64,000 bases of DNA, from positions 1 through 64,000 of the forward strand of contig NZ_JACSWC010000395.1 of the NCBI RefSeq assembly GCF_016888165.1, in the 5' to 3' direction. The first letter of the stretch is position 1; each line of letters starts with the position of its first letter. Source of the stretch: Halomicronema sp. CCY15110. Its GTDB lineage: Bacteria; Cyanobacteriota; Cyanobacteriia; Phormidesmidales; Phormidesmidaceae. Position numbers and translations under genes: made by a program. Below the pieces are notes generated by a model. The model searched no databases and was not told the origin of the DNA. It saw nothing but the letters and a program-made list of their open reading frames with translations. Positions 1 to 64,000 of the stretch are shown here, piece by piece.

Positions 1-138
1 ATTTTGGTGGAGGGAAAGCCCCGTCAGATGGGCCAGTTGGCCCAGTTCTGGCGGCACCGCCGTCAGTTGATTTTGGTCGAGGGAAAGCTCCGTCAGATGG
101 GCCAGTTGGCCCAGTTCTGGCGGCACCGCTTTGAGGTT
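1..138. repeat. 69-bp tandem repeat encoding 23-residue LRR units
   Basis: Bases 1-69 and 70-138 are nearly identical for most of their length (ATTTTGGT at 1 and again at 70). The period is exactly 23 codons, so this is coding repeat structure of the LRR gene, and it continues off the left edge. Confidence 0.85.
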
Positions 139-456
139 CAAGCCGGAGAGGTCTAACTCGGTGGCCTGGTTAGCGATCGCTGCCTGAATCCGTCTTTCCG
201 CTTCGGCATAGCCCTCGTCGGCTTCTGGGTTGGGGAGCTGAGCGATCGCCTCTACCTCTAAACCCAACACTGCCGTGATCGCTTCCACACTGGCGACCAA
301 CACCGCTTCGCCCCGAAATAATCGACTCACCGTTTTGGCACTCACCCCTGCGGCTGCCGCGATCGCGGCGAAGCTCAATTTTTGCTCAGCTTTGGCTGCT
401 TCGAGCCGCTGCACTCCTTCCGGGCTGGCAAACACAGGTTGGCGAGTTGACGACAT
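1..456 (-). CDS. HTH plus leucine-rich-repeat protein, N-terminal part (runs off the window)
   Basis: The reading frame starts at an ATG at 456 on the minus strand and stays open to base 1, so only the first 152 codons are present. Residues of about 25-60 read as a helix-turn-helix of the XRE/LacI kind (LSFAAIAAAAGVSAKTVSRL). After a charged linker the protein enters leucine-rich repeats (LDLSGLNLKAVPPELGQL, then ELSLDQNQLTAVPPELGQL). The repeats are 23 residues long, which shows in the DNA as a 69-bp direct repeat. This repeat style is known from cyanobacterial LRR and Roco-type signalling proteins, so a GTPase or other effector domain may lie beyond the window; that is inference. DNA binding by the HTH is also inferred only. 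Confidence 0.75.
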   Translation of the reverse strand, partial: MSSTRQPVFASPEGVQRLEAAKAEQKLSFAAIAAAAGVSAKTVSRLFRGEAVLVASVEAITAVLGLEVEAIAQLPNPEADEGYAEAERRIQAAIANQATELDLSGLNLKAVPPELGQLAHLTELSLDQNQLTAVPPELGQLAHLTGLSLHQN

Positions 457-603
457 GGCGAGGGTAGGGCGATTTTTCTCTAAGGGTAGCGGCGGATTCT
501 AGATTTTGGATGGGGGATTGGCATTCGTCACGTCACCCGCAATCAGGTTGCATACAGTGGGGCCGTTTCTATATCCCCCGCTGTCGTTGTTGATGAACCT
601 GCC

Positions 604-924
604 ATGACTACCCCAACCCCCGTCACCCCCGGCCAATACCGCATCTTTGCCGGGTTTGCCGGATTCCTCATCCTCAGCGGTGCGGCCCTCAGCCTCTTTG
701 GCGTCTTCTTTCTCAAAACCACCCTGGCGAGCTATACCTGGCCCAGCCCCCCTGGCCAAGTGCAGGCCGTCACGTCAAATCTCTACTACTCCGAATCGCA
801 CGGCAGCATCAAAACCTATCGCGACACCGTGGCCGATCAATACGCAGTGGCCGCGATCAGCTATACGGGCGATCGCTCAGGGGCAACGGTACACTTACCC
901 CTGAAAAATTGCTGGCGATTTTGA
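604..924 (+). pseudogene. Truncated DUF3592-like membrane protein
   Basis: A 106-residue frame has one clear membrane segment near residues 14-38 (FAGFAGFLILSGAALSLFGV) followed by a WPSPPGQVQAV motif. This resembles the start of DUF3592 proteins, where a WPxxxGxV stretch follows the first helix. The usual YDPxxP motif and second membrane helix are missing, and the C-terminus (LKNCWRF) does not look like the family. I read it as a truncated or decayed copy. The alternative is a short membrane protein unrelated to DUF3592. Role unknown. Confidence 0.4.
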
Positions 925-1075
925 CTAATGTCCTGTGCCGCGTCCAAATTTCGCAGCACAGTTCAAGATTCTGACGTATCCTTTATGGTCTGATGCCTGT
1001 TCCTTAAAGATTCTCCCAGGCCCAAAGGTCGGCTGAATAACCGTTGTTATGCTTGGGGTGAATGTTTGACTACAT

Positions 1076-1657
1076 ATGCTAACGAGTGTTGACCGCTTAC
1101 TGTTTGTGCGAGAAGTCCCGATCTTCAACGAGTTAAGGGACGACTTTTTAATCAGACTGGTGTCGATTATGGACGAACTCTCGTTTCCTGAACGGCACAC
1201 TATTTTGACTGAGGGCCACGAGGGACGGGCGCTCTACATTGTGGTGAAAGGGCAGGTTAAGGTCCATCGCGAAAATGGTCAGACCTTAGCAGAACTGGAT
1301 GCCGGGGCGTGTTTTGGGGAAATGTCGCTGTTTGATGCGGAGCCGCGATCGGCGTCAGTCACCACGTTAGAAGAATGCGACTGTCTGATCTTGACGCAAA
1401 ACCAACTGTACGAAGCGATCGATGAAACGCCGGGCATTGCCATCAACATCATTCGATTGTTATCTCGCCGGATTCGGGAACTGAACAAAGACTTACAAGA
1501 AAAGCGAGCGACTCCCGAGCCCCAGCGGGAATCGGATTTTACCTACAACCCGGGTGAAGTGCCGGGTCGGCAGCGGCAAACAGCCATGGCCGACAACGGC
1601 GCTTATGCCTTGGTCGAAGAGAATGCAGGCTTCCCCTACGGTAGCTTTCCCCATTAA
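1076..1657 (+). CDS. Cyclic nucleotide-binding domain protein without DNA-binding domain
   Basis: The product is 193 residues. Residues of about 15-135 form a Crp/PKA-type cyclic-nucleotide-binding domain: beta-roll glycines (EGHEGRALYIVVKGQVKV) and a phosphate-binding cassette GEMSLFDAEPRSASV at 81-95 that keeps the Glu82 and Arg91 expected for nucleotide binding. A helix follows (NIIRLLSRRIRELNKDL), then a polar tail of about 50 residues instead of the winged helix of Crp regulators. It is therefore probably a soluble sensor or partner protein, not a transcription factor. Ligand and partner are unknown. It lies about 95 bp upstream of the tenA-like gene, on the same strand. Confidence 0.85.
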   Translation: MLTSVDRLLFVREVPIFNELRDDFLIRLVSIMDELSFPERHTILTEGHEGRALYIVVKGQVKVHRENGQTLAELDAGACFGEMSLFDAEPRSASVTTLEECDCLILTQNQLYEAIDETPGIAINIIRLLSRRIRELNKDLQEKRATPEPQRESDFTYNPGEVPGRQRQTAMADNGAYALVEENAGFPYGSFPH

Positions 1658-1752
1658 GGCGATCGCGCTGGCGGCGGCGGGCGATCGGGGCGCAGTAGAG
1701 CCGCTGCCCCAAAGTCAGGTACAAGAGAAGGGTTGCTTACCTTGACTTTGCG

Positions 1753-2373
1753 ATGACTTTGTCCCAGCGCCTTTGGCAGACCAACCAAGATTTAGCCCAG
1801 GCTTGTCTCACCCATCCCTTCGTCCAGGGCATTTACGACGGTACGCTGCCACGCGACACCTTTGCCTATTACGTGGGGCAAGATGCCTTCTTTCTCGAAG
1901 CCTTTGCGCGGGCTTACAGCGTGGCGGCGGCCAAAGCCCCCAATTGGCAGGGATTCATGACGTTCCATGAATTGGCCGGGGGCGTGTTGAGTGAGTTGAA
2001 ACTCCACGATCACTACGCCCAAGCCTGGGGGGTGGATTTATCCACCGTCCAACCGGGGGCGGCCACACGGCGCTACACCGACTTTTTGCTGGCAACGGCT
2101 TGGAGTCAGACGGTGGGGATAACCGAGATCGCCATGTCGCCCTGTATGCGCCTGTATGCATTTATTGGTCAATCGCTAGCCAGTCAGGGCCTGCCTGACC
2201 ATGAGTATGGGGACTGGGTACGCACCTACAGCAGCGACGACTTTGAGCCCCTGGCGGCGCAGCTCGAAGCGCTCGTCGATCAATACAGTCCTGATAATGA
2301 GCTGGCGGCAGCGACGTTTCGCTATGCCATGCAGTGTGAATACGACTTTTTTGAGGCGGCGTGGCGGGTTTGA
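1753..2373 (+). CDS. tenA: TenA family protein (aminopyrimidine aminohydrolase / thiaminase II fold)
   Basis: The 206-residue product has the TenA/THI-4 all-helical fold. The family's catalytic residues appear in place: Asp44 in YYVGQDAFFLEAF, Cys131 in MSPCMRLYAFIG, and Glu196 in QCEYDFFEAAW. TenA proteins with this cysteine hydrolyse the amino group of degraded thiamin pyrimidines so that the pyrimidine can be salvaged; in cyanobacteria this would feed the same pathway as ThiC. No riboswitch is visible upstream, unlike the thiC locus 12 kb away. The ATG at 1753 gives the standard N-terminus. Family assignment is firm; the substrate is inferred. Confidence 0.85.
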   Translation: MTLSQRLWQTNQDLAQACLTHPFVQGIYDGTLPRDTFAYYVGQDAFFLEAFARAYSVAAAKAPNWQGFMTFHELAGGVLSELKLHDHYAQAWGVDLSTVQPGAATRRYTDFLLATAWSQTVGITEIAMSPCMRLYAFIGQSLASQGLPDHEYGDWVRTYSSDDFEPLAAQLEALVDQYSPDNELAAATFRYAMQCEYDFFEAAWRV

Positions 2374-2440
2374 GAGAGCGAGGGTAAGTGGGTGTGAGGG
2401 GGAGGGGGGATTAGTCCGCGAAGTGTAGGAATGCCATTGT

Positions 2441-2461
2441 GCTGGCAAGCATCTTGCCAGC
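2441..2461. terminator. Perfect 9-bp hairpin between convergent genes
   Basis: GCTGGCAAG and CTTGCCAGC flank a 3-base loop. The hairpin lies between the stop of tenA (plus) and the stop of the thioredoxin gene (minus). Neither side has a long T tract, so bidirectional termination is an inference from position. Confidence 0.5.
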
Positions 2462-2486
2462 CGGCAAAAACAAATCCGCCCTCGCG

Positions 2487-3308
2487 CTAATAAAGGGTCT
2501 GCATCAGCTTTTTGCGATAGGTTTGGGTGAGGGCATGGTCGTTGCCCAGCAGGTTGAACAGGGTCAGCATGGACTTGCGGCCAGCATCGGCGCGATATTT
2601 GCGATCGCACTTCACCAGCGCCAAAAACTGCTCCAGCCCCGTTTCATAATCGCCCGCGATCGCCGCCTTGGCACCCGCCAGATACAGCTCATCGGCTTCA
2701 CTATCGGGGGTGAGTGTAGCGATCGTTTGATGAAATGCCATCAGCGATCGCACCGCCTGAGCTTGTTCACCATAGGGCTTTTGTAGCGGGTCAATGCGAT
2801 CGAGCAGCGCGATCGCCGAGTCAAACTCGCCTTGAGCCAGGTAAAACTGCGCCGCATCGAGCAGGAGTTGGGGGCGATCGGGAAACTGCTGGAGCAACTC
2901 CGCGTATTTCGCTTGCAGTTGCACCATATCCCCACTGCCTCGGATAGCGGCTAAATCAGCCCGCGCCTCATCAAAGTGAGACTTGAGATTGAGCTGCGCC
3001 AAAAAAGAGCGCAGTTGCGTTTCATCGAGCATGCCGACAAAACCGCTGAAGATTTCACCCTTGACCGCCACCTTGACATCCGGCACCCCCTCGACCTGAT
3101 AAATCCTGGCGAGCTCTGGGTTGTGGTCAATATCAACCTTCGCTAACGTGAACTCGTACTCTTGGGTCAGCTTTTCCAGCAGCGGCTTCAGCATTTGACA
3201 GGGGCCACACCACTGGGCGTAAAAATCAATCACCACCGGCATTTGGTAAGACTGTTCCAGCACCGCCTCGTCAAAGGTCGGGCTCGTGACTTCAACAATC
3301 GCCCCCAT
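2487..3308 (-). CDS. cnoX: Thioredoxin-TPR protein, CnoX/YbbN type co-chaperone
   Basis: The product is 273 residues. Residues 1-105 are a thioredoxin domain with an intact active site WCGPC at 33-37 and the usual VDIDHNPELARIYQVEGVPDV region. Residues of about 120-270 are TPR-like helices (LLLDAAQFYLAQGEFDSAIALLDRI). This is the domain order of CnoX (YbbN), which holds unfolding or oxidised proteins and passes them to GroEL or DnaK. E. coli CnoX lacks the full CXXC, so this version is expected to be redox active. An AGGAGG ribosome site lies inside the last codons of the upstream RMD1-family gene, whose stop is 2 bp before this start, so translation is probably coupled. Confidence 0.88.
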   Translation of the reverse strand: MGAIVEVTSPTFDEAVLEQSYQMPVVIDFYAQWCGPCQMLKPLLEKLTQEYEFTLAKVDIDHNPELARIYQVEGVPDVKVAVKGEIFSGFVGMLDETQLRSFLAQLNLKSHFDEARADLAAIRGSGDMVQLQAKYAELLQQFPDRPQLLLDAAQFYLAQGEFDSAIALLDRIDPLQKPYGEQAQAVRSLMAFHQTIATLTPDSEADELYLAGAKAAIAGDYETGLEQFLALVKCDRKYRADAGRKSMLTLFNLLGNDHALTQTYRKKLMQTLY

Positions 3309-3310
3309 CG

Positions 3311-4120
3311 TTATCCTCCTGTCAGTGATCTATTCATCATTATCAGCTCATAAACCGATAACAGCACTTCAATCACAATTAAGATCACGACATACCATTC
3401 CAATCGCAGGCCGGTGTTTTGCTGCTGAATGTCCAGCGCCGTTTCCGCCGTGCGCGACACCAGATCAAGCTTGCGATCTAGAGAAGAGTGCCGTTCTCGA
3501 ATTTCATATTCATCCTCAAGCCGGGCGTAAAACCGATCCAGCTCGGGATATTCCCACAGCAGCTCTGGCTTATCGACGATTTCGACTCGGCCCACAATTT
3601 TGTGATGGATGAGCAGTGAGTTGCCGATTTGCTTCAGCAACACCTGAGCCCCGCGTCGTGGCGATTTGGGCTTTTGTAGACTGGCCGCAAAGGGTTCGAT
3701 CAAATCAAAGACTTGCGCGGTTTCGGCCTCATATTGGTCGAGCACCACACTCTTGGCGAGGACATGGGCCACGAGTTGCAGTACGGGAATGTCAAACTGC
3801 GGGACGAGGATGACCCCAGCTTCGACTTTACCTTCATTCACCGGAGCGAGACGAATTAGGACATCTTCTGTCTCAGGTTCGGCAAACGGGCTTACAATCA
3901 GTCCTTGAATATCATTCAAAAACTTTGCTTCTTCAATACTAGAAAAGCCAAATAAGACCGCCACTCCATAATCAAATAGGACGACGCAATTGGTGTCGTC
4001 ACTATGAATCGTCAGGGGATCTACTGCTAGCGGGGCCGTTTGAGTAAAGGGTTGCAAGTCAACTTTTTGCCCAAGAAAATAGGCTCGGACTTCGACTGTA
4101 TCAATATCTGTAAACAACAC
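3311..4120 (-). CDS. RMD1/DUF155 family membrane-anchored protein
   Basis: The product has 269 residues with a GTG start at 4120. The C-terminal half carries the DUF155 signature (DRFYARLEDEYEIRERH, then LDRKLDLVSRTAETALDIQQ), followed by one hydrophobic helix at about 244-264 (WYVVILIVIEVLLSVYELIM), so it is tail-anchored. The family includes yeast Rmd1 and Rmd8 and the mitochondrial MIOREX-linked RMND1; bacterial members have no settled function. It is the first gene of a tight two-gene operon with cnoX, which suggests a link to protein quality control at the membrane (inference). Confidence 0.85.
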   Translation of the reverse strand: MLFTDIDTVEVRAYFLGQKVDLQPFTQTAPLAVDPLTIHSDDTNCVVLFDYGVAVLFGFSSIEEAKFLNDIQGLIVSPFAEPETEDVLIRLAPVNEGKVEAGVILVPQFDIPVLQLVAHVLAKSVVLDQYEAETAQVFDLIEPFAASLQKPKSPRRGAQVLLKQIGNSLLIHHKIVGRVEIVDKPELLWEYPELDRFYARLEDEYEIRERHSSLDRKLDLVSRTAETALDIQQQNTGLRLEWYVVILIVIEVLLSVYELIMMNRSLTGG

Positions 4121-4232
4121 TGCAACTCGTGATTAACCGTAAGTAAGTATTTTTGTCCCAACCCTGCGACCTGCTGCGGTAAAGCAATTTACCGATAAGC
4201 GATGATCAATCCACTTAGGACAGATTTAAGAT

Positions 4233-4778
4233 ATGGAACGTATTCTCTTTATATTAGGCATCTTGGACGATGAAGATGTGGATTGGTTGGTAACTGCGGG
4301 GTCCCGACGTGAACTGGCCGCTGGCGAAGTCTTGATTCAACAAGGCGAACCGATTGACGCCATCTACTTAATTTTGATGGGGCAGTTTTGGGTGTCGCTG
4401 GATCATTCTCCCAAAACGTACATTGCCCGGTTATCCAGCGGTGAGGTCATGGGCGAAATGTCGTTTGTCGATCATTTGCCGCCGTCCGCGACAGTGACCG
4501 CAAGCGAGTCGTCGGTGGTGCTCATGGTGGAGCGATCGGTGTTGAACCGGAAGCTCGATCAAGATCTGGGGTTTGCCAAACGCTGGTATCAAGCGCTGGC
4601 AACGCTGTTGTCGATTCGCCTGCGGGGGACGGTCAAGCATTTGGAGGCGGAGTTTTGGGAACCGACGGAACTCAACCAAGCGCTGCTGTCGTCGGATATG
4701 GCGGACAATATGACGCTCGGCGGCATTCGATTTGATTGGCTAATACGGCGGCTGCGGGATACTGAACCGGAGATCTGA
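4233..4778 (+). CDS. Cyclic nucleotide-binding-fold protein, probably not nucleotide binding
   Basis: This 181-residue protein is mostly one cNMP-binding fold (residues of about 10-120). The phosphate-binding cassette GEMSFVDHLPPSATV at 74-88 keeps Glu75, but the arginine that contacts the cyclic phosphate is replaced by proline (PPSA where the protein encoded at 1076 has PRSA). A helical C-terminal segment follows and there is no winged helix. It is therefore likely a structural or protein-binding variant of the fold. It is divergent from the RMD1-cnoX operon across 112 bp, and the alpha/beta hydrolase follows on the same strand. Confidence 0.8.
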   Translation: MERILFILGILDDEDVDWLVTAGSRRELAAGEVLIQQGEPIDAIYLILMGQFWVSLDHSPKTYIARLSSGEVMGEMSFVDHLPPSATVTASESSVVLMVERSVLNRKLDQDLGFAKRWYQALATLLSIRLRGTVKHLEAEFWEPTELNQALLSSDMADNMTLGGIRFDWLIRRLRDTEPEI

Positions 4779-4938
4779 TGGCGTGATCCGAGTCCGTATT
4801 GACCAGTATTCGCAGCGATCTGAGGACTGGGGGGGCTGGCATCCGGAGGATGAGCGGGATTGTGGCCCAGGCTCAAGGTTAAACTACTCAAGTTACTCTG
4901 GTGAGCGATCGCGCTCCTGCCGACCCATTCTCCTCGTT

Positions 4939-5853
4939 ATGACTGCTCATCCTTCTCCAATGGAATTGCCGGATTTTTTGCCCGCTGCGGTTGCTCAACT
5001 CACCGAGCCGACTTCGATCGCGATCGCCCAGCACATTCAACAGGTCGAGGTCGCTACGGAACTCAGCTATCTGCCCGTACCGACGACCTACGTCTGTGAG
5101 GGAGCCGGGCAACCGCCAGTGCTGCTGCTACATGGCTTCGACAGCTCGCTGTTCGAGTTTCGTCGTTTGCTGCCCCACTTAGCGCAATTTCATACAACTT
5201 GGGCGGTGGATCTGCTGGGATTTGGCTTTACCGATCGCACCGTCACGCCAGCATTTTCCCCCGCTGCGATTCAGCAACATCTGCATGATTTTTGGCAGCA
5301 GTTGATTCAACAGCCAGTGGTGCTGGTGGGGGCGTCCATGGGCGGGGCTGCGGCGATCGACTTTGCCCTGACCTACCCGGACGCGGTGAGCCAGTTGGTC
5401 TTGTTGGATAGTGCGGGTCTGGCCGCTGGCCCGGCCATGGGGCGATTCATGTTTCCACCGCTCGATCGCTGGGCCACCGCCTTTCTGAAAAATTCGGGGG
5501 TGCGGCGACGCATTAGCCAGCAAGCCTATGCGGATAAATCGTGGGTCACGGCGGATGCCGAGTTGTGCGCGGCGTTGCACCTGGCCTGCCCCAATTGGTC
5601 GGAGGCGCTGATTGCGTTTACCAAAAGTGGTGGCTACAACTTTTTAAGCGATCGCATTGCCGACATCACGCCTGAAACGCTGATTGTGTGGGGACGACAA
5701 GACAAAATTTTGGGCACCCAAGACGCCACCCGGTTTGCCGAAAAGCTACCCCACGCCACCCTCACCTGGATTGACCAGTGCGGCCATGTCCCTCACTTGG
5801 AGCAAGCGGAAGCCACTGCCCAGGAAATCCAGCAATTTCTCATGGCGCGATGA
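4939..5853 (+). CDS. Alpha/beta fold hydrolase
   Basis: From the ATG at 4939 the product is 304 residues with a complete alpha/beta-hydrolase core: oxyanion region LLLHGFDSS, nucleophile elbow VGASMGG (Ser133), acid Asp255 in WGRQDKI, and His283 in QCGHVPHLE. The frame can be extended to a GTG at 4783, but the extra 52 residues (SQRSEDWGGWHPEDERD and so on) look like translated spacer, so I chose 4939; an ATG at 4960 is also possible. The family covers esterases, lipases and haloperoxidase-like enzymes, and no substrate can be read from the sequence. It may be cotranscribed with the preceding gene (160 bp gap). Confidence 0.85.
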   Translation: MTAHPSPMELPDFLPAAVAQLTEPTSIAIAQHIQQVEVATELSYLPVPTTYVCEGAGQPPVLLLHGFDSSLFEFRRLLPHLAQFHTTWAVDLLGFGFTDRTVTPAFSPAAIQQHLHDFWQQLIQQPVVLVGASMGGAAAIDFALTYPDAVSQLVLLDSAGLAAGPAMGRFMFPPLDRWATAFLKNSGVRRRISQQAYADKSWVTADAELCAALHLACPNWSEALIAFTKSGGYNFLSDRIADITPETLIVWGRQDKILGTQDATRFAEKLPHATLTWIDQCGHVPHLEQAEATAQEIQQFLMAR

Positions 5854-6028
5854 GCCGCCGGAAGTCTTCCCGTCCATCGTTCAGGGCGGGACATCACTTA
5901 GCGGGGAAATCTTCGCAGCCAGCGGACAACAGTCCCCAGCGGACACAGTGCGGCAGGCGCGACCACACCTGCTTCTCAAGGTTTCTACGCTTAATTGGTG
6001 ACGCCCCCTGAAGGCTGCCAAGCGAGGC

Positions 6029-6367
6029 TCACGACTCGTCAGGGCGGTTGCTGAGGCCGGTTTCGGGAGGCGTGGGCAAGCTCGTGGTCAAGTAGCGAAA
6101 ATCGGCTAAATGCTGCTCTAGCGCCACAATTTGCGGCAGATTGAGACTGTAGTAAGTCCAGCGGCCTTGAGAACGCGATCGCAAGATGGCCGACTCCTTC
6201 AACACTCGCAGGTGAAAGGACAACTTGGACTGACTAACATCAAGATGCTCACACAAATCGGCAACGCAGTATTCGCAGTCCCGCAGACTCTCAATAATCC
6301 GCAGTCGTAACGGGTCAGAGAGCGCATGAAACGCCTTTGCCGCCGGAATTTCTACTAAAGCAACCAT
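6029..6367 (-). CDS. ArsR/SmtB family metalloregulator
   Basis: The ATG at 6367 gives 112 residues; a further 13 codons up to 6406 do not resemble the family and are left out. It has the ArsR winged helix: FHALSDPLRLRIIESL, the recognition helix SQSKLSFHLRVLKES, and the wing RSQGRWTYYSLN. Cysteines at 31, 34 and 39 (CEYCVADLC) sit at the start of the first DNA-binding helix, where ArsR proteins bind As(III) or Sb(III), although the spacing differs from the CVCDLC of E. coli ArsR. It probably represses a thiolate-metal or arsenite response, but no arsenic gene is adjacent, so its target is unknown. Confidence 0.88.
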   Translation of the reverse strand: MVALVEIPAAKAFHALSDPLRLRIIESLRDCEYCVADLCEHLDVSQSKLSFHLRVLKESAILRSRSQGRWTYYSLNLPQIVALEQHLADFRYLTTSLPTPPETGLSNRPDES

Positions 6368-6894
6368 AGTGTAAAGAGCGAGTGAAGTTGATGAATGTAA
6401 TATCAATACTAATTGGTAAAAATAAAAACGGCATTAACCGTCGACGAAAATACCCCTAAGGGTAGAGATGTCTAGATGAATCGTCATTATTTGATTAGAT
6501 TGTTTGTGCCATAAGTTTTTCTGGTATTTGCTCGCATTGACAACTGAAGTCCGATACACCCTGTTTCACTTATTGAATACATCAAAAAATATAAACCTAT
6601 TGGACTTATTGCCCCCTGGAATGACCTCCAACAAGACCGGATAGGGGCCGCCACCATTGGGTTCAAATGCTGGGCATGGTCGATCGCTTGGAATCACGTG
6701 AGTTCGATGAAAAGTCTACGTCTGTCATTTCAGCGGGGGTTAGAGATCCCAGTCAAGGCAAAAATAAGGGGTTGCAGTCTTGCTTCCACTGGGAGAGATG
6801 TGGGGAGAGAGGGCGAAATCAGCCTGTCGCACTGACGTTGAATCACACAAGTGTGCTGTTTAACTTTGCGTTTTGCCGGTGTCGTTGGCGATCG
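6368..6894. other. Spacer without a convincing gene
   Basis: The 5' side next to the ArsR gene is AT-rich and contains the short palindrome TACCCCTAAGGGTA (about 6449-6462) and TATCAATACTAATTGGTA (about 6401-6418), which could belong to its promoter or operator. I see no match to a known SmtB/ArsR 12-2-12 operator. Short frames on either strand have no recognisable domain. Confidence 0.5.
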
Positions 6895-7401
6895 CTAGGC
6901 CCGGGCTGGGGGGTGCTGTTGCCAAAAGTCTTGATGGAGATGCCGGATCTCAGCGGCGACTTCGGCAATTGGCCCCCAAACTTGCAGGGGCTTTTGCCCG
7001 CAGGCGAACACTTCGCGACAGGGCAAATTTAACGTGGGATTCGCGTCATGGTTACCCGTGAGGGCGAGCAGTTGGGTTTCGGCCACGCCGTAGACGAGTT
7101 GGCCAATATTGGCCCAATATTGCGTCCCGGCACACATGGCGCAGGGTTCTACCGTGGTGTACAGCGTGCAGCCCCATAAATAATCGGGAGCAAAGCGCTG
7201 GTAGGCCGTCCTGGCGAGGGTCGATTCGGCATGGTTGACGGTGTCAAGGTTGCCCTGCGCTAGCAACACCGTGGCTTGGTCGGGCGCGACTAAAATCGCG
7301 CCAAAGGGATGATGCCCTGCTTGCAATGCCTGTTGGGCGACGGCATTGGCTCGCCGCAGGTGGGCAATCATTTGGTCGCGACTGGGAGGAGGATGAGCCA
7401 T
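6895..7401 (-). CDS. Nucleoside deaminase, cytidine/deoxycytidylate deaminase superfamily
   Basis: The product is 168 residues. Zinc-site motifs of the CDA superfamily are intact: HAE at 57-59 (ligand and proton shuttle) and PCAMC at 86-90 (two Cys ligands). The C-terminal region (NHDANPTLNLPCREVF, then PLQVWGPI) follows the pattern of free-standing guanine/cytosine-type nucleoside deaminases, not tRNA TadA. The reaction would be hydrolytic deamination of a purine or pyrimidine base or nucleoside; the substrate is not determined by the motifs. It is transcribed alone. Confidence 0.85.
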   Translation of the reverse strand: MAHPPPSRDQMIAHLRRANAVAQQALQAGHHPFGAILVAPDQATVLLAQGNLDTVNHAESTLARTAYQRFAPDYLWGCTLYTTVEPCAMCAGTQYWANIGQLVYGVAETQLLALTGNHDANPTLNLPCREVFACGQKPLQVWGPIAEVAAEIRHLHQDFWQQHPPARA

Positions 7402-7471
7402 CTGTGAAGCGCGATCGCTGGCTGGTGATGATGACCTGGTTGACTGACAAAACTCCCAAAACCCTTATTCT

Positions 7472-7551
7472 GCAGTAGGTTGGGTTAGCGCTAGCGTAAC
7501 CCAACCTACTGCCTCTAGTGCTGGGTTTCACTTCGTTCTATCCAACCTACG
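7472..7551. repeat. Dispersed palindromic repeat (GTAGGTTGGGTTA type)
   Basis: A perfect 16-base inverted repeat (GCAGTAGGTTGGGTTA at 7472-7487 and its complement at 7497-7512) has a 9-base spacer. A degenerate second unit follows (TGGGTTTCACTTCG ... ATCCAACCTAC). Elements with this GTAGGTTGGGTT core are common intergenic repeats in cyanobacteria. It sits between the deaminase and paraslipin genes. Confidence 0.75.
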
Positions 7552-7708
7552 CGAGGAACTTTCGTCAGTCAATCAGGATGATGACATCGATAAGGCTTCC
7601 CCGTTCCGGTTGCCGACCAGTATGCGGAAGATCCGCAAGGCAAACAAGCCACTGCCGTTTCCCAGGTCTCTCTCAGGGGTAGTGGCGGCGGCCCAGTTAG
7701 CGACGCGG

Positions 7709-8578
7709 TTATTTACGCGGCGGATTTTTGGGACGCTGAGGGCGAGGCTCGCTATTGGGGAGATTTTCGGGGGTGACGGGGGAATTGATGAGGTCAATCA
7801 ACCCTTCGGAGAGAAACTTGGGATCCATAAAGAGGACTTTAGAGTTGTTGCTTTCCCCGAGCTTTTGATTGGCCTCCACATACTGCTGGGCAATCAAAAA
7901 CTTGAGGATCTCCTGGGCATCGGGACGCTCTCTGAGGGCTTCTGACAGCAGCTCAATCGACTGCACGGTGCCTTGCGCGCGCCGAATCGACGCCTGCTGC
8001 TCACCCTCGGCCTCTAATACGGTGGCGCGACGTTTGAGTTCAGCGGCCTGCTGTTGCTGCATCGATTCCAACACCGAGGCTGGTGGCACGATACTCTGCA
8101 CCTCGACCCGAGTGATTTTGACGCCCCAAGGTTCCGTCGCTTCATCCAAGTGATCGAGCAGGGCTCGGTTCAGCTCATCCCGGGAGGAAAAGGTCTTTTC
8201 AAAAGGCATTTTGCCGATTTCCGATCGCAGCGTCGTCACCACTAACTCGCGGATCGCATCTTGAATATTTTCAATTTCGTAATAAGTGCGCTCTAAATCC
8301 AAAATTTTCCAATAAACCACGGCGTCAACGTTGAGGGCGACGTTGTCGGGGGTAATGGCGGATTGGGGGTCCACGTCGAGCAACCGTTCGCGAATGCTCT
8401 CTTCCCAAACGATGGTGTCTAAAAACGGCACGATGAAGTTGAGGCCAGGTCGCAGCTTGCGGTGATAGCGGCCCAGTCGTTCGACCAACGCCTGATTGCC
8501 CTGATTCACAATGCGGACCGAACCCACGGTGTAACCAATGACGATAAGCGCCAAAATCGCAAAAATTGAGGGAGCCAT
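7709..8578 (-). CDS. Paraslipin/stomatin-like SPFH (band 7) protein
   Basis: The product is 289 residues: an N-terminal membrane anchor (IFAILALIVIGYTVGSV), then a complete SPFH domain (VNQGNQALVERLGRYHRKLRPGLNFIVPFLD ... ELVVTTLRSEIG), then a coiled coil rich in Ala, Glu and Arg (EAEGEQQASIRRAQG), ending in a Pro/Arg tail. It belongs to the paraslipin/QmcA branch, which forms large membrane oligomers and scaffolds membrane protein complexes. An NfeD protein is encoded 51 bp upstream on the same strand, the classic stomatin-NfeD operon, in which the NfeD OB-fold protein partners the SPFH protein. Confidence 0.92.
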   Translation of the reverse strand: MAPSIFAILALIVIGYTVGSVRIVNQGNQALVERLGRYHRKLRPGLNFIVPFLDTIVWEESIRERLLDVDPQSAITPDNVALNVDAVVYWKILDLERTYYEIENIQDAIRELVVTTLRSEIGKMPFEKTFSSRDELNRALLDHLDEATEPWGVKITRVEVQSIVPPASVLESMQQQQAAELKRRATVLEAEGEQQASIRRAQGTVQSIELLSEALRERPDAQEILKFLIAQQYVEANQKLGESNNSKVLFMDPKFLSEGLIDLINSPVTPENLPNSEPRPQRPKNPPRK

Positions 8579-8629
8579 TAAGCGCCTGCTCCTGGGGAGA
8601 GGGACAGAATCATCGTCAGTGTAATCCTT

Positions 8630-9085
8630 TTAATCAGTTGTGGAACGGGCGGGGGGCATCGGCAGCACAATCAAGGTATTGCCCTGGCGCTCGATGACGC
8701 GGACTTGGGTTTGCGCGGCGATCGCGACATCACTGATTTGGCAGCGGGCGTGCCAGATGGCCCCTTCGTAATGCACGCGCCCCCACTCCCCCGGCGCGAT
8801 CGCTTCACACACCCGCGCCGTCGGGGCAGCGGCTAACTCTTTGGATTCTTGGGGCAGCAAGCCTCGCATCACGAGCGTAAAAACTGCGGATAATACCCCA
8901 CAAAGGAAGAGTTGGCTGGGTAAAGTCGGCAACCGCACCGATGCGATCGCGGTGACCAAACTCGCTAACCCCAAGGCCACCGCTGGCGGATTGGGGATCA
9001 ACAGACTGAAGGCCAGCAGACAGCACCCCCCGATCACCCAGGGCGTTGGCCCGACGGCCTGGGTCAATAAGTCTGGAAAGCTCAT
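8630..9085 (-). CDS. NfeD-like membrane protein, partner of the paraslipin
   Basis: The 151-residue product has three to four hydrophobic segments in residues 15-85 and a C-terminal OB-fold (APGEWGRVHYEGAIWHARC ... VRVIERQGNTLIVLP), the layout of short NfeD proteins. It is the first gene of the operon with the SPFH gene at 7709. The long serine-protease form of NfeD is absent, so the gene belongs to the NfeD1b/YbbK type. Confidence 0.88.
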   Translation of the reverse strand: MSFPDLLTQAVGPTPWVIGGCCLLAFSLLIPNPPAVALGLASLVTAIASVRLPTLPSQLFLCGVLSAVFTLVMRGLLPQESKELAAAPTARVCEAIAPGEWGRVHYEGAIWHARCQISDVAIAAQTQVRVIERQGNTLIVLPMPPARSTTD

Positions 9086-9306
9086 GGCAGGTCACCCGCT
9101 ACAGTCACAACTCCGATAGCTCACGATAGTTCCTCTGTACTTTCAATCTTGCCGCAGGATTTCCGCCGCTGGTAAAAATCCACATGAAGCTTTGAAATCG
9201 ACCTCGAAGCAGAACTTCAATTCCAATTTATATAATCGAATAGCATTGCAGCCCATGCCGCTAAAACAAAGGTAAGCCGCTCTTATCCGCGAACAATCAT
9301 GCATGT

Positions 9307-12300
9307 ATGAGTCCAACTTTCTACCTTCCACGTATCCTCTCAAGCCATGACAGCACATACACCGAAACGGAGTTACTTGCCGCTTCAAGTTACGTGGTCG
9401 TCTTGGCTGAACCTGGTGGTGGAAAAACTGATCTGATGGGGAGTATTGCTCAACAGCTGGGGACAACGGCCGTTACAGCAAGAAAATTTGCGCACATAGG
9501 AGTAAGTGAAAACAACGTCCCGTTGGTGATTGATGCATTTGATGAGCTGTCAAAGGTTGATGACTCCGGAATCTACAAACTTCTTGCTAAAGCTGAAGCA
9601 ACTAGCCCAAGTCATGTTTACTTGTCGAGCCGATCCAGCGAGTGGGATAACGCTGCAACAAACGCATTCAACGAATTCTTAGGGCATTCACCTCTAGTAG
9701 TTAGGCTACGCGAGTTTGATGAATCGGAACAGAGGGCGATCTTTGAACATCACTTGCCAGGAGAGGACTTCGCGGCGTTTAAGACCGAGATTGCTCGATT
9801 TGACTTGGAAATGCTTCTCCCAAACCCTCAGTTTCTGAAACTGTTTGCTGATGCATATATTGAGAGTGAAAGACACTTCGCCGACAAGCGCTCAATTTTC
9901 TCACAAGCGGTTGAACGTTTGGCGAAGGAGGCAAATCCTTATCTGAAGGGCATTAATCCAACGCTTTCGATCGCTCGAAAGGTAGACATATCATCGGAAG
10001 TTTTCACTAAGCTTTTATTTGCCGGTGCAGAAGGCGTCTGCATAAGCGAAGCCACTGAAAATCGCATGTATCCATTGCTTGCTTCACTATTTGAAAGCGA
10101 AACTGCAGCTGATGCAATTCTGGCAACTCGTCTTTTCAAACCGAGCGACAACGTAGACCAGCATCGTCCCGTACACAAGATTGTCGCTGAATACTGTGCA
10201 GCGGACTATCTCACGAAGCGGATAGCAGACCCAGCGGACCCGCTGACATTGCCCAAGTGCCTGCCTATTATTGCTCCAAACTTGACAGTGCGAGATGAAT
10301 TGCGAGGGCTGCTAGGTTGGATGGCAGCATTAGGTAACAAACGCATACAAGAATCTGCCATTAATCTTGATCCCTACGGAGTGCTAGCGAATGGCGATCC
10401 TTCCCAGCTTGACCATTCGTCAAAGCGCCTACTTATACATCGGCTAATAGAAGTCGAGGAACAAGATCCTTACTTTCGAAGGGGGGATTCCTGGCGTCGG
10501 TTCAGCGTTGCGGGGTTCTTCACCCAAGATGTTGTGGATGAGATCAAACCCCTTCTCACATCTGGAAGTGACGGGCACTTGCGTAATCTGATCCTTGAGC
10601 TTTTGAGAGGATCACCAGCAATCAAGCACTTGAGAGGTGAGTTGCGCCAACTTACTCTCACACCGACTGAAAGCGAACATACTCGTTGGCTAGCGAATAG
10701 ATGTTTGCTCGACGTTGACGGTGATGTCCGTCGCTCTGACTTGGAAACCCTTATTTCTGAGGCCAGTAGTACTTCTCTCAGTATTGCGGCTGAGATCATT
10801 GAAACTCTAGGCCCGGAAACGTTCGAACGGGCTTATCTCGCAGAGTTTCTTCACGTATGCTCAAAGCTTTATCCGAACCACCGAAGAAGACATAGGCGTG
10901 CAATAGGAGATCGCTATTTCCTGAAAAAGTTCATCGACGGGCTAGACATTGCGACTATCGAGTGGCTCTTAGATGACTTGACCAAAAATTTAGTATGCGT
11001 ATGCGGAAAGAAGCCTTATGAATGCGACTGCCGAAACGGTATAAGCAAAATCGTAGGATCAATGTTGGATCGCTACTTCGAGTTGGCAAAACCTCCCTTT
11101 GATCCATTACGGGTTTGGCAATGGGTCAGGAACCTGATCTTCCATGAGCAAAAAGGTATCCACCAAAGCAAGGCGGTTCAGGTCCTTCAAAACGATAATG
11201 AGCTGCACAAAGGCATTATTGCTCATGTATTTGGAACACTGACTGACCGTGACGAGATCTACGAAACAAAGTTCACTTGGCATAGGTTCCACTGCCACAA
11301 CGGTCTTATTTTTCGAGGAGATGATTACAAATTCATAGTTGATCTGGCGTTCGAAACCGACAACCCAGATTTATGGGCATGTTTCATGGAAGGACATAGA
11401 TACTATCAAAGTAAGGAAGAGCGAGGCCCAAATGACTTGCGGCGTCACATGCGTAAACAGGCACTGAAAAAAACCTTGTTCATGCAAGAGTGGGCCAAGA
11501 TCAACAGGGCTACAGCAAAACAGTTCTATTTAGAAAAACGTGAGTGGCGTGTCAGGCCGACTCGCAAGATGAAGCACCGCCGCAGGAAGCAAGACGAAAT
11601 ACGAGCAGCAAACATCGAGTACTTTCAGGACAACAGGAAGCTTATCGAAGCTGGCCGCGATTGGAACTGTTTAGTTCTCTTTGCAAAGTTGGTTCTAATG
11701 CATTCGGACGATATCGAGCAAGAGGTTAACGACAAAAACCTCGTTCAAACTTCGCTCAGAAATTGTCTTGATTTTATAGCTCCGCATGTTCCCAACCTGA
11801 GTGAGATTGCGGAACTACGGCGTACTTCAAAAATTGATGACTCAGAGATTATTCTTTATGCAGCATGCTTAGAGATTATGCGCTTTAAAGGCAATCTAGA
11901 AGAAGTTAATCTCCACCTACTGAGAGCACTGCGTATTGGTATGTGCATCTCCTACGATGCTGTCTCCAATGAAAATTACGATGCACTATTAGAGGAAGTT
12001 AATCGTTTACTTTTTTCTGATAGCGATAGTGCAGAGAATTTCCTTCGTCATTACATTGAGCCACAACTGGCACAGTCAGGATATGCACATCCAGAGCTTT
12101 GGTTCTTGCGTAGAGAGGATACCTTTCGTCATTTACGTGCCACGCTATCGCTTGAATGGCTTCAACGTTTTCGTGAATTGGAACTGAATCCACTCAATAC
12201 ACTTTTCGAGATTGCAGCTCAACATAGTAACCGGGATAAGTTGAAAGAAATCATTGCTGAGCGTTGCACAGAGTTTATGTCCGCTTGGCCCAATCAGACT

Positions 12301-13332
12301 GAAAATGAAGATATCGAACGCAAACGTACTTTCTGGCTAGTGCGCGCGTGGTACTTTCTCGACGATACACCTGAAACATACTGGAACTGGCTTAAAGCAG
12401 ATAAAGATACTGTGCTCCTACTTTACGAGCGGTCTGGACGAATGAGCCCTGGTACTTCTTCCTGGCCCATGCTCACATCAAGCAAGGTAGAAGCCATTCT
12501 GGATGCCTTTATTGGTCAATGGCCCAAGGTAGACCTGCCGAACCACTGGGGTTCGGGCAGCTCTAAAGGAGAAAATGCATATCGCTTTTTGACCGACGTG
12601 ATCTGGTCTATCAACTCAGACGATCCCGATGATGCTATCCCTGTCCTCGAAAGGCTTCTTGCTGATTCGCGCTTCGCCGACTTACACAATGACCTGAAGA
12701 GCATACATGCCAGTCAAGTACGAAATAAAGCACTTAGGGATTTTGAACCGCCAACACCACAAGAAATCGTAAATCACCTGGATCGCAATGCAGTGGTTAC
12801 TGTAGAAAGCTTGCGGCAACTTGTTATCGAAGAGCTTCAATACTTCCAGAAGGATATTGATGGCGGGGAGTTTAACTTCGCCAACCTATTTTATAAAAAT
12901 GGTGATCGACTAGATGAAGAAAGGTCTAGAGATGTTATTGCTGGATACCTTAAATCAAGGCTTGAGCCGCAAGGTATTTCTGTTGTGAAGGAGCATGAGC
13001 TAAAGGACGCAAAGCGAAGTGATTTCACTGTAACTAAAATGATTGTCAGTAAAAAACTTTTGCTTGTTACAGAGGTTAAGGGGCAGTGGCATAAAGATCT
13101 ATATACTGCCGCCTCCACTCAGCTGAATGAACTCTACTCGATACACCCAGACGCAGCGCAACAGGGCATTTTCCTTGCAATTTGGTTTGGCACAGGCGAA
13201 AAGGTTGCTGGACGAAAAAACCACGGCATCGAAAGTGCTCAGGAGCTTCAAATCAGCATTGAAGCAGCACTACCGCCAACGCTCAGAGGACTCATTGATG
13301 TGTTTGTTCTGGACGTGTCCAAATCCAAATAA
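9307..13332 (+). CDS. Large NACHT/STAND-like NTPase with C-terminal PD-(D/E)XK nuclease; candidate defence protein
   Basis: The product is 1341 residues. The P-loop lies almost at the N-terminus (EPGGGKT, 35-41), followed by a Walker B of NACHT type (LVIDAFDEL, 73-81) and an arginine-ending strand (VYLSSRSSEW, Arg109). Near residue 300 VHKIVAEYCAADYL matches the helix after the NACHT winged-helix region. Some 800 residues of helical sequence follow, with a CVC...CDC cysteine cluster (about 560-570). The last 140 residues read as a PD-(D/E)XK nuclease: Glu1204/1205, Asp1239 in KRSDF, E1256-V-K1258, Gln1272. The gene contains no GCGATCGC octamer while the flanks have many, suggesting transfer. 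No partner gene is adjacent. Anti-phage function is inferred from architecture; the gene family was not identified. Confidence 0.8.
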   Translation: MSPTFYLPRILSSHDSTYTETELLAASSYVVVLAEPGGGKTDLMGSIAQQLGTTAVTARKFAHIGVSENNVPLVIDAFDELSKVDDSGIYKLLAKAEATSPSHVYLSSRSSEWDNAATNAFNEFLGHSPLVVRLREFDESEQRAIFEHHLPGEDFAAFKTEIARFDLEMLLPNPQFLKLFADAYIESERHFADKRSIFSQAVERLAKEANPYLKGINPTLSIARKVDISSEVFTKLLFAGAEGVCISEATENRMYPLLASLFESETAADAILATRLFKPSDNVDQHRPVHKIVAEYCAADYLTKRIADPADPLTLPKCLPIIAPNLTVRDELRGLLGWMAALGNKRIQESAINLDPYGVLANGDPSQLDHSSKRLLIHRLIEVEEQDPYFRRGDSWRRFSVAGFFTQDVVDEIKPLLTSGSDGHLRNLILELLRGSPAIKHLRGELRQLTLTPTESEHTRWLANRCLLDVDGDVRRSDLETLISEASSTSLSIAAEIIETLGPETFERAYLAEFLHVCSKLYPNHRRRHRRAIGDRYFLKKFIDGLDIATIEWLLDDLTKNLVCVCGKKPYECDCRNGISKIVGSMLDRYFELAKPPFDPLRVWQWVRNLIFHEQKGIHQSKAVQVLQNDNELHKGIIAHVFGTLTDRDEIYETKFTWHRFHCHNGLIFRGDDYKFIVDLAFETDNPDLWACFMEGHRYYQSKEERGPNDLRRHMRKQALKKTLFMQEWAKINRATAKQFYLEKREWRVRPTRKMKHRRRKQDEIRAANIEYFQDNRKLIEAGRDWNCLVLFAKLVLMHSDDIEQEVNDKNLVQTSLRNCLDFIAPHVPNLSEIAELRRTSKIDDSEIILYAACLEIMRFKGNLEEVNLHLLRALRIGMCISYDAVSNENYDALLEEVNRLLFSDSDSAENFLRHYIEPQLAQSGYAHPELWFLRREDTFRHLRATLSLEWLQRFRELELNPLNTLFEIAAQHSNRDKLKEIIAERCTEFMSAWPNQTENEDIERKRTFWLVRAWYFLDDTPETYWNWLKADKDTVLLLYERSGRMSPGTSSWPMLTSSKVEAILDAFIGQWPKVDLPNHWGSGSSKGENAYRFLTDVIWSINSDDPDDAIPVLERLLADSRFADLHNDLKSIHASQVRNKALRDFEPPTPQEIVNHLDRNAVVTVESLRQLVIEELQYFQKDIDGGEFNFANLFYKNGDRLDEERSRDVIAGYLKSRLEPQGISVVKEHELKDAKRSDFTVTKMIVSKKLLLVTEVKGQWHKDLYTAASTQLNELYSIHPDAAQQGIFLAIWFGTGEKVAGRKNHGIESAQELQISIEAALPPTLRGLIDVFVLDVSKSK

Positions 13333-13371
13333 GGTGGCTTCTAGATCGACAATAATAGCGGCCTCTAGGCC

Positions 13372-14052
13372 CTATGAATCCGTGGGCAAGTCACCAAACT
13401 GTTGACGATAGCGCGCCAGTTCCGCTTCCAGCTCTTCCCGGCGTTGGCGCTCACTGGTTAATTGAGCCGTTGATTCCGTCAGGGCCGCCGACAATTCATC
13501 GGGAATGAGTAACTTCTCCCCCGTGTCCAGCCGATAGAAGCCGATCAGTGACTCTTCAACCGCCAGTCGCAGGTTGAGGCGCTGGCTAATGCTGTCGGTG
13601 ATCGGCACATAGTCCTCGCCTTGCAGACGATCGCCCCGCAGCTGTTCCGGTATCCACTCCCCCTTGGGGTCAAACAGCCAATATTCCTCCACCTCTAACT
13701 GGGCATACAGCGTCTTTTTATAAGACTGGTCTTGTTCCTGGGTGCCCGCTGAGGTCATTTCGAAAATGACGGCAGGGGTTTGGCCCTCCTCCCAAATTTT
13801 GTAGTTGTCGCGGCCACCGGGCTCGACCTCAAAAATCACCATGACATCCGGGGCGACTCGCAGCTTAGGAAAGCCCTGAGCGTAGTAAAGAAACTGATTG
13901 CTCAACACGGTGGCCTGCTGCCCCGCCAAATACTGGCGCAGTAACTCCAGGGTGATGAGCATGGCGTAGAGATGCCCAAAGGTTTCGGCCCCAGGTTCAC
14001 CGTCTGTCGAAGGGTAGCTAGCCGCAGAGAGGTGGGGAGAGATGGCGGTCAT
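13372..14052 (-). CDS. Uma2 family (DUF820) putative endonuclease
   Basis: The product is 226 residues with the Uma2 fold of the PD-(D/E)XK superfamily: APDVMVIFEV, then AVIFEMTSAGT, then KKTLYAQLEVEEYWLFDPKGEW. The candidate catalytic residues are Asp of APDV and Glu of FEMTS. The C-terminus adds a Glu/Arg-rich coiled coil (RQRREELEAELARYRQQF), common in this cyanobacterial subfamily. The family is heavily expanded in cyanobacteria and its function is unsettled. The gene is divergent from a second Uma2 gene, across 172 bp. Confidence 0.85.
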   Translation of the reverse strand: MTAISPHLSAASYPSTDGEPGAETFGHLYAMLITLELLRQYLAGQQATVLSNQFLYYAQGFPKLRVAPDVMVIFEVEPGGRDNYKIWEEGQTPAVIFEMTSAGTQEQDQSYKKTLYAQLEVEEYWLFDPKGEWIPEQLRGDRLQGEDYVPITDSISQRLNLRLAVEESLIGFYRLDTGEKLLIPDELSAALTESTAQLTSERQRREELEAELARYRQQFGDLPTDS

Positions 14053-14224
14053 AGTCGTTCTGGAGGCTCTGAGTCTAGTTTATCGGACCCGTTGGCGAAG
14101 GGATTTGTGTGCGGGGAGAGGGGGAGCAGGGGAGAGGGGGCGATCGCCGCCAACCCCCAACCAGTCCAGAACTGTGCAGTAGGATCAGGTTTAGGTTTAC
14201 TATTTGCCGCTGAGGAGCTATGCC

Positions 14225-14779
14225 ATGCGGACCCTTACCCAATGGTCGGTCGCCGATTATCAACAGATGCGGGAGCTCGGCATCCTCGATCGCCGTCGCT
14301 GCGAACTTATCCAGGGAGAAATTTGGGACATGGCTCCAGAGGGGCAATTTCATCGCTTTGTTAATGACCGAGGGGCAGAATATCTCAGGCGCAAGCTTCA
14401 AGGCAAAGCGAAGATCTTTGAGGCTCATCCCATTACACTGTCAACATCTGAGCCGCAGCCAGATATCGCGATCGTGCGGCTACCCGATACTCGTTATCTC
14501 GCCCACCATCCTTACCCTGAAGATATTTATTGGCTAGTAGAAATTGCCGATACGACCTTGACCTACGACCTGGAAACCAAGCGTCGGGTTTATGCCGAAG
14601 CGGGGATTGCGGAGTATTGGGTGATTGACATCGCGAACCGGCAGCTGGTCGTGTTTAAGGATGGTCAAAATGGTGATTTTTTGATCCGTCAGACCGTGAG
14701 TGAGGGCGTGCTGTATCCGATCGCGTTTCCAGCGATGGCGATCGCGGTTGACCAACTCATCAGCATTCCTGAGCCATGA
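14225..14779 (+). CDS. Uma2 family (DUF820) putative endonuclease
   Basis: The ATG at 14225 is preceded by GAGGAG seven bases upstream, so I prefer it to the in-frame TTG at 14204. The product is 184 residues: ELIQGEIWDMAPEGQFH, PDIAIVRLPD, YWLVEIADTTLTYDLETKRRVYAEAGIAEYWVID, all standard Uma2 motifs with the Asp and Glu of the PD-(D/E)XK core. No toxin or antitoxin partner is visible. It ends at the shared hairpin before thiC, with which it converges. Confidence 0.88.
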   Translation: MRTLTQWSVADYQQMRELGILDRRRCELIQGEIWDMAPEGQFHRFVNDRGAEYLRRKLQGKAKIFEAHPITLSTSEPQPDIAIVRLPDTRYLAHHPYPEDIYWLVEIADTTLTYDLETKRRVYAEAGIAEYWVIDIANRQLVVFKDGQNGDFLIRQTVSEGVLYPIAFPAMAIAVDQLISIPEP

Positions 14780-14815
14780 AAAAAGGCTGGATGAAAGTGC
14801 TTCCATCTCAGCCTT
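14779..14815 (-). terminator. Rho-independent terminator of thiC
   Basis: On the minus strand AAGGCTGAGATGG pairs with CATCCAGCCTT (one bulge) and is followed directly by TTTTTT. It lies about 30 bp past the thiC stop. The stem also ends the convergent Uma2 gene. Confidence 0.85.
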
Positions 14816-14843
14816 AATCGTGATGATCTGAGGGCTCTGAGAA

Positions 14844-17854
<3,011 letters not shown>

Positions 17855-18063
17855 AAACAACGCACCTCGCAAGATGACAGCCAGATGCTAGAGGTGATGA
17901 CCGATTGGAAGGATGACGGGAGTGGTACTAGACGCAGCGACGGAAAGTAATTCGATGCCGAATTCAGTAGTCAGAAAACAGCTCGAATCTACTTTTAAGC
18001 CAGCAACTCAAAAGTCTGAATTGGCAGCCCCGCCCGTCGCTTCGGTTACGTAACCTCAATCAA

Positions 18064-18142
18064 CGCTTCCCTCCGCTGGTATTAACCAGGTCAGGTTCTG
18101 AGGGTATAATCTCAGCCCGATTTGCTCGGACACCCCTAGCTT
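18064..18142 (-). promoter_or_regulatory. TPP (THI-box) riboswitch
   Basis: On the minus strand the sequence carries the whole conserved core in order: AGGGGTGTCC, CGGGCTGAGATTATACCCT, GAACCTGACCTGGTTAATACC, AGCGGAGGGAAG. These are the P2-P3 pyrimidine-sensing and P4-P5 pyrophosphate-sensing helices. It lies about 210 bp before the start of the SSS symporter gene and thiC. High TPP would lower expression of both. Confidence 0.96.
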
Positions 18143-18422
18143 GATGGTGATTGTATCACTGCTCAGCGAGCTGGGAACTTTGCCTTAATCTGCTGTATTA
18201 AAGACTGGCAGGTTCTGAGTCCTCACGCAAGTGTCGTGAGCGATCGCCGCTACCTAGGCTCGCAAGAGAGATCTCCAGCAACGCTTCCTCCATCAAGGGC
18301 AAGCGATCGCTGGCTCCCTTTGACAGTCAGCGGCGCTGCCCCCCGGTGATTGGCCGCTGCCTCAACCCCCTTGACTCTGACTATACGGTTGAATTTAGCC
18401 AGTCATAGGTCTCGGACACGCA
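18143..18422. other. Spacer upstream of the riboswitch
   Basis: This must contain the promoter of the thiamin locus on the minus strand and the 3' end of the aldo/keto reductase transcript. I see HIP1 octamers and no gene or clear -35/-10 pair. Confidence 0.4.
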
Positions 18423-19463
18423 CTAGGACCAGCGGCGAAAGAAATTGGCCTCTTGCCAGACTTGGGCAGTGCGCTGTTCCATCGCCAATAACTGCTCCGC
18501 CGTGAACGGTGTAAAGCCGCGAGCCGCATCCAGATTTTCGGCTAACTGCGCTGGGGTGTCGGCAGCGACAATGCAGCAGTGGACTTGAGGTTGCGACAGG
18601 GCATACCCCAACGCTTCCGTCATGCCGGACAACACACCGGGCTGAAATAACCGACCATAGGCGGGCACCTTCATACCGATGATGCCGGTGTTGTGCTGCT
18701 GGGCGACGGGCAACACATGGTCAATAAAGGGCTGGGGCGTATGGCGATCGGCGGCGTTGATGGGAATCAGTGCGGTATCGAAAGGGTACCGATTCAGCGC
18801 TTTGACAAAAATCTCGGGGTTGTTGTGGCCGGTAATGCCGATCGCCCGAATGATCCCCTGCTCTTTGGCCTCTGCCGCCGCTTTGATCGCCCCTTGCTGT
18901 TCATCCAGCAGGGTATCCACATCCCAGTCGTAGGTGATGGCGTGAAACTGCCACAGGTCAATGTAGTCAGTTTGCAGCCGCTCTAGGGACTGTTCTAACT
19001 GCCGCCAAGCTTCATCGCGATCGCGGCGGCTGGTTTTGGTGCCAATCATCACCTCGGAGCGCACCGCTGGGAGAACTTTGCCCAAGCGTTCTTCACTCGG
19101 CCCGTAATTCGCCGCCGTATCAAAATAGCGAATGCCGCCCGTATACGCCTGTTCAATGAGGGCGATCGCTTCGGCCTCCTGGCCCCCACGAGAGAGAGGT
19201 GACGCTGAGCCGCCTAACCCCAGCACTGGCATCGTGAGTTGAGATCGTCCCAAAGTCCGGGTCGGCATAGCTGCCACCGAGTGCTCCGCGATCGCGGTGG
19301 CCTTGGCGACATCTGGCACGGCAGCATCGGGGACGACATCGCTAGGGGCAGCGGCCAGGGGCGACGTTTGGGAGCGTTTGCAGGCACTGCCGCTGATGGC
19401 CGTGCTCGCCGCTGCGACTCCCGCATACAAAAACTGACGGCGGGTTGGGAGGAATCCACTCAT
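18423..19463 (-). CDS. Exported aldo/keto reductase with Tat signal
   Basis: The product is 346 residues. The N-terminus is a twin-arginine signal (TRRQFLYAGVAAAS, Arg8-Arg9), followed by a possible lipid-attachment cysteine (SGSAC), so the protein is exported folded, consistent with a bound NADPH cofactor. The AKR core follows: GLGGSASPLSRG, YFDTAANYGPSEERLGKVL (Asp and Tyr of the tetrad), IGTKTSR (Lys), YIDLWQFHAI (His). The C-terminal part keeps the barrel but not a clear ferredoxin domain. Substrate unknown. It stands alone between the thiamin locus and folC. Confidence 0.88.
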   Translation of the reverse strand: MSGFLPTRRQFLYAGVAAASTAISGSACKRSQTSPLAAAPSDVVPDAAVPDVAKATAIAEHSVAAMPTRTLGRSQLTMPVLGLGGSASPLSRGGQEAEAIALIEQAYTGGIRYFDTAANYGPSEERLGKVLPAVRSEVMIGTKTSRRDRDEAWRQLEQSLERLQTDYIDLWQFHAITYDWDVDTLLDEQQGAIKAAAEAKEQGIIRAIGITGHNNPEIFVKALNRYPFDTALIPINAADRHTPQPFIDHVLPVAQQHNTGIIGMKVPAYGRLFQPGVLSGMTEALGYALSQPQVHCCIVAADTPAQLAENLDAARGFTPFTAEQLLAMEQRTAQVWQEANFFRRWS

Positions 19464-19701
19464 GCACTGAGTCCTGGCTGACCATAAGAAAAACCGACAC
19501 GGCTTTATTCTGACAAATCATCTCTGAGCAAGCATGGTGAGTGTTAATAAAACCAAACCTGCGATGACTCGGCGATCGCCCTCCTATATTTCGGCAACCC
19601 ATTCGGCAACAGGCGCATGGGCGACACACGGCGATCGCTCAGGCACACCCAGCGAAAACTTCCGCACCATTGCCACCACTGCGCCTGTCCTCTAAAGCTG
19701 G

Positions 19702-21105
19702 TTAACCCTGGTAACGCTGGGTCTGGAAAAAGTGACCGATCAAATATAGCGAACCACACAAGACCCGCACGGCCTCCGGATCGGCAATCGCCCCCGCAAG
19801 ACCCGCAGCGAGGGTTGCATAAATGGTGCAAGCCGCCAACTCGGGACAGACCTGTCGGGCGATCGCCTGCAACTCAGCGGGGGGCAGCGTGGCATGACCG
19901 GGCACCGGCACCAAATGCAAGCGATCGCCCGGGCGAAGCAGCGCTTGCAAGACATCGGCATGGTCTTTGGTGGATAACATGCCCATGAGCCAGGTCGTCG
20001 TCGAGGGCAGTGGTGACGGCAAGTCGGCAACCTGAGGGGCCATGCCGGCCTGCGACTGCCGCTGCAAATCGTCGCGATACTGCCGCAGGGTTTGGGCCGC
20101 CGCCGGATTATGCGCCCCATCCATCAGCCAGGGATAGGAGTGACCATCGGGAGCCTGCCAGGTGAGCCACTGGAGGCGTCCCGGCCAGCGGGCTTGCACC
20201 ATGCCAGTTTGCATCGCCGCCTCGCTGATCTTCCAGCCCTGTTCGCGGAGGGCATTCAGCGTGGCGATCGCGATCGCGGAATTAATCTGCTGATGGGCTC
20301 CCAAAAAGGGCAGCCGATAGCGCAACGGTGGTTGACCGGGAGCGGGGGTCGGATAACTGGCCCAGCCGTCGGCATCCAGAGTGGAGATCGGGGGCCGGAG
20401 CACCGGGCACCCCACCGCCTGCGATCGCGCCAACACGACAGCCTCCGCCTCGGCGGGCAGAGGGCCGATGACGGCGAGACAGTTCGGTTTCAAAACCCCC
20501 GCCTTTTCGCCCGCAATGTCGGCCAGGGTCGGGCCGAGACGCTGCCAATGTTCGCGACTGAGGGAGGTGATGACCGAGACGAGGGGGCGATCGACCACAT
20601 TTGTGGCATCCAAGCGGCCTCCCAGCCCGACTTCAATCACGGCGATATCCACCGACTGTTGGGCAAAAAACAGCCAGGCCGCCGCCGTCAATACCTCAAA
20701 CTGGGTAGGCGTTTCGGTGTCTGGGGCGATCGCCATTTCCACCTGGGCCAAAGTAGACGCTAGGGCTTCGGGGGCGATCGGCTCCTCGTTCACACAAATG
20801 CGCTCACACCAACTCACCAAATGCGGCGACGTATAGCGCCCCACTCGGTAGCCCGCCTGCACCAGCACGGAGGACAAGTAGGCACAGACCGAGCCTTTGC
20901 CATTGGTGCCCGCCACGTGAATGATCGGCACTTGCTGCTGCGGATTGTCCAGGGCCGCTAACAAGTGCTGAATCCGCTCTAGGCCCAAATGGACACCGAA
21001 ACGGGCATATTTCTCTAAGCGCTGGTTAATGTGCTGCTGGGAGGCATCGACGGTCATAACGACTGGGTGGGGACGTTCACTCACAAGTTCAAAACCATGA
21101 TTCAT
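19702..21105 (-). CDS. folC: Dihydrofolate synthase / folylpolyglutamate synthase
   Basis: This ATP-dependent Mur-ligase-fold enzyme adds glutamate to dihydropteroate and folates. The product is 467 residues: start of the ligase LGLERIQHLL, P-loop GTNGKGS at 66-72, YTSPHL, the VIEVGLGGRLDATN motif, DGAHNPAAAQTLR in the C-terminal domain, and a final CGSLYLIG. A second in-frame ATG at 21057 (MTVDASQQH) would give a more usual N-terminus of 451 residues, and either could be used. No operon partner: glnB lies about 210 bp upstream on the same strand, with a terminator-like hairpin between them. Confidence 0.95.
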   Translation of the reverse strand: MNHGFELVSERPHPVVMTVDASQQHINQRLEKYARFGVHLGLERIQHLLAALDNPQQQVPIIHVAGTNGKGSVCAYLSSVLVQAGYRVGRYTSPHLVSWCERICVNEEPIAPEALASTLAQVEMAIAPDTETPTQFEVLTAAAWLFFAQQSVDIAVIEVGLGGRLDATNVVDRPLVSVITSLSREHWQRLGPTLADIAGEKAGVLKPNCLAVIGPLPAEAEAVVLARSQAVGCPVLRPPISTLDADGWASYPTPAPGQPPLRYRLPFLGAHQQINSAIAIATLNALREQGWKISEAAMQTGMVQARWPGRLQWLTWQAPDGHSYPWLMDGAHNPAAAQTLRQYRDDLQRQSQAGMAPQVADLPSPLPSTTTWLMGMLSTKDHADVLQALLRPGDRLHLVPVPGHATLPPAELQAIARQVCPELAACTIYATLAAGLAGAIADPEAVRVLCGSLYLIGHFFQTQRYQG

Positions 21106-21251
21106 GACGCGATCGCGCTACTCCGAACCATAAACAGGCGGCGGTCGGCGCGTGGCAAGGGGACGGTGCCCTCAGATCGCACATCCCCATATCAGTGACT
21201 CTCACCGGGAAGCGTCCCCTTGAGGCCAGCTTATTTTCAGAACAAATAGAA

Positions 21252-21288
21252 ACCCCTGCCCCTCAGATACGGCTGGCTGAGGCAGAGG
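21252..21288 (-). terminator. Terminator-like hairpin after glnB
   Basis: On the minus strand CCTCTGCCTCAG pairs imperfectly with CTGAGGGGCAGGGG and is followed by TTTCTATTTG. It lies about 30 bp past the glnB stop. Confidence 0.6.
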
Positions 21289-21315
21289 TGAGGGAGAAGT
21301 CTGGTAGACCGCTGT

Positions 21316-21714
<399 letters not shown>

Positions 21715-21730
21715 CTACGGACACAATACT

Positions 21731-21744
21731 GTAATTCTCACTAC
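21731..21744 (-). promoter_or_regulatory. NtcA binding site of glnB
   Basis: GTA-N8-TAC is perfect (GTAATTCTCACTAC on the plus strand). On the minus strand a TAGACA hexamer begins 23 bases after the site and could serve as the -10, the spacing of NtcA-activated class II promoters. Confidence 0.85.
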
Positions 21745-21819
21745 ATTTCGTTGGATACGTCACATTTTGCCCCACAACTGGGGGCGATCGCGGGATGGGC
21801 TCATGGATTTAAACCCGAC

Positions 21820-21868
21820 AAAAAAATCCTCGCTGTCCCACCCGCGTCATGACTGGGGAACAGCGAGG
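21820..21868 (-). terminator. Rho-independent terminator of the coiled-coil protein gene
   Basis: On the minus strand CCTCGCTGTTCCC pairs with GGGACAGCGAGG (one bulged base) and is followed by ATTTTTTTG. It begins about 18 bp past the stop at 21886. Confidence 0.88.
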
Positions 21869-21885
21869 CCACTGGAGTCAATGTC

Positions 21886-22617
21886 TTAGCGATTGAGCAA
21901 GGGGCGCATAATCAAGAAACCCGCCCCAAAGGCGGAGACCACCACCAACAAAATCGTAGTGGCGAGCCACAGATTGCCCAGGTCAGAGCGAGAGGCGACT
22001 TTACTCAGGGGCCGCGCCTCTTCCGGTTGCTCGGTAAACAAGCGATAGGGTTGCGCCCCAGGCGCGGGACGGGGGCGATCGCGCTTTTTGCCTTTCGGAT
22101 GCGGCACGATGGCACTATTGACGCCATGAGCAGCGCCCGCCCGTTCTCGCTTTCTCGGTGTGCCCTGGGGAGGGGCTGAGGACGCGGCTGGCGGCGATGC
22201 CGTGGTAGGGCCTGCGGTCGATTCGGCAGGCGCTGGTTGGGGCGCAGGCGCTGGGGTCAAGGGGGGCGGCAACAACGCCTCGTCGGCATTAGCAAACAAA
22301 TCCGCCGATGAGGGCATCGAGATAGTCGCTGGTGACACCGGATACGTTTCGGCGGGCATCACGCCAGCAAAGTGGCCCAACTGTTCAGCCGATTGCACGA
22401 ACCGATGAATCTCGGTACGTAAGAGCTGATTTTGCCGGAGTAGCTGTTGATTTTGCTGCGTCAAGGCATCCAACGTGGATTGGGTGGTCTTGAGTTCAGC
22501 GGCCAATTCTCGATAGACCGAAATGGGTACCGAGGGCGCATAGCCGGAGGCAGAAACAGGACGACCCGTTTCTGGCACGGTATAGAGTTGGGAGTCTGAG
22601 TTAAAGGGAGCGTTCAT
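21886..22617 (-). CDS. Coiled-coil protein with C-terminal membrane anchor, unknown function
   Basis: I chose the ATG at 22617, giving 243 residues; the frame extends to 22824, but those 69 codons look non-coding. Residues of about 30-75 form a Gln/Leu coiled coil (AELKTTQSTLDALTQQNQQ). A long Pro/Ala-rich low-complexity stretch follows, then a basic patch (RKRERAG, KGKKRDRPR) and one C-terminal hydrophobic helix (LWLATTILLVVVSAFGAGFLIM). It is thus a tail-anchored protein with a long disordered cytoplasmic part. I do not recognise the family beyond similar uncharacterised cyanobacterial proteins. Confidence 0.7.
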   Translation of the reverse strand: MNAPFNSDSQLYTVPETGRPVSASGYAPSVPISVYRELAAELKTTQSTLDALTQQNQQLLRQNQLLRTEIHRFVQSAEQLGHFAGVMPAETYPVSPATISMPSSADLFANADEALLPPPLTPAPAPQPAPAESTAGPTTASPPAASSAPPQGTPRKRERAGAAHGVNSAIVPHPKGKKRDRPRPAPGAQPYRLFTEQPEEARPLSKVASRSDLGNLWLATTILLVVVSAFGAGFLIMRPLLNR

Positions 22618-22901
22618 TAGAATGGGTTCCGAAAAACGCGATACACCGACAATCGCCGCACAGAAAATATCGTTACCGAAGGCTTCAGTTTGACGAGATA
22701 AAAATGGGAAGTTCAAGCAAATTTGATTCCGCCCAAAGCGTATCGCAAAAACTTGAAATTGCAACTGATTCACACAATTTCTCGTAAAACACAACGCTCC
22801 TGCCTTTAATGCGAGCGTGGACATCCCTGATTTAGACTGGCAGGTGCTGCCGATCGCCGTCGCCAGTTTGCCATCGGACAGCGAGATTGCCGTGAGGGTG
22901 A

Positions 22902-25376
22902 TTAGGAGGATGAGGGGTCTGATTGAGCGATCGCGTCCATCTGCATGGCGTCAATGTTGACGGTATCGGCGGCATCATCGTCATGGCTCAGCGGCTCATA
23001 GACGCGAGTTTGGGGCATACCGGGATGAACTTTCGTGTCCGTGAGCTGATCCGGCATTCGTTTCATTTCGGGGGCAGTCTCCGGCAAAGCACTCATGGGG
23101 CCAACTAAAGGCTCGCTGTAGGGGCCAATGGCCCCGTCAGGGGTAGGTTTAGGCGCGGGCGGGGCGAGTTTGGGCGGCGGGGCGATCAACTTCGGCTGGG
23201 CCGCAGGCTTGGTGTCGGTGTCAGGGGCCGAAATTTCGACTTCATTGAGCTCTAGCTTGTCAATATCCGTCGGGGGGGACGGGTGTGGCTCCGCAGTCGG
23301 CTTTTCAAAGTCACTGGGTAAGCGTGACTCGGGCTCATAAATCGTGTTGGGGCTGTCTTTGGGTCCCCACTCTTGCAGCAAATCGTCCGAAAACTCTTCA
23401 ATCTCGATGTCGAGGTCGTCTTCCGCTTCAAAGGTAGGGGCGGACTCAACGGGGGCCGGCTCATCGAGGGAAGCGGGCGAAGGCGTGGCGTCTTCCGCCG
23501 CTGGCTGCCCCGCCGCCGGGGCAAGGGCGGGGGCGGTTTCGAGCGGTTCGTCAACGGTGAAGCCGTCGCCATCGGGGCTGGCCGGGGCGGTACCCGCGCC
23601 CGTGGGGCGCACATCCAGCACCACCGACGCCGGCATGGGCTCCCGAAACTCTTGGGATGCGTCGTAGATTTTTTGCAAAATGCGATCGCCTTCCGCCCCA
23701 CTGACCTTCTGCGGCTGGCCGTTTTCCACCTTGACGGGAATCAAATCGACTTTCATCTGTCCCGCCCGAATGGCCACTTGCAAAACGGCCGTTTCCTCGG
23801 TGGGCTGATCCGTTGCCTGGGTGTAGACAAAATCGCCCAGGGAATAGGCGATCGGGCGACCTTTGTAGAGTTCTGCGCCCTGGAGCTGATGGGGGTGCTG
23901 CCCGACCACCAAATCAGCGCCCTGGTCGATCGCCAACTTGGCCAAGTTGGTTTGAGATTCGGCGGGGGTGGCGGGCGGCTCAGTGGACCAGCGATAGCTC
24001 ACCACCAGCCAGTCCACTTCATCGCGAATGGCTTGAATATCGGCCACGATGTCTTTCAGGGTGACGGCGTTGACCCCGCCCAAGGATTCATCCGCCGCTA
24101 GGCTGAAGTCGCGATCGTAGCTTAGGTAAGCAATCCGCTGCCCCTTCACATCTACGATCTCAGGACGACGAGCTTCGCGCTGCCCCCGCCCCGCCCCAAC
24201 GCGAAAGACGCCGTTGCGATCGAGGGTGTCGAGGGTTTCGGCCAGTCCTTGTTCGCCATAGGCGAGTGCCTGTTTGCCCGTGAGGTTCACTAAATCGACG
24301 CCCCCTTCTTTGAGCAGGTTAATCGCGTCGGGGCGCTGCCGTTCTAACCAATCCTCTTCTAACGAGGTGGCCGAACTCGCTAGGGGATCTTGTAGGTTGA
24401 CCATGGCAATATCGGCCTGGCGATAGTCGGGCAGCCCCGCCAGCAGTTGCCCTTCATAGGCCAGTTCTTCATAGGGCAAACCGTCCAAATCGACATCGCC
24501 GCCAAACAGCAGCGTAATGGTCGGATCTTGGGGCAGCTCTAGCCGCTCATGCTTGAGGACGCCGACGGGCTCTAGCGCCGCGTTGACAACATTGGGACGA
24601 TCGCGCTCTGGTTCCACTTTGTAGGCCACCGACGTCGCCACCGTAGTGGCGTGGTTCGCCGCTTTATCGGGTGCACCATGATCAGCTAATACCGTGTGGG
24701 TAGTCGGGGCAAAGTCGGGGAGCTGGGGCTCGGAGCCTTTATTCTGCGCCTCGCGACTGGCGGGTAGGGCGCGATCGCCCGCATCAGTCTCAACTCGGGT
24801 TTGGAACGGCAGCGCGGGCTCGGTTCTACCCGACATCACCACTTCCAGCATGCAGCCAAAAACAAACGCCGCCACTGCCGACCCGGTCAGCATAAAGGCC
24901 CGCATGGTCTTAATTTGATCAGCCAGCACTGACCAGCCAAAGCCTGGAATCATGGGGCCAGTCGCTGGTCGCGGCACCAGCGTGGGGGGAATAATCGCAG
25001 CGGTAGAGCCCTGGCCCTGTTCGCGCTTTAAGCGTTCTCTCAGGGCGGGCGTCATAACCCGAATGCGCTGCTGCCAGAGCGGCTTGCGCACTCCAATCGG
25101 CCGCGCTGTTAAATGAATCCCTTCAATCAGGGGCGAGTTGAGTTGCCAGATTAAGTGACAAAGGTATTGAGTCAGCGGCTTTTGTAGGGGGGGACGCTCA
25201 AACTCCAGGGTGATGTGAATGCAACCAGGCCGTTTGTCTTGACTCACCTGGGCATAAATGCCCTCGGGAATGAGCGGCTCATTGAGCCAGAGGGCGATCG
25301 CCCGAAACTGCCCAGCCGCCGCTAACACCTTAGTGGGCAGACTATCAGCAGCTGAATTGGCGGTAGCGTTAACCAT
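22902..25376 (-). CDS. CapA-like metallophosphatase-fold protein with cytoplasmic N-domain and proline-rich tail
   Basis: The product is 824 residues in three parts. Residues 1-150 are a soluble N-domain (GQFRAIALWLNEPLIPEGIYAQV), ended by one membrane helix near 160-185 (AFMLTGSAVAAFVFGCMLEVV). A PGA_cap/CapA domain follows (about 285-560): FGGDVDLDGLPYEELAYEG, AMVNLQDPLASS, VDLVNLTGKQALAYGEQGL, VGQHPHQLQGAELYKGRPIAYSLGDFVY. The last 250 residues are Pro/Ala/Glu-rich and probably disordered. CapA/PgsA proteins act in poly-gamma-glutamate or capsule production; no other pgs gene is here, so that role is not established for this protein. Confidence 0.82.
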   Translation of the reverse strand: MVNATANSAADSLPTKVLAAAGQFRAIALWLNEPLIPEGIYAQVSQDKRPGCIHITLEFERPPLQKPLTQYLCHLIWQLNSPLIEGIHLTARPIGVRKPLWQQRIRVMTPALRERLKREQGQGSTAAIIPPTLVPRPATGPMIPGFGWSVLADQIKTMRAFMLTGSAVAAFVFGCMLEVVMSGRTEPALPFQTRVETDAGDRALPASREAQNKGSEPQLPDFAPTTHTVLADHGAPDKAANHATTVATSVAYKVEPERDRPNVVNAALEPVGVLKHERLELPQDPTITLLFGGDVDLDGLPYEELAYEGQLLAGLPDYRQADIAMVNLQDPLASSATSLEEDWLERQRPDAINLLKEGGVDLVNLTGKQALAYGEQGLAETLDTLDRNGVFRVGAGRGQREARRPEIVDVKGQRIAYLSYDRDFSLAADESLGGVNAVTLKDIVADIQAIRDEVDWLVVSYRWSTEPPATPAESQTNLAKLAIDQGADLVVGQHPHQLQGAELYKGRPIAYSLGDFVYTQATDQPTEETAVLQVAIRAGQMKVDLIPVKVENGQPQKVSGAEGDRILQKIYDASQEFREPMPASVVLDVRPTGAGTAPASPDGDGFTVDEPLETAPALAPAAGQPAAEDATPSPASLDEPAPVESAPTFEAEDDLDIEIEEFSDDLLQEWGPKDSPNTIYEPESRLPSDFEKPTAEPHPSPPTDIDKLELNEVEISAPDTDTKPAAQPKLIAPPPKLAPPAPKPTPDGAIGPYSEPLVGPMSALPETAPEMKRMPDQLTDTKVHPGMPQTRVYEPLSHDDDAADTVNIDAMQMDAIAQSDPSSS

Positions 25377-25965
25377 GCTGTGGGAACTGTTGTAGAGCCA
25401 GAAACCAGGATGCGCTTGCTTGAGGCACCCCTAAACATCGCACACTTAAACCTGGCGTCATCAAATTTATTGTGGACGAATAGGTAGAAGCGCCAATGAT
25501 GATAACAACGATTTCAGAAAACGAGACGGTTTTGTCAATATTTTAGAGCGACTTTGTATCGATCAAAAATGGTTGACTCATGGGTTGAGAACGACTCGTC
25601 CCTAACGAGGCTAGAAAAGCGCTCGTGGCTCTGTCCAGCATTTGGCAGCCAGCGCAATCATTCCGGCCTTGCTAGCAGGGGCAACGTGGCTGGTCAAAAG
25701 TCCTGCTGCGATGCCCCCAAGGTAACCAAGTGACGACCCTTGACATCCCACTGTGGGAGGGCTGAAGGGCTCACTCGTGCCCTCTGAGCAGGAGAACTTA
25801 TCAACCCCTAAATGACATCCGAGCAGAATTCAGTCTGTGTTCCAGGTTCAGAGGGCGATCGCCCTAGGAAGTCATCCCAAGCGGGCGATCTGCCAGGCGA
25901 TCGCGTTTCCCAGACTCGGAACTAACGCTAAGCGATCTGCCACGAAAATAAAGTCGTTCAATCCG
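25377..25965. other. Spacer upstream of the CapA-like gene
   Basis: No convincing gene on either strand. It contains the CapA promoter region, AT-rich up to about 25560, then GC-rich sequence with HIP1 octamers. A small hairpin CCCACTGTGGG lies near 25747. Confidence 0.4.
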
Positions 25966-26016
25966 GTTTCGACTTCGCTTAACCTCCCAGTATCGAGAGT
26001 TGAGCGGAGTCGAAAC
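25966..26016. repeat. Imperfect inverted repeat (GAGCGGAGTCGAAAC type) after the giant gene
   Basis: GTTTCGACTTCGCTTAAC pairs with GTTGAGCGGAGTCGAAAC around a 15-base centre. Elements of this TTTCGACTCCGCTCAAC type recur in cyanobacterial spacers. It begins 35 bp past the stop of the giant gene and could act as its transcript end. Confidence 0.65.
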
Positions 26017-26050
26017 TCGGTTCATGGGGATCTTTTGTGCGCACAAGTCC

Positions 26051-29000
26051 CTAAGCGAATACTCGACGGCCTTCGAAGCGACCAAATTCCTGATAGTGCT
26101 GGAAGCCAGTTAACCCTGGATCTGCGTTCACTACACTCGCCACATCAGGATTCAGAGCGAGATAACTACTTTCGTTATACAGCGCACTGGGTCGTCGTCC
26201 TTCAAACTGCCCATTCTCAATGAAGTGCTGGTAAGCATTCACGCCAGCTGCGGCCACATCTGGGCTGTTGGTCAGGTAGAACTCCTGATCAAACAGCGCG
26301 AGATTAGGGGAGCGACTTTCATCGACTCCAGCCAAAATGTAGTGCTGGAAGGGACTTGACAACACGCCTTGGCCGACGGCTAGGGCCACGTCGGGATTAC
26401 TCAATAAGTAGTCACTCTGGTCAAAGAAAGCGCTGGGGTCACGACGTTCGCGGTGGCCATTGTTGAGGAAGTGGGATAGACCACTATCAAGAGCACCGCT
26501 TGCGACCGCGTTACGAACATCTGCATATGTGGACAGATAGAACGATTCGTTGAACAGCACACTGGGGTTCCGTCCTTCAGCAATTCCAAACTGCACAAAG
26601 TGTTGGTAGCCAGAATTAAAGGTCGAACCGACCAAGGCCGCCACATCGGGGTTTTGACTGAGATAGAACGCCTCATCGTAGAGCTGCGCTAAGGGCAACC
26701 CATCAATCACATCACCTGGGGCCACCGCTGCTGGATTATCGAGCTTCAGCTGCTGTTCAAAGTCGATAAAGGTACTGAGCAGACCCTGTACGGTGATAGT
26801 GACCGCAGCAGTGGCTGTGGCCCCCTGCTCATCCTGCACGGTGTACGTGAATTGGTCAGTGGCACTACGCCCCACGGGCAACAGATTAAAGGCCCCATTG
26901 GGATCATAGGTAAAGGTGCCGTTACCGTTATTGATCAACAAGCCCCGGGTGTTAGAGGTATCGACGCTCGCGATTTTGAGTTGCCCTAATCCTGGGTTCG
27001 CCAGGAATTCTGGGTCAAAATCATTTCGGAATACGCTCGCTGTCGTGAATGCGGTGGCCTCATTCGTTCTAAAGCCAGCGCCGCTGTCGTTCAGTGCGAT
27101 CGGTGCGTCATTAATCCCCGTGACCGTGATTTCGATCGCACCGTCGACCTCGCCACCATTGCCATCACTGACGGTATAGGTCAGCGCTTCTGTTGCGACT
27201 TGCCCGCCCAAGAGGCTTTGCCCAGGGGTGTAGGTCAGGCTCGTGCCATTATTCGTGATGGTGCCAAAGCTCGCGTTGCTGACACTACTAATCGTCAGGT
27301 TAGGAATATCGTTGAAATCAATATCCGTGATGCCAGCTTCGGTAATGACATCGAGATTGATCGCGTCACCTTCGGTGGTGTCAAAGGTGACCAACTCCGT
27401 CGTGATAGTCGGAGCTTCATTGACCCCATTGATCACCATATTGACCGTTGCGGTACTTTCGCCGCCGTTGCCATCGGTAATGGTGTAAGTAAAGCTCTCA
27501 GTGATAGAAGGATCACTCACCGCAATGGATCGGAAAGTATCAGTCGGCGTGTAGGTGATACTGCCATCTGCATTCAAGGTCGCAGTAGATTTAGTATCGA
27601 ACACGACAGGCACACCGACGACGGCAGCCAGATCATTCAGCTTGGTGACCCGCAGGGTGTCGCCATCTTCGTCTTCGTCGTTATCGGTCAACGGTCGTGT
27701 GGTGAAGGGAGCATTGTCTGGCGCAGAAAATAGCACCAGATCGGCCTCGTCCTCCGGCGTCGGATCATCCTTGGCAATCGGCGCATCGTTAACCCCGGTA
27801 ATGGTGACTTCCACTGTGGTGGTATCGCTACCGCCATTTACGTCGCTCACGGTGTAAGTGAAGCTATCAGTTTTAGTAGCGCCAAGAGCCAACTGGAAGG
27901 CGCCGTTGGGGTCATAGTTAAGGGTGCCATCGCCCGCCAGGGACACGATCGCGCCCGACTCCAACGTAATATCGCCAGCCGCGACATTTTGACCCGCGAT
28001 CGCTGATACAAAGAGGGTTTCCGTATCCCCCGGATCAACATCGGTGTCATTGGCGAGCACACTAGCCGTGACAAAAGCCGTTTTTTCATCCGTGGCAAAG
28101 CCGTCACCGCTATCAGGCACCGCCTCAGGCGCATCATTGGTGTTGATGAACTCCACAATCGTGACAGGCACCGCCGCGCTGGTAAACTCCCCATCGCTAG
28201 CGCTGACGCTAAAGCTGGGCGCGACCTGATCGCCATCATCCACAAACTGCACCTGCCCCGCAATAATTTGCGCCTGGGTAAAGCTAGTGATGCCCGCTGC
28301 GGTGACGACGCCATCCACCACGAGGTTGAAGGTGCCACCGGATAGGGCCGATACCGTGATGGTTAAGTTCTCAGCTGAGGTGTCGGGGTCATCAGCGGCA
28401 ATATCGTTCAGGGTGATGGTGATCGGCGCACCCTCAGTCACGGTGAGTTGGGCTGTGCCAATCACCGGGGGATCGTTGACGGGCACAAAGGTGACGTTGC
28501 CCGCCTCGGTAAAGGTGCCACCATCCGTGTCCACCACCGTAATGTCAAAGGTGGGGAAGGTTTCCGAGCCATCCTGCTTAAAGCTGACTTCGCCCGCCGT
28601 CAGCAATGATTGGGTGAATTCGGTGATGGGTTGGGCTTCGAAATCCAAGAACTGGCCGCCCACCACATTGCTGACTTGGAAGAGCAGATCGGCAGTCGGC
28701 GTTTCTGGATCGGTGGCGGTCAGGTTGACCACCGTCGGCGTATCCGGGTTGTTGAGAACTAGTCGCTTGCCTTCGGTAATGGTGAAGGCGTTGGTCGTGA
28801 TGTCGGGGTCGTCATTAACCTTGTTGAAGGTGACCGCTGCCGGGGCGATGGTGGTGCCCCCAACTTGGTCGGTGACGGTGACGGTATAGGTGGGGGCAAC
28901 TTCGTCGCCGTCATCCTTAAAGGTCAGTTCCTTAAAGGCGATCGCTGCTGACGTAAATGTTTGCTCTGGCGTGAGTGCCTCTCCATCTAAGAAGAAGGTG

Positions 29001-32000
29001 CCGCCCGTGACCTCACCAATGGAAAAACGCAACTGAGATCGCGGGTTGTCGGGATCTGTCGCGGCCAAATCTGTCGCGGTGACGGTGACCTCGCCCCCCT
29101 CAGTGACTGTCAGGGTATTAGCCGTCAACGTGGGCGCGTCATTCACATTCTCAAAGGCGGCAATCACACCATCAAAGGTGATGCTGGTGGCTTCGCCGTC
29201 GGCGGTGAGAGGCGTATCGGCGACCGTGAGTGAGAAAGTTGGAGCGGCTTCTGCACCATCATGTACAAACTGAATCAACCCCGCCGTGACCTCGGCTTGG
29301 GTAAAGGTACCATCGACCGGAATGGTGGTAGCTGTATCATCCGGATCGAGATTGCGCCGCTGGAACGAACCATTCGTCGTCGCGCCAATGGTGTAGACGA
29401 TCGCTTCCGGTGCCGTTTCTTCGTCAGTGGTGAGTAGGTTATCGGTGGTCAGAATAACGGTTTGGCCTTCGTCGATGGTCAAACTGTTGTTTTCCACCAC
29501 GAGTAAATCGTTCGTGGCGGTGAAGTTGGCTTGCAGATCTACGTCCACCGTAATCGGCTCACCAAACTCGGCGGGAAAGGCATCGGTCACCGTCGTCGTG
29601 AAGGTGGCAATGGTGTTGGCACCGCCGTGGACAAACTTCACGAGTCCAGCGTTGACTTGGGCCTGGGTGAACGTGACTTCGGGGCCAGTTTGCAACACGC
29701 CATCGATTTCAAAGCCATCGGGCTGGTCAGCGTCGTTGTCGGCGATCGCGATCGTATAGGTCAGGTCTTCGGGGCCACTTTCGCCCTCGTCATCCAGCGT
29801 GAGCAGGGTTTCAGAACTGAGGGTGACGGTACCACCCTCCGTCACATCAAAGGCGCTCACTTGCACCTCGGGCGCATCATTCTCAGGAATAAAGTTGACG
29901 TTGGCGGCAACGGTGACCTCAGCTCCCGCTGCATCCTTCACCGTGATGTCAAAGCTCGGCACGGGGCTGCTGCCATCTTGGACAAAGGTGATTTCCCCTT
30001 GATTTAAGAAGCTTTGCGTAAACTCAGCGATCGGTTGCGCATTGAAGTCCAGAAAAGAGCCCCCCTCCACATTGCTGAGGGTAAAGACTAGGTCCGCCGC
30101 TGTAGTCTCATCATCCGTAGCCGCCAGGTTGTCCACGTCTGGGGTGTCGGTGCTATTCAGCGTTAAGGTGCCACCTTCGGCAATGGTAAAGGTATTAACC
30201 GTGATTTGAGGGGGGTCGTTGACTGGGTTAAAGGTCACTTGCGCATCGCCCGTCGCCACGCCACCGCTGGGGTCGAGCACGGTCACTGTATAGGCAGGTT
30301 GCGTTTCGTCACCGTCGTCCGTAAACTTCAGCTCTTTCAAAAGGAGATCTTGCGAGGTGAAATTTGCCCCTTCGACCAGCGGTTGGCCATCAAAAGTAAA
30401 GGTGCCGCCCTGGACATTAGTGATGTTGAACCGGAGTTGGCTAGCCAGGTTGTCGGGGTCTTCTGCCGCCAGGTTGGCCGCCGTCAGAATGACCTCGCCA
30501 CCTTCATCAATCTCGATCGCATTAGCGGTCAGGGTGGGGTCGTCGTTGACGTTTTTGAAGGTGATATTGCTGGCGATCGCCACCGAATTCACCGGGCCGT
30601 CCAGCTCTAGCGGCGTATCCACCAAACTCAGCTCATAGGTGGGGGCCGCTTCGCCGCCGTCATGCTCGAACTGAATCAGGCCGCCGTCAATATCGGCTTG
30701 GGTAAAGGTGGCCCCGATCGCCAGTGGGGTCGCCGTGCCCTGATCCAGATCCCGCAGTTCAAAGTCACCATTAGCCACAGATTCGATGGTGTAAACCAGA
30801 TCCGCCGCTGCCGTTTCTTCATCCGTGACCGCTAAATTATTAGGCCCCAAGATCACCGTGCCCGACTCGTTGATGGCGAGGCGATTACTCACCACGACAG
30901 GCACATCATTTACCGCCTGAAAATCCACATTCAGCGGCACTAGTGCTGTCGTAATGCCGCCACCAGGGAAGGTGTCGGTGACAGAGACCGTCAGCGTCGC
31001 AATGCTATTAGAACCGCCGTGGATAAATTTGACCAGGCCGTCGTTGACCTGCGCCTGGGTAAAGGTGATTTCTGGCCCAAGTTCGATCGCCTCGCCCACC
31101 TGGAAGGTGTCAGGATTCTCAGGATCGTTATTGGTGATCGTGACGGTGTAGGTTAGGTCTTCCGGTCGACCGACGCTTTCTTCGTCTTCGGTCAGCAAGT
31201 TAGCTGCCGTCAGGGTGATGGGCGCGGGCGCATCGGGATCACCCTCGGGCACCGTCAATGTGTTGACCGTAATGGTCGGGGTGTCGTTGGTAGCGGTAAA
31301 GTTCACCTGCCCATCGGCGTCGGTAATCGCGATCGCCTCTGTCCCGTCGTCCACGAGCAACGTAAACGTCGGCGCATCGTTTGAGCCATCATGCTCAAAG
31401 ACGATGACATTGCCAGCGTCAATGTCGGCTTGGGTAAAGGTGGTGGCAACTGTTGCTGCCCCACCGGGCTCCGTCGGCAAGCGCAAAAACTGTCCGCCCG
31501 TCACCGCATCGACGGTGTAGGTGAGGGCGGCGGCACCCGACTCTTCATCACTGACGGACAATACCGCATCCGTGATGGGCACTGTGCCGCCTTCCGTGAG
31601 GGTCAAGGACAGCGTCTCTAGTATTGGCAGATCATTCAGCGGCTCAAAGGCGATCGCCAGTTCCACCGGAATCGTATTCGCATCGCCTCCGACCGCCGTA
31701 TCGGCCACGCTGATGGTTAAGTCAGGCTCAAAATTTGAGCCTCCATGCACCAACATGACGAGTCCGTCATCAACTTGCTGCTGCGTAAACGTGACGTCGG
31801 GGCCAAACTCTCGCACGCCGTCGATGATGAAACTGTCGGGCTGGTCGGGGTCAAGATTGTTGATAGTGACGGTATACGTCAACTCTGCCGCCATCGATTC
31901 TTCATCGGTGACCGATAGATTAGCCGCAGTGATGAGCACCATCTCCCCTTCTGTCAGGGCCAGAGGACTTAGATCATCCGCAATCTGGGGCAGATCATTG

Positions 32001-33481
32001 TTCGGCAAAAAGTTGAAGATTTGGTCGCTAGAGATGACGACCGACTCTCCGCCTTCATCCGTCACCGTAAGGACGAAATTAGGAGCCTCATTGGCACCAA
32101 AATAATCAAAGGTAATCAAACCGGCATTGATGTCGGCCTGGGTGAAGCTCGTGACCGACGTCGACTCGCCACTCTCGACATTAAGCAGGAGAAATTCGCC
32201 CGCTGGTTCGGCAGATAGATCCGTCACCTCATAGGTGAGGTTGCCCGCATTCGACTCTTCGTCTGTAACCAGCAAATCGTTGCTAGTCAGCAGCACCTCG
32301 CTTTGCTCAGGTAAATCGATCAACGTCGAGTCTGGTAGCTCAACAATGGGGGTATCGTTGACCGGAGTAAAGTTGATCTGAGCTTGGCTGTTATCGCCGT
32401 TATCCGTTTCCACAAAGTCAGGATTTGCATCGGCGGTGGCAGTCAACTTGCCAGAATCGCTGACCTGAACGGAATAGCTGGGAGCCGTATCAGTGGCAGG
32501 GTCGTTAACGAACTGTACGAGCCCCGCTTCGACATCTGCTTGGGTAAAGCCGATCGGGGCTAGACCCGGTGCAGCCAGCACTTCTACGACGTTGCCACCG
32601 GGAGCATCCAGTAGCTCAAACCGGCCACCTGCGATCGCGGTCACGGTAAAAGTGAGGGTGCTGTCGTCTTCTTCGACATCGGTGGCCGCCAAATTGGCAA
32701 TTGTGATGGTGACGGTATCGCCTTCCGACAGGGTCAGTTTATTCGTGGTAAGGGTCGGCGCATCATTTTCTGGCAAAAAGGTGATGTTGCCTCGAATGGA
32801 TCGCCCCCTGGGAAAGCTATCAAAGCCCTCACCAGGTAAACCACCGTCCACCACGCGCAAGCGATAGGTGGGCGCGCGTTCACTGCCATCGTGGACAAAG
32901 CGAATCAGTTCATTATCAACATCGGCCTGGGTGAACGCATCGTCGCCCACGCCCAGATCAACGAATGCCCCATCGACAAATTTTTGAAACTGACCGTTAG
33001 TCACGACTTGAATGTCGTATACCAGCTCAGCGGCAGTGGACTCACCTGCTTCATCCGTGGTGAGCAAATTGACCGTATCGTCAAGATTAAAGATGACCGC
33101 GCCGCCTTCGGTGATCGTCAGCGCATTGACTTCCACATTGGGAGAGTCATTCACCGCCCCAAATTCCACCTGCACCAACTCCGGTGCGGACTGATCACCA
33201 TCGTTACTGGCAATGATGCTGTAGCTGGGGGCAAAGTTAGAGCCGTCATGCTCAAATTCCACCAACCCCATATCCACATCATCGAGGGTAAAACTCAGGG
33301 TTGACACCCCTTCGAGCAAAAAAATACCCGCTAGAGAGCCCTCTAATGTGGGCACCACGGTGATGAGAATTTCGTCGAGCGCCGCTTCCCCTGCAGTGGC
33401 ATTCAAGTTGTTCAGCGACAGAGTCCGTGTATTGCCCTCTTCGATGCTGAGAATGTTGTTCAGGATTGTGGGTATAGCCAT
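26051..33481 (-). CDS. Giant cadherin-like/CSPG-repeat protein (2476 residues)
   Basis: The ATG at 33481 (MAIPTILNNIL) is preferred to the GTG at 33490. The protein is a string of fifteen CSPG/Cadherin_3-type repeats of about 115 residues, each with an FTQADxxxGLVxFxHDGSxxAP core and an NDxP linker. Four tandem-95/VCBS-like domains follow (NDAPEAVPDSGDGFATDE and others), then five C-terminal repeats of about 43 residues (YLSQNPDV...HF...G.AEGRNPS). No signal peptide, membrane helix or enzyme domain is seen. Acidic composition and domain types point to a Ca2+-dependent extracellular adhesin or surface-layer filament; export would need a leaderless route, such as type I secretion (inference). 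CSPG repeats 7-10 are duplicated as 11-14. Confidence 0.85.
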   Translation of the reverse strand: MAIPTILNNILSIEEGNTRTLSLNNLNATAGEAALDEILITVVPTLEGSLAGIFLLEGVSTLSFTLDDVDMGLVEFEHDGSNFAPSYSIIASNDGDQSAPELVQVEFGAVNDSPNVEVNALTITEGGAVIFNLDDTVNLLTTDEAGESTAAELVYDIQVVTNGQFQKFVDGAFVDLGVGDDAFTQADVDNELIRFVHDGSERAPTYRLRVVDGGLPGEGFDSFPRGRSIRGNITFLPENDAPTLTTNKLTLSEGDTVTITIANLAATDVEEDDSTLTFTVTAIAGGRFELLDAPGGNVVEVLAAPGLAPIGFTQADVEAGLVQFVNDPATDTAPSYSVQVSDSGKLTATADANPDFVETDNGDNSQAQINFTPVNDTPIVELPDSTLIDLPEQSEVLLTSNDLLVTDEESNAGNLTYEVTDLSAEPAGEFLLLNVESGESTSVTSFTQADINAGLITFDYFGANEAPNFVLTVTDEGGESVVISSDQIFNFLPNNDLPQIADDLSPLALTEGEMVLITAANLSVTDEESMAAELTYTVTINNLDPDQPDSFIIDGVREFGPDVTFTQQQVDDGLVMLVHGGSNFEPDLTISVADTAVGGDANTIPVELAIAFEPLNDLPILETLSLTLTEGGTVPITDAVLSVSDEESGAAALTYTVDAVTGGQFLRLPTEPGGAATVATTFTQADIDAGNVIVFEHDGSNDAPTFTLLVDDGTEAIAITDADGQVNFTATNDTPTITVNTLTVPEGDPDAPAPITLTAANLLTEDEESVGRPEDLTYTVTITNNDPENPDTFQVGEAIELGPEITFTQAQVNDGLVKFIHGGSNSIATLTVSVTDTFPGGGITTALVPLNVDFQAVNDVPVVVSNRLAINESGTVILGPNNLAVTDEETAAADLVYTIESVANGDFELRDLDQGTATPLAIGATFTQADIDGGLIQFEHDGGEAAPTYELSLVDTPLELDGPVNSVAIASNITFKNVNDDPTLTANAIEIDEGGEVILTAANLAAEDPDNLASQLRFNITNVQGGTFTFDGQPLVEGANFTSQDLLLKELKFTDDGDETQPAYTVTVLDPSGGVATGDAQVTFNPVNDPPQITVNTFTIAEGGTLTLNSTDTPDVDNLAATDDETTAADLVFTLSNVEGGSFLDFNAQPIAEFTQSFLNQGEITFVQDGSSPVPSFDITVKDAAGAEVTVAANVNFIPENDAPEVQVSAFDVTEGGTVTLSSETLLTLDDEGESGPEDLTYTIAIADNDADQPDGFEIDGVLQTGPEVTFTQAQVNAGLVKFVHGGANTIATFTTTVTDAFPAEFGEPITVDVDLQANFTATNDLLVVENNSLTIDEGQTVILTTDNLLTTDEETAPEAIVYTIGATTNGSFQRRNLDPDDTATTIPVDGTFTQAEVTAGLIQFVHDGAEAAPTFSLTVADTPLTADGEATSITFDGVIAAFENVNDAPTLTANTLTVTEGGEVTVTATDLAATDPDNPRSQLRFSIGEVTGGTFFLDGEALTPEQTFTSAAIAFKELTFKDDGDEVAPTYTVTVTDQVGGTTIAPAAVTFNKVNDDPDITTNAFTITEGKRLVLNNPDTPTVVNLTATDPETPTADLLFQVSNVVGGQFLDFEAQPITEFTQSLLTAGEVSFKQDGSETFPTFDITVVDTDGGTFTEAGNVTFVPVNDPPVIGTAQLTVTEGAPITITLNDIAADDPDTSAENLTITVSALSGGTFNLVVDGVVTAAGITSFTQAQIIAGQVQFVDDGDQVAPSFSVSASDGEFTSAAVPVTIVEFINTNDAPEAVPDSGDGFATDEKTAFVTASVLANDTDVDPGDTETLFVSAIAGQNVAAGDITLESGAIVSLAGDGTLNYDPNGAFQLALGATKTDSFTYTVSDVNGGSDTTTVEVTITGVNDAPIAKDDPTPEDEADLVLFSAPDNAPFTTRPLTDNDEDEDGDTLRVTKLNDLAAVVGVPVVFDTKSTATLNADGSITYTPTDTFRSIAVSDPSITESFTYTITDGNGGESTATVNMVINGVNEAPTITTELVTFDTTEGDAINLDVITEAGITDIDFNDIPNLTISSVSNASFGTITNNGTSLTYTPGQSLLGGQVATEALTYTVSDGNGGEVDGAIEITVTGINDAPIALNDSGAGFRTNEATAFTTASVFRNDFDPEFLANPGLGQLKIASVDTSNTRGLLINNGNGTFTYDPNGAFNLLPVGRSATDQFTYTVQDEQGATATAAVTITVQGLLSTFIDFEQQLKLDNPAAVAPGDVIDGLPLAQLYDEAFYLSQNPDVAALVGSTFNSGYQHFVQFGIAEGRNPSVLFNESFYLSTYADVRNAVASGALDSGLSHFLNNGHRERRDPSAFFDQSDYLLSNPDVALAVGQGVLSSPFQHYILAGVDESRSPNLALFDQEFYLTNSPDVAAAGVNAYQHFIENGQFEGRRPSALYNESSYLALNPDVASVVNADPGLTGFQHYQEFGRFEGRRVFA
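26054..26690 (-). repeat. C-terminal array of five NPDV repeats (giant protein 1)
   Basis: Five units of 40-45 residues share the pattern (L/F)(Y/F)(D/N)xxxYLxxNPDVAxxV, then a helix, (H/Q)HFxxxGxxEGRxPS. The same array ends giant protein 2, aligned unit by unit, and parts match closely in DNA (for example around 26418 and 34958). Similar YLxxNPDV units occur next to glycosyltransferase and other surface proteins in bacteria. Confidence 0.8.
28475..29815 (-). repeat. Four-domain block, second copy (giant protein 1)
   Basis: CSPG repeats 11-14. Each matches the repeat four places earlier better than its neighbours: QVNAGLVKFVHGGANTIAT with repeat 7, GAEAAPTFSLTVADTPL with 8, KELTFKDDGDEVAPTYTVTV with 9, FEAQPITEFTQSLLTAGEV with 10. 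Borders are approximate. Confidence 0.75.
29880..31205 (-). repeat. Four-domain block, first copy (giant protein 1)
   Basis: CSPG repeats 7-10, the partner of the block at 28475-29815. The copies are diverged in DNA but clear in protein, so this duplication is older than the one in giant protein 2. Borders are approximate. Confidence 0.75.
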
Positions 33482-34505
33482 AGGGTTCACTCTTGAATTT
33501 CAATGCCGTGGAAGGTTTAACTCAGTTGCGATCGCAGCCTTTCAGGTAACTATTCGCACACACTCAATGCTCATGAAAATTAACTAAAAAATTTAGGCCG
33601 ATTAAAAAACATCTAATAGCAGACTCAAAATCTCTGTGTGTAAAAAGCCACATAAACTCTAGCTCAACTTTTTAAAAGTGAGCGGCTTTTGATCTAGAAA
33701 TTTTATGGAGCGCAACAACTCAGTAATGCTGGTTTTGCAGCGATCGTGCAATTTGATGCCTGCGCTTACCATGACGCCAGATTAAACGTCAGCGCTAATC
33801 GAAAACACGCCGCCACTACAATTCTTGAACTTGACACCTGTAAGACTAATAAGATGGCAGCCAGCCAGTCTGCGACCATTAGTAACAGAAAAAAGTTGTT
33901 TAAGCCATCGACTCATCAACTTTATTACTGTAAAGAAACCTGACAAAAACGATGCAGATACAGTGTTTTAGCCTTTGACCCAACCTTACTCCTCCAAAGG
34001 CCACCTACAAGGGGGCAAAGTATCTGGCAAAACTCAGTCACCTCAATCGGTCATGCTGGTGAAGATATCTGCTGCCCATGCCGTTAGCGGCCTGAGCCCT
34101 CGATCAATCATTACCGCAGAATGAGTCACAGACAAATTACTGCACAAGTCATCAGCGAGGTTGCCTTCGTCGCGATCCGATATAACAGCTCACACCAGCC
34201 TTAGATTTGACTGTGAAATTGCAAGAAGTAACTTCATTTAGCACTGCAAGAAATCTGTGGCTAGTCGCCAACTAATGGTCATTTGCACTCATGCCAGGAT
34301 GATGATCGGCTAGCCCTGAGGCGTCCCTACACACTGGACTAAATCCTAATCAATACCTGGATAACCTCGATCGCAATCATGCTAATGATTTGTCGCTAAA
34401 AGTCAAGTTGAACCATCAGGAAAGGCGATCGCGACTTGGGGGATAGGGCGATCGGCAATTCCGCAATTAGAGATATCTCGGAGTAGACATCCTGCAACCT
34501 CGATA
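33482..34505. other. About 1 kb spacer between the two giant genes
   Basis: No gene could be supported on either strand. The part next to the gene at 33481 is AT-rich and should hold its promoter; HIP1-like GCGATCG sites are scattered. No T-rich terminator or known RNA motif was recognised. Confidence 0.45.
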
Positions 34506-34541
34506 ACCCAGACCTACCACTTTCAAGTGGCAGGTCTGGGT
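34506..34541 (-). terminator. Strong hairpin after giant gene 2
   Basis: ACCCAGACCTACCACTT pairs with AAGTGGCAGGTCTGGGT (one mismatch, tiny loop). It lies 35 bp past the stop at 34577. There is no T tract, so it may act as a transcript end or 3' protector. Confidence 0.6.
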
Positions 34542-34576
34542 CACGGTGCGACCTTGACTGTTAGGCCGCTGCCACC

Positions 34577-37500
34577 TTACACAGGCAAGACAAACCGCCC
34601 TTCAAAGCGACCCGCCGCTTCAAAATGCTGGAAGCCATTGGGCAGGGCCCCAGAGTTGATCGCATTAGCAACATCAGGATTGAAGCCGCGATAGCTTGAT
34701 TCTGTATATGCTGCACTGCCTCGCCGCCCTTCAAACTGGCCAAATTGCTGGAAGTGGTCGAACGCGCTAGCTTGAGTGACGCCAGCCCTAACCAAATCGG
34801 GGTTGCTGTTCAGATAGAACCGCGCATCAAACAGCGTTAGTGCCGGCAAACGGTTGTCATCCACTCCAAATTTCACATAATGCTCGAAGGCACTCGCTAG
34901 CCCCCCACTGTTCACCGCAGAGTTGACATCTGGATTGTTGAGCAAATAATCGCTCTGGTCAAAGAAGGCGCTGGGGTCGCGACCTTCGCGGTGACCACTA
35001 GTGAGGAAATGCGATAGACCGCTACTAAGTGCGCCACTGGCGATCGCGTTACGAACATCCGCGTTATTCGCACGATAGAACGATTCGTTGTACAACACAC
35101 TGGGGTTGCGACCTTCGTTAATGCCGGAGGTCACAAAGTGCTGGAAACCAGAGCTGAAGGTCGAGCCCACCAGGCGAGCGACATCCGGGTTTTGATTGAG
35201 GTAGTAGCGCTCATCATAAAGCTGGGCCAGTGGCAACACGTCGATGACATTGCCCGGAGCGACCGCCGCCAGATTGCCCAGCTTCAGTTGCTTCTCATAA
35301 TCAAGGAAGGAGCTGAGCTGCCCTGTTACCTGAATGCTAACAGTGGTGCTGGCCGTTGCCCCCTGATCATCTTTGATGGTGTAGCTAAAGGTATCGTTGC
35401 GAGTTTTGCCCACGGGCAACGCATCAAATACACCGTTTGGATCATAGTTAAAGGTGCCGTTGCCGTTATTGACCAATAGGCCCCGCAAAGCAGATGTATT
35501 CACACTGTCTAAGGTGACGGCTCCGCCCTCAGGATCAAAATCATTGGTCAACACGTTCGCAGTTCTAAAGGCGACGGATTCTGTCGTTCTGAAACCCGTG
35601 CCACTATTGGCTACTGCGATCGGTGGGTCGTTGACGCCTGTGAGGGTGATTTCAACTGTGCCATCGACCGTACCGCCGTTACCATCACTGACTGTGAATG
35701 TGATGTTTTCAGTCTCGACTTCACCGCCCAAGAGGCTTACACCCGGCGTGTAGGTCAGGGTCTCGTTAGTGAACGTGACGGCACCAAAGGTGCCATTAGT
35801 GACTTTGCTAATGGATAGGACATCACCAAAGTCGATATCAGTCGCACCCGAATTCACTAAGGCATTGAGCGTAATAGGTGTCCCCTCGGTGGTTGCCGCA
35901 GTCAACGAAGGAGTCGTGAGCGTGGGCAGATCATTCTTGCCCTCAATCGTAATGGTCACCGTCCCCGTTGCGGACTTGTTCCCCGAGGGGTCATTGTCCT
36001 CAACGGTGTAGGTAAAGGTATCAGTATCGGTGGCACCGACAGCCAACGATTGGAACGCTGTCCCTGGGTCGTAATTGATCAAGTTACTGACAATTTCAAC
36101 CGTGGCCCCTTTGGTGGTAGTCACCGGGCCCGTTGCCCCATTAATTTTAGTGACCTGCAAGGCGGTGCCACTGTCGTCCGTGTCATTCGCCGTCACGTTG
36201 AGCCCGGTGAGCGGCGTCTCTTCATCAGTCGTGAAGCTATCAGCCACGGTGACTGGCGCATCGTTGACTGGGGTAAAGGTGATGTTGCCACTCGCAACTG
36301 AAACGTTGACGGTGTCGGTGCCATCAACGCCGTCGCTGACGGTCAGCGTAAAGCTGGGGGGCACCTCGCTATTTTTGTCCGGTTGGAAGCTGATCTCGCC
36401 ATCGATGACGTCTTGTTGTGTAAACGTGGTGGTGGAAACTAGAGCTGGCGGTGTCGCTGTTGAATCAAATACCAAGAACTCGCCACCGGTTAGGTTACTG
36501 ACGGTATAGGTCAGTTCAGTTGCGGCGTTATCCACATCCGCAGTTTCGAGGATCGTGAGATCGAGCTCCAACAGTGTCCCTTCCACAATGGGGAAGTTAG
36601 CGACTGTGATCTCGGGTGCATCATTCACCGGGAACTGTGACAAGTCGATGGTGGCCGCTTCGGGAGCAGCAAGGGCAGCCCCATCGCGATCTATGACGTT
36701 GACCTTGTAGCTAGGCGGTGTTTCGTCGCCATCGTCTTTGAAGGTGATCTCACCAGCGGCTACTTGCGCGATCGAGAACTCGCCCAAGTTATCCCCAGCT
36801 GCTGTCGTATCAAGGGCGACGTCGTTGAGGAAGAAGGTGCCACCGGCAACATCAGTAATCTCAAAGGTGAGTTGAGTGACAAGGTCTTCGCGATCGCTCG
36901 CAAATATGTTGTCGGTAGTGAGGGTGATCTCTTGCCCCTCAATCGGGCTCAGGGTGTTTTTGGTAAGCTCTGGTGCTTCATTTGCCAACTGGAAGGCAGG
37001 CGTCACGGTTTGGGTCAGGGTATTTGCCCCTGTACCGCCGTTGTTGTCTTGCAGTGACAGCGTGAAGGTTGGTGCTACCTCGCTGTCATCGTGGACAAAA
37101 GTAACCCGGTTATTGTCGATGTCATCTTGGGTAAAGGTGGTCGCATTGCTGCCATTCACCTGGAAGTTAGCGTTGGCAATGCTATCGACGGTGTAAACCA
37201 GCTCTACTGGGTTCGTCGTTTCTTCGTCGGTGACAAAGATTTGGACTTCGCCTGGCGCTGCCGTCACCCCACTTACCACAACAGTAGTGCCACCCTCGAC
37301 CACCGTCGGGAAATTGATGATAAACGGATCGGGGGTGGGCAGGTCGTTGACGGGTGTAAAGTTGGCCGCCACAGCAAAGTTCAGATCGTTTGGATCGCCT
37401 GGATTATCATCTGAGTTGATGGTGGTGGTGATGGCGGGCGTGACTCCAACGGCTTCGTCTGTGAGCGTCAGGCTAAACGTTGGCGCATTGTCATCTAAGC

Positions 37501-40500
37501 CATCGTCTACAAATGTGACAGTGCCCGCAATGACATCGGCTTGGGTAAAGGTTGTCTGAGTAGTGCCTTTGACCTGGAATTCGCCGCCAGTTACGGCATC
37601 AACTGTATAGACAAGAGCACTTGAAGCCGATTCTTCGTCAGTTACCGCCAAAATCGAAGTATCGATTGTCACGGTTCCTTCTTCGGTGATAGCAAGAGGG
37701 TTAATCGTGACCACAGGGGCGTCATTGACTGCGGTCAAGGTGCCCGTATAGTCGTCGCTGGTGCTGCCACCCTCGGTATCCAATGCGGTTAGCGTGTAGG
37801 CTGGCGCTACGTTAGAGCCATCGTGCTTAAAGGCAATATCGCCATCTTTGATCTGTACCCAGGTGAAGTCGGTGATGGCTGAGGTCGTATTCGTACTCAG
37901 GGCAAAGAAGCCGCCCTGCACATTCGAAACTTCAAAGGTTAAGTCAGCCTGAGCCGTCTCACCGACTTCATCAGCTGCGTCAATTTGCGTCAGCCCCAGG
38001 CCCAGAATGCCATTTTCTTTGATGGTGAAATCGAACGCGGCTAGATTAGGCGTCGTCGTGGTATCGGCAGCGAGACCAATCAGAGTAGGGTTGTCGTTCT
38101 CACGGTTAAACGCGATCGCGGCTGACTCAACCCCGGAAGTTAGCGCCCCGTCACTCACTTCAACGTCGTAAGCGGGGGCACTATCTGAGCCGTCATGGGT
38201 AAAGCTGACTAGCCCTTCGACGACCTGCCGCAGGGTAAATTCGGTTGCGGCTGCGCCGTCAACATCAAAAGCACCATTAGTAAGGTTAGTGATGGAGAAC
38301 TTTAGGTCGAGGTTGGGCGAATCTAAGTCTTCGGCACTGAGGTTGCTGGTAGTGAACTTGAAGGTTTGCCCCTCATCAATGGTGAGGGCATTGGCCAGCA
38401 AGGTGGGAGCATCAGGAGTGTTGACAAAGGTGCTCGTCAAGTCAACTTCCAGGGTGGTGGACTGGACTGGCGAGGGCACGCCATTGTCGCTCACCGTGAC
38501 GGTATAGCTGGGCGCAAACTCACTGTTGTCGTGCTGGAACGCAACACTGCCGAGGTTAAGGTCTTGCTGAGTAAAGGTGTCAGAAACCGCTAGGGCAGCG
38601 CCATTCAAGAAGAAGGTGCCTTTATTGACCGCGTCGATGCTGTAGGTCAGCAGGGCCGGATCGCCGGTCGTGCCGTCGAAGGTTTCTTCATCCACGAAAC
38701 TCAACTGCGTGGCACCATCAATGGTGACTTTTTGGCCTTGTTGAATGGCAAATAGCCCTTCAGTCGTTGCTGGTGCTAGCTCAGGCGCATCGTTGATGGG
38801 GGTAAAGTCGATAATGGCGTCGCTGGCGATCGAAATTCCCTGAGGTGTGCCATTGTCTTTAGCCGTGAGGGTATAGGTTGGCGCATCGTTGCTGCCTCCC
38901 TGCTTGAAGACCACTTCACCATCAATGACATCTTGTTGGGTAAAGGTTGTTAGCGGAGTGGCAAAAGCCGTATCTGTAATATCAAAGAAAGCACCGTTGG
39001 CCAGGTTGCTGATGGTATAGGTCAGGTTGGCCGGGCCACTCTCGGGATCGACGACTTTTAAGTCATTGATAGTCAGCGTTACAGCCTCGTCTTCGGCAAT
39101 GGTGAGGGTATTGGCTGTGATTTCAGGCGCATCATTAACGGTGGTGAGGGTCGCCGTGAAGTTTTCGAGATCAGTGCTTTCACCATCAGTCACTTCTAGG
39201 GTGAAGGTTGGCTGAGTCTCGCTACCGTTGTGCCTAAAGACAATCTGTTGGCCATCCAGCTGAGCCTGGGTAAAGGTCGTGATGGCGGTTTTGGTATCGG
39301 TGATGCTGGCAAAGAAACCACCCGTCACGTTGGACGCTGTAAATTCGATGTCCTCGGGCGCAGTGTCAGGATCGGTCACCGTAATATTTGGGAAACCGTC
39401 GGCTGGGTTGTTCAGCACCAGGGTGCTGCCTTCTTTGATCGCAAAGGGATCATTGCTGCCGCCTACGACTCCATCGCTGTCAGGGGTGAGGACGGGCGCA
39501 TCATTGACTGGAATCAGCGTGACGTTGACCGTTGACACCGGGGACGTGGCGTCGCCTAAGGCTGCACCCGCATCGGCTCCCGTGTCAGTCACGGTGACGT
39601 CAAAGCTCGGGGCTTTGTTGTCAGTGGGGGTTTCACCCGTATCGTCATGGGTAAAGGTGACCGTCTCTTGAACGAGGTCGAGCAGGGTGAAGGTGGTTTT
39701 ATTAAAGTTGCCGTTGACGACGTTGGTAACGTTGAATTCAAGATCCAGCGCCTTGGTCTCAACATCGATCGCACTCAGGTTGGCTGTCGTCAGGGTGACC
39801 GTTTTGCCTTCGGTGACGGTGAGATTTTTGTTGACCAGTTCTGGTATGTCGTTGACAGCAGTGAAGGTGAAGTCAGTGGCATCAACGGTGAGGGTGACTT
39901 GCTCAGCAGAGGGAGAACCGTTGTCATCCAGCGTGACGGTAAAACTGGGCGCGGTTTCACCACTGTGGACAAAGTCCACGAGATTATCAATGACATCCTG
40001 CTGCGTAAAGCTAGTGACATCTTTCCCACCAATCTGGAAGGTGCCGTTGGTGGTGGCATCAACGGTGTATTCCAGCTCTGCTGACGTTTGCAGTCCAGCA
40101 GCGACCTCCGCATCGGTGACGGCAAAGAGCCCAGCGGTAATGTCGATCGCGGCGTCTTCGGTAATGGCGATCGGCGTGCTAATCGTCAGCGTCGGCGCAT
40201 CGTTGACCGGGGTAAAGGTGATGTTGGCATCAACCGGAGCTAACGCAATGGGCGTCGGAGTCACTCCAGCTCGATTATCTTCAACCGTAATGCTAAAGGA
40301 AGGCTCGATTTCGCCGTCATAGTTGAAGGTCACAGTCCCCGCGACCACATCCGCTAGGGTAAACGTCGTGGCTGAAAAGGCCGCGTTGATCGCGGCATCG
40401 ACCAGCGCATTCCCGGTGTTGCCTGCTACCGTAATCGAAATTTCGCTATTGAGGCTGTCAACATCTTCAATGTTCAGCACATCGGTCGTAATGACCAGTT

Positions 40501-43500
40501 CCTCGCCTTCGGTAATGGCGAACTCGTTAGTGATAATTTCGGGCGCGTCGTTGACGCCATTGACGGTGCCGCCGCCCGTGGCCGTGGCGGTGTTGTCGCC
40601 GTCGGTGACGCTGATGTTATAGCTGGGAGCGGTTTCAGTGCCGTCGTTTTCAAAGAAGACGCGACCCAGGTTGATGTCATTCTGAGTGAATGTCGTGACT
40701 GGGTTGGCATTACCAACCAGGAAGAAGTCGCCCCCTTGCACATTGGAGACGGTGAATTCGAGGTCGCGATCGTCAAAATCGCCATCGGTGGCTCTAATGA
40801 TCAATCGGCTGATCGTAACGTTGCCATCTTCTTGCACGGTAAAGCCGGGCAAGATGCCGTCACTCGGCTCAAAAACGACAGGCGTTGCCGTGGGGTCAAC
40901 CGGCTCTAAGAAAACGGGGGTATCGTTGACCTCCGTAAAGGTGACATTGCCTGCCACAGTCGTTTCAGCGGCAACAACCGCATCTTGATCATTAGCCGTA
41001 ATGCTAAAGATGGGGGCCGTTTCACCGTCATAAAGGAAGGTCACATCCCCATTGACGATATCGGAGCGATTGAAGGTGATGCCGTCGGTCGCGTCGGTAT
41101 CACCGGCAAAGATAAAGCTACCGGCATTGGCTCCCTTAATGGTGAACTCAATGTCGGGGGCTGGGGTCGCCGCATCGATATCGATCGCATCCAACACCTT
41201 CGTGGTGACCAGTAACTCTTCCCCTTCAGTCACCACAAAGTTGTTCTTTAAGATAATGGGCGGGTCATTGACCGTCGCACCGATCGCCCCGGTGATAGTC
41301 TGCGGCGGCGACGATAGGCCCTCACCATCCGTTACGGTCACGGTGTAAACCGGGGCAATTTCCGTGCCGTCATGCTGGAAGAAGACGCCCCCAGCGTTCA
41401 CCTGGGCCAGCGTAAAGCTCGTACTCGCGACCCCACTGACAATAAAGTTGCCGCCTTCAATATTCGTCAGGGCAAAAGTCAGATTAGCGGCCCCTGACTC
41501 TTCATCGGTGGCCCCCAGGTTGGCACTGGTGATGGCCACCTGGCCACCTTCATCCACCGTGATGGGCGTCAGCGCATCAACGGGGTCAACCGTCAACGGC
41601 GTGCCATCTAAAACCGGTGCATCATTCACCGCCGTGAAATCGGCAATGTTACCCGCCGCTTTGTCCGTCAAGCCGCCCGGATCTTTTACTTCAACGGTGA
41701 AGGTGGGCTCACCGTCATCGTTGGCATTCTCATATAAGAAGGTGACCTTGCCCTGGAAAATATCGGACAGGGTAAAGGTCGGGTTAGCAACCCCGTTGAG
41801 CAGAAAACTACCGGCATCAGTTCCGGTAATCGTGAAGGTGAGATCAGCCGGATTGGTATTGTCTTCGTCGATCGCGTTCAACACGTTGCCATCGATCAAG
41901 AGTTCCTGATCTTCCACCACAGTGAAGTTATTAACCGTGATTTCGGGCGCATCATTGACCGGGATAACGATGCCGCCGCCCGTAGCGGTGGCAGTGCTGT
42001 CGCCATCGGTGACGCTGATGTCATAGCTAGGAGCAGTTACCGTGCCGTCATTCACAAAGAGGACACGGCCCAGGTTGATGTCGCCTTGGGTAAAGGTGGT
42101 GACTGGAGTGGTGCTGCCCACTAAGCGGAAGCTGCCCCCTGCCACATTGGAGACGGTGAAGGTGAGGTCGCGATCGTCAAAGTCGCCATCGGTCGCCCGA
42201 ATAATCAGGCGATTAATCGCGACGTTGCCGCCCTCTTGCACGGTAAAGTCAGGCAAGATGCCGTCGCTAAGTTCAAACACGACCGGCGTCACCGCTGGGT
42301 TGACCGGCTCCAAGAAGACTGGCGTGTCGTTGACTTCAGTAAAGTTAACGCTGCCAGCAACGGTGGTTTCAGCTGCACCACCGGCATCTTGGTCGTTGGC
42401 CGTGATGCTAAAGACGGGCGCAGTTTCACCGTCATACAGGAAGGACACATTGCCCGCCACAATGTCGGCACGAGTAAAGGTGGTGGCGGCAACGCCACCA
42501 ACCAAGAAACTACCCGCATTCGCACCGGTAATGGTGAATTGGATATCAGGCGCAGGGGTTGCTGCATCAACATCGATCGCATCCAACACGCTCGTCGTAA
42601 CCAGGAGTTCTTCCCCTTCCACGACATCGAAGTCATTCACCAAAATGAGCGGCGGATCATTAACCGTCGCGCCGATCGCCCCAGTGATGGTCTGCGGCGG
42701 CGACGATAGGCCATCGCCATCCGTTACGGTCACGGTGTAAACCGGGGCAATCTCCGTGCCGTCATGCTGGAAGAACACCGCCCCCGCATTTACCCGAGCC
42801 AGCGTAAAGCTCGTACTCACGACCCCATTGACAATAAAGTCGCCGCCTTCAATATTCGTCAGGGTAAAAGTCAGATTAGCGGCCCCTGACTCTTCATCGG
42901 TGGCCCCCAGGTTGGCGCTGGTGATGGCCACCTGACCACCTTCATCCACCGTGATGGGCGTCAGCGCATCAACAGGGTCAACCGTCAACGGCGTGCCATC
43001 TAAAACCGGCGCATCATTCACCGCAGTAAAGTCAACGATATTGCCCGCCGCAATGTCGGTTAGAGCGGTCGGCGTAGTATCGTCAGCCAGCTTAATCGTA
43101 AAGCTGGGGGCACCGGCATCGTTGGCATTCTCATATAAGAAGGTGACCTTGCCCTGGAAGATATCGGACAGGGTAAAGGTCGGGCTGGCAACCCCGTTGA
43201 GCAAGAAGCTGCCCGCATCGGTACCGGTGATGGTGAAGGTGAGGTCAGCCGCGAGCGTGTCGTCGTCGATCGCATTCAACACGCTGCCATCAACTTTGAG
43301 GACCTGATCTTCCACCACGGTGAAGCTATTGACCGTGATATCGGGGCGATCGGCAACGGGCGCAATCCCCACGTTGTAGACCAGCGCTTGAAAGCCGCCA
43401 TCGCCATCGGAGACCTGTAACGTAAAGGTATCGTCGTTAAAGGTCGCGCCATCCCCATCGCCATCAAAGTTGTCGTCAGGCGTATAGGTAAAGTTTTGCA

Positions 43501-46500
43501 GGCCATTGCCCGTGCTCGCCCCCAACGCCAGTGAGCCATTGCTGGGACCAGAGATAATATTCCAGGTCAGGGTATCTTGGGTGCCAACATCGCTCGCTTT
43601 GACGGTGAAATCGAAGGGGGTATCTTCAGTGACGGGGCCTAAATTAGTGGGTGATGCCGCTGGATCGACCAGGACCGGAGCGACATTCGCGACCTCAATC
43701 TCAGTCGTAAAGGCATCAGTGGCTCCCTCGGCATCAGTCACGGTGACTTTGACCGAATAGGTGCCCGTGCCCTCATCTAAGTAGGTGTGCGAGAGCCCGG
43801 CAAAGGAAACAGTAGTCTGATCCGTATTCGTAAAGATGATGGCGTCAGTATCGTTGAACGTTTCAACGGTGCCGTCACCCCAGTCCACGGTGATGGAATG
43901 AACGTCGTCTAAATCGACCTCGGTGGAGTTGTCGATATCATCAAAGCTGCCGCTAAGGGTGACGGTATCGCCTTCATTAATGCTGGTGACATCAGGCGTG
44001 ACCGCGAGGTTGATCGGCGCATCATTTACCGGGTTGACATTGACCCCAACGCTGGCAAACGAGATGCCGCCGTCCTCATCAATGACCTTAACGATAAAGT
44101 TGTCACCCCCAAAATAATCCGGGTCAGGCGTGTAAGAGAGGGTCTGAGTGTCCCCCGTGCCAGTGGTCACAAAGCTAGCGGTGCCCTGAGTCGGCGCGGT
44201 ATCGATACTCCAGGTAAAGGTCTCAGAACTGATATCCGACGCTGTCAGGGTCAGCGTGCCTGCATCGTCTTCATCGATGGTGAGGAAGCTACTGGCCGGC
44301 GTCACTTCAGGCGGCGTGTTATCAATGGTGATCGACTTAGTGGCGATCGCCGTCTTGCCAAAGCTATCGACCACGGTGGCCGTGATCGAGGCGGCACCAT
44401 TGATGTTGAACTCATGACCCGTGTTGAAGGAATAAGTTTGGGTCTTAGTATTGAACTTTAAATCTGACGAATTTAAGACTGTCGGGGTCGTGCCGTCGTT
44501 CCAGTCGATAGTGACGGTAAAGGTGTCACCGACATCCGGATCGACAAAACTGCCGCTGAGGGTGATGGACTCACCTTCGTCGATGGTGGCAGCGGACGTG
44601 GCTAGCTTGAAATTGCTCGGGGCATCCGCCACGGGTGTCACATTAGCGGTGAAGGCGATCGTGCTCGTGCCGCCATCGCCATCATCCACCTTGATTTCAA
44701 AGGTTTCACTACCGTTGAAATTAGCCAGCGGCGTGTAGGTGAAAAACTGTGTCGCTGCTGCTCCCGCAGGGGGCGTAAGGGTACCGCCCGACGATGGCGC
44801 GGTGACACTCCAGGTAAACGGATCGGCAGCCCCGGCTGGGTCAGTGGCCGTGAGAAAGAAGCTCTTAGTGCCATCTTCGGCTAGAGAAAACGTCGGGGTA
44901 ATGGAAGGGGTAACGGTGGGAGCCACATTCACCACCGAAATATTCCGAATTTCGGTGTCAGTCAGACCACCAGAGTCAGTGACTTCGACTGAAATATTAC
45001 CCGCTGTGAACGCCGTATCATCGGCATAGGAATGGGAAGCTGAGAAGGCCCCACTGCTATTCGCCGACACTGTGCTCGTTTTGCCATCCCCCCAAGTAAT
45101 TTCAACCGTCGCGGTATCGTTAATATCGGGGTCGTCAATTTGCCCCGTCAGAGTAAAGGTTTGCCCTTCGCTGACCGTCCCAGGTGCGCTGAGGCTGGTG
45201 ATCGTGGGAGCCTCATTGACATCGGTCACCTGCACAAAGACTGATTCGGTGTCCGTGTCAGCGCCATTGGTGGCCGAAACGGTCAGCTCATAGTTTTGCG
45301 GAAAAGTCTCGAAGTCGAGGTCATCGGCATCGTTGACTGTGATTGCACCTGTCGTCCCATCGATCGCAAACGCTAACGTGCCATCACTATCATTGTCAGG
45401 ATTACCACCCGTAATCTCCCAGGTGTCGACTGTCACAGCATTATCAATGGCGACGGTGCCCACCACGTCGCCATTATTGGCTAGCTCAGATACAGGAAAT
45501 AGCTGGGCGGCTGTAATCTGCGGCGGCACGTCAAGTTGAATCGTGATACCAGCGGTGGCGTTAGCCGTTTGCTGAAAGCCCGTGCCATCGACCGCAAAGT
45601 AGTAAATGACCCCATTCTGCGCTTCAAAGCTCGCGCTGGTGGTCTGGCTACCCGAGGCGCTCAAATCGTCGGCAACACGAGTCAGACTCCCAAAGGTAAA
45701 GGTGGGATCAGTCGCAGCGATCGTGCTGCTATATACCGCCAGGGCAGTGCCAATGGTGCTGCCCTCAGTGTTCACGTTGACTAGGCCATCCACATTAGAG
45801 GTCCAAGTCCACCAGACGGAGTCGTTGGAAAGATTGTTCGCCCCCGGAGTCGTATCGTGAATCGGCTCACCGACCTGGTTATTCGCCAGGGCGTTGCCAA
45901 TTGCATCGGGCGTACCTGGCGTGAGGGCGATCGCATTTTGAATATCATTATTGGCCGCCAAGATGCCGGGATAGGTGGATACGGCGGCAGCGGTGAGGAG
46001 ATTGCGCCGCTCGACTTCGCCCCAAAAGGCGTCGAGAGTCCAGTTGCCGCCGCGATCGGCGTGGCCAAGCAAGTGAGTGGATGCAGCAATATTGGCGTGG
46101 GTCAGCGTATGGATGGCAGACAAGAACTCAGTGCCAGCATCGCCCGCGGCGACCTGGCAACCGTAAAAGTGGATATCCTTAACGGACGTCTGGGCCGTCC
46201 ACTGTTGAAGGCGATCGCGATAACGCGGCAACGTTGACAAGCTGAGTTCCGCATTGCCCAACCAGAGCTGCCCCGGCGCACCGTGAGCCACCACAAAGAC
46301 CTCGGTCGCATCGGCACGGGCCTGCAGAGCCGCAGCAATGTACGCCACACCATCACTATCGGGAGGCAAAATCAAGGTTTCCGCATCGAGGGCAATTCCG
46401 GTAGCTAGCTGCAAAGGAGCCTCAATACCCGCATCAACAAAAACAATAGACTTCGTTTTATTCGCCATGATTCGCATCCCAAAAAAATCTACAACCTGCA

Positions 46501-46537
46501 CACCGAACCCACTCTTTTTACTCAAACGCTTACTCAT
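34577..46537 (-). CDS. Giant DUF4347-cadherin/CSPG-repeat surface protein (about 3986 residues)
   Basis: Possible starts are ATG 46537, 46477 and 46468 (MANKTKSIVFVDAG); the last gives a typical DUF4347 N-terminus. Order: DUF4347 (about 25-190: VFVVAHGAPGQLWLGN, IHFYGCQVAAGDAGTEF, STHLLGHADRGGNWTLDAF); a PPC-like jelly roll (about 195-340); a cadherin domain (DLDFETFPQNYELTV); alternating PKD-like (VEITWGDGKTSTV) and tandem-95-like domains; twenty CSPG-type repeats; three or four VCBS/tandem-95 domains; five C-terminal NPDV repeats. DUF4347 marks many giant cyanobacterial exported proteins. No classical signal peptide is seen. A 464-residue block (CSPG repeats 1-4) is tandemly duplicated. Probably a secreted Ca2+-binding adhesin or matrix filament; paralogue of the gene at 26051. 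Confidence 0.87.
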   Translation of the reverse strand: MSKRLSKKSGFGVQVVDFFGMRIMANKTKSIVFVDAGIEAPLQLATGIALDAETLILPPDSDGVAYIAAALQARADATEVFVVAHGAPGQLWLGNAELSLSTLPRYRDRLQQWTAQTSVKDIHFYGCQVAAGDAGTEFLSAIHTLTHANIAASTHLLGHADRGGNWTLDAFWGEVERRNLLTAAAVSTYPGILAANNDIQNAIALTPGTPDAIGNALANNQVGEPIHDTTPGANNLSNDSVWWTWTSNVDGLVNVNTEGSTIGTALAVYSSTIAATDPTFTFGSLTRVADDLSASGSQTTSASFEAQNGVIYYFAVDGTGFQQTANATAGITIQLDVPPQITAAQLFPVSELANNGDVVGTVAIDNAVTVDTWEITGGNPDNDSDGTLAFAIDGTTGAITVNDADDLDFETFPQNYELTVSATNGADTDTESVFVQVTDVNEAPTITSLSAPGTVSEGQTFTLTGQIDDPDINDTATVEITWGDGKTSTVSANSSGAFSASHSYADDTAFTAGNISVEVTDSGGLTDTEIRNISVVNVAPTVTPSITPTFSLAEDGTKSFFLTATDPAGAADPFTWSVTAPSSGGTLTPPAGAAATQFFTYTPLANFNGSETFEIKVDDGDGGTSTIAFTANVTPVADAPSNFKLATSAATIDEGESITLSGSFVDPDVGDTFTVTIDWNDGTTPTVLNSSDLKFNTKTQTYSFNTGHEFNINGAASITATVVDSFGKTAIATKSITIDNTPPEVTPASSFLTIDEDDAGTLTLTASDISSETFTWSIDTAPTQGTASFVTTGTGDTQTLSYTPDPDYFGGDNFIVKVIDEDGGISFASVGVNVNPVNDAPINLAVTPDVTSINEGDTVTLSGSFDDIDNSTEVDLDDVHSITVDWGDGTVETFNDTDAIIFTNTDQTTVSFAGLSHTYLDEGTGTYSVKVTVTDAEGATDAFTTEIEVANVAPVLVDPAASPTNLGPVTEDTPFDFTVKASDVGTQDTLTWNIISGPSNGSLALGASTGNGLQNFTYTPDDNFDGDGDGATFNDDTFTLQVSDGDGGFQALVYNVGIAPVADRPDITVNSFTVVEDQVLKVDGSVLNAIDDDTLAADLTFTITGTDAGSFLLNGVASPTFTLSDIFQGKVTFLYENANDAGAPSFTIKLADDTTPTALTDIAAGNIVDFTAVNDAPVLDGTPLTVDPVDALTPITVDEGGQVAITSANLGATDEESGAANLTFTLTNIEGGDFIVNGVVSTSFTLARVNAGAVFFQHDGTEIAPVYTVTVTDGDGLSSPPQTITGAIGATVNDPPLILVNDFDVVEGEELLVTTSVLDAIDVDAATPAPDIQFTITGANAGSFLVGGVAATTFTRADIVAGNVSFLYDGETAPVFSITANDQDAGGAAETTVAGSVNFTEVNDTPVFLEPVNPAVTPVVFELSDGILPDFTVQEGGNVAINRLIIRATDGDFDDRDLTFTVSNVAGGSFRLVGSTTPVTTFTQGDINLGRVLFVNDGTVTAPSYDISVTDGDSTATATGGGIVIPVNDAPEITVNNFTVVEDQELLIDGNVLNAIDEDNTNPADLTFTITGTDAGSFLLNGVANPTFTLSDIFQGKVTFLYENANDDGEPTFTVEVKDPGGLTDKAAGNIADFTAVNDAPVLDGTPLTVDPVDALTPITVDEGGQVAITSANLGATDEESGAANLTFALTNIEGGNFIVSGVASTSFTLAQVNAGGVFFQHDGTEIAPVYTVTVTDGEGLSSPPQTITGAIGATVNDPPIILKNNFVVTEGEELLVTTKVLDAIDIDAATPAPDIEFTIKGANAGSFIFAGDTDATDGITFNRSDIVNGDVTFLYDGETAPIFSITANDQDAVVAAETTVAGNVTFTEVNDTPVFLEPVDPTATPVVFEPSDGILPGFTVQEDGNVTISRLIIRATDGDFDDRDLEFTVSNVQGGDFFLVGNANPVTTFTQNDINLGRVFFENDGTETAPSYNISVTDGDNTATATGGGTVNGVNDAPEIITNEFAITEGEELVITTDVLNIEDVDSLNSEISITVAGNTGNALVDAAINAAFSATTFTLADVVAGTVTFNYDGEIEPSFSITVEDNRAGVTPTPIALAPVDANITFTPVNDAPTLTISTPIAITEDAAIDITAGLFAVTDAEVAAGLQTSAELEYTVDATTNGTFQIGGKDVTSFTQQDVIDNLVDFVHSGETAPSFTVTLDDNGSPSAEQVTLTVDATDFTFTAVNDIPELVNKNLTVTEGKTVTLTTANLSAIDVETKALDLEFNVTNVVNGNFNKTTFTLLDLVQETVTFTHDDTGETPTDNKAPSFDVTVTDTGADAGAALGDATSPVSTVNVTLIPVNDAPVLTPDSDGVVGGSNDPFAIKEGSTLVLNNPADGFPNITVTDPDTAPEDIEFTASNVTGGFFASITDTKTAITTFTQAQLDGQQIVFRHNGSETQPTFTLEVTDGESTDLENFTATLTTVNDAPEITANTLTIAEDEAVTLTINDLKVVDPESGPANLTYTISNLANGAFFDITDTAFATPLTTFTQQDVIDGEVVFKQGGSNDAPTYTLTAKDNGTPQGISIASDAIIDFTPINDAPELAPATTEGLFAIQQGQKVTIDGATQLSFVDEETFDGTTGDPALLTYSIDAVNKGTFFLNGAALAVSDTFTQQDLNLGSVAFQHDNSEFAPSYTVTVSDNGVPSPVQSTTLEVDLTSTFVNTPDAPTLLANALTIDEGQTFKFTTSNLSAEDLDSPNLDLKFSITNLTNGAFDVDGAAATEFTLRQVVEGLVSFTHDGSDSAPAYDVEVSDGALTSGVESAAIAFNRENDNPTLIGLAADTTTTPNLAAFDFTIKENGILGLGLTQIDAADEVGETAQADLTFEVSNVQGGFFALSTNTTSAITDFTWVQIKDGDIAFKHDGSNVAPAYTLTALDTEGGSTSDDYTGTLTAVNDAPVVTINPLAITEEGTVTIDTSILAVTDEESASSALVYTVDAVTGGEFQVKGTTQTTFTQADVIAGTVTFVDDGLDDNAPTFSLTLTDEAVGVTPAITTTINSDDNPGDPNDLNFAVAANFTPVNDLPTPDPFIINFPTVVEGGTTVVVSGVTAAPGEVQIFVTDEETTNPVELVYTVDSIANANFQVNGSNATTFTQDDIDNNRVTFVHDDSEVAPTFTLSLQDNNGGTGANTLTQTVTPAFQLANEAPELTKNTLSPIEGQEITLTTDNIFASDREDLVTQLTFEITDVAGGTFFLNDVALDTTAAGDNLGEFSIAQVAAGEITFKDDGDETPPSYKVNVIDRDGAALAAPEAATIDLSQFPVNDAPEITVANFPIVEGTLLELDLTILETADVDNAATELTYTVSNLTGGEFLVFDSTATPPALVSTTTFTQQDVIDGEISFQPDKNSEVPPSFTLTVSDGVDGTDTVNVSVASGNITFTPVNDAPVTVADSFTTDEETPLTGLNVTANDTDDSGTALQVTKINGATGPVTTTKGATVEIVSNLINYDPGTAFQSLAVGATDTDTFTYTVEDNDPSGNKSATGTVTITIEGKNDLPTLTTPSLTAATTEGTPITLNALVNSGATDIDFGDVLSISKVTNGTFGAVTFTNETLTYTPGVSLLGGEVETENITFTVSDGNGGTVDGTVEITLTGVNDPPIAVANSGTGFRTTESVAFRTANVLTNDFDPEGGAVTLDSVNTSALRGLLVNNGNGTFNYDPNGVFDALPVGKTRNDTFSYTIKDDQGATASTTVSIQVTGQLSSFLDYEKQLKLGNLAAVAPGNVIDVLPLAQLYDERYYLNQNPDVARLVGSTFSSGFQHFVTSGINEGRNPSVLYNESFYRANNADVRNAIASGALSSGLSHFLTSGHREGRDPSAFFDQSDYLLNNPDVNSAVNSGGLASAFEHYVKFGVDDNRLPALTLFDARFYLNSNPDLVRAGVTQASAFDHFQQFGQFEGRRGSAAYTESSYRGFNPDVANAINSGALPNGFQHFEAAGRFEGRFVLPV
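34580..35230 (-). repeat. C-terminal array of five NPDV repeats (giant protein 2)
   Basis: Five units beginning LYDERYYLNQNPDVARLV and ending FQHFEAAGRFEGR. They align unit by unit, and with the preceding KLxNxAAVAPGxVIDxLPLAQ linker, to the array at 26054-26690. Confidence 0.8.
40545..41940 (-). repeat. 1392-bp tandem duplication, second copy (giant protein 2)
   Basis: Landmarks recur at fixed offset: TCTGCGGCGGCGACGATAGG at 41299 and 42691, and GTGCCATCTAAAACCGG at 41601 and 42993, both exactly 1392 bp (464 codons) apart. Toward the ends the offset grows to 1401-1404 bp through small codon-multiple indels. Encodes CSPG repeats 5-8. Confidence 0.9.
41941..43340 (-). repeat. 1392-bp tandem duplication, first copy (giant protein 2)
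   Basis: Directly adjoins the copy at 40545-41940 and encodes CSPG repeats 1-4. Long stretches are nearly identical in DNA, including synonymous sites, so the duplication is recent or kept alike by gene conversion. Confidence 0.9.
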
Positions 46538-47743
46538 TGATTGCAGCTATCACGCTGCCCAAAGTGTATAAGAGGTTTTCGCAAAGATCACACAAAAAAT
46601 CGCACCCTTAACTCGCTTTCACCCCGGCGATTTTTCTCGCCAGTCAATTCGGATCGCTGCTTTAAACCCACTTTTGCTCCAGAACCTCAGCTACCAACTA
46701 GAACCCATCGGATTGAAAATATCCTTGACATTTTGGCCAATGGCGCAGAGATCTCCGGGGATGACATTACTCAACACGTCCGAAAGAGCACTCAGCATAT
46801 CCGTTACATTCATGCTGTCTTTACATCAGCACAGGCATTCAGTGCCCCTCAGAGTCGTGTCCTCCCACCTTTTAGCGGTCAATGTAAGCTCTATGCAGAG
46901 AGGCTTACACAGACTTGAGGCAATTTTGACTCGCGTTCTATCAACTGGGGATTTCATCAAAAGTTCACAGATGCCATCAACCAACGTGATGATACCCACG
47001 ATGTTATTTAAAACACTCACCTCTTGCTGGCATTTGTTACAAATCCTTTTTTTTTGAAAGTCTGTATACAGAAAAAAAGGACGACTGTCTAATTTTTGTT
47101 GGCGAGTCGATCGCGTGATTTTTATCGCGAATGGACAAGAGGGGAACCAAGCATAATTCAGCCAAAGGCAATTCCCGGAAATTTTTAACAGACCTTAACA
47201 AAGGACGGTTGATGATATTTCACGACGTAGCGATTTTTGGCGAAAAGTTATTATCTAGATTTTGGCTAGCAATAACTGATGCGGAGATGGACGGATTTAA
47301 ATATTTTTAGCGTTTTCTTACAGTCTGGTAATCAGGCTGAGGTTCAAGCCCGCAAGTTAGAGTTGATTTATCAGCGTGACATCGCCAAGTTTTGGGAATG
47401 GATGAATTGACTGATTATTGTCGATCGCTGAGCGTAGAAGACGTTTTTTTATCATTGCTAAAAACGACACTAATAGAGTATCTGTCGGCCTTTAGGAGGT
47501 GAGAGTCCCCAAATATAGCGTTGGACTGGATATCTGTGCTGTGAGGATCTGGCTGGGGCGCAGCCATAAATGTTGAAGGTAGCGACACTCCAGTGAAGAC
47601 ATTCGGGGGCGATCGCGGCTCGCGACTCACCGGTTCTGACTGGTGGCTGGCGACCTCAGAAAAGGCTTGCAAGGATAGGCTGTAATGAGCGAAATGTTGC
47701 TACCTTCGCAATGTTGTCTTTAGTCGGTAGTGGGAAAACGCTG
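46538..47743. other. 1.2 kb spacer upstream of giant gene 2
   Basis: Short frames here show no domain or coding bias that I can recognise. The region is AT-rich with runs of T and A (about 47045-47090), has few HIP1 octamers, and contains a small inverted repeat TGTAAGC ... GCTTACA near 46882-46909. It should contain the promoter of the giant gene and the leader of the HAD gene. Confidence 0.45.
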
Positions 47744-48400
47744 ATGATCATCCCCCAGGCGCTGATTTTTGATATGGATGGGCTGATGCTCAATAGCGAA
47801 CCGCTGTATCAACAGGCGTGGCAAGCGGCAGCCCAGGATTTGGGATTTACGCTGGAAGCAGAGCTGTATCTCAGTTTGGTGGGTCGCAGTAGCGAAGAGA
47901 CCGACCGTCTGTTTGGGCAAATGTATGGCGATCAATTTCCGGTGCAGGCGTTTAATGACCGTTGGGAAGAGCAGTGGCGATCGCTCGTTCAACAGCAGGG
48001 GATACCACTACAGCCGGGACTACTGCCCTTGCTGGATTGGGTCGAACAACAGGGCCTTCCCAAAGCCATCGGGACATCAAGTAACGCGGCGGAAGCGGAG
48101 TTGTGTTTAGGGCTGGCGGGCATTCGCGATCGCTTCGCGGCCATTGTGACCGCCGATCAAGTCACAGCAGGGAAACCAGCCCCGGATATTTTTCTCGCGG
48201 CGGCCGCCCAGTTGGGGATGCGGCCCGCACAATGTTTAGTACTGGAAGATTCGAATGCTGGGGTACAGGCCGCTGCAGCGGCTGGTATACCTGTCGTGAT
48301 GGTGCCCGATTTGCAGTCGCCGACCGCTGCTTCCCAGGCGATCGCTCAGCAAATATTTGCGTCCCTACACGAAGTTTTGACCTGGTTGCGGGGTCTCTAG
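47744..48400 (+). CDS. HAD family phosphatase (beta-phosphoglucomutase-like)
   Basis: I chose the ATG at 47744, which gives a start close to the catalytic strand (ALIFDMDGLMLNSEP); the frame extends to 47711. The product is 218 residues with all HAD motifs: DMDG nucleophile loop, TSSN (motif II), K in TAGKPAPDIF (motif III), VLEDSNAGVQAA (motif IV), and a helical cap between motifs I and II. The LNSEPLY start of the cap matches the beta-phosphoglucomutase/phosphoglycolate-like subfamily. The substrate is not readable. Its end overlaps the convergent DUF2949 gene by 36 bp. Confidence 0.9.
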   Translation: MIIPQALIFDMDGLMLNSEPLYQQAWQAAAQDLGFTLEAELYLSLVGRSSEETDRLFGQMYGDQFPVQAFNDRWEEQWRSLVQQQGIPLQPGLLPLLDWVEQQGLPKAIGTSSNAAEAELCLGLAGIRDRFAAIVTADQVTAGKPAPDIFLAAAAQLGMRPAQCLVLEDSNAGVQAAAAAGIPVVMVPDLQSPTAASQAIAQQIFASLHEVLTWLRGL

Positions 48401-48571
48401 CCAGTCAAAAAGTTGGTCTAACTGTTCTGTCGTGATCAGACCGTACTTCCACAGCGCAATCGGTAGCAGATTTGGCAAGGCCCCAGCTTGGCGGACAGCC
48501 AATGCGATCGCGTCCTCTGACAAGCCCATCTCTTTTTCCAAATATTCGATTAAGCGGGCTTGGGTGGTCAT
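48365..48571 (-). CDS. DUF2949 family small protein
   Basis: The product is 68 residues. The sequence LIEYLEKEMGLSEDAIALAVR followed by LLPIALWKYGLITTEQLDQLFDWLE is the pattern of DUF2949, a small helical family found mainly in cyanobacteria with no known role. The last 12 codons overlap the 3' end of the HAD gene on the other strand. Confidence 0.85.
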   Translation of the reverse strand: MTTQARLIEYLEKEMGLSEDAIALAVRQAGALPNLLPIALWKYGLITTEQLDQLFDWLETPQPGQNFV

Positions 48572-49186
48572 TGGGGTAAATTAAGTGCGATTGACTGCTG
48601 ATGGTTAACGTAGTGTAGCTATGAAATGAAACTTTGAGTAGCCACTTTCGAAGGATTTCGCCGCGATCGCGAAAGAAATTCCAAATGATCCATCAGAAGT
48701 GCTATGGCATGGGGATTGCATAAGTTGGAACAGCCGAGACGGCTGTTCACTGGCAGGGCCTGTATTGATTGGCCAGAGCGGGATTCATCTAATTCTGATC
48801 CCTAAGAGTTGGCGAGAAGGTTGAACGAGGCTGCCGACGGCTGAACAAAATTTTCTGCGGGAGGCTGGACTCAGTCCTGGTATATCTCACTGGGCGCTCA
48901 CCCTTCCGCAATCAGGGTGAGTGCTCAGTGGGAGTGATGGCGATCCCTCCTGACGTGGCCGATTAGTGGGGCGGGGTCGCCTCAGAAGCTGACCGACTTT
49001 GTTTCACAGAGTTCAGGGCCTCTAAAAGCGTTGTTCTTGACCTCCTGAGAATCCCAATACCGGGCTTTGCAGCATTCACCCGCTGCGGGCTCTCTGCTAA
49101 AAGGTTTGTGTTGCGGCGCATTTCTGGTGTAATGGGCACGAGTCGCGTTTAGAAATTACCGATGCCGTTGCGCTGGGGTAACACCA
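48572..49186. other. Spacer upstream of the sugar ABC operon
   Basis: No gene supported. It contains a long imperfect hairpin (48887-48932, listed separately) and the leader of the ABC operon. No binding-protein gene is present here, where one might be expected. Confidence 0.45.
48887..48932. other. Long imperfect hairpin in the ABC operon leader, possible RNA element
   Basis: TCACTGGGCGCTCACCCT pairs with AGGGTGAGTGCTCAGTGG (18 positions, three G:T or mismatched) around a loop of about 9 bases. It lies about 255 bp upstream of the first permease gene, with no T tract. It could be a terminator, attenuator or small RNA; it matches no RNA family that I recognise. Confidence 0.4.
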
Positions 49187-50173
49187 ATGCAGGAGACCTC
49201 AAACATCATTCGACTAATTAGCGCGATCGCCGCCATCGTGTTGGGCTCCGGTGGCGTGATTGCGCTGTTTTACGCCGCCAACATTTTGGTGAATCGGTTG
49301 CCTTACCAGACGCGATCGCGCATTTTGCCCTGGGTATACATGGCTCCAGCCCTCGCGGTGCTGACGGCATTTTTGATTTTGCCGACCATGCGCACGATCA
49401 TTCTCAGTTTTATGGATCGGCGATCGGAAGCCTGGGTGGGGTTCGACAACTATATATTTGCCTTCACCAACTCCGATATGCTGGTGGCCTTTCGCAACAA
49501 CATTTTGTGGTTGGTGTTGGTGACGGGCGTAAGCGTCAGTTTGGGACTCGTGATTGCCGTGCTGGTCGATCGCGTCAGGTACGAACCCCTCGCCAAGGCG
49601 CTAATCTTTTTGCCCATGGCGATTTCCTTCGTCGGCGCAAGTGTGATTTGGCGGTTTGTGTATGCCTATCAGCCCCCCGGCGTTGACCAGATTGGCCTGC
49701 TGAATGCCGTGGTCGTGGCGCTGGGGTTTGAACCCATCGGCTGGCTGGTGAACAAAACCGTCAACAACTTTGCCCTCATCGCCATCATGATCTGGCTGCA
49801 AACCGGCTTTGCCATGGTGCTGCTGTCCTCTGCGGTGAAGGGCATTCCCCAAGACGTGCTGGAGGCGGCGCGCATCGATGGGGCCAACGAGTTTCAAATT
49901 TTTTGGCGCATCACCATTCCCATGATCAGCTCCACCATTGTCGTCGTCTCCACCACGATTATTGTGCTGGTGCTCAAGGTGTTTGACATCGTGTTTGTGA
50001 TGACGGGCGGCAACTTAGATACCGACGTGATCGCCAGCCGCATGATCAAAGAAATGTTCAACTTTCGCAATTTTGGCCGGGGCAGCGCGATCGCGGTGAT
50101 TCTGCTCCTCGCGGTGATTCCCGTCATGGTGACCAACATTCGCCGCTTTCAGCAGCAGGAGGCCAACCGATGA
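49187..50173 (+). CDS. ggtC: Sugar ABC transporter permease, GgtC/AglF type
   Basis: This 328-residue permease is a MalF-family inner-membrane subunit with eight predicted helices. The EAA loop that docks on the ATPase is clear: EAARIDGANEFQIFWRITIP. An N-terminal helix (LISAIAAIVLGSGGVIALFYAAN) precedes the core, as in alpha-glucoside (AglF) and glucosylglycerol (GgtC) permeases. In cyanobacteria this system recovers leaked compatible solutes such as glucosylglycerol, sucrose or trehalose. The downstream permease starts inside its stop codon (ATGA overlap), so the two are translationally coupled. The exact substrate is inferred. Confidence 0.85.
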   Translation: MQETSNIIRLISAIAAIVLGSGGVIALFYAANILVNRLPYQTRSRILPWVYMAPALAVLTAFLILPTMRTIILSFMDRRSEAWVGFDNYIFAFTNSDMLVAFRNNILWLVLVTGVSVSLGLVIAVLVDRVRYEPLAKALIFLPMAISFVGASVIWRFVYAYQPPGVDQIGLLNAVVVALGFEPIGWLVNKTVNNFALIAIMIWLQTGFAMVLLSSAVKGIPQDVLEAARIDGANEFQIFWRITIPMISSTIVVVSTTIIVLVLKVFDIVFVMTGGNLDTDVIASRMIKEMFNFRNFGRGSAIAVILLLAVIPVMVTNIRRFQQQEANR

Positions 50174-51072
50174 TGGAGCTACCGGAAAAGCGATCGCCCC
50201 AAGCCCTCACCCGGATGGATCGCCTCGAAAAACTGCTCACCACCGCCCCCGTCCACCTGGTGGTGATTGCCCTCGCCGTGCTGTGGACGCTGCCCACCGC
50301 CGGACTGCTGATCAGCTCTTTTCGTCAACCCGACGTGCTGCTCGAAAGTGGTTGGTGGACGGTGTTTACGCCGCCGTTCAATCCCGGCCAATTCCACCTG
50401 GGCAACTACGCCGACGTGCTGACGGGGCAAGGCATGGGACAGGCGTTTTTGAACAGTCTGATCATCACCATTCCCGCCACGGTGATGCCCATCGCGATCG
50501 CCACCTTTGCCGCCTATGCCCTGGCCTGGATGCGTTTTCCTGGTCGGCAACTGTTATTTGTCATGATTGTGGGTTTGCTGGTGGTGCCGCTGCAAATGAC
50601 GCTAATTCCCGTCTTGCGGGCGTACAACACCCTGGGACTTTCCGGGACGTTTCTCGCCGTTTGGCTGGCCCACACCGGTTACGGTATGCCCCTCGGCATT
50701 TACCTGCTACGCAACTACATCGGCACCCTGCCCCGCGATCTGATCGAAGCTGCTGCCGTCGATGGGGCGTCCCACCTGAAGATTTTCACTCGCATCGTGG
50801 TGCCGTTATCGACCCCCGCGATCGCCTCTTTCGCGGTGTTCCAATTCCTCTGGGTGTGGAATGACTTGCTGGTGGCCCTGGTGTACCTCGGCGGCAACCA
50901 AAACGTGGCCCCCGTGACGCTGGTGTTGCGGAACCTAGTGGGCGATCGCGGTCAAGACTGGCACTTGCTTACCGCTGGAGCGTTTATTTCCATGATTGTG
51001 CCGCTGCTGGTGTTCTTTGCCTTGCAGCGGTACTTTGTACGAGGGTTGTTGGCCGGTTCGGTGAAGGGATAA
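50170..51072 (+). CDS. ggtD: Sugar ABC transporter permease, GgtD/AglG type
   Basis: The product is 300 residues, a MalG-family permease with six helices and the EAA loop EAAAVDGASHLKIFTRIVVP. The segment after helix 1 (WWTVFTPPFNPGQFHLGNYADVLTGQGMG) matches the periplasmic loop of AglG/GgtD-like permeases. Its start overlaps the previous gene by four bases, and its TAA overlaps the ATG of the ATPase gene by one base (TAATG), so all three form one coupled operon. Confidence 0.87.
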   Translation: MMELPEKRSPQALTRMDRLEKLLTTAPVHLVVIALAVLWTLPTAGLLISSFRQPDVLLESGWWTVFTPPFNPGQFHLGNYADVLTGQGMGQAFLNSLIITIPATVMPIAIATFAAYALAWMRFPGRQLLFVMIVGLLVVPLQMTLIPVLRAYNTLGLSGTFLAVWLAHTGYGMPLGIYLLRNYIGTLPRDLIEAAAVDGASHLKIFTRIVVPLSTPAIASFAVFQFLWVWNDLLVALVYLGGNQNVAPVTLVLRNLVGDRGQDWHLLTAGAFISMIVPLLVFFALQRYFVRGLLAGSVKG

Positions 51073-52178
51073 TGGCGCATATCGTATTTGAGCAAGTCAC
51101 GAAGCAATACGAAAATGGCTTCGTCGCCGTTAAAGACCTGAACCTGGATATTGGCGAAGACGAATTTCTCGTCCTCGTCGGCCCCTCCGGCTGTGGCAAA
51201 ACCACCTCCCTGCGAATGCTGGCGGGCCTTGAATCCATCAGCGGCGGCAACATTTATATCGATGGCAAGCGGGTCAATGAGCTGTCCCCCCGCGAGCGGG
51301 ACATTGCCATGGTGTTCCAGTCCTACGCGCTCTATCCTCACATGAGCGTGTTTGAAAACATGGCCTTTAGTCTGCAACTTCAGGGCACTGCGAAACCGGA
51401 TATCCAGCAACGGGTACACGCCGCCGCCACCCAACTCGGCATTGAAGAACTACTCGATCGCAAACCCAAACAACTTTCTGGCGGCCAACGTCAACGGGTG
51501 GCAGTAGGCCGGGCGATCGTCCGCGACCCCGCCGCCTTCCTCATGGATGAACCCCTCTCCAACCTCGACGCCAAACTGCGGGTGCAGGCCCGCGCCGAAC
51601 TGAGCAAACTCCACAAAAAACTCGGCACCACGTTCATCTACGTCACCCACGACCAGGTGGAAGCCATGACGATGGGCAGTCGCATTGCGGTGATGAATCA
51701 AGGCATTTTGCAGCAGGTCGATACGCCGCAAACCCTCTACGACCAGCCGAACAATGTGTTTGTCGCGGGCTTTATGGGCAGCCCGTCGATGAACTTTTTC
51801 GCCGCGACCCTGAAGCCTGACGGCGACGAGCTATTGATTGAAGCAGGGGCGTTGCGTTTGCCGATTCCACCGGATCAGCGATCGCGCTATCAGCCCCACA
51901 TTGGCACCCCGGTTATCTTCGGCCTCCGTCCCGAAAACATCTATAACCCCAAATTTGCGCCCCCCGGCATCAACCCGTTAGACATCGATGCCACCGTTTC
52001 CGTCGTCGAAATGATGGGCCACGAAGAGATTGTGTACCTAACCCTGGGCGACGATCAGGAGTTTCTGGCGCGAGTGGATCCGCGATCGCGCTTCACCCCC
52101 GGCGAAACCGTCCGCATCAGCTTCGACCTCAACCGCTTCCACCTCTTCGACCAAGCTTCGGAGCATGTCTTGGTCTGA
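51072..52178 (+). CDS. ggtA: Sugar ABC transporter ATPase, GgtA/UgpC/MalK type
   Basis: The product is 368 residues. Walker A GPSGCGKTT at 38-46, signature LSGGQRQR near 135, Walker B AFLMDEPLSNLD near 155-165, D-loop and H-loop (YVTHDQVEAMT) are complete. The last 130 residues form the MalK-type regulatory OB domain (FGLRPENIYNP, VVEMMGHEEIVYLTLG). It powers import by the two permeases encoded just before it. In Synechocystis the corresponding ggtA is unlinked from ggtBCD; here it is linked, while ggtB (binding protein) is missing. Confidence 0.9.
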   Translation: MAHIVFEQVTKQYENGFVAVKDLNLDIGEDEFLVLVGPSGCGKTTSLRMLAGLESISGGNIYIDGKRVNELSPRERDIAMVFQSYALYPHMSVFENMAFSLQLQGTAKPDIQQRVHAAATQLGIEELLDRKPKQLSGGQRQRVAVGRAIVRDPAAFLMDEPLSNLDAKLRVQARAELSKLHKKLGTTFIYVTHDQVEAMTMGSRIAVMNQGILQQVDTPQTLYDQPNNVFVAGFMGSPSMNFFAATLKPDGDELLIEAGALRLPIPPDQRSRYQPHIGTPVIFGLRPENIYNPKFAPPGINPLDIDATVSVVEMMGHEEIVYLTLGDDQEFLARVDPRSRFTPGETVRISFDLNRFHLFDQASEHVLV

Positions 52179-52497
52179 CAAAACATCGCGATAAGTAAGT
52201 AGCTGGGCCAAAGTCCGAGCTGGGTGGGAATATTGACCCGGAAAATTTTGATGGAGAAAGAGAATATTCACTGGCGGCGATCGCGCTGGCGCAGAGAGGT
52301 TTTGCCATTTTTAGCGCACTGGCGGCAACGCTGCCCATGCCCTTGAATCATCTTTTTCGCCAGGAAATGGGCAACGCTATGGAGCTGTGAAGCGTGGGCG
52401 CGATCGCTAGCAGCCATTGATTAAAGATCTTGGTAAAGATCGCCTCGATTCAGTAATTCCCCTTAGAATAGCGGCGGCGTCCACCCCTGGTTTTCCC
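52179..52497. other. Spacer between ggtA and the SH3-like gene
   Basis: Apart from the glycosyltransferase remnant at 52194-52271 I see no gene. HIP1 octamers occur near 52280 and 52402. Confidence 0.4.
52194..52271 (-). pseudogene. Fragment of a glycosyltransferase N-terminus
   Basis: An ATG at 52271 begins MNILFLHQNFPGQYSHPART, which is the typical start of a group of GT4-like glycosyltransferases (MNILFLHQNFPGQF). After about 25 codons the match ends and the frame runs antisense into ggtA. I take it as the remnant of a deleted glycosyltransferase gene. Confidence 0.5.
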
Positions 52498-53130
52498 ATG
52501 TTGCATCGCATGTTTTCAACGACCGCTTGGTTTGCCGCTCTGTCGCTCTCGGCTGTCTTCCTGCCAACAGGGACGGCCCACGCGCAAGCCACCGACTTGA
52601 GCGAAAACCAGTCTTACATTCGCGGCTGCCGCCAGATTAAGCAAGGGGTGAGCGCGATCGTTTACGACAATACTGACTTGGCCAATAAACCCGACAATCA
52701 AATCGGGACGATCTTCGCGGGTACCGAAGTTGCCCTGACTGGCGTATTACGCGAGACGGACACTTACACGGCAGCTCAGGTTTATTTGAACGATGGCGAT
52801 TTAACCACGACCCAACCTGTCGGGTGGATCGACGCCGCTCAACTCACCCCCTGCCCAGGCACCACCCCACCCCCGACAGCGAATGTCTGCTTCCGCCCTC
52901 GCACGACTCTGGTCGTTCGCAGTGGGCCGAGCATTACCTCCGCCAATACGGGGATGACATTCACCACCTCATCTTTGATCACCCCGCATACCCAACCACC
53001 GGAATTTCGCACCGATCCTGCTGATGGCCGAGTTTGGCTGCATGTCAATACCTACAGAGGCCCCAATTGGGTCGCTAGCACTGGCCCAAATGGTGGCGGC
53101 AGCAACCTGAATACTGAGCCTTGTCGATAG
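52498..53130 (+). CDS. Secreted protein with two SH3-like domains
   Basis: The ATG at 52498 gives 210 residues and a good Sec signal peptide (LSLSAVFLPTGTAHA, cleavage before QATDL); the frame extends to 52417 without support. The mature part has two similar halves with bacterial SH3-like features, each bounded by cysteines: CRQIKQGVSAIVYDNTDL ... GWIDAAQLTPC and CFRPRTTLVVRSGPSI ... GPNWVAST ... PC, so one disulphide per domain is likely. SH3b-type domains bind cell-wall peptides or proteins. Function is not known; it stands alone. Confidence 0.75.
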   Translation: MLHRMFSTTAWFAALSLSAVFLPTGTAHAQATDLSENQSYIRGCRQIKQGVSAIVYDNTDLANKPDNQIGTIFAGTEVALTGVLRETDTYTAAQVYLNDGDLTTTQPVGWIDAAQLTPCPGTTPPPTANVCFRPRTTLVVRSGPSITSANTGMTFTTSSLITPHTQPPEFRTDPADGRVWLHVNTYRGPNWVASTGPNGGGSNLNTEPCR

Positions 53131-53368
53131 TCAAGCCAGCGATGGCTGGGCAATATCAGAGCTGCCGCGCAATTTGGCTAGCCTTTCGGTAGCGCTGCTG
53201 AGGCGGCCAAGTTATCGGTGCTCAAGGGGGCGAGGGTCGGCGCTGTGATGGCGGTTTTCAAGCACCGGGGATTGGAGGTGGATGATCGTGCGATCGCGAT
53301 ACCGCGATCGCGTTTTAGGAATGCTGTAGACTAGCTCCCAAATCGCGACTACTGAGGGCGCATTCCCC

Positions 53369-54286
53369 ATGGAATCTAGCTTTTTGACGACGGTCTTCTT
53401 ACCCCTGGCGTTGTTCATCATCATGCTGGGGATGGGCTTGGGGCTGACGCTGGCGGATTTTCGGCGCATCTTAACGGAACCCAAAGGCGTCTTGCTGGGG
53501 CTGATTGCCCAACTCTTGGTCTTACCCTTGATTGGGTTTGCCCTGGCCGCCACCTTGCCCTTGCCCCCAGAATTAGCCGTCGGCGTCATGATTTTGGTGG
53601 CCTGTCCGGGTGGCCCCACGTCTAACTTGATGACTTATCTCGCCAAGGGGCGGGTGACACTCTCCATTACGTTGACCGCGATCGGTAGCGTCATCACCGT
53701 TTTTACCATCCCCCTTGTGGTGAATGCCTCCATGGGCTATTTCATGGGCGAGAGCGCGGCCCTACGCCTCCCATTTCTCGCCACGGTGATTCAAATCGCG
53801 GTCATCACCCTAGTGCCAGTGAGCCTGGGGATGCTGCTGCACCATTACACCCCCCGCTTGGCCGCCGCAGTGGAAAAGCAGGTGAAATGGCTCGCCATGT
53901 TTTTCCTGGGCCTGGTGATCGCTGGATTGTTGCTCAAAGAGCGGGAAAACGTGCTGAGTTTCTTTGCTCAGGTGGGCTGGGTGACGTTGCCGCTGATTGC
54001 ATTGTCGATGTTGGCAGGCTATGGATTAGCGATCGCGACGAAACTCGATCGCCCCAGCGCCACCGCCATCACCATTGAGGTGGGCATTCAAAACGGCACG
54101 CTAGCGATCGCGATCGCCAGCGCCCCGAATTTCCTCAACAATTCCACCATGGCAATTCCCGCCGCGATTTACAGCTTAATCATGTTCGTCATCGGCGGCT
54201 TATTTGCCTGGTGGGCGCAGCGCTATTGGGTTCCCGCGTCTCAGCCACCGGATGCAGCGCAGCCAAGCGAGCTGTTGGAGCGATAA
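53369..54286 (+). CDS. Bile acid:sodium symporter (BASS) family transporter
   Basis: The product is 305 residues with nine to ten hydrophobic helices. BASS-family features are present: the crossover motif ILVACPGGPTSNLMTYLAKG in helix 4 and EVGIQNGTLAIAIA in helix 9, which hold the two Na+ sites. Plant and cyanobacterial relatives carry pyruvate, other 2-oxo acids, pantothenate or sulfonates, and the residues here do not decide between them. It is unrelated to the bicarbonate transporters SbtA and BicA. Transcribed alone. Confidence 0.9.
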   Translation: MESSFLTTVFLPLALFIIMLGMGLGLTLADFRRILTEPKGVLLGLIAQLLVLPLIGFALAATLPLPPELAVGVMILVACPGGPTSNLMTYLAKGRVTLSITLTAIGSVITVFTIPLVVNASMGYFMGESAALRLPFLATVIQIAVITLVPVSLGMLLHHYTPRLAAAVEKQVKWLAMFFLGLVIAGLLLKERENVLSFFAQVGWVTLPLIALSMLAGYGLAIATKLDRPSATAITIEVGIQNGTLAIAIASAPNFLNNSTMAIPAAIYSLIMFVIGGLFAWWAQRYWVPASQPPDAAQPSELLER

Positions 54287-54360
54287 GGGCCACGCTGGAG
54301 AATCAACGTACCAACGCCCGACCGGGCCAGAGACAGTCTCACCCCCCAAGACTCGCCCCT

Positions 54361-54400
54361 CAGCTACCCAACCACCCGATCACCCAACCACTACTCTCAA
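54361..54400. repeat. Degenerate CCCAACC heptamer repeat
   Basis: CAGCTACCCAACCACCCGATCACCCAACC shows a loose 7-8-base ACCC periodicity, like the tract before thiC near 16318-16352. Confidence 0.5.
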
Positions 54401-54485
54401 CCAGGAGGGTACTTTTCCGCTGCGATCGTAGGCATTGCCAAAATTAGCTGTAATAATGCTGAGAAAGAAAATCGGCGGAAAGCAC

Positions 54486-56297
54486 ATGGTTGATTTGGGG
54501 CTCCGGGGGCAGCGGATGGGTCGTTATTTACGGCAATATGCCAAGCGATGGCTGTTAGTGGTGTTGGCGTTGGTGGGGGCGATCGCCTTCGCGGGCTGCA
54601 ACCCGTCCCAGTTCACCAACGCTGAGGCCACCAACTCCCGCATTGTCTTTAGCTCCCTCGGCGACCCCAAAACCTTCAACCCCGCCCTCAGTCAGGAATA
54701 TCCCAATATCTTTCTCTACACCTTTGAGGGCATGGTTACCCGTGATGGCGAAACCGGGGAGATTGTGCCGCAAATGGCCGAATCCTGGGACATTTCTGAA
54801 GATGGCTTGACCTACACCTTTACCCTGCGCGAAGGGTTGAAATGGTCAGATGGCGAACCCATCACCACCGATGACGTCATCTTCACCTACAACGACGTCA
54901 TCTTTAATGAAGCAATTCCGACCTCCGCCCGCGACATTGTCCGCATCGGCCCGGAAGGCAAGCTCCCCAAGATTGCCAAACTGGACGATCGCCGTTTCCA
55001 ATTCATTCTGCCAGAGCCCTTTGCGCCCTTTCTGGAAACCACTGGCAATGGCATCTTGCCCGCCCATATCCTGCAAGAATCAGTCAACACGTTGGATGAA
55101 GAGGGCAGCCCGCAGTTCTTGTCCATGTGGACCACCGGCACCCCACCCGAAGAAATCGTCGGCAACGGCCCCTATCGCCTCAAGCAATATTTGCCGAGCC
55201 AGCGGGTCATTTTTGAGAAAAATCCCTACTACTGGCAGCAAGACGATCAAGGCAACCAGCAGCCCTACATCGAAGAACTCGTCTGGCAGGTCATCGAATC
55301 TACCGATAACCAGCTCCTCCAGTTTCGCTCTGGGGGGCTCGACACCATTGGCATCGGCCCCGACGAATTTGCGCTAATGAAGCGGGAAGAAGATCGCGGC
55401 AACTTCACCATTCATGAAGGTGGACCGGCCCTCAGCACCCTGTTCGTCACCTTTAACTTGAACCAAGGGGTGCGCGACGGCAAGCCTTTAGTGGATCCCA
55501 TCAAATCTAAATGGTTTAACTCCGTCGCCTTTCGCCAAGCGGTGTCTTACGCCATCGATCGCCAAACCATGATTAACAACATCTATCAGGGCTTAGGCGA
55601 ACCCCAAACATCACCGCTGCCAGTGCAAAGTCCGTTTTACGCCAGTCCCGAAGACGGCATGCCCATCTATGACTACAGCCAAGAGGCCGCCCGCAACCTA
55701 TTGGAGACCGATGGCTTTCAGTACAACGCGGCAGGCGAACTATTAGATGCTGATGGCAATCGCGTGCGTTTCACGTTGCTGACCAACTCGGGCAACAAGA
55801 TTCGCGAAGCGATCGGGGCGCAAATCAAGCAAGACCTGAGCAAAATCGGCATTCAGGTGGATTTTCAGCCCATCAGCTTCAATGCCTTGGTGACCAAACT
55901 CAGCGACAGCCTCGACTGGGAAGCCCACATCATCGGCTTTACCGCTGGCCTCGAACCCAATGGCGGCGCTACGGTCTGGCTACTGGATGGGACACTGCAC
56001 GCCTTTAATCAACAGGCCCTCGCTGGGCAAGAACCCTTGGAGGGGTGGGAAGCCGCCGACTGGGAAAAACGCATCGCCGACATCTACATTCAGGCCGCTC
56101 AAGAAGTTGACCCGGAAAAGCGCAAAGCCCTCTATTTCGAGAGCCAGCGCTTGACCCAGGAATACTTGCCGTTCATCTACTTGGTGAACCCCCTCAACCT
56201 AGGGGCGGTGCGTAACACGATTGAAAATGTCAATTATTCCGGCATCGTGCGCCCCTTTGCTCTGTGGAACGTGCAAGAGCTGCAACGGACGCCATAA
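54486..56297 (+). CDS. Peptide/nickel-type ABC transporter substrate-binding lipoprotein (family 5)
   Basis: Starts at 54486 or 54516 both give a lipoprotein signal (LLVVLALVGAIAFAGC, lipobox AFAGC). The mature protein of about 575 residues is an SBP_bac_5 (OppA/DppA) binding protein: NPALSQEYPNIFLYTFEGMVTRDGETGEIVPQMAESW near its start, YTFTLREGLKWSDGEPITTDDVIFTYN, and FRQAVSYAIDRQTMINNIYQGLGEPQTSPLP. It binds peptides or other small molecules outside the inner membrane. No permease or ATPase gene is adjacent, so it must work with a system encoded elsewhere, as is common in cyanobacteria. Confidence 0.9.
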   Translation: MVDLGLRGQRMGRYLRQYAKRWLLVVLALVGAIAFAGCNPSQFTNAEATNSRIVFSSLGDPKTFNPALSQEYPNIFLYTFEGMVTRDGETGEIVPQMAESWDISEDGLTYTFTLREGLKWSDGEPITTDDVIFTYNDVIFNEAIPTSARDIVRIGPEGKLPKIAKLDDRRFQFILPEPFAPFLETTGNGILPAHILQESVNTLDEEGSPQFLSMWTTGTPPEEIVGNGPYRLKQYLPSQRVIFEKNPYYWQQDDQGNQQPYIEELVWQVIESTDNQLLQFRSGGLDTIGIGPDEFALMKREEDRGNFTIHEGGPALSTLFVTFNLNQGVRDGKPLVDPIKSKWFNSVAFRQAVSYAIDRQTMINNIYQGLGEPQTSPLPVQSPFYASPEDGMPIYDYSQEAARNLLETDGFQYNAAGELLDADGNRVRFTLLTNSGNKIREAIGAQIKQDLSKIGIQVDFQPISFNALVTKLSDSLDWEAHIIGFTAGLEPNGGATVWLLDGTLHAFNQQALAGQEPLEGWEAADWEKRIADIYIQAAQEVDPEKRKALYFESQRLTQEYLPFIYLVNPLNLGAVRNTIENVNYSGIVRPFALWNVQELQRTP

Positions 56298-56883
56298 AAA
56301 GCGCCCGCCCACTTTTGGACGGCTATCAAAAGCAGCAGCGAGGCGACGGTCAAAGATCATCGGCGTAGTGAGTAGCTCTGTAGTGGGTAACTGCGTGGCG
56401 TGCATCGGCCCCATCGCCTCAGTGAGGGAAGGGCGGCGATCGCGATCGCCACTTCAGCGCCCAACCACTCCAGCAACCGGGCGATCGCGAGCCCCGACCG
56501 ACGTTTATTCTTCTTATACGGAAAATAAATTTTCCTAATGACGCTACAAAACTTCAAACAAACCCGGCAGTCGGGGCGAAAAACATTGCGAATTGTTACT
56601 CCTGCTGCTGCATCCCTTATCTGACAAGGTTTTTCTGTTACAAGGTTGGTAGGTTTTGCAATCTTTTTAGCCTGGTTTGAGTGGCTTCTTTAAACGCATT
56701 GTTGGGTTTTGTAAATAGTCTTTTGCTGAATAAAAACCCGGCCCTTTAAAGTTGTTACCGGAAGCTGATCGCCATCCTTCGACCCCCTTGACTGGGCGAA
56801 GCATGGCGGCTGAAGCCAGGCTTGGAAGTTGACTGGCCGAGTCATTTTGGGATTTAGATACGTCATAAAGGAGTCATCACTGC
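56298..56883. other. Leader and promoter region of chlH
   Basis: No gene supported. HIP1 octamers cluster near 56435-56495, after which the sequence becomes AT-rich (56510-56750), as expected for the chlH promoter. AAGGAG at 56868-56873 lies 10 bases before the chlH ATG. I did not find an NtcA box or known riboswitch. Confidence 0.5.
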
Positions 56884-59800
56884 ATGTTCACCAACGTCAA
56901 GCCCACTGTGCGCCACATCGCGCCCGATGATCTGAACGGGCGATCGCTGGTAAAAGTGGTCTACGTGGTGCTGGAGCCTCAGTACCAGAGTGCTCTTTCA
57001 TCGGCCATTCGCGCGATCAACACCAACAATTCCGAAGTCGCGTTTGAAGTCAGCGGCTATTTGATCGAAGAGCTGCGCAGTCAGGAAAACTACGAAGCCT
57101 TTAAACAAGATATTTCAGAAGCCAATATTTTTATCGCCTCGCTGATCTTTATCGAAGACTTGGCCGACAAAGTGGTGGAAGCGGTGCAGCCCCACCGCGA
57201 CAGCTTGGATGCGGCGGTGGTCTTCCCCTCCATGCCCCAGGTGATGCGCCTGAACAAGATGGGCAGCTTCTCCATGGCGCAGTTGGGCCAGTCTAAAAGC
57301 GTCATCGGCGAATTCATGAAGAAGCGCCGCCAGAAGAAAGGCAGCGGCTTTGAAGACGCCATGCTGAAGCTGCTGCGGACGTTGCCGAATGTGCTGAAGT
57401 ACCTGCCGGTGGAAAAGGCCCAGGATGCGCGCAACTTTATGCTCAGCTTCCAGTATTGGCTGGGCGGGTCGCCCGAAAACCTGGAAAACTTTTTCCTGAT
57501 GTTGGCCGATCGCTACGTCTTCACCGACAAAACGATCGAAGGTGCGCCCCAGGCGGACAGCCTGGAACATGCTGAGCCCGTGACTTTCCCCGATGTCGGC
57601 ATCTGGCACCCCATGGCCACCCAGATGTTTGAAGACCTGAAAGAGTATCTGAACTGGTACGAGTCTCGGAAGGACTTGCCAGAGGAACTGCGTGATCCCC
57701 TGGCTCCCTGCGTCGGTCTGGTGCTACAACGGACGCACCTGGTCACCGGGGACGAAGCTCACTACGCGGCCATGGTACAGGAGTTGGAGTACATGGGCGC
57801 GCGCGTGATTCCCGTGTTTTCCGGCGGTCTGGACTTCGCCAAACCCGTAAATGAGTACTTTTTTGATCCGTTAAAGCCCGATCATGCGATCGTGGATTCT
57901 GTGGTGTCCCTCACGGGTTTTGCGCTGGTGGGTGGCCCCGCGAGACAGGATCATCCGAAGGCGATCGAAACCCTCAAGCGTTTGAACCGCCCCTACATGG
58001 TGGCGCTGCCCCTGGTGTTCCAAACCACTGAGGAGTGGGAAGAGAGTGATCTGGGTCTGCACCCGATTCAGGTGGCGTTGCAGATGGCGATTCCCGAGTT
58101 GGATGGGGCGATCGAGCCCATCGTCCTCTCCGGTCGTGACGGCATGACGGGCCGCGCCATCACCCTACAAGACCGCATCAGTTCCATCGCGCAGCGGGCC
58201 ATCAAGTGGGGCAACCTGCGCCGCAAGCCCAAGCTCGACAAGAAACTGGCGATCACCGTCTTCAGCTTTCCGCCGGATAAGGGCAATGTGGGTACCGCCG
58301 CGTACTTGGATGTGTTCGGCTCCATCTACAAAGTGCTGGAGGCCATGAAGGGCAACGGCTACGACCTACCGGAACTGCCGGAGTCGCCGGAAGCCCTGAT
58401 GCAGGAGGTGATCCACGACGCCCAAGCCCAGTATGCCAGCCCAGAGTTGAACGTCGCCTACCGCATGTCGGTGCCTGAGTACGAGGAACTGACCCCCTAC
58501 TCCACTCGCCTAGAAGAAAACTGGGGCGCGCCTCCTGGAAACCTGAACACCGACGGGCAAAACCTGTTGGTGTACGGCAAGGCCTTCGGCAACGTCTTCA
58601 TCGGCGTGCAGCCCACGTTTGGTTACGAAGGCGACCCGATGCGGCTGCTGTTCTCCCGCTCCGCCAGTCCCCACCACGGTTTTGCGGCCTACTACACCTA
58701 CCTGGAAAAAATCTGGGGCGCGGATGCGGTGCTGCACTTTGGCACCCACGGCTCGCTGGAGTTTATGCCTGGTAAGCAAATGGGCATGTCGGGCACCTGC
58801 TACCCCGACAGCCTGATCGGCACCACGCCGAACCTCTATTACTACGCGGCGAACAACCCCTCCGAAGCGACGATCGCTAAACGCCGGGGCTATGCCGAAA
58901 CCATCAGCTACCTCACCCCGCCCGCCGAAAACGCGGGTCTGTACAAGGGGCTGAAGGAACTGAGCGAACTGATTAGCTCCTACCAGTCCCAGAAGGACAG
59001 CGGTCGGGCCATCCAGATTGTGAACGCGATTGTCGAAACGGCGCGGGTCTGCAACCTCGATCGCGACGTGCCCTTACCGGAAATTGACGCCAGCGACATG
59101 TCCGCTGAGGACCGGGACAACCTAGTCGGCAAGATCTACATCAAGCTGATGGAAATTGAGTCGCGCCTGTTGCCCTGTGGTTTGCATATCATTGGTAAGC
59201 CCCCGACCGCTGAGGAAGCGATCGCCACCCTGGTCAACATCGCTGGGCTGGATCGCGAAGAAGAAGGCATCATGAGCCTGCAACGGGTCATCGCCGAGAG
59301 CATTGGCCGCGACATCGACGAAATCTATGGCAACAGCGATCGAGGCGTGCTCGACGACGTGCAACTGCTGTACGACATCAATCAGGCCATCCGCGATGCC
59401 GTCGCGGCCCTGGTCGGCGAACAGGTGGATGCCGAAGGTCGCGTCTCTATGGTGTCGCGCTTGAACTTCCTCAACATTGGCCGCAAAGAGCCCTGGGTGA
59501 AGGCGCTCCACGATGCGGGTTACACCAAAGTGGAAGGCGAAACCATCAAGCCTCTGATGGAGTTCTTGGAATACTGTCTGGAGCAGGTCTGCGCCGACAA
59601 CGAACTGGGTGCCCTGCTGAAGGGTCTGGAAGGCGAATATGTCATTCCAGGGCCGGGTGGCGACCCGATTCGGAACCCCGATGTGCTGCCCACCGGCAAG
59701 AATCTGCACGCCCTCGATCCCCAGTCCATCCCCACCCTGGCAGCAGTCCAATCCGCCAAGATCGTGGTCGATCGCCTGCTGGAGCGCCAAAAGCAGGAAA

Positions 59801-60882
59801 ACGGCGGTCGCTATCCTGAAAGCATCGCCACCGTCCTCTGGGGCACCGACAACATCAAAACCTATGGCGAATCCCTCGCCCAAATGATGTGGTTTGTCGG
59901 CGTCAAGCCCGTGCCCGATGCCCTCGGTCGGGTGAATAAGCTGGAGTTGCTGTCTTTAGAGGAACTCGGTCGGCCCCGCGTGGATATCGTCGTGAACTGC
60001 TCCGGCGTCTTCCGCGACTTGTTCATTAACCAGATGGCCCTGCTCGATCGCGCCGTGAAAATGGCCGCCGAAGCCGATGAGCCTCTGGAAATGAACTTCG
60101 TCCGCAAGCACGCCCTAGAGCAAGCCGCCGAAATGGGCTGCGACCTGCGCACTGCCGCCACCCGCATCTTCTCCAACGCTTCTGGCTCCTATGCCTCCAA
60201 CGTCAACCTGGCAGTGGAAAACAGCAGTTGGGAAGAGGAAACCGAACTCCAGGAGATGTACCTGAATCGCAAGTCCTTTGCCTTCAACTCCGACAATCCG
60301 GGGGTGATGGACGAGTCGCGCGGCATCTTTGAGTCTTCGCTGAAGAAGGCGGAAGTTACCTTCCAAAACCTGGACTCTTCGGAGATCTCGCTAACGGATG
60401 TGTCCCACTACTTTGACTCCGACCCCACCAAGGTGGTGGCGAGTCTGCGGGGCGACGGCACCAAGCCCGCCTCCTACGTAGCGGACACCACGACGGCGAA
60501 CGCTCAGGTGCGCACCCTGTCGGAAACGGTGCGTCTGGATGCCCGTACCAAGATGCTCAATCCCAAGTGGTACGAGGGCATGCTCTCCCACGGCTACGAA
60601 GGGGTGCGGGAACTCTCGAAGCGCCTGGTGAACACCATGGGCTGGTCGGCGACCGCTGACGCGGTGGACAACTGGGTCTACGAAGATACCAACTCCACCT
60701 TCATCAAGGATCCGGAGATGTGTAAGCGCCTCATGGATCTGAACCCCAACTCCTTCCGCCGCATGGTGTCGACCCTGCTGGAAGTGAACGGGCGCGGCTA
60801 CTGGGAAACCAGCGACGAAAACCTGGATCGGCTCCAAGAGCTGTACCAGGAAGTCGAAGACCGCATCGAAGGCGTCGAGTAA
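56884..60882 (+). CDS. chlH: Magnesium chelatase subunit H
   Basis: ChlH is the large porphyrin-binding subunit of Mg-chelatase, which with ChlD and ChlI inserts Mg2+ into protoporphyrin IX, the first step specific to chlorophyll. The product is 1332 residues, full length: N-terminal DUF3479 part ([20 protein letters not shown]), then the CobN/Mg-chelatase domain with [20 protein letters not shown] near residue 618 and [21 protein letters not shown] near 980. The ribosome site AAGGAG decides the start. A hairpin follows the gene. It is also the partner of GUN4, which is notable because a GUN4-domain gene lies 0.9 kb downstream. Confidence 0.98.
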
Positions 60883-60895
60883 GTCAAAACAAGAA

Positions 60896-60926
60896 GGGGG
60901 CGGTTCCCTGCGAGGGAACCGTCCCC
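60896..60926 (+). terminator. Hairpin after chlH
   Basis: GGGGGCGGTTCCCT pairs with AGGGAACCGTCCCC (one G:T pair) around GCG, 14 bp past the stop. There is no T tract, but position and stability suggest a transcript end. Confidence 0.7.
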
Positions 60927-61001
60927 TGGGCGACTGGAAGGGGTGGGCGATCGCCTGCCCCTTTTCGCTATAGTTGAGCCAACGTGATGTGACGTAACGC
61001 C

Positions 61002-61607
61002 ATGACGTACGCCCCCTCTCAACTCCTGACCTTTGAAGCGTTCCTGGCTCAGTATCGAGACGAGCCAGCCTTTGAACTGGCCGACGGAGAGCTGATTGAT
61101 ATGGAACCGACCGGCACACACGAGGCGGTTGCGGGAAAAGTGGCCAGCAGGCTTAACCTGGCCATTAACCACATGGGTGCTGATTGGTTGATTCCCCGAA
61201 CGTGCATTTTGCGACCCTTTAACGACCAGGCTACCGCCAGACGCCCCGATGTCACCGTGTTGGATGAGTTAGCATTGAGGGACGAGCCGCTGTGGGAACG
61301 AGAGCCTGTGATTACCCAAGGCACCTCAGTCAAGCTGGTGGTCGAGGTCGTCAGCACTAACTGGGAAACCGACTACGCCCGCAAAGTGGAAGAGTACGCC
61401 CTGATGGGCATTCCTGAATATTGGATTGTCGATTTTCGCGGATTGGGCGGCGTAGCGTTTATTGGTCGGCCCAAACAGCCCACTGTCACTGTGTGTCAAC
61501 TCGCCAACGATGACTATGTGAAAAGCACGTTTCGGTTAGGGCAGGAAATTGTCTCTTCAGCCTTTCCTGACCTGACTTTAAGGCTGGATGATGTGATGCC
61601 CCGATAA
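61002..61607 (+). CDS. Uma2 family (DUF820) putative endonuclease
   Basis: The product is 201 residues with the Uma2 pattern: LTFEAFLAQYRDEPAFELADGELIDMEPTG, ARRPDVTVLDE, VKLVVEVVSTNWETDYARKVEEYALMGIPEYWIVD. The Asp of RRPDV and Glu of VVEVVS are the likely PD-(D/E)XK residues. It is the third family member in this window and the closest gene to the TIR operon, with which it converges. Function unsettled for the family. Confidence 0.88.
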   Translation: MTYAPSQLLTFEAFLAQYRDEPAFELADGELIDMEPTGTHEAVAGKVASRLNLAINHMGADWLIPRTCILRPFNDQATARRPDVTVLDELALRDEPLWEREPVITQGTSVKLVVEVVSTNWETDYARKVEEYALMGIPEYWIVDFRGLGGVAFIGRPKQPTVTVCQLANDDYVKSTFRLGQEIVSSAFPDLTLRLDDVMPR

Positions 61608-61774
61608 TGCTGGGGTGTGCATCTTGTCGCTGGCATAATCGGCTGCGATCGCGTTAGCAACCATTTTTTTCTACAGGCGATTGCATCCTTCGCACACAGA
61701 ATGACCAAGGCGGTAATGGTGATCTCATACATATCTTCGAAGCCAACAGTCACACTGCCTTTCAAAATACCATT

Positions 61775-62731
61775 TTAATTTTGGAAGCCCTTTGATTTCC
61801 TCTTATGAGGTTTACTAGAGTCATTAAATTTACCGCGAGATTTAAGTCTCAAGCACACCGCATATCTCTCAAAAAGCTTATATAAGTGGTGACCACAAGA
61901 TTCACTGCCAACTGCCCATCCATGGATGTGAACCCAATTCAGTGAAGGTAGATGGCCAAAAGGTGCATTAAGGCTGTACGTAAGTTCTGACTCTTGCGCC
62001 CAAGCCCCGTTGATTCGCCAACCAACTTTATCAGAGAAAGTCTCAAATTTACGTTTTGAGCGAGACCAGATTTCTCTTTGTACCGAAAAGCCAAATCTTT
62101 TATTACTATATTGGGTCCATAGAGAATCAATTTCAAAAATAACTCCACAGGGGAAGTTGTCAATATCTTCATAAACAAACTGAGTTTCGGATTCGTCACC
62201 AGAAAAATAAATCATGATTCGGGCGGTTTCAGCATCAGCTTCTTCCCAGTTTTCATCTTCCAATAAACCTTTTAGGCATCTAAATTGGTTTCCTATTCCT
62301 TGTGTTGGCTGGCTGGTGTCACTTTCTGTCTGAATCGACCCGTCTGTCATACCTTTACCAGGAAAATATCCGCGTATTGTTTCGAAAAAGTGGTCTGGAG
62401 GCAGTTTGCCATCCATCACATCTACAGTCTGAATTGCGGCTACCGACAGCCACAGTTCTCCCTCCAACAGCAGCGGAAAAATTGGCTTTTTGAGTTTCAG
62501 CGCCAAACTTAATTCACATTGCACCCAGTGGGAATCTTCTGATTGCGGCGACATCACGACCAGAAAGACTGAACTCTGTTTCAGGTGATTTTGAATGACT
62601 TTGGGCCAAGTGCTGCCATAATCGATGCGATCGTCAATCCAGATGGGTAATCGGTGTGACTGTAGCGCCTGCACTAATGTACTGACATAGGCTTGGTCGT
62701 GCCGACTGTAGCTGATAAAAATAAAACTCAT
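61775..62731 (-). CDS. TIR-GUN4 fusion protein
   Basis: From the ATG at 62731 the product is 318 residues. Residues 1-95 are a TIR domain (FIFISYSRHDQAYVSTLV, box 2 IWIDDRIDYGSTW, SHWVQCELSLAL with Glu73 at the NADase position). Residues 152-293 are a GUN4 domain: CLKGLLEDENWEEADAETAR, NFPCGVIFEIDSLWTQYS, RFGFSVQREIWSR, VGWRINGAWAQ, LNAPFGHLPSLNW. GUN4 binds porphyrins and activates Mg-chelatase through ChlH; GUN4-like domains are also fused to signalling or death-type domains in cyanobacteria. The ATG overlaps the stop of the upstream TIR gene by four bases (ATGA), so the two are coupled. No HIP1 octamer lies inside. Probably a sensor-effector; what GUN4 senses here is unknown. Confidence 0.88.
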   Translation of the reverse strand: MSFIFISYSRHDQAYVSTLVQALQSHRLPIWIDDRIDYGSTWPKVIQNHLKQSSVFLVVMSPQSEDSHWVQCELSLALKLKKPIFPLLLEGELWLSVAAIQTVDVMDGKLPPDHFFETIRGYFPGKGMTDGSIQTESDTSQPTQGIGNQFRCLKGLLEDENWEEADAETARIMIYFSGDESETQFVYEDIDNFPCGVIFEIDSLWTQYSNKRFGFSVQREIWSRSKRKFETFSDKVGWRINGAWAQESELTYSLNAPFGHLPSLNWVHIHGWAVGSESCGHHLYKLFERYAVCLRLKSRGKFNDSSKPHKRKSKGFQN

Positions 62732-63681
62732 GATTGCGCAGCATCCAGTTTTTGCAGTTGCTCGACAACGAAGATTTGAAAATCTGACAACTGCTTCCAC
62801 GCTTCCTGAAACGTTTTGAAGTTACGGCTTTGAAGTGCATGGGTGTTGCCGTCTGAGTATCGGGGGTTAAATCCTAGAACTTCTCTTTGATGAGGAAGCT
62901 GATGCCAATCCTGCCGATTCGGCATCCAAACTGCCTTGACGCGACGAAAAACCCCAAAGTCCTCTTCTCGGAGAGCATCATCTAAAAATTCAACGACATG
63001 GGTGACTTTTGCTTGTTGATGCAAAATCATTAAATCGCCAGCTTTAGGTAAGCCAACTCCACGTCCGTTTCGCCGCCACATCAATTCAAAGATCGGTTGT
63101 TGACCGCTTCTCACACCTTCTAATCGATAGGCCCAGATACCTGAAGGATGTTTGATATTTTTGATATATAATATTTTGCTACGGTCGATCTCTCGTATCA
63201 ATGAGACCGTTGCCTTGTTCGAAAAATCCTGAGCATCTGGAAGAGAAACGGAGTCAAGGTTTTGAGGTTTTACACCCGTGATGCCCCACTCCAACAAGTC
63301 GAATGCTTTTTGGTTTTGGAGTGTCTCACCAAATTTAACGAACTGGTATTGGCTTAAAAAGTACTCATCCTCCGGAATACTTTCAATTCCTGGCAACAGC
63401 ACCGGAATGATTCGAACACTTTTACTGACGCATCGTTGTATTAAAGCTCGCAGTTCGAATTCTTGCCATTTGCCCAAATCTTCGCCGATGAAAATGGCTG
63501 CTGCTTTGACAGTTCCGATCGCCCTTTGAATTTCATCCTGAAACTGAGCACCCGGAACGATTTCTTCTTCATCAAGCCACGGACGAAGTCCTCGCTGCTT
63601 CAGCTCTCGATAAATTTGCCGAATTGATGGCTTGTCTTTACTGCTGTGCGCCAGAAAAACATCGAACTGCTGCTCAGTCAT
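62728..63681 (-). CDS. TIR domain protein with C-terminal PUA/EVE-like domain
   Basis: From the ATG at 63681 (a TTG two codons earlier is possible) the product is 317 residues. Residues 5-105 are a TIR domain (FDVFLAHSSKDKPSIRQIYREL, RGLRPWLDEEEIVPG, KWQEFELRALIQRC), with the Glu of the W-x3-E motif expected for NAD hydrolysis. The C-terminal part (about 165-290) has short strands, GLPKAGDLMILHQQAKVTHVVEFLDD and VFRRVKAVWMP, that resemble the PUA/EVE fold, which reads modified bases; this call is tentative. First gene of an operon with the TIR-GUN4 gene, with no HIP1 octamers. Candidate anti-phage or abortive-infection protein (inference). Confidence 0.8.
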   Translation of the reverse strand: MTEQQFDVFLAHSSKDKPSIRQIYRELKQRGLRPWLDEEEIVPGAQFQDEIQRAIGTVKAAAIFIGEDLGKWQEFELRALIQRCVSKSVRIIPVLLPGIESIPEDEYFLSQYQFVKFGETLQNQKAFDLLEWGITGVKPQNLDSVSLPDAQDFSNKATVSLIREIDRSKILYIKNIKHPSGIWAYRLEGVRSGQQPIFELMWRRNGRGVGLPKAGDLMILHQQAKVTHVVEFLDDALREEDFGVFRRVKAVWMPNRQDWHQLPHQREVLGFNPRYSDGNTHALQSRNFKTFQEAWKQLSDFQIFVVEQLQKLDAAQS

Positions 63682-64000
63682 TGCCAAAAGCCACTCTGGG
63701 GACTACGGAGTATCGCTTGACTCAAATTTTACTGTCTTTACATTGTTGAGGCAGCTTTATGACCATCAGTTCCCAGGCTTAAGTAAGAAAATGAACGTTA
63801 TCAGAGCCATGTCAAGTCCCAGCTATATCAGCTACAGAGAATCAAAGTTGAGATTCCAGCACAGAATTCAGGATGTTTGTAAGCGATCGCCACTCAAACC
63901 CAACCATCCGTGCCCCCCAGTGAGGACTAATGGGTGGACGGCAAATACGAACTGCGAGAGTTTCGGGGGAGCGATCGCCTCCTCTCCCCCACGTTTCCCA
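63682..64000. other. Region upstream of the TIR operon
   Basis: It contains the operon promoter (AT-rich, 63715-63860) and, from about 63880, HIP1 octamers typical of the native chromosome. No gene supported before the window ends. Confidence 0.4.

What the first reader, a model, noticed from the sequence alone, without database searches (positions are those of the whole stretch)
9307..13332. Single-gene NACHT-like NTPase with C-terminal PD-(D/E)XK nuclease, on HIP1-free DNA
The order is reversed from most bacterial NACHT/Avs proteins, which put the effector at the N-terminus. Here the P-loop starts at residue 35 and the nuclease motif (D1239, E1256-V-K1258, Q1272) closes a 1341-residue protein with about 800 unassigned helical residues and a CxC...CxC cluster. 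The gene has no GCGATCGC octamer in 4 kb, while its flanks have many, consistent with horizontal transfer. This looks like a solitary sensor-NTPase-nuclease defence gene.
Basis: partly seen in the sequence, partly recalled or inferred. Interest (0 to 1): 0.78.

Follow-up and report, generated by a model that had tools for sequence, protein, structure and literature searches.

The report
Known EruA-type NACHT-nuclease antiphage gene
This cyanobacterium carries an intact, horizontally acquired copy of a single-gene anti-virus protein (a sensor-type ATPase fused to a DNA-cutting domain) that NCBI already names EruA, so the finding is real but belongs to a family already on record.

Summary
Window 9307-13332 (+) encodes one intact 1341-residue protein with an N-terminal P-loop NTPase (Walker A K40, Walker B D76/D79-E80), about 850 mainly helical residues, and a C-terminal PD-(D/E)XK nuclease (E1204, E1229, D1239, E1256-K1258, Q1272). 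These residues are near-invariant in 20 aligned sequences, and a modest-confidence model of the C-terminus resembles restriction nucleases. The protein matches NCBIfam NF058535, 'NACHT domain-containing antiphage protein EruA', over its whole length at 1447 bits (cut-off 1000). It is therefore a member of an already named family, which the 2023 PADLOC set and Pfam miss. The paper behind the name was not in the library I could search. Homologues lie on conjugative plasmids and beside CBASS, restriction, Ppl and Abi genes. Foreign origin is supported by low GC (46% against 55%), absence from five congeners, and a position exactly at the junction of two blocks that are apart in a congener. HIP1 absence alone is weak: the window has a longer HIP1-free stretch inside another gene. 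Trigger-activated DNA cleavage is the likely mechanism; it is inferred, not shown. Two other cyanobacterial copies are broken. A CxC..CxC motif marks only the close subgroup.

The parts
9307..13332 (+). eruA gene, 1341-aa NACHT-like NTPase with C-terminal PD-(D/E)XK nuclease
   Evidence: NCBIfam NF058535 antiphage_EruA 1447.5 bits, cut-off 1000, residues 14-1338; intact ORF
9409..9429 (+). Walker A (P-loop) EPGGGKT, residues 35-41, K40
   Evidence: G37, G39, K40 near-invariant
9523..9546 (+). Walker B LVIDAFDE, residues 73-80
   Evidence: D76, D79, E80 invariant
9631..9633 (+). R109, conserved arginine in the SSRSSEW / SCR motif after Walker B
   Evidence: invariant; assignment as a sensor residue is inference
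10207..12783 (+). mainly helical region (residues about 301-1159), candidate sensor; HEAT/ARM-like repeats about 400-600
   Evidence: secondary structure of model, local pLDDT about 75-90 over most of 400-600; weak hits to importin, CAND1, Avs4, NOD2. Residues 761-1159 not modelled
10996..11031 (+). C564xC566...C573xC575, possible metal-binding motif, close subgroup only
12784..13329 (+). C-terminal PD-(D/E)XK nuclease domain, residues 1160-1341; E1204, E1229, D1239, E1256, K1258, Q1272
   Evidence: invariant in 19 rows; model pLDDT 73, pTM 0.76; fold hits mostly restriction enzymes
9197..13371 (.). segment without counterpart in the congener G001, between two syntenic blocks that lie on different contigs there
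   Evidence: blastn of the window against G001 and G005 regions

Best explanation
The gene is an intact, horizontally acquired copy of the single-gene antiphage protein EruA. Most likely the long helical part recognises a phage product, ATP binding by the N-terminal NACHT/STAND NTPase then drives oligomerisation, and this juxtaposes and switches on the C-terminal PD-(D/E)XK domains, which cut DNA (phage, host or both) and stop the infection. Family membership, motif conservation and mobile/defence context are shown here. The sensing, oligomerisation and DNA-cleavage steps are inferred from the architecture and from characterised NACHT/Avs proteins.
For: Full-length match to NF058535 antiphage_EruA, 447 bits over the equivalog cut-off. 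NTPase and nuclease catalytic residues conserved over plasmid and chromosomal homologues of 15-71% identity. C-terminal model resembles PaqCI (prob 0.99), Ecl18kI, BamHI, MspJI, McrC and Hjc. Homologues on conjugative plasmids and beside a CBASS operon (L003), a type II R-M/Vsr set (L001), anti-phage Ppl and Abi (L046), SIR2 (L047) and a TrlF-type ATPase (L044). Patchy distribution: over the cut-off in 2 of 390 genomes of the class, the window's own included; no full-length match in five congeners. Low GC/GC3 and insertion between two synteny blocks.
Against: No phage experiment for this copy, and the paper that named EruA could not be read. Fold matches are weak in E-value (best 5.7e-3) and the models rest on 6-8 sequences. 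The window locus itself is not a defence island; its neighbours are NfeD/SPFH, two Uma2-like genes (weak PADLOC PDC-S03 matches), thiC and a transporter. Two other cyanobacterial copies are broken, so its benefit may be transient.
Confidence: 0.85

Rival explanations
1. The protein acts mainly against plasmids or other invading DNA, or stabilises its own conjugative plasmid, rather than against phage.
For: Most PLSDB homologues are on conjugative plasmids, some beside tra/relaxase genes.
Against: The NCBIfam name says antiphage; chromosomal homologues sit beside CBASS and R-M genes; this copy lies among ordinary chromosomal genes.
Confidence: 0.12
2. It is a degraded or non-functional relic of a defence gene.
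For: The Leptolyngbya sp. PCC 7375 copy is split near its C-terminus by a transposase gene and the G032 copy is broken into two frames.
Against: This copy has an intact 1341-codon frame with every conserved catalytic residue.
Confidence: 0.05
3. A housekeeping P-loop NTPase with an accidental C-terminal motif, not a nuclease.
For: Pfam finds no nuclease domain, even among 19 members; the NACHT hit is below Pfam's cut-off.
Against: Invariant E-E-D-ExK-Q set, restriction-enzyme fold hits, patchy and mobile distribution, EruA equivalog.
Confidence: 0.03

Closest known systems
NCBIfam NF058535, NACHT domain-containing antiphage protein EruA (1318 positions)
   Same: Full length, 1447 bits, well above the equivalog cut-off
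   Different: Nothing that excludes membership; this copy and its close relatives add a CxC...CxC motif absent from the divergent ones
NCBIfam NF058534, antiphage protein HyoA (1430 positions)
   Same: EruA homologues give partial matches of 50-172 bits, so it is a sister family
   Different: Far below its cut-off of 1200; the window protein itself had no listed match at E <= 10
Avs / bacterial NACHT (bNACHT) STAND defence proteins
   Same: P-loop NTPase followed by a long helical sensor region; Avs4 and NOD2 appear among weak fold hits
   Different: Those typically activate an N-terminal effector (stated in PMC13092281); here nothing precedes the P-loop and the effector is C-terminal
PADLOC LmuA (Lamassu nuclease) and other PD-(D/E)XK effectors
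   Same: One relative's C-terminus matches LmuA weakly (E 4e-5, L045)
   Different: No overall homology and no Lamassu partner genes seen

Membership tests
EruA (NF058535) | Score over the curated equivalog cut-off (1000 bits) along the full model | tested here: met
   1447.5 bits, model 11-1318
EruA (NF058535) | P-loop NTPase (NACHT) with Walker A and B | tested here: met
   K40, D76, D79, E80 conserved; Pfam NACHT match E 1.6e-4 but below gathering score
EruA (NF058535) | C-terminal PD-(D/E)XK nuclease (feature seen in homologues, not stated by the family name) | tested here: met
   Invariant residues, fold search
EruA (NF058535) | Antiphage activity | not testable with these tools
   Needs phage challenge
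Avs (AVAST) / bNACHT with N-terminal effector | Effector domain ahead of the NTPase | tested here: not met
   P-loop begins at residue 35
HyoA (NF058534) | Score over cut-off of 1200 bits | tested here: not met
   Not listed for P0001 at E <= 10; relatives 50-172 bits

The most novel reading that the evidence does not exclude
The close EruA subgroup (40% identity or more, with CxC...CxC) is a distinct variant whose cysteine cluster is a metal-binding or redox-sensitive trigger element absent from other EruA proteins, giving it a different sensing mode.
Probability: 0.15. Interest if true: 0.4.

Novelty: new member of a known kind. Interest (0 to 1): 0.3.

Why it matters
It documents an intact EruA in a cyanobacterium, shows that the effector-last layout is a conserved family trait rather than a one-off, and lists residues to mutate (K40; D1239, E1256, K1258; C564-C575). 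It also shows that the PADLOC 2023 models miss this family, so genome surveys based on them undercount it.

Tried and rejected
Pfam, PADLOC, PHROGs and sequence search of the PDB gave no assignment of the whole protein. Literature: no open paper on antiphage EruA or HyoA was found; the 'EruA' paper found (PMC12839154) concerns an unrelated E. coli regulator. No relative in IMG/VR with the peptide patterns used, one distant, divided relative in phage records (MT835554), none by near-identity DNA search in E. coli. No direct repeats of 7 bp or more were found between the two edges of the insert. HIP1 absence was rejected as the main argument for transfer.

Full report
The ORF at 9307-13332 (+) is intact, starts with ATG and encodes 1341 aa. 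It is the only full-length copy in the genome. To ask whether they are more than chance, 19 homologues were collected from GTDB contigs, plasmids and related cyanobacterial genomes and aligned. Walker A K40, Walker B D76, D79 and E80, R109, and the C-terminal E1204, E1229, D1239, E1256, K1258 and Q1272 are near-invariant at 15-71% identity. In the C-terminal alignment of 19 rows the six nuclease residues are fully invariant. The CxC...CxC cluster is kept only in the close subgroup (P0001, L001, L002, L003, L006, L037, L038).

Identity. NCBIfam gives one decisive answer: NF058535, antiphage_EruA, an equivalog model, 1447.5 bits against a cut-off of 1000, covering residues 14-1338. Plasmid homologues from Vibrio, Phaeobacter, Paracoccus, Agrobacterium and Bradyrhizobium also pass that cut-off; those from Pantoea and a second Vibrio score about 775. 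A sister model, HyoA, catches the divergent relatives weakly. Pfam sees only a sub-threshold NACHT, and PADLOC of 2023 has no model for it. The source paper for EruA is not in the searchable library, so what was shown experimentally for EruA is not known to me.

Structure. A model of residues 1160-1341 from six sequences (pLDDT 73, pTM 0.76) has the helix-strand order of a restriction-endonuclease-like core. Its PDB matches are mostly PD-(D/E)XK enzymes: MspJI, PaqCI, McrC, EcoO109I, Ecl18kI, BamHI, Hjc; best E 5.7e-3, PaqCI probability 0.99. That is supportive, not conclusive. A model of residues 1-760 is of low confidence overall (pLDDT 64), with a helical-repeat part at about 400-600 that resembles HEAT/ARM proteins; Avs4, a STAND protein and NOD2 are among the weak hits. 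Residues 761-1159 were not modelled.

Context of homologues. Several lie on conjugative plasmids. Chromosomal L003 (Pelagimonas MAG) has a complete CBASS set (cyclase, E1-E2, JAB, SAVED-type endonuclease effector) directly upstream, and L001 (Pseudomonas lundensis) has a type II methyltransferase, Vsr and a restriction enzyme directly downstream. On Pantoea plasmids the gene sits near anti-phage Ppl and an Abi gene or a TrlF-type ATPase, and in Bradyrhizobium near a SIR2 gene. The window's own locus is not an island.

Transfer. Gene GC is 46.2% against 54.6% for the window, GC3 45% against 57-76% for eight nearby genes. None of the five congeners has a full-length match; over the cut-off it occurs in 2 of 390 genomes of the class. 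In congener G001 the left flank (to 9196) and the right flank (from 13372) are both conserved at 81-87% identity, but on different contigs, so the gene fills the join of two blocks that are apart there. G005 also holds the two blocks in separate places about 0.9 Mb apart. HIP1 absence is a poor argument: the largest HIP1-free stretch of the window (38112-44343) is inside a 3986-aa repeat gene.

Fate in relatives. The copy in Leptolyngbya sp. PCC 7375 (L004 = G006) is cut near residue 1294 by a 410-aa transposase ORF (IS256-like by eye), and that in G032 is split into two frames. The window copy is intact.

Mechanism. Shown: conserved NTPase and nuclease active sites in one chain, effector last, no constant partner gene across loci, mobile and defence-linked context. 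Inferred: phage sensing by the helical part, nucleotide-dependent oligomerisation, nuclease activation, and DNA cleavage as the antiviral step. Verdict: a sound first-stage call of a real defence gene, ordinary in the sense that the family is already named.

Noticed in passing
38112-44343 (gene 34577-46537, - strand): The longest HIP1-free stretch of the window lies inside one 3986-aa gene of tandem cadherin-like/VCBS-type repeats with a DUF4347-like start (by eye); repeat coding, not transfer, may explain the lack of HIP1.
   Followed up: partly
9196 and 13372: Synteny junction: left and right flanks are each conserved in congeners G001 and G005 but apart from one another there, so the gene marks a rearrangement breakpoint (or an assembly join).
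   Followed up: partly
L004:13897-15200: A 410-aa transposase ORF (13920-15152, -) interrupts the nuclease end of the EruA copy in Leptolyngbya sp. PCC 7375; the remaining C-terminal part follows downstream.
   Followed up: yes
L069:4931-8954 (G032): EruA copy broken into two frames near residue 550; adjacent downstream ORFs match helicase parts of DISARM/Dpd-type proteins weakly.
   Followed up: partly
13372-14052 (-) and 14204-14779 (+): Two Uma2-like genes next to eruA match PADLOC candidate PDC-S03 weakly; such genes are multi-copy in the genus and the first is syntenic with thiC in G001, so they are probably unrelated to eruA.
   Followed up: partly
L029, L012, L030, L032: Cyanobacterial proteins of about 1410-1430 aa with the same P-loop and PD-(D/E)XK ends score 227-308 bits to EruA and 140-172 to HyoA, below both cut-offs: a possible third, unnamed branch of this architecture.
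   Followed up: partly

Follow-up and report, generated by a model that had tools for sequence, protein, structure and literature searches.

Genes A and B encode two different, translationally coupled TIR proteins within the 64-kb stretch of cyanobacterial DNA that was analyzed here (the window). In protein A the TIR domain is followed by a second domain, termed X, and in protein B it is followed by a GUN4 domain. Judged from their sequences, the two genes probably function together, as a split TIR/EVE-like/GUN4 module whose TIRs are of the NADase type. The chances are about even that A and B represent the split form of a single-chain TIR-X-GUN4 sensor-effector of cyanobacteria.

The pair is probably a TIR effector system with EVE-like and GUN4 sensing, and its role in defense or cell death is putative. 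The EVE-like X domain of A would read a nucleic-acid state, perhaps modified or foreign DNA or RNA, and the GUN4 domain of B would act as a scaffold for recognition or docking that has lost the known mode of tetrapyrrole binding. A meeting of X and GUN4 may cause the TIR domains to assemble and then either to cleave NAD+ or to produce a TIR signal, which could result in growth stop or cell killing during infection or stress.

Layout of the gene pair and its TIR domains

The features of the pair and its surroundings are listed in Table 1. The stop codon TGA of A overlaps the start codon ATG of B, as the earlier sequence-only reading had proposed, and the same overlap is present in the pair of a congener, G170. 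That reading also placed the genes on DNA free of the HIP1 octamer. The window contains 94 HIP1 sites (chance mean 1.97) and none at 61653-63882, but because longer HIP1-free gaps exist elsewhere in the window (for example, 38,120-44,342), this absence is weak evidence. The GC content is 0.54-0.62 over chlH and a Uma2 gene (57,000-61,499) and 0.42-0.47 at 61,500-63,499.

Table 1. Coordinates of the A-B pair, its domains, and associated features
Feature	Position	Strand	Description
Gene A	62728..63681	-	317 aa; TIR + ~150-aa domain X
TIR domain of A	63316..63660	-	Residues 8-122, W72, E76; Pfam TIR_2 1.3e-20; aligned to 7uxr, 7uwg
X domain of A	62752..63213	-	About residues 157-310; EVE/YTH-like predicted fold, AF2 model
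ATGA overlap (A stop/B start)	62728..62731	-	4-nt overlap, also in G170
Gene B	61775..62731	-	318 aa; TIR + GUN4
TIR domain of B	62408..62722	-	Residues 4-108, W69, E73; Pfam TIR_2 5.2e-22; aligned to SARM1
GUN4 domain of B	61928..62290	-	Residues 148-268; Pfam GUN4 1e-36; phmmer against Synechocystis Gun4 1y6i 3.5e-17
Place of tetrapyrrole motif LxNxLR in B	61928..61945	-	Residues 263-268, reads SLNWVH
Tail of B	61778..61927	-	Residues 269-318; aligns with X-fused GUN4s L137 and L140, then basic extension
Uma2 gene	61002..61607	+	Pfam Uma2 5.4e-31; between chlH and pair; outside the system
chlH	56884..60882	+	Pfam; neighbor, association not conserved
GUN4 3'-end element in own genome	C155:23510, C419:2075		

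The TIR_2 model scores above its Pfam cut-off in both proteins. In A, W72 and E76 align with the W-x3-E of TIR chains 7uxr and 7uwg, and A also matches AbTIR 8g83 at 2.6e-6. In B, W69 and E73 align with the W-x3-E of SARM1. These alignments to structure chains bear out the suggestion that the NADase-type glutamate is conserved in the two TIR domains.

TIR domain matches and the W-x3-E glutamate are common to the pair and to the TIR effectors SARM1, AbTIR, Thoeris ThsB, retron-TIR, and CRISPR-associated Cat1. In contrast to those effectors, the sensor parts of A and B are X and GUN4, and Pfam recognizes no ThsA, retron, or CRISPR partner beside the pair. Pfam assigns the neighbors as Uma2, chlH, an MFS gene, and a 206-amino-acid ORF with no match. 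Among the neighbors tested in this way, no known defense gene was recognized, and the search for an adjacent ThsA that would indicate Thoeris membership was likewise negative.

Several other proteins were seen in passing. At L042:3718-6264, G170 encodes an 848-amino-acid protein that, by eye, has leucine-rich repeats and a GTPase-like middle, and that ends in an A-type TIR with 57% identity to the TIR of A. A second two-gene TIR arrangement occurs in other cyanobacteria, in which a conserved protein of about 165 amino acids directly precedes TIR-GUN4, TIR-TPR, or other TIR genes. Copies are located at L049:6874-7380, L051:6694-7191, L053:5026-5481, L059:7019-7525, L112:7535-8029, and L113:7010-7504. 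They were spotted by eye, except for L112 and L113, which were found by BLAST, and the L059 copy has no Pfam match. Elsewhere in the window, two minus-strand genes (26051-33490 and 34577-46537) encode very large cadherin-like proteins (2479 and 3986 amino acids), the longer of which has DUF4347 close to its N terminus, and a plus-strand ORF of 1341 amino acids (9307-13332) has no Pfam match at 1e-5.

Domain X and its partnership with GUN4

The X domain is classified by predicted fold and not by sequence family. Pfam searches of A gave no match of the X part to EVE, YTH, or PUA families up to an E-value of 10, the same database returned only weak unrelated matches for 29 X sequences, and the best sequence match of X to a solved structure has an unconvincing E-value of 0.84. 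An AlphaFold2 model built from the 29 sequences reached a pLDDT of 87.3 and a pTM of 0.85. With this model, Foldseek found nothing at an E-value of 0.001 or better, but YTH domains, 2gbs, and further EVE or PUA-like entries stand at the top of its list. In a VIA-align comparison, YTHDF3 ranks first (Z 8.1, rmsd 3.2, 125 aligned), followed by 2ar1 and 2hd9 (Z 7.7 and 7.6), both presumably EVE, and DrmA and VcaM4I have Z scores of 7.0-7.2. The best 50 of the 339 chains with Z of 2 or more are all YTH, EVE-type, DrmA, or VcaM4I and belong to one superfamily, with Z near 8 being a moderate score.

X thus shares a predicted fold with EVE/YTH readers of the PUA superfamily, but unlike them has no sequence match to the corresponding Pfam families. 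On the basis of moderate fold-match scores, X is taken as EVE/YTH-like and is a candidate, not proven, reader of modified bases. The label 'PUA/EVE-like' that had been given to this part of A therefore gains support from fold prediction. A term search of an EVE survey gave neither 'cyanobacteri' nor 'GUN4' (PMC7641849).

A pattern-based scan of a named genome collection with the X alignment revealed 30 X loci, all with cyanobacterial titles. Architectures were assigned by BLAST on the ORFs of all 30 and by Pfam on the X ORFs of about 15-16. In 14 of the 30 loci, X is preceded by an effector domain, which is TIR, SEFIR, or caspase. In seven, X and GUN4 share one ORF, and the effector domain is TIR (L135, L138, L140, L143), SEFIR (L136, L137), or caspase (L144, called by BLAST, whose reading frame is interrupted in the caspase region as well as in GUN4). 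Four loci have an effector and X with neither GUN4 nor FGE-sulfatase (L139 and L141 with TIR, L142 and L146 with caspase). The remaining 16 loci lack an effector domain in the X ORF, with X standing alone, behind an HTH, or as fragments; in one of these, L157, a separate TIR gene adjoins the X fragment. Among congeners, G389 has a caspase-X-GUN4 protein, and G396 has, at L115:6336-7762, a TIR-X gene and, 63 bp beyond it, a GUN4 frame that is interrupted by a stop and a frame change; the arrangement resembles a decayed TIR-X-GUN4.

Three further X loci carry an FGE-sulfatase (L145 with TIR, L147 and L148 with caspase). This domain, of the type targeted by cyanobacterial diversity-generating retroelements (DGRs), occupies the place that GUN4 has after X in other loci.

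The nearest relatives of the GUN4 domain of B are themselves fused to X. When this domain was compared with the collected ORFs, 110 matched, including B itself and some duplicate loci. After B itself, the best matches are the X-fused GUN4s of L140 (47%, 3e-49) and L137 (50%, 4e-48), and the next match, at 5e-32, is not X-fused. The X domains of L137 and L140 are 56-57% identical to that of A, and their GUN4 tails can be aligned with that of B beyond GHLP. Because L137 and L140 resemble both the X of A and the GUN4 of B, the two halves of the pair match one single-chain architecture. The other X-fused GUN4s appear only from line 53 of the 110 matches onward and are not close, so this tie holds for a subfamily and not for all X-fused GUN4s. 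Since such relatives fuse X and GUN4 in one protein, A and B probably act together as a single sensor-effector. Searches of viral contigs with X gave 46 pattern stretches and no relative; A has one weak TIR match among phages and matches eight plasmid records, none with 80% coverage.

Perhaps the proteins regulate rather than kill, with TIRs that give a small signal or scaffold a stress or development pathway, and with X and GUN4 as ordinary input modules. The free recombination of X, GUN4, caspase, TIR, and FGS modules is in keeping with such a role, and DGR-targeted cyanobacterial signaling proteins with such domains have been proposed to tune regulation (PMC7517822). However, the NADase-TIR glutamate is present in both A and B, and the effector before X is TIR, SEFIR, or caspase in all 14 loci that have one. 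We consider a purely regulatory role unlikely.

Tetrapyrrole residues, distribution, and exchange of gene B

The sequence-only reading proposed that the GUN4 domain of B may sense a tetrapyrrole state or bind ChlH. The chlH gene ends 0.9 kb from the pair, with the Uma2 gene in between. That proximity holds in the window but is not conserved. In G170, chlH is on contig C3 and the pair is on C14; G396 likewise has chlH (C5) and TIR-X (C1) on separate contigs. The DNA behind chlH in G170 matches positions 60,913 to 61,600 of the window at 87% and then stops, and a further 800 bp has no match to the pair. Because chlH and the pair are apart in G170, the neighborhood gives no evidence for a role connected with chlorophyll.

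The residues known from tetrapyrrole-binding GUN4 proteins are mostly missing in B. A single substitution of the asparagine in the LxNxLR motif is reported to ablate bilin binding by Chlamydomonas GUN4, and GUN4 paralogues have lost this asparagine (PMC10156173). In Synechocystis numbering, residues F196 and R214 contribute to porphyrin binding, and a mutant at W192 shows altered properties (PMC8967248). B shares the GUN4 domain with Synechocystis Gun4, but in our mapping, by alignment to 1y6i, it has L, E, and H at the positions of F196, W192, and R214. At the LxNxLR motif it keeps only the asparagine (N265), and the other three of the four motif residues are lost. L137 and L140 read TLRWVE at the motif, and the organism's true GUN4 (the best in its genome, on contig C65) keeps LTNQLR. 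A structure model of B (pLDDT 63) was too weak for a fold search.

Together, the missing residues and the unconserved chlH adjacency make tetrapyrrole sensing or ChlH binding by B unlikely, judged on sequence. A GUN4 that binds porphyrin, bilin, or ChlH, and through which photosynthetic state would control the TIR, would agree with the clear GUN4 domain, the nearness of chlH in the window, and the kept asparagine, and such a function was proposed for GUN4 fusions generally by Kaur et al. 2020 (PMC7159879); given the substitutions in B and in its closest X-fused relatives, it is highly improbable as an account of the pair.

Relatives of A were collected from 386 genomes of the phylum (often with five candidates scored per genome) and 39 relatives. 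In this set, the intact pair is found in two genomes only, that of the window (G000) and G170, where it forms locus L041. Co-occurrence of A and B, which the sequence-only reading had named as a check, thus extends to a second genome with the same overlap but is rare. Full-length relatives of A are encoded by G170 (90% identity), by contig C49 of the same organism (45%), and by G396 (52%, residues 1-309); congeners G386-G389 have partial matches or none.

Comparison of the two pairs shows that B has changed its body. Protein A is 90% identical between them, the TIR of B 72%, and the GUN4 of B only 34%. In 90-nt blocks, the DNA identity of A is 0.80-0.94 throughout; that of B is 0.96 in the first block, then 0.73, 0.64, and about 0.5 in GUN4. 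The uniform identity of A and the falling identity of B argue that the body of B was exchanged and A was kept. The GUN4 domain of the B protein in G170 is nearest to one on contig C419 of the window's organism (67%).

Each kind of gene can exist alone: the A paralogue on C49 has no B alongside, and B-like TIR-GUN4 genes without A occur on C155 and in G170 at C2:322240. A chance shuffling together of two TIR genes with no joint function, which such solitary genes would suit, is nevertheless very doubtful given that two species share the ATGA overlap and that X and GUN4 are united in one ORF elsewhere, including in the nearest relatives of the GUN4 of B.

The sequence-only reading called the system undescribed. 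Neither the two-gene pair nor the X-GUN4 (EVE-like-GUN4) module was found in the open-licence papers searched, but GUN4 and TIR in one polypeptide are already described by Kaur et al. 2020 (PMC7159879). In that line of work, cyanobacterial GUN4 is fused to kinase, caspase, trypsin, or TIR, and a conflict-type context is proposed (Kaur et al. 2020, 2021). B shares with those fusions the TIR and GUN4 in one cyanobacterial polypeptide. It differs in being coupled to another TIR protein that carries an EVE-like domain, in the repeated X-GUN4 pairing, and in lacking most tetrapyrrole residues. PADLOC assigned B to PD-T4-6 (1e-37), which we rejected: the match falls on the GUN4 part (model positions 302-447), and B has no kinase match. 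The PADLOC model (PD-T4-6, PDLC04062) may mislabel cyanobacterial GUN4 proteins as a defense kinase.

Variable tails of cyanobacterial GUN4 proteins

A 22-nt element, CTTCTCTCGCRTCSAGACTTGT, is located downstream of many GUN4 genes. In the window's own genome, a slightly narrower form occurs twice within three mismatches, both times at GUN4 3' ends, and a reversed control occurs nowhere. The element is present in 65 of the 386 genomes (35 of 142 genera), and the reversed control in six. Among viral contigs, it has no exact match.

The tails were studied in 92 loci (L165-L256), of which 32 were returned by searches and 60 were picked among the matches listed. They contain 102 element sites, 101 of them unique. 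A GUN4 core lies upstream of 88, and 84 of these have a clear GHLP-like end; some of the 13 sites with no GUN4 core upstream are remnants. The 84 sites correspond to 82 GUN4 ends, because two ends carry the element twice.

A segment of 25-255 nt separates GUN4 from the element at these 82 ends. It sits at the place of LxNxLR, and of the four motif residues it matches none in 67 ends, one in 13, and two in 2. Its composition (A 17, C 9, G 40, T 35%) differs from that of the GUN4 core (A 32, C 16, G 27, T 26%); the median G+T is 0.77, with eight of the 82 below 0.6. In-frame stops are rare (1 in 1910 codons) compared with off-frame stops (206 in 3729), so the segment is translated. The element follows in any frame relative to GUN4: frames 0, 1, and 2 are used by 32, 27, and 23 ends, counting the first element of each, or by 32, 28, and 24 of the 84 sites (chi-square p 0.56). 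Over 34 nt, the element is similarly close to its consensus whichever frame is used (identities of 0.914, 0.909, and 0.890), and the consensus gives a stop in each frame, the peptides being LLSRRDL, LFSRVETCKL, and SSLASRLVNCNI.

The segments are nearly all different (79 of 82 unique). Of the 40 most similar among 565 core pairs, 34 have a segment identity of 0.21-0.57, which resembles that of random segment pairs (median 0.46, 95% point 0.57), despite cores that are about 89-97% identical. Four pairs share their segment (0.96-1.0), and two are tandem-element artefacts. Such sharing between related genomes means that turnover is not constant, which speaks against an active process. Two of the loci, L232 and L233, are neighbors in one genome. 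Named records of this kind are WP_308418394.1, BBD62845.1, and WP_187707574.1, with 2, 2, and 5 mismatches to the element; by eye, the segment of BBD62845.1 is not G/T-rich. At B itself the 22-nt element is absent and the corresponding stretch is balanced in composition, and inspection of the B gene of G170 by eye shows a G/T-rich stretch together with an incomplete copy of the element.

Cyanobacterial DGRs, with FGS/CLec targets, likewise combine an effector with a C-terminal variable recognition module, and FGS replaces GUN4 after X in the three X loci noted above. The GUN4 tails differ from this pattern in that both the length and the frame of the segment vary, and there is no reverse transcriptase (RVT_1) match in three of the carrier genomes (G000, G170, and G149). 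Two segments that were searched in their own genomes matched themselves alone, the next E-value being 0.5 or worse. These observations leave a resident DGR unsupported as the source of tails in those three genomes. The other five of the eight carrier genomes tested do contain RVT_1, so a DGR may operate elsewhere.

Tentatively, and at somewhat below even probability, the sequences suggest that the GUN4 domain of cyanobacterial effector and signaling proteins is a diversified recognition scaffold rather than a tetrapyrrole sensor. A dedicated process other than a resident DGR would insert new, mostly G/T-rich DNA of any length at LxNxLR, before a conserved element of about 45 bp that allows translation and a stop in all three frames. 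B would then be a member whose tail is fixed and whose partner is an EVE-like TIR reader, and in the G170 pair the GUN4 would be of the hypervariable type.

The module joins TIR effectors to an EVE-like reader and GUN4, and the chlorophyll explanation that might have been expected is weakened. If the three-frame hypervariable tail reflects an active process, it would be a diversity system with no visible reverse transcriptase. The pair suggests that, in the immunity or cell death of cyanobacteria, GUN4 may serve as a variable domain for recognition.
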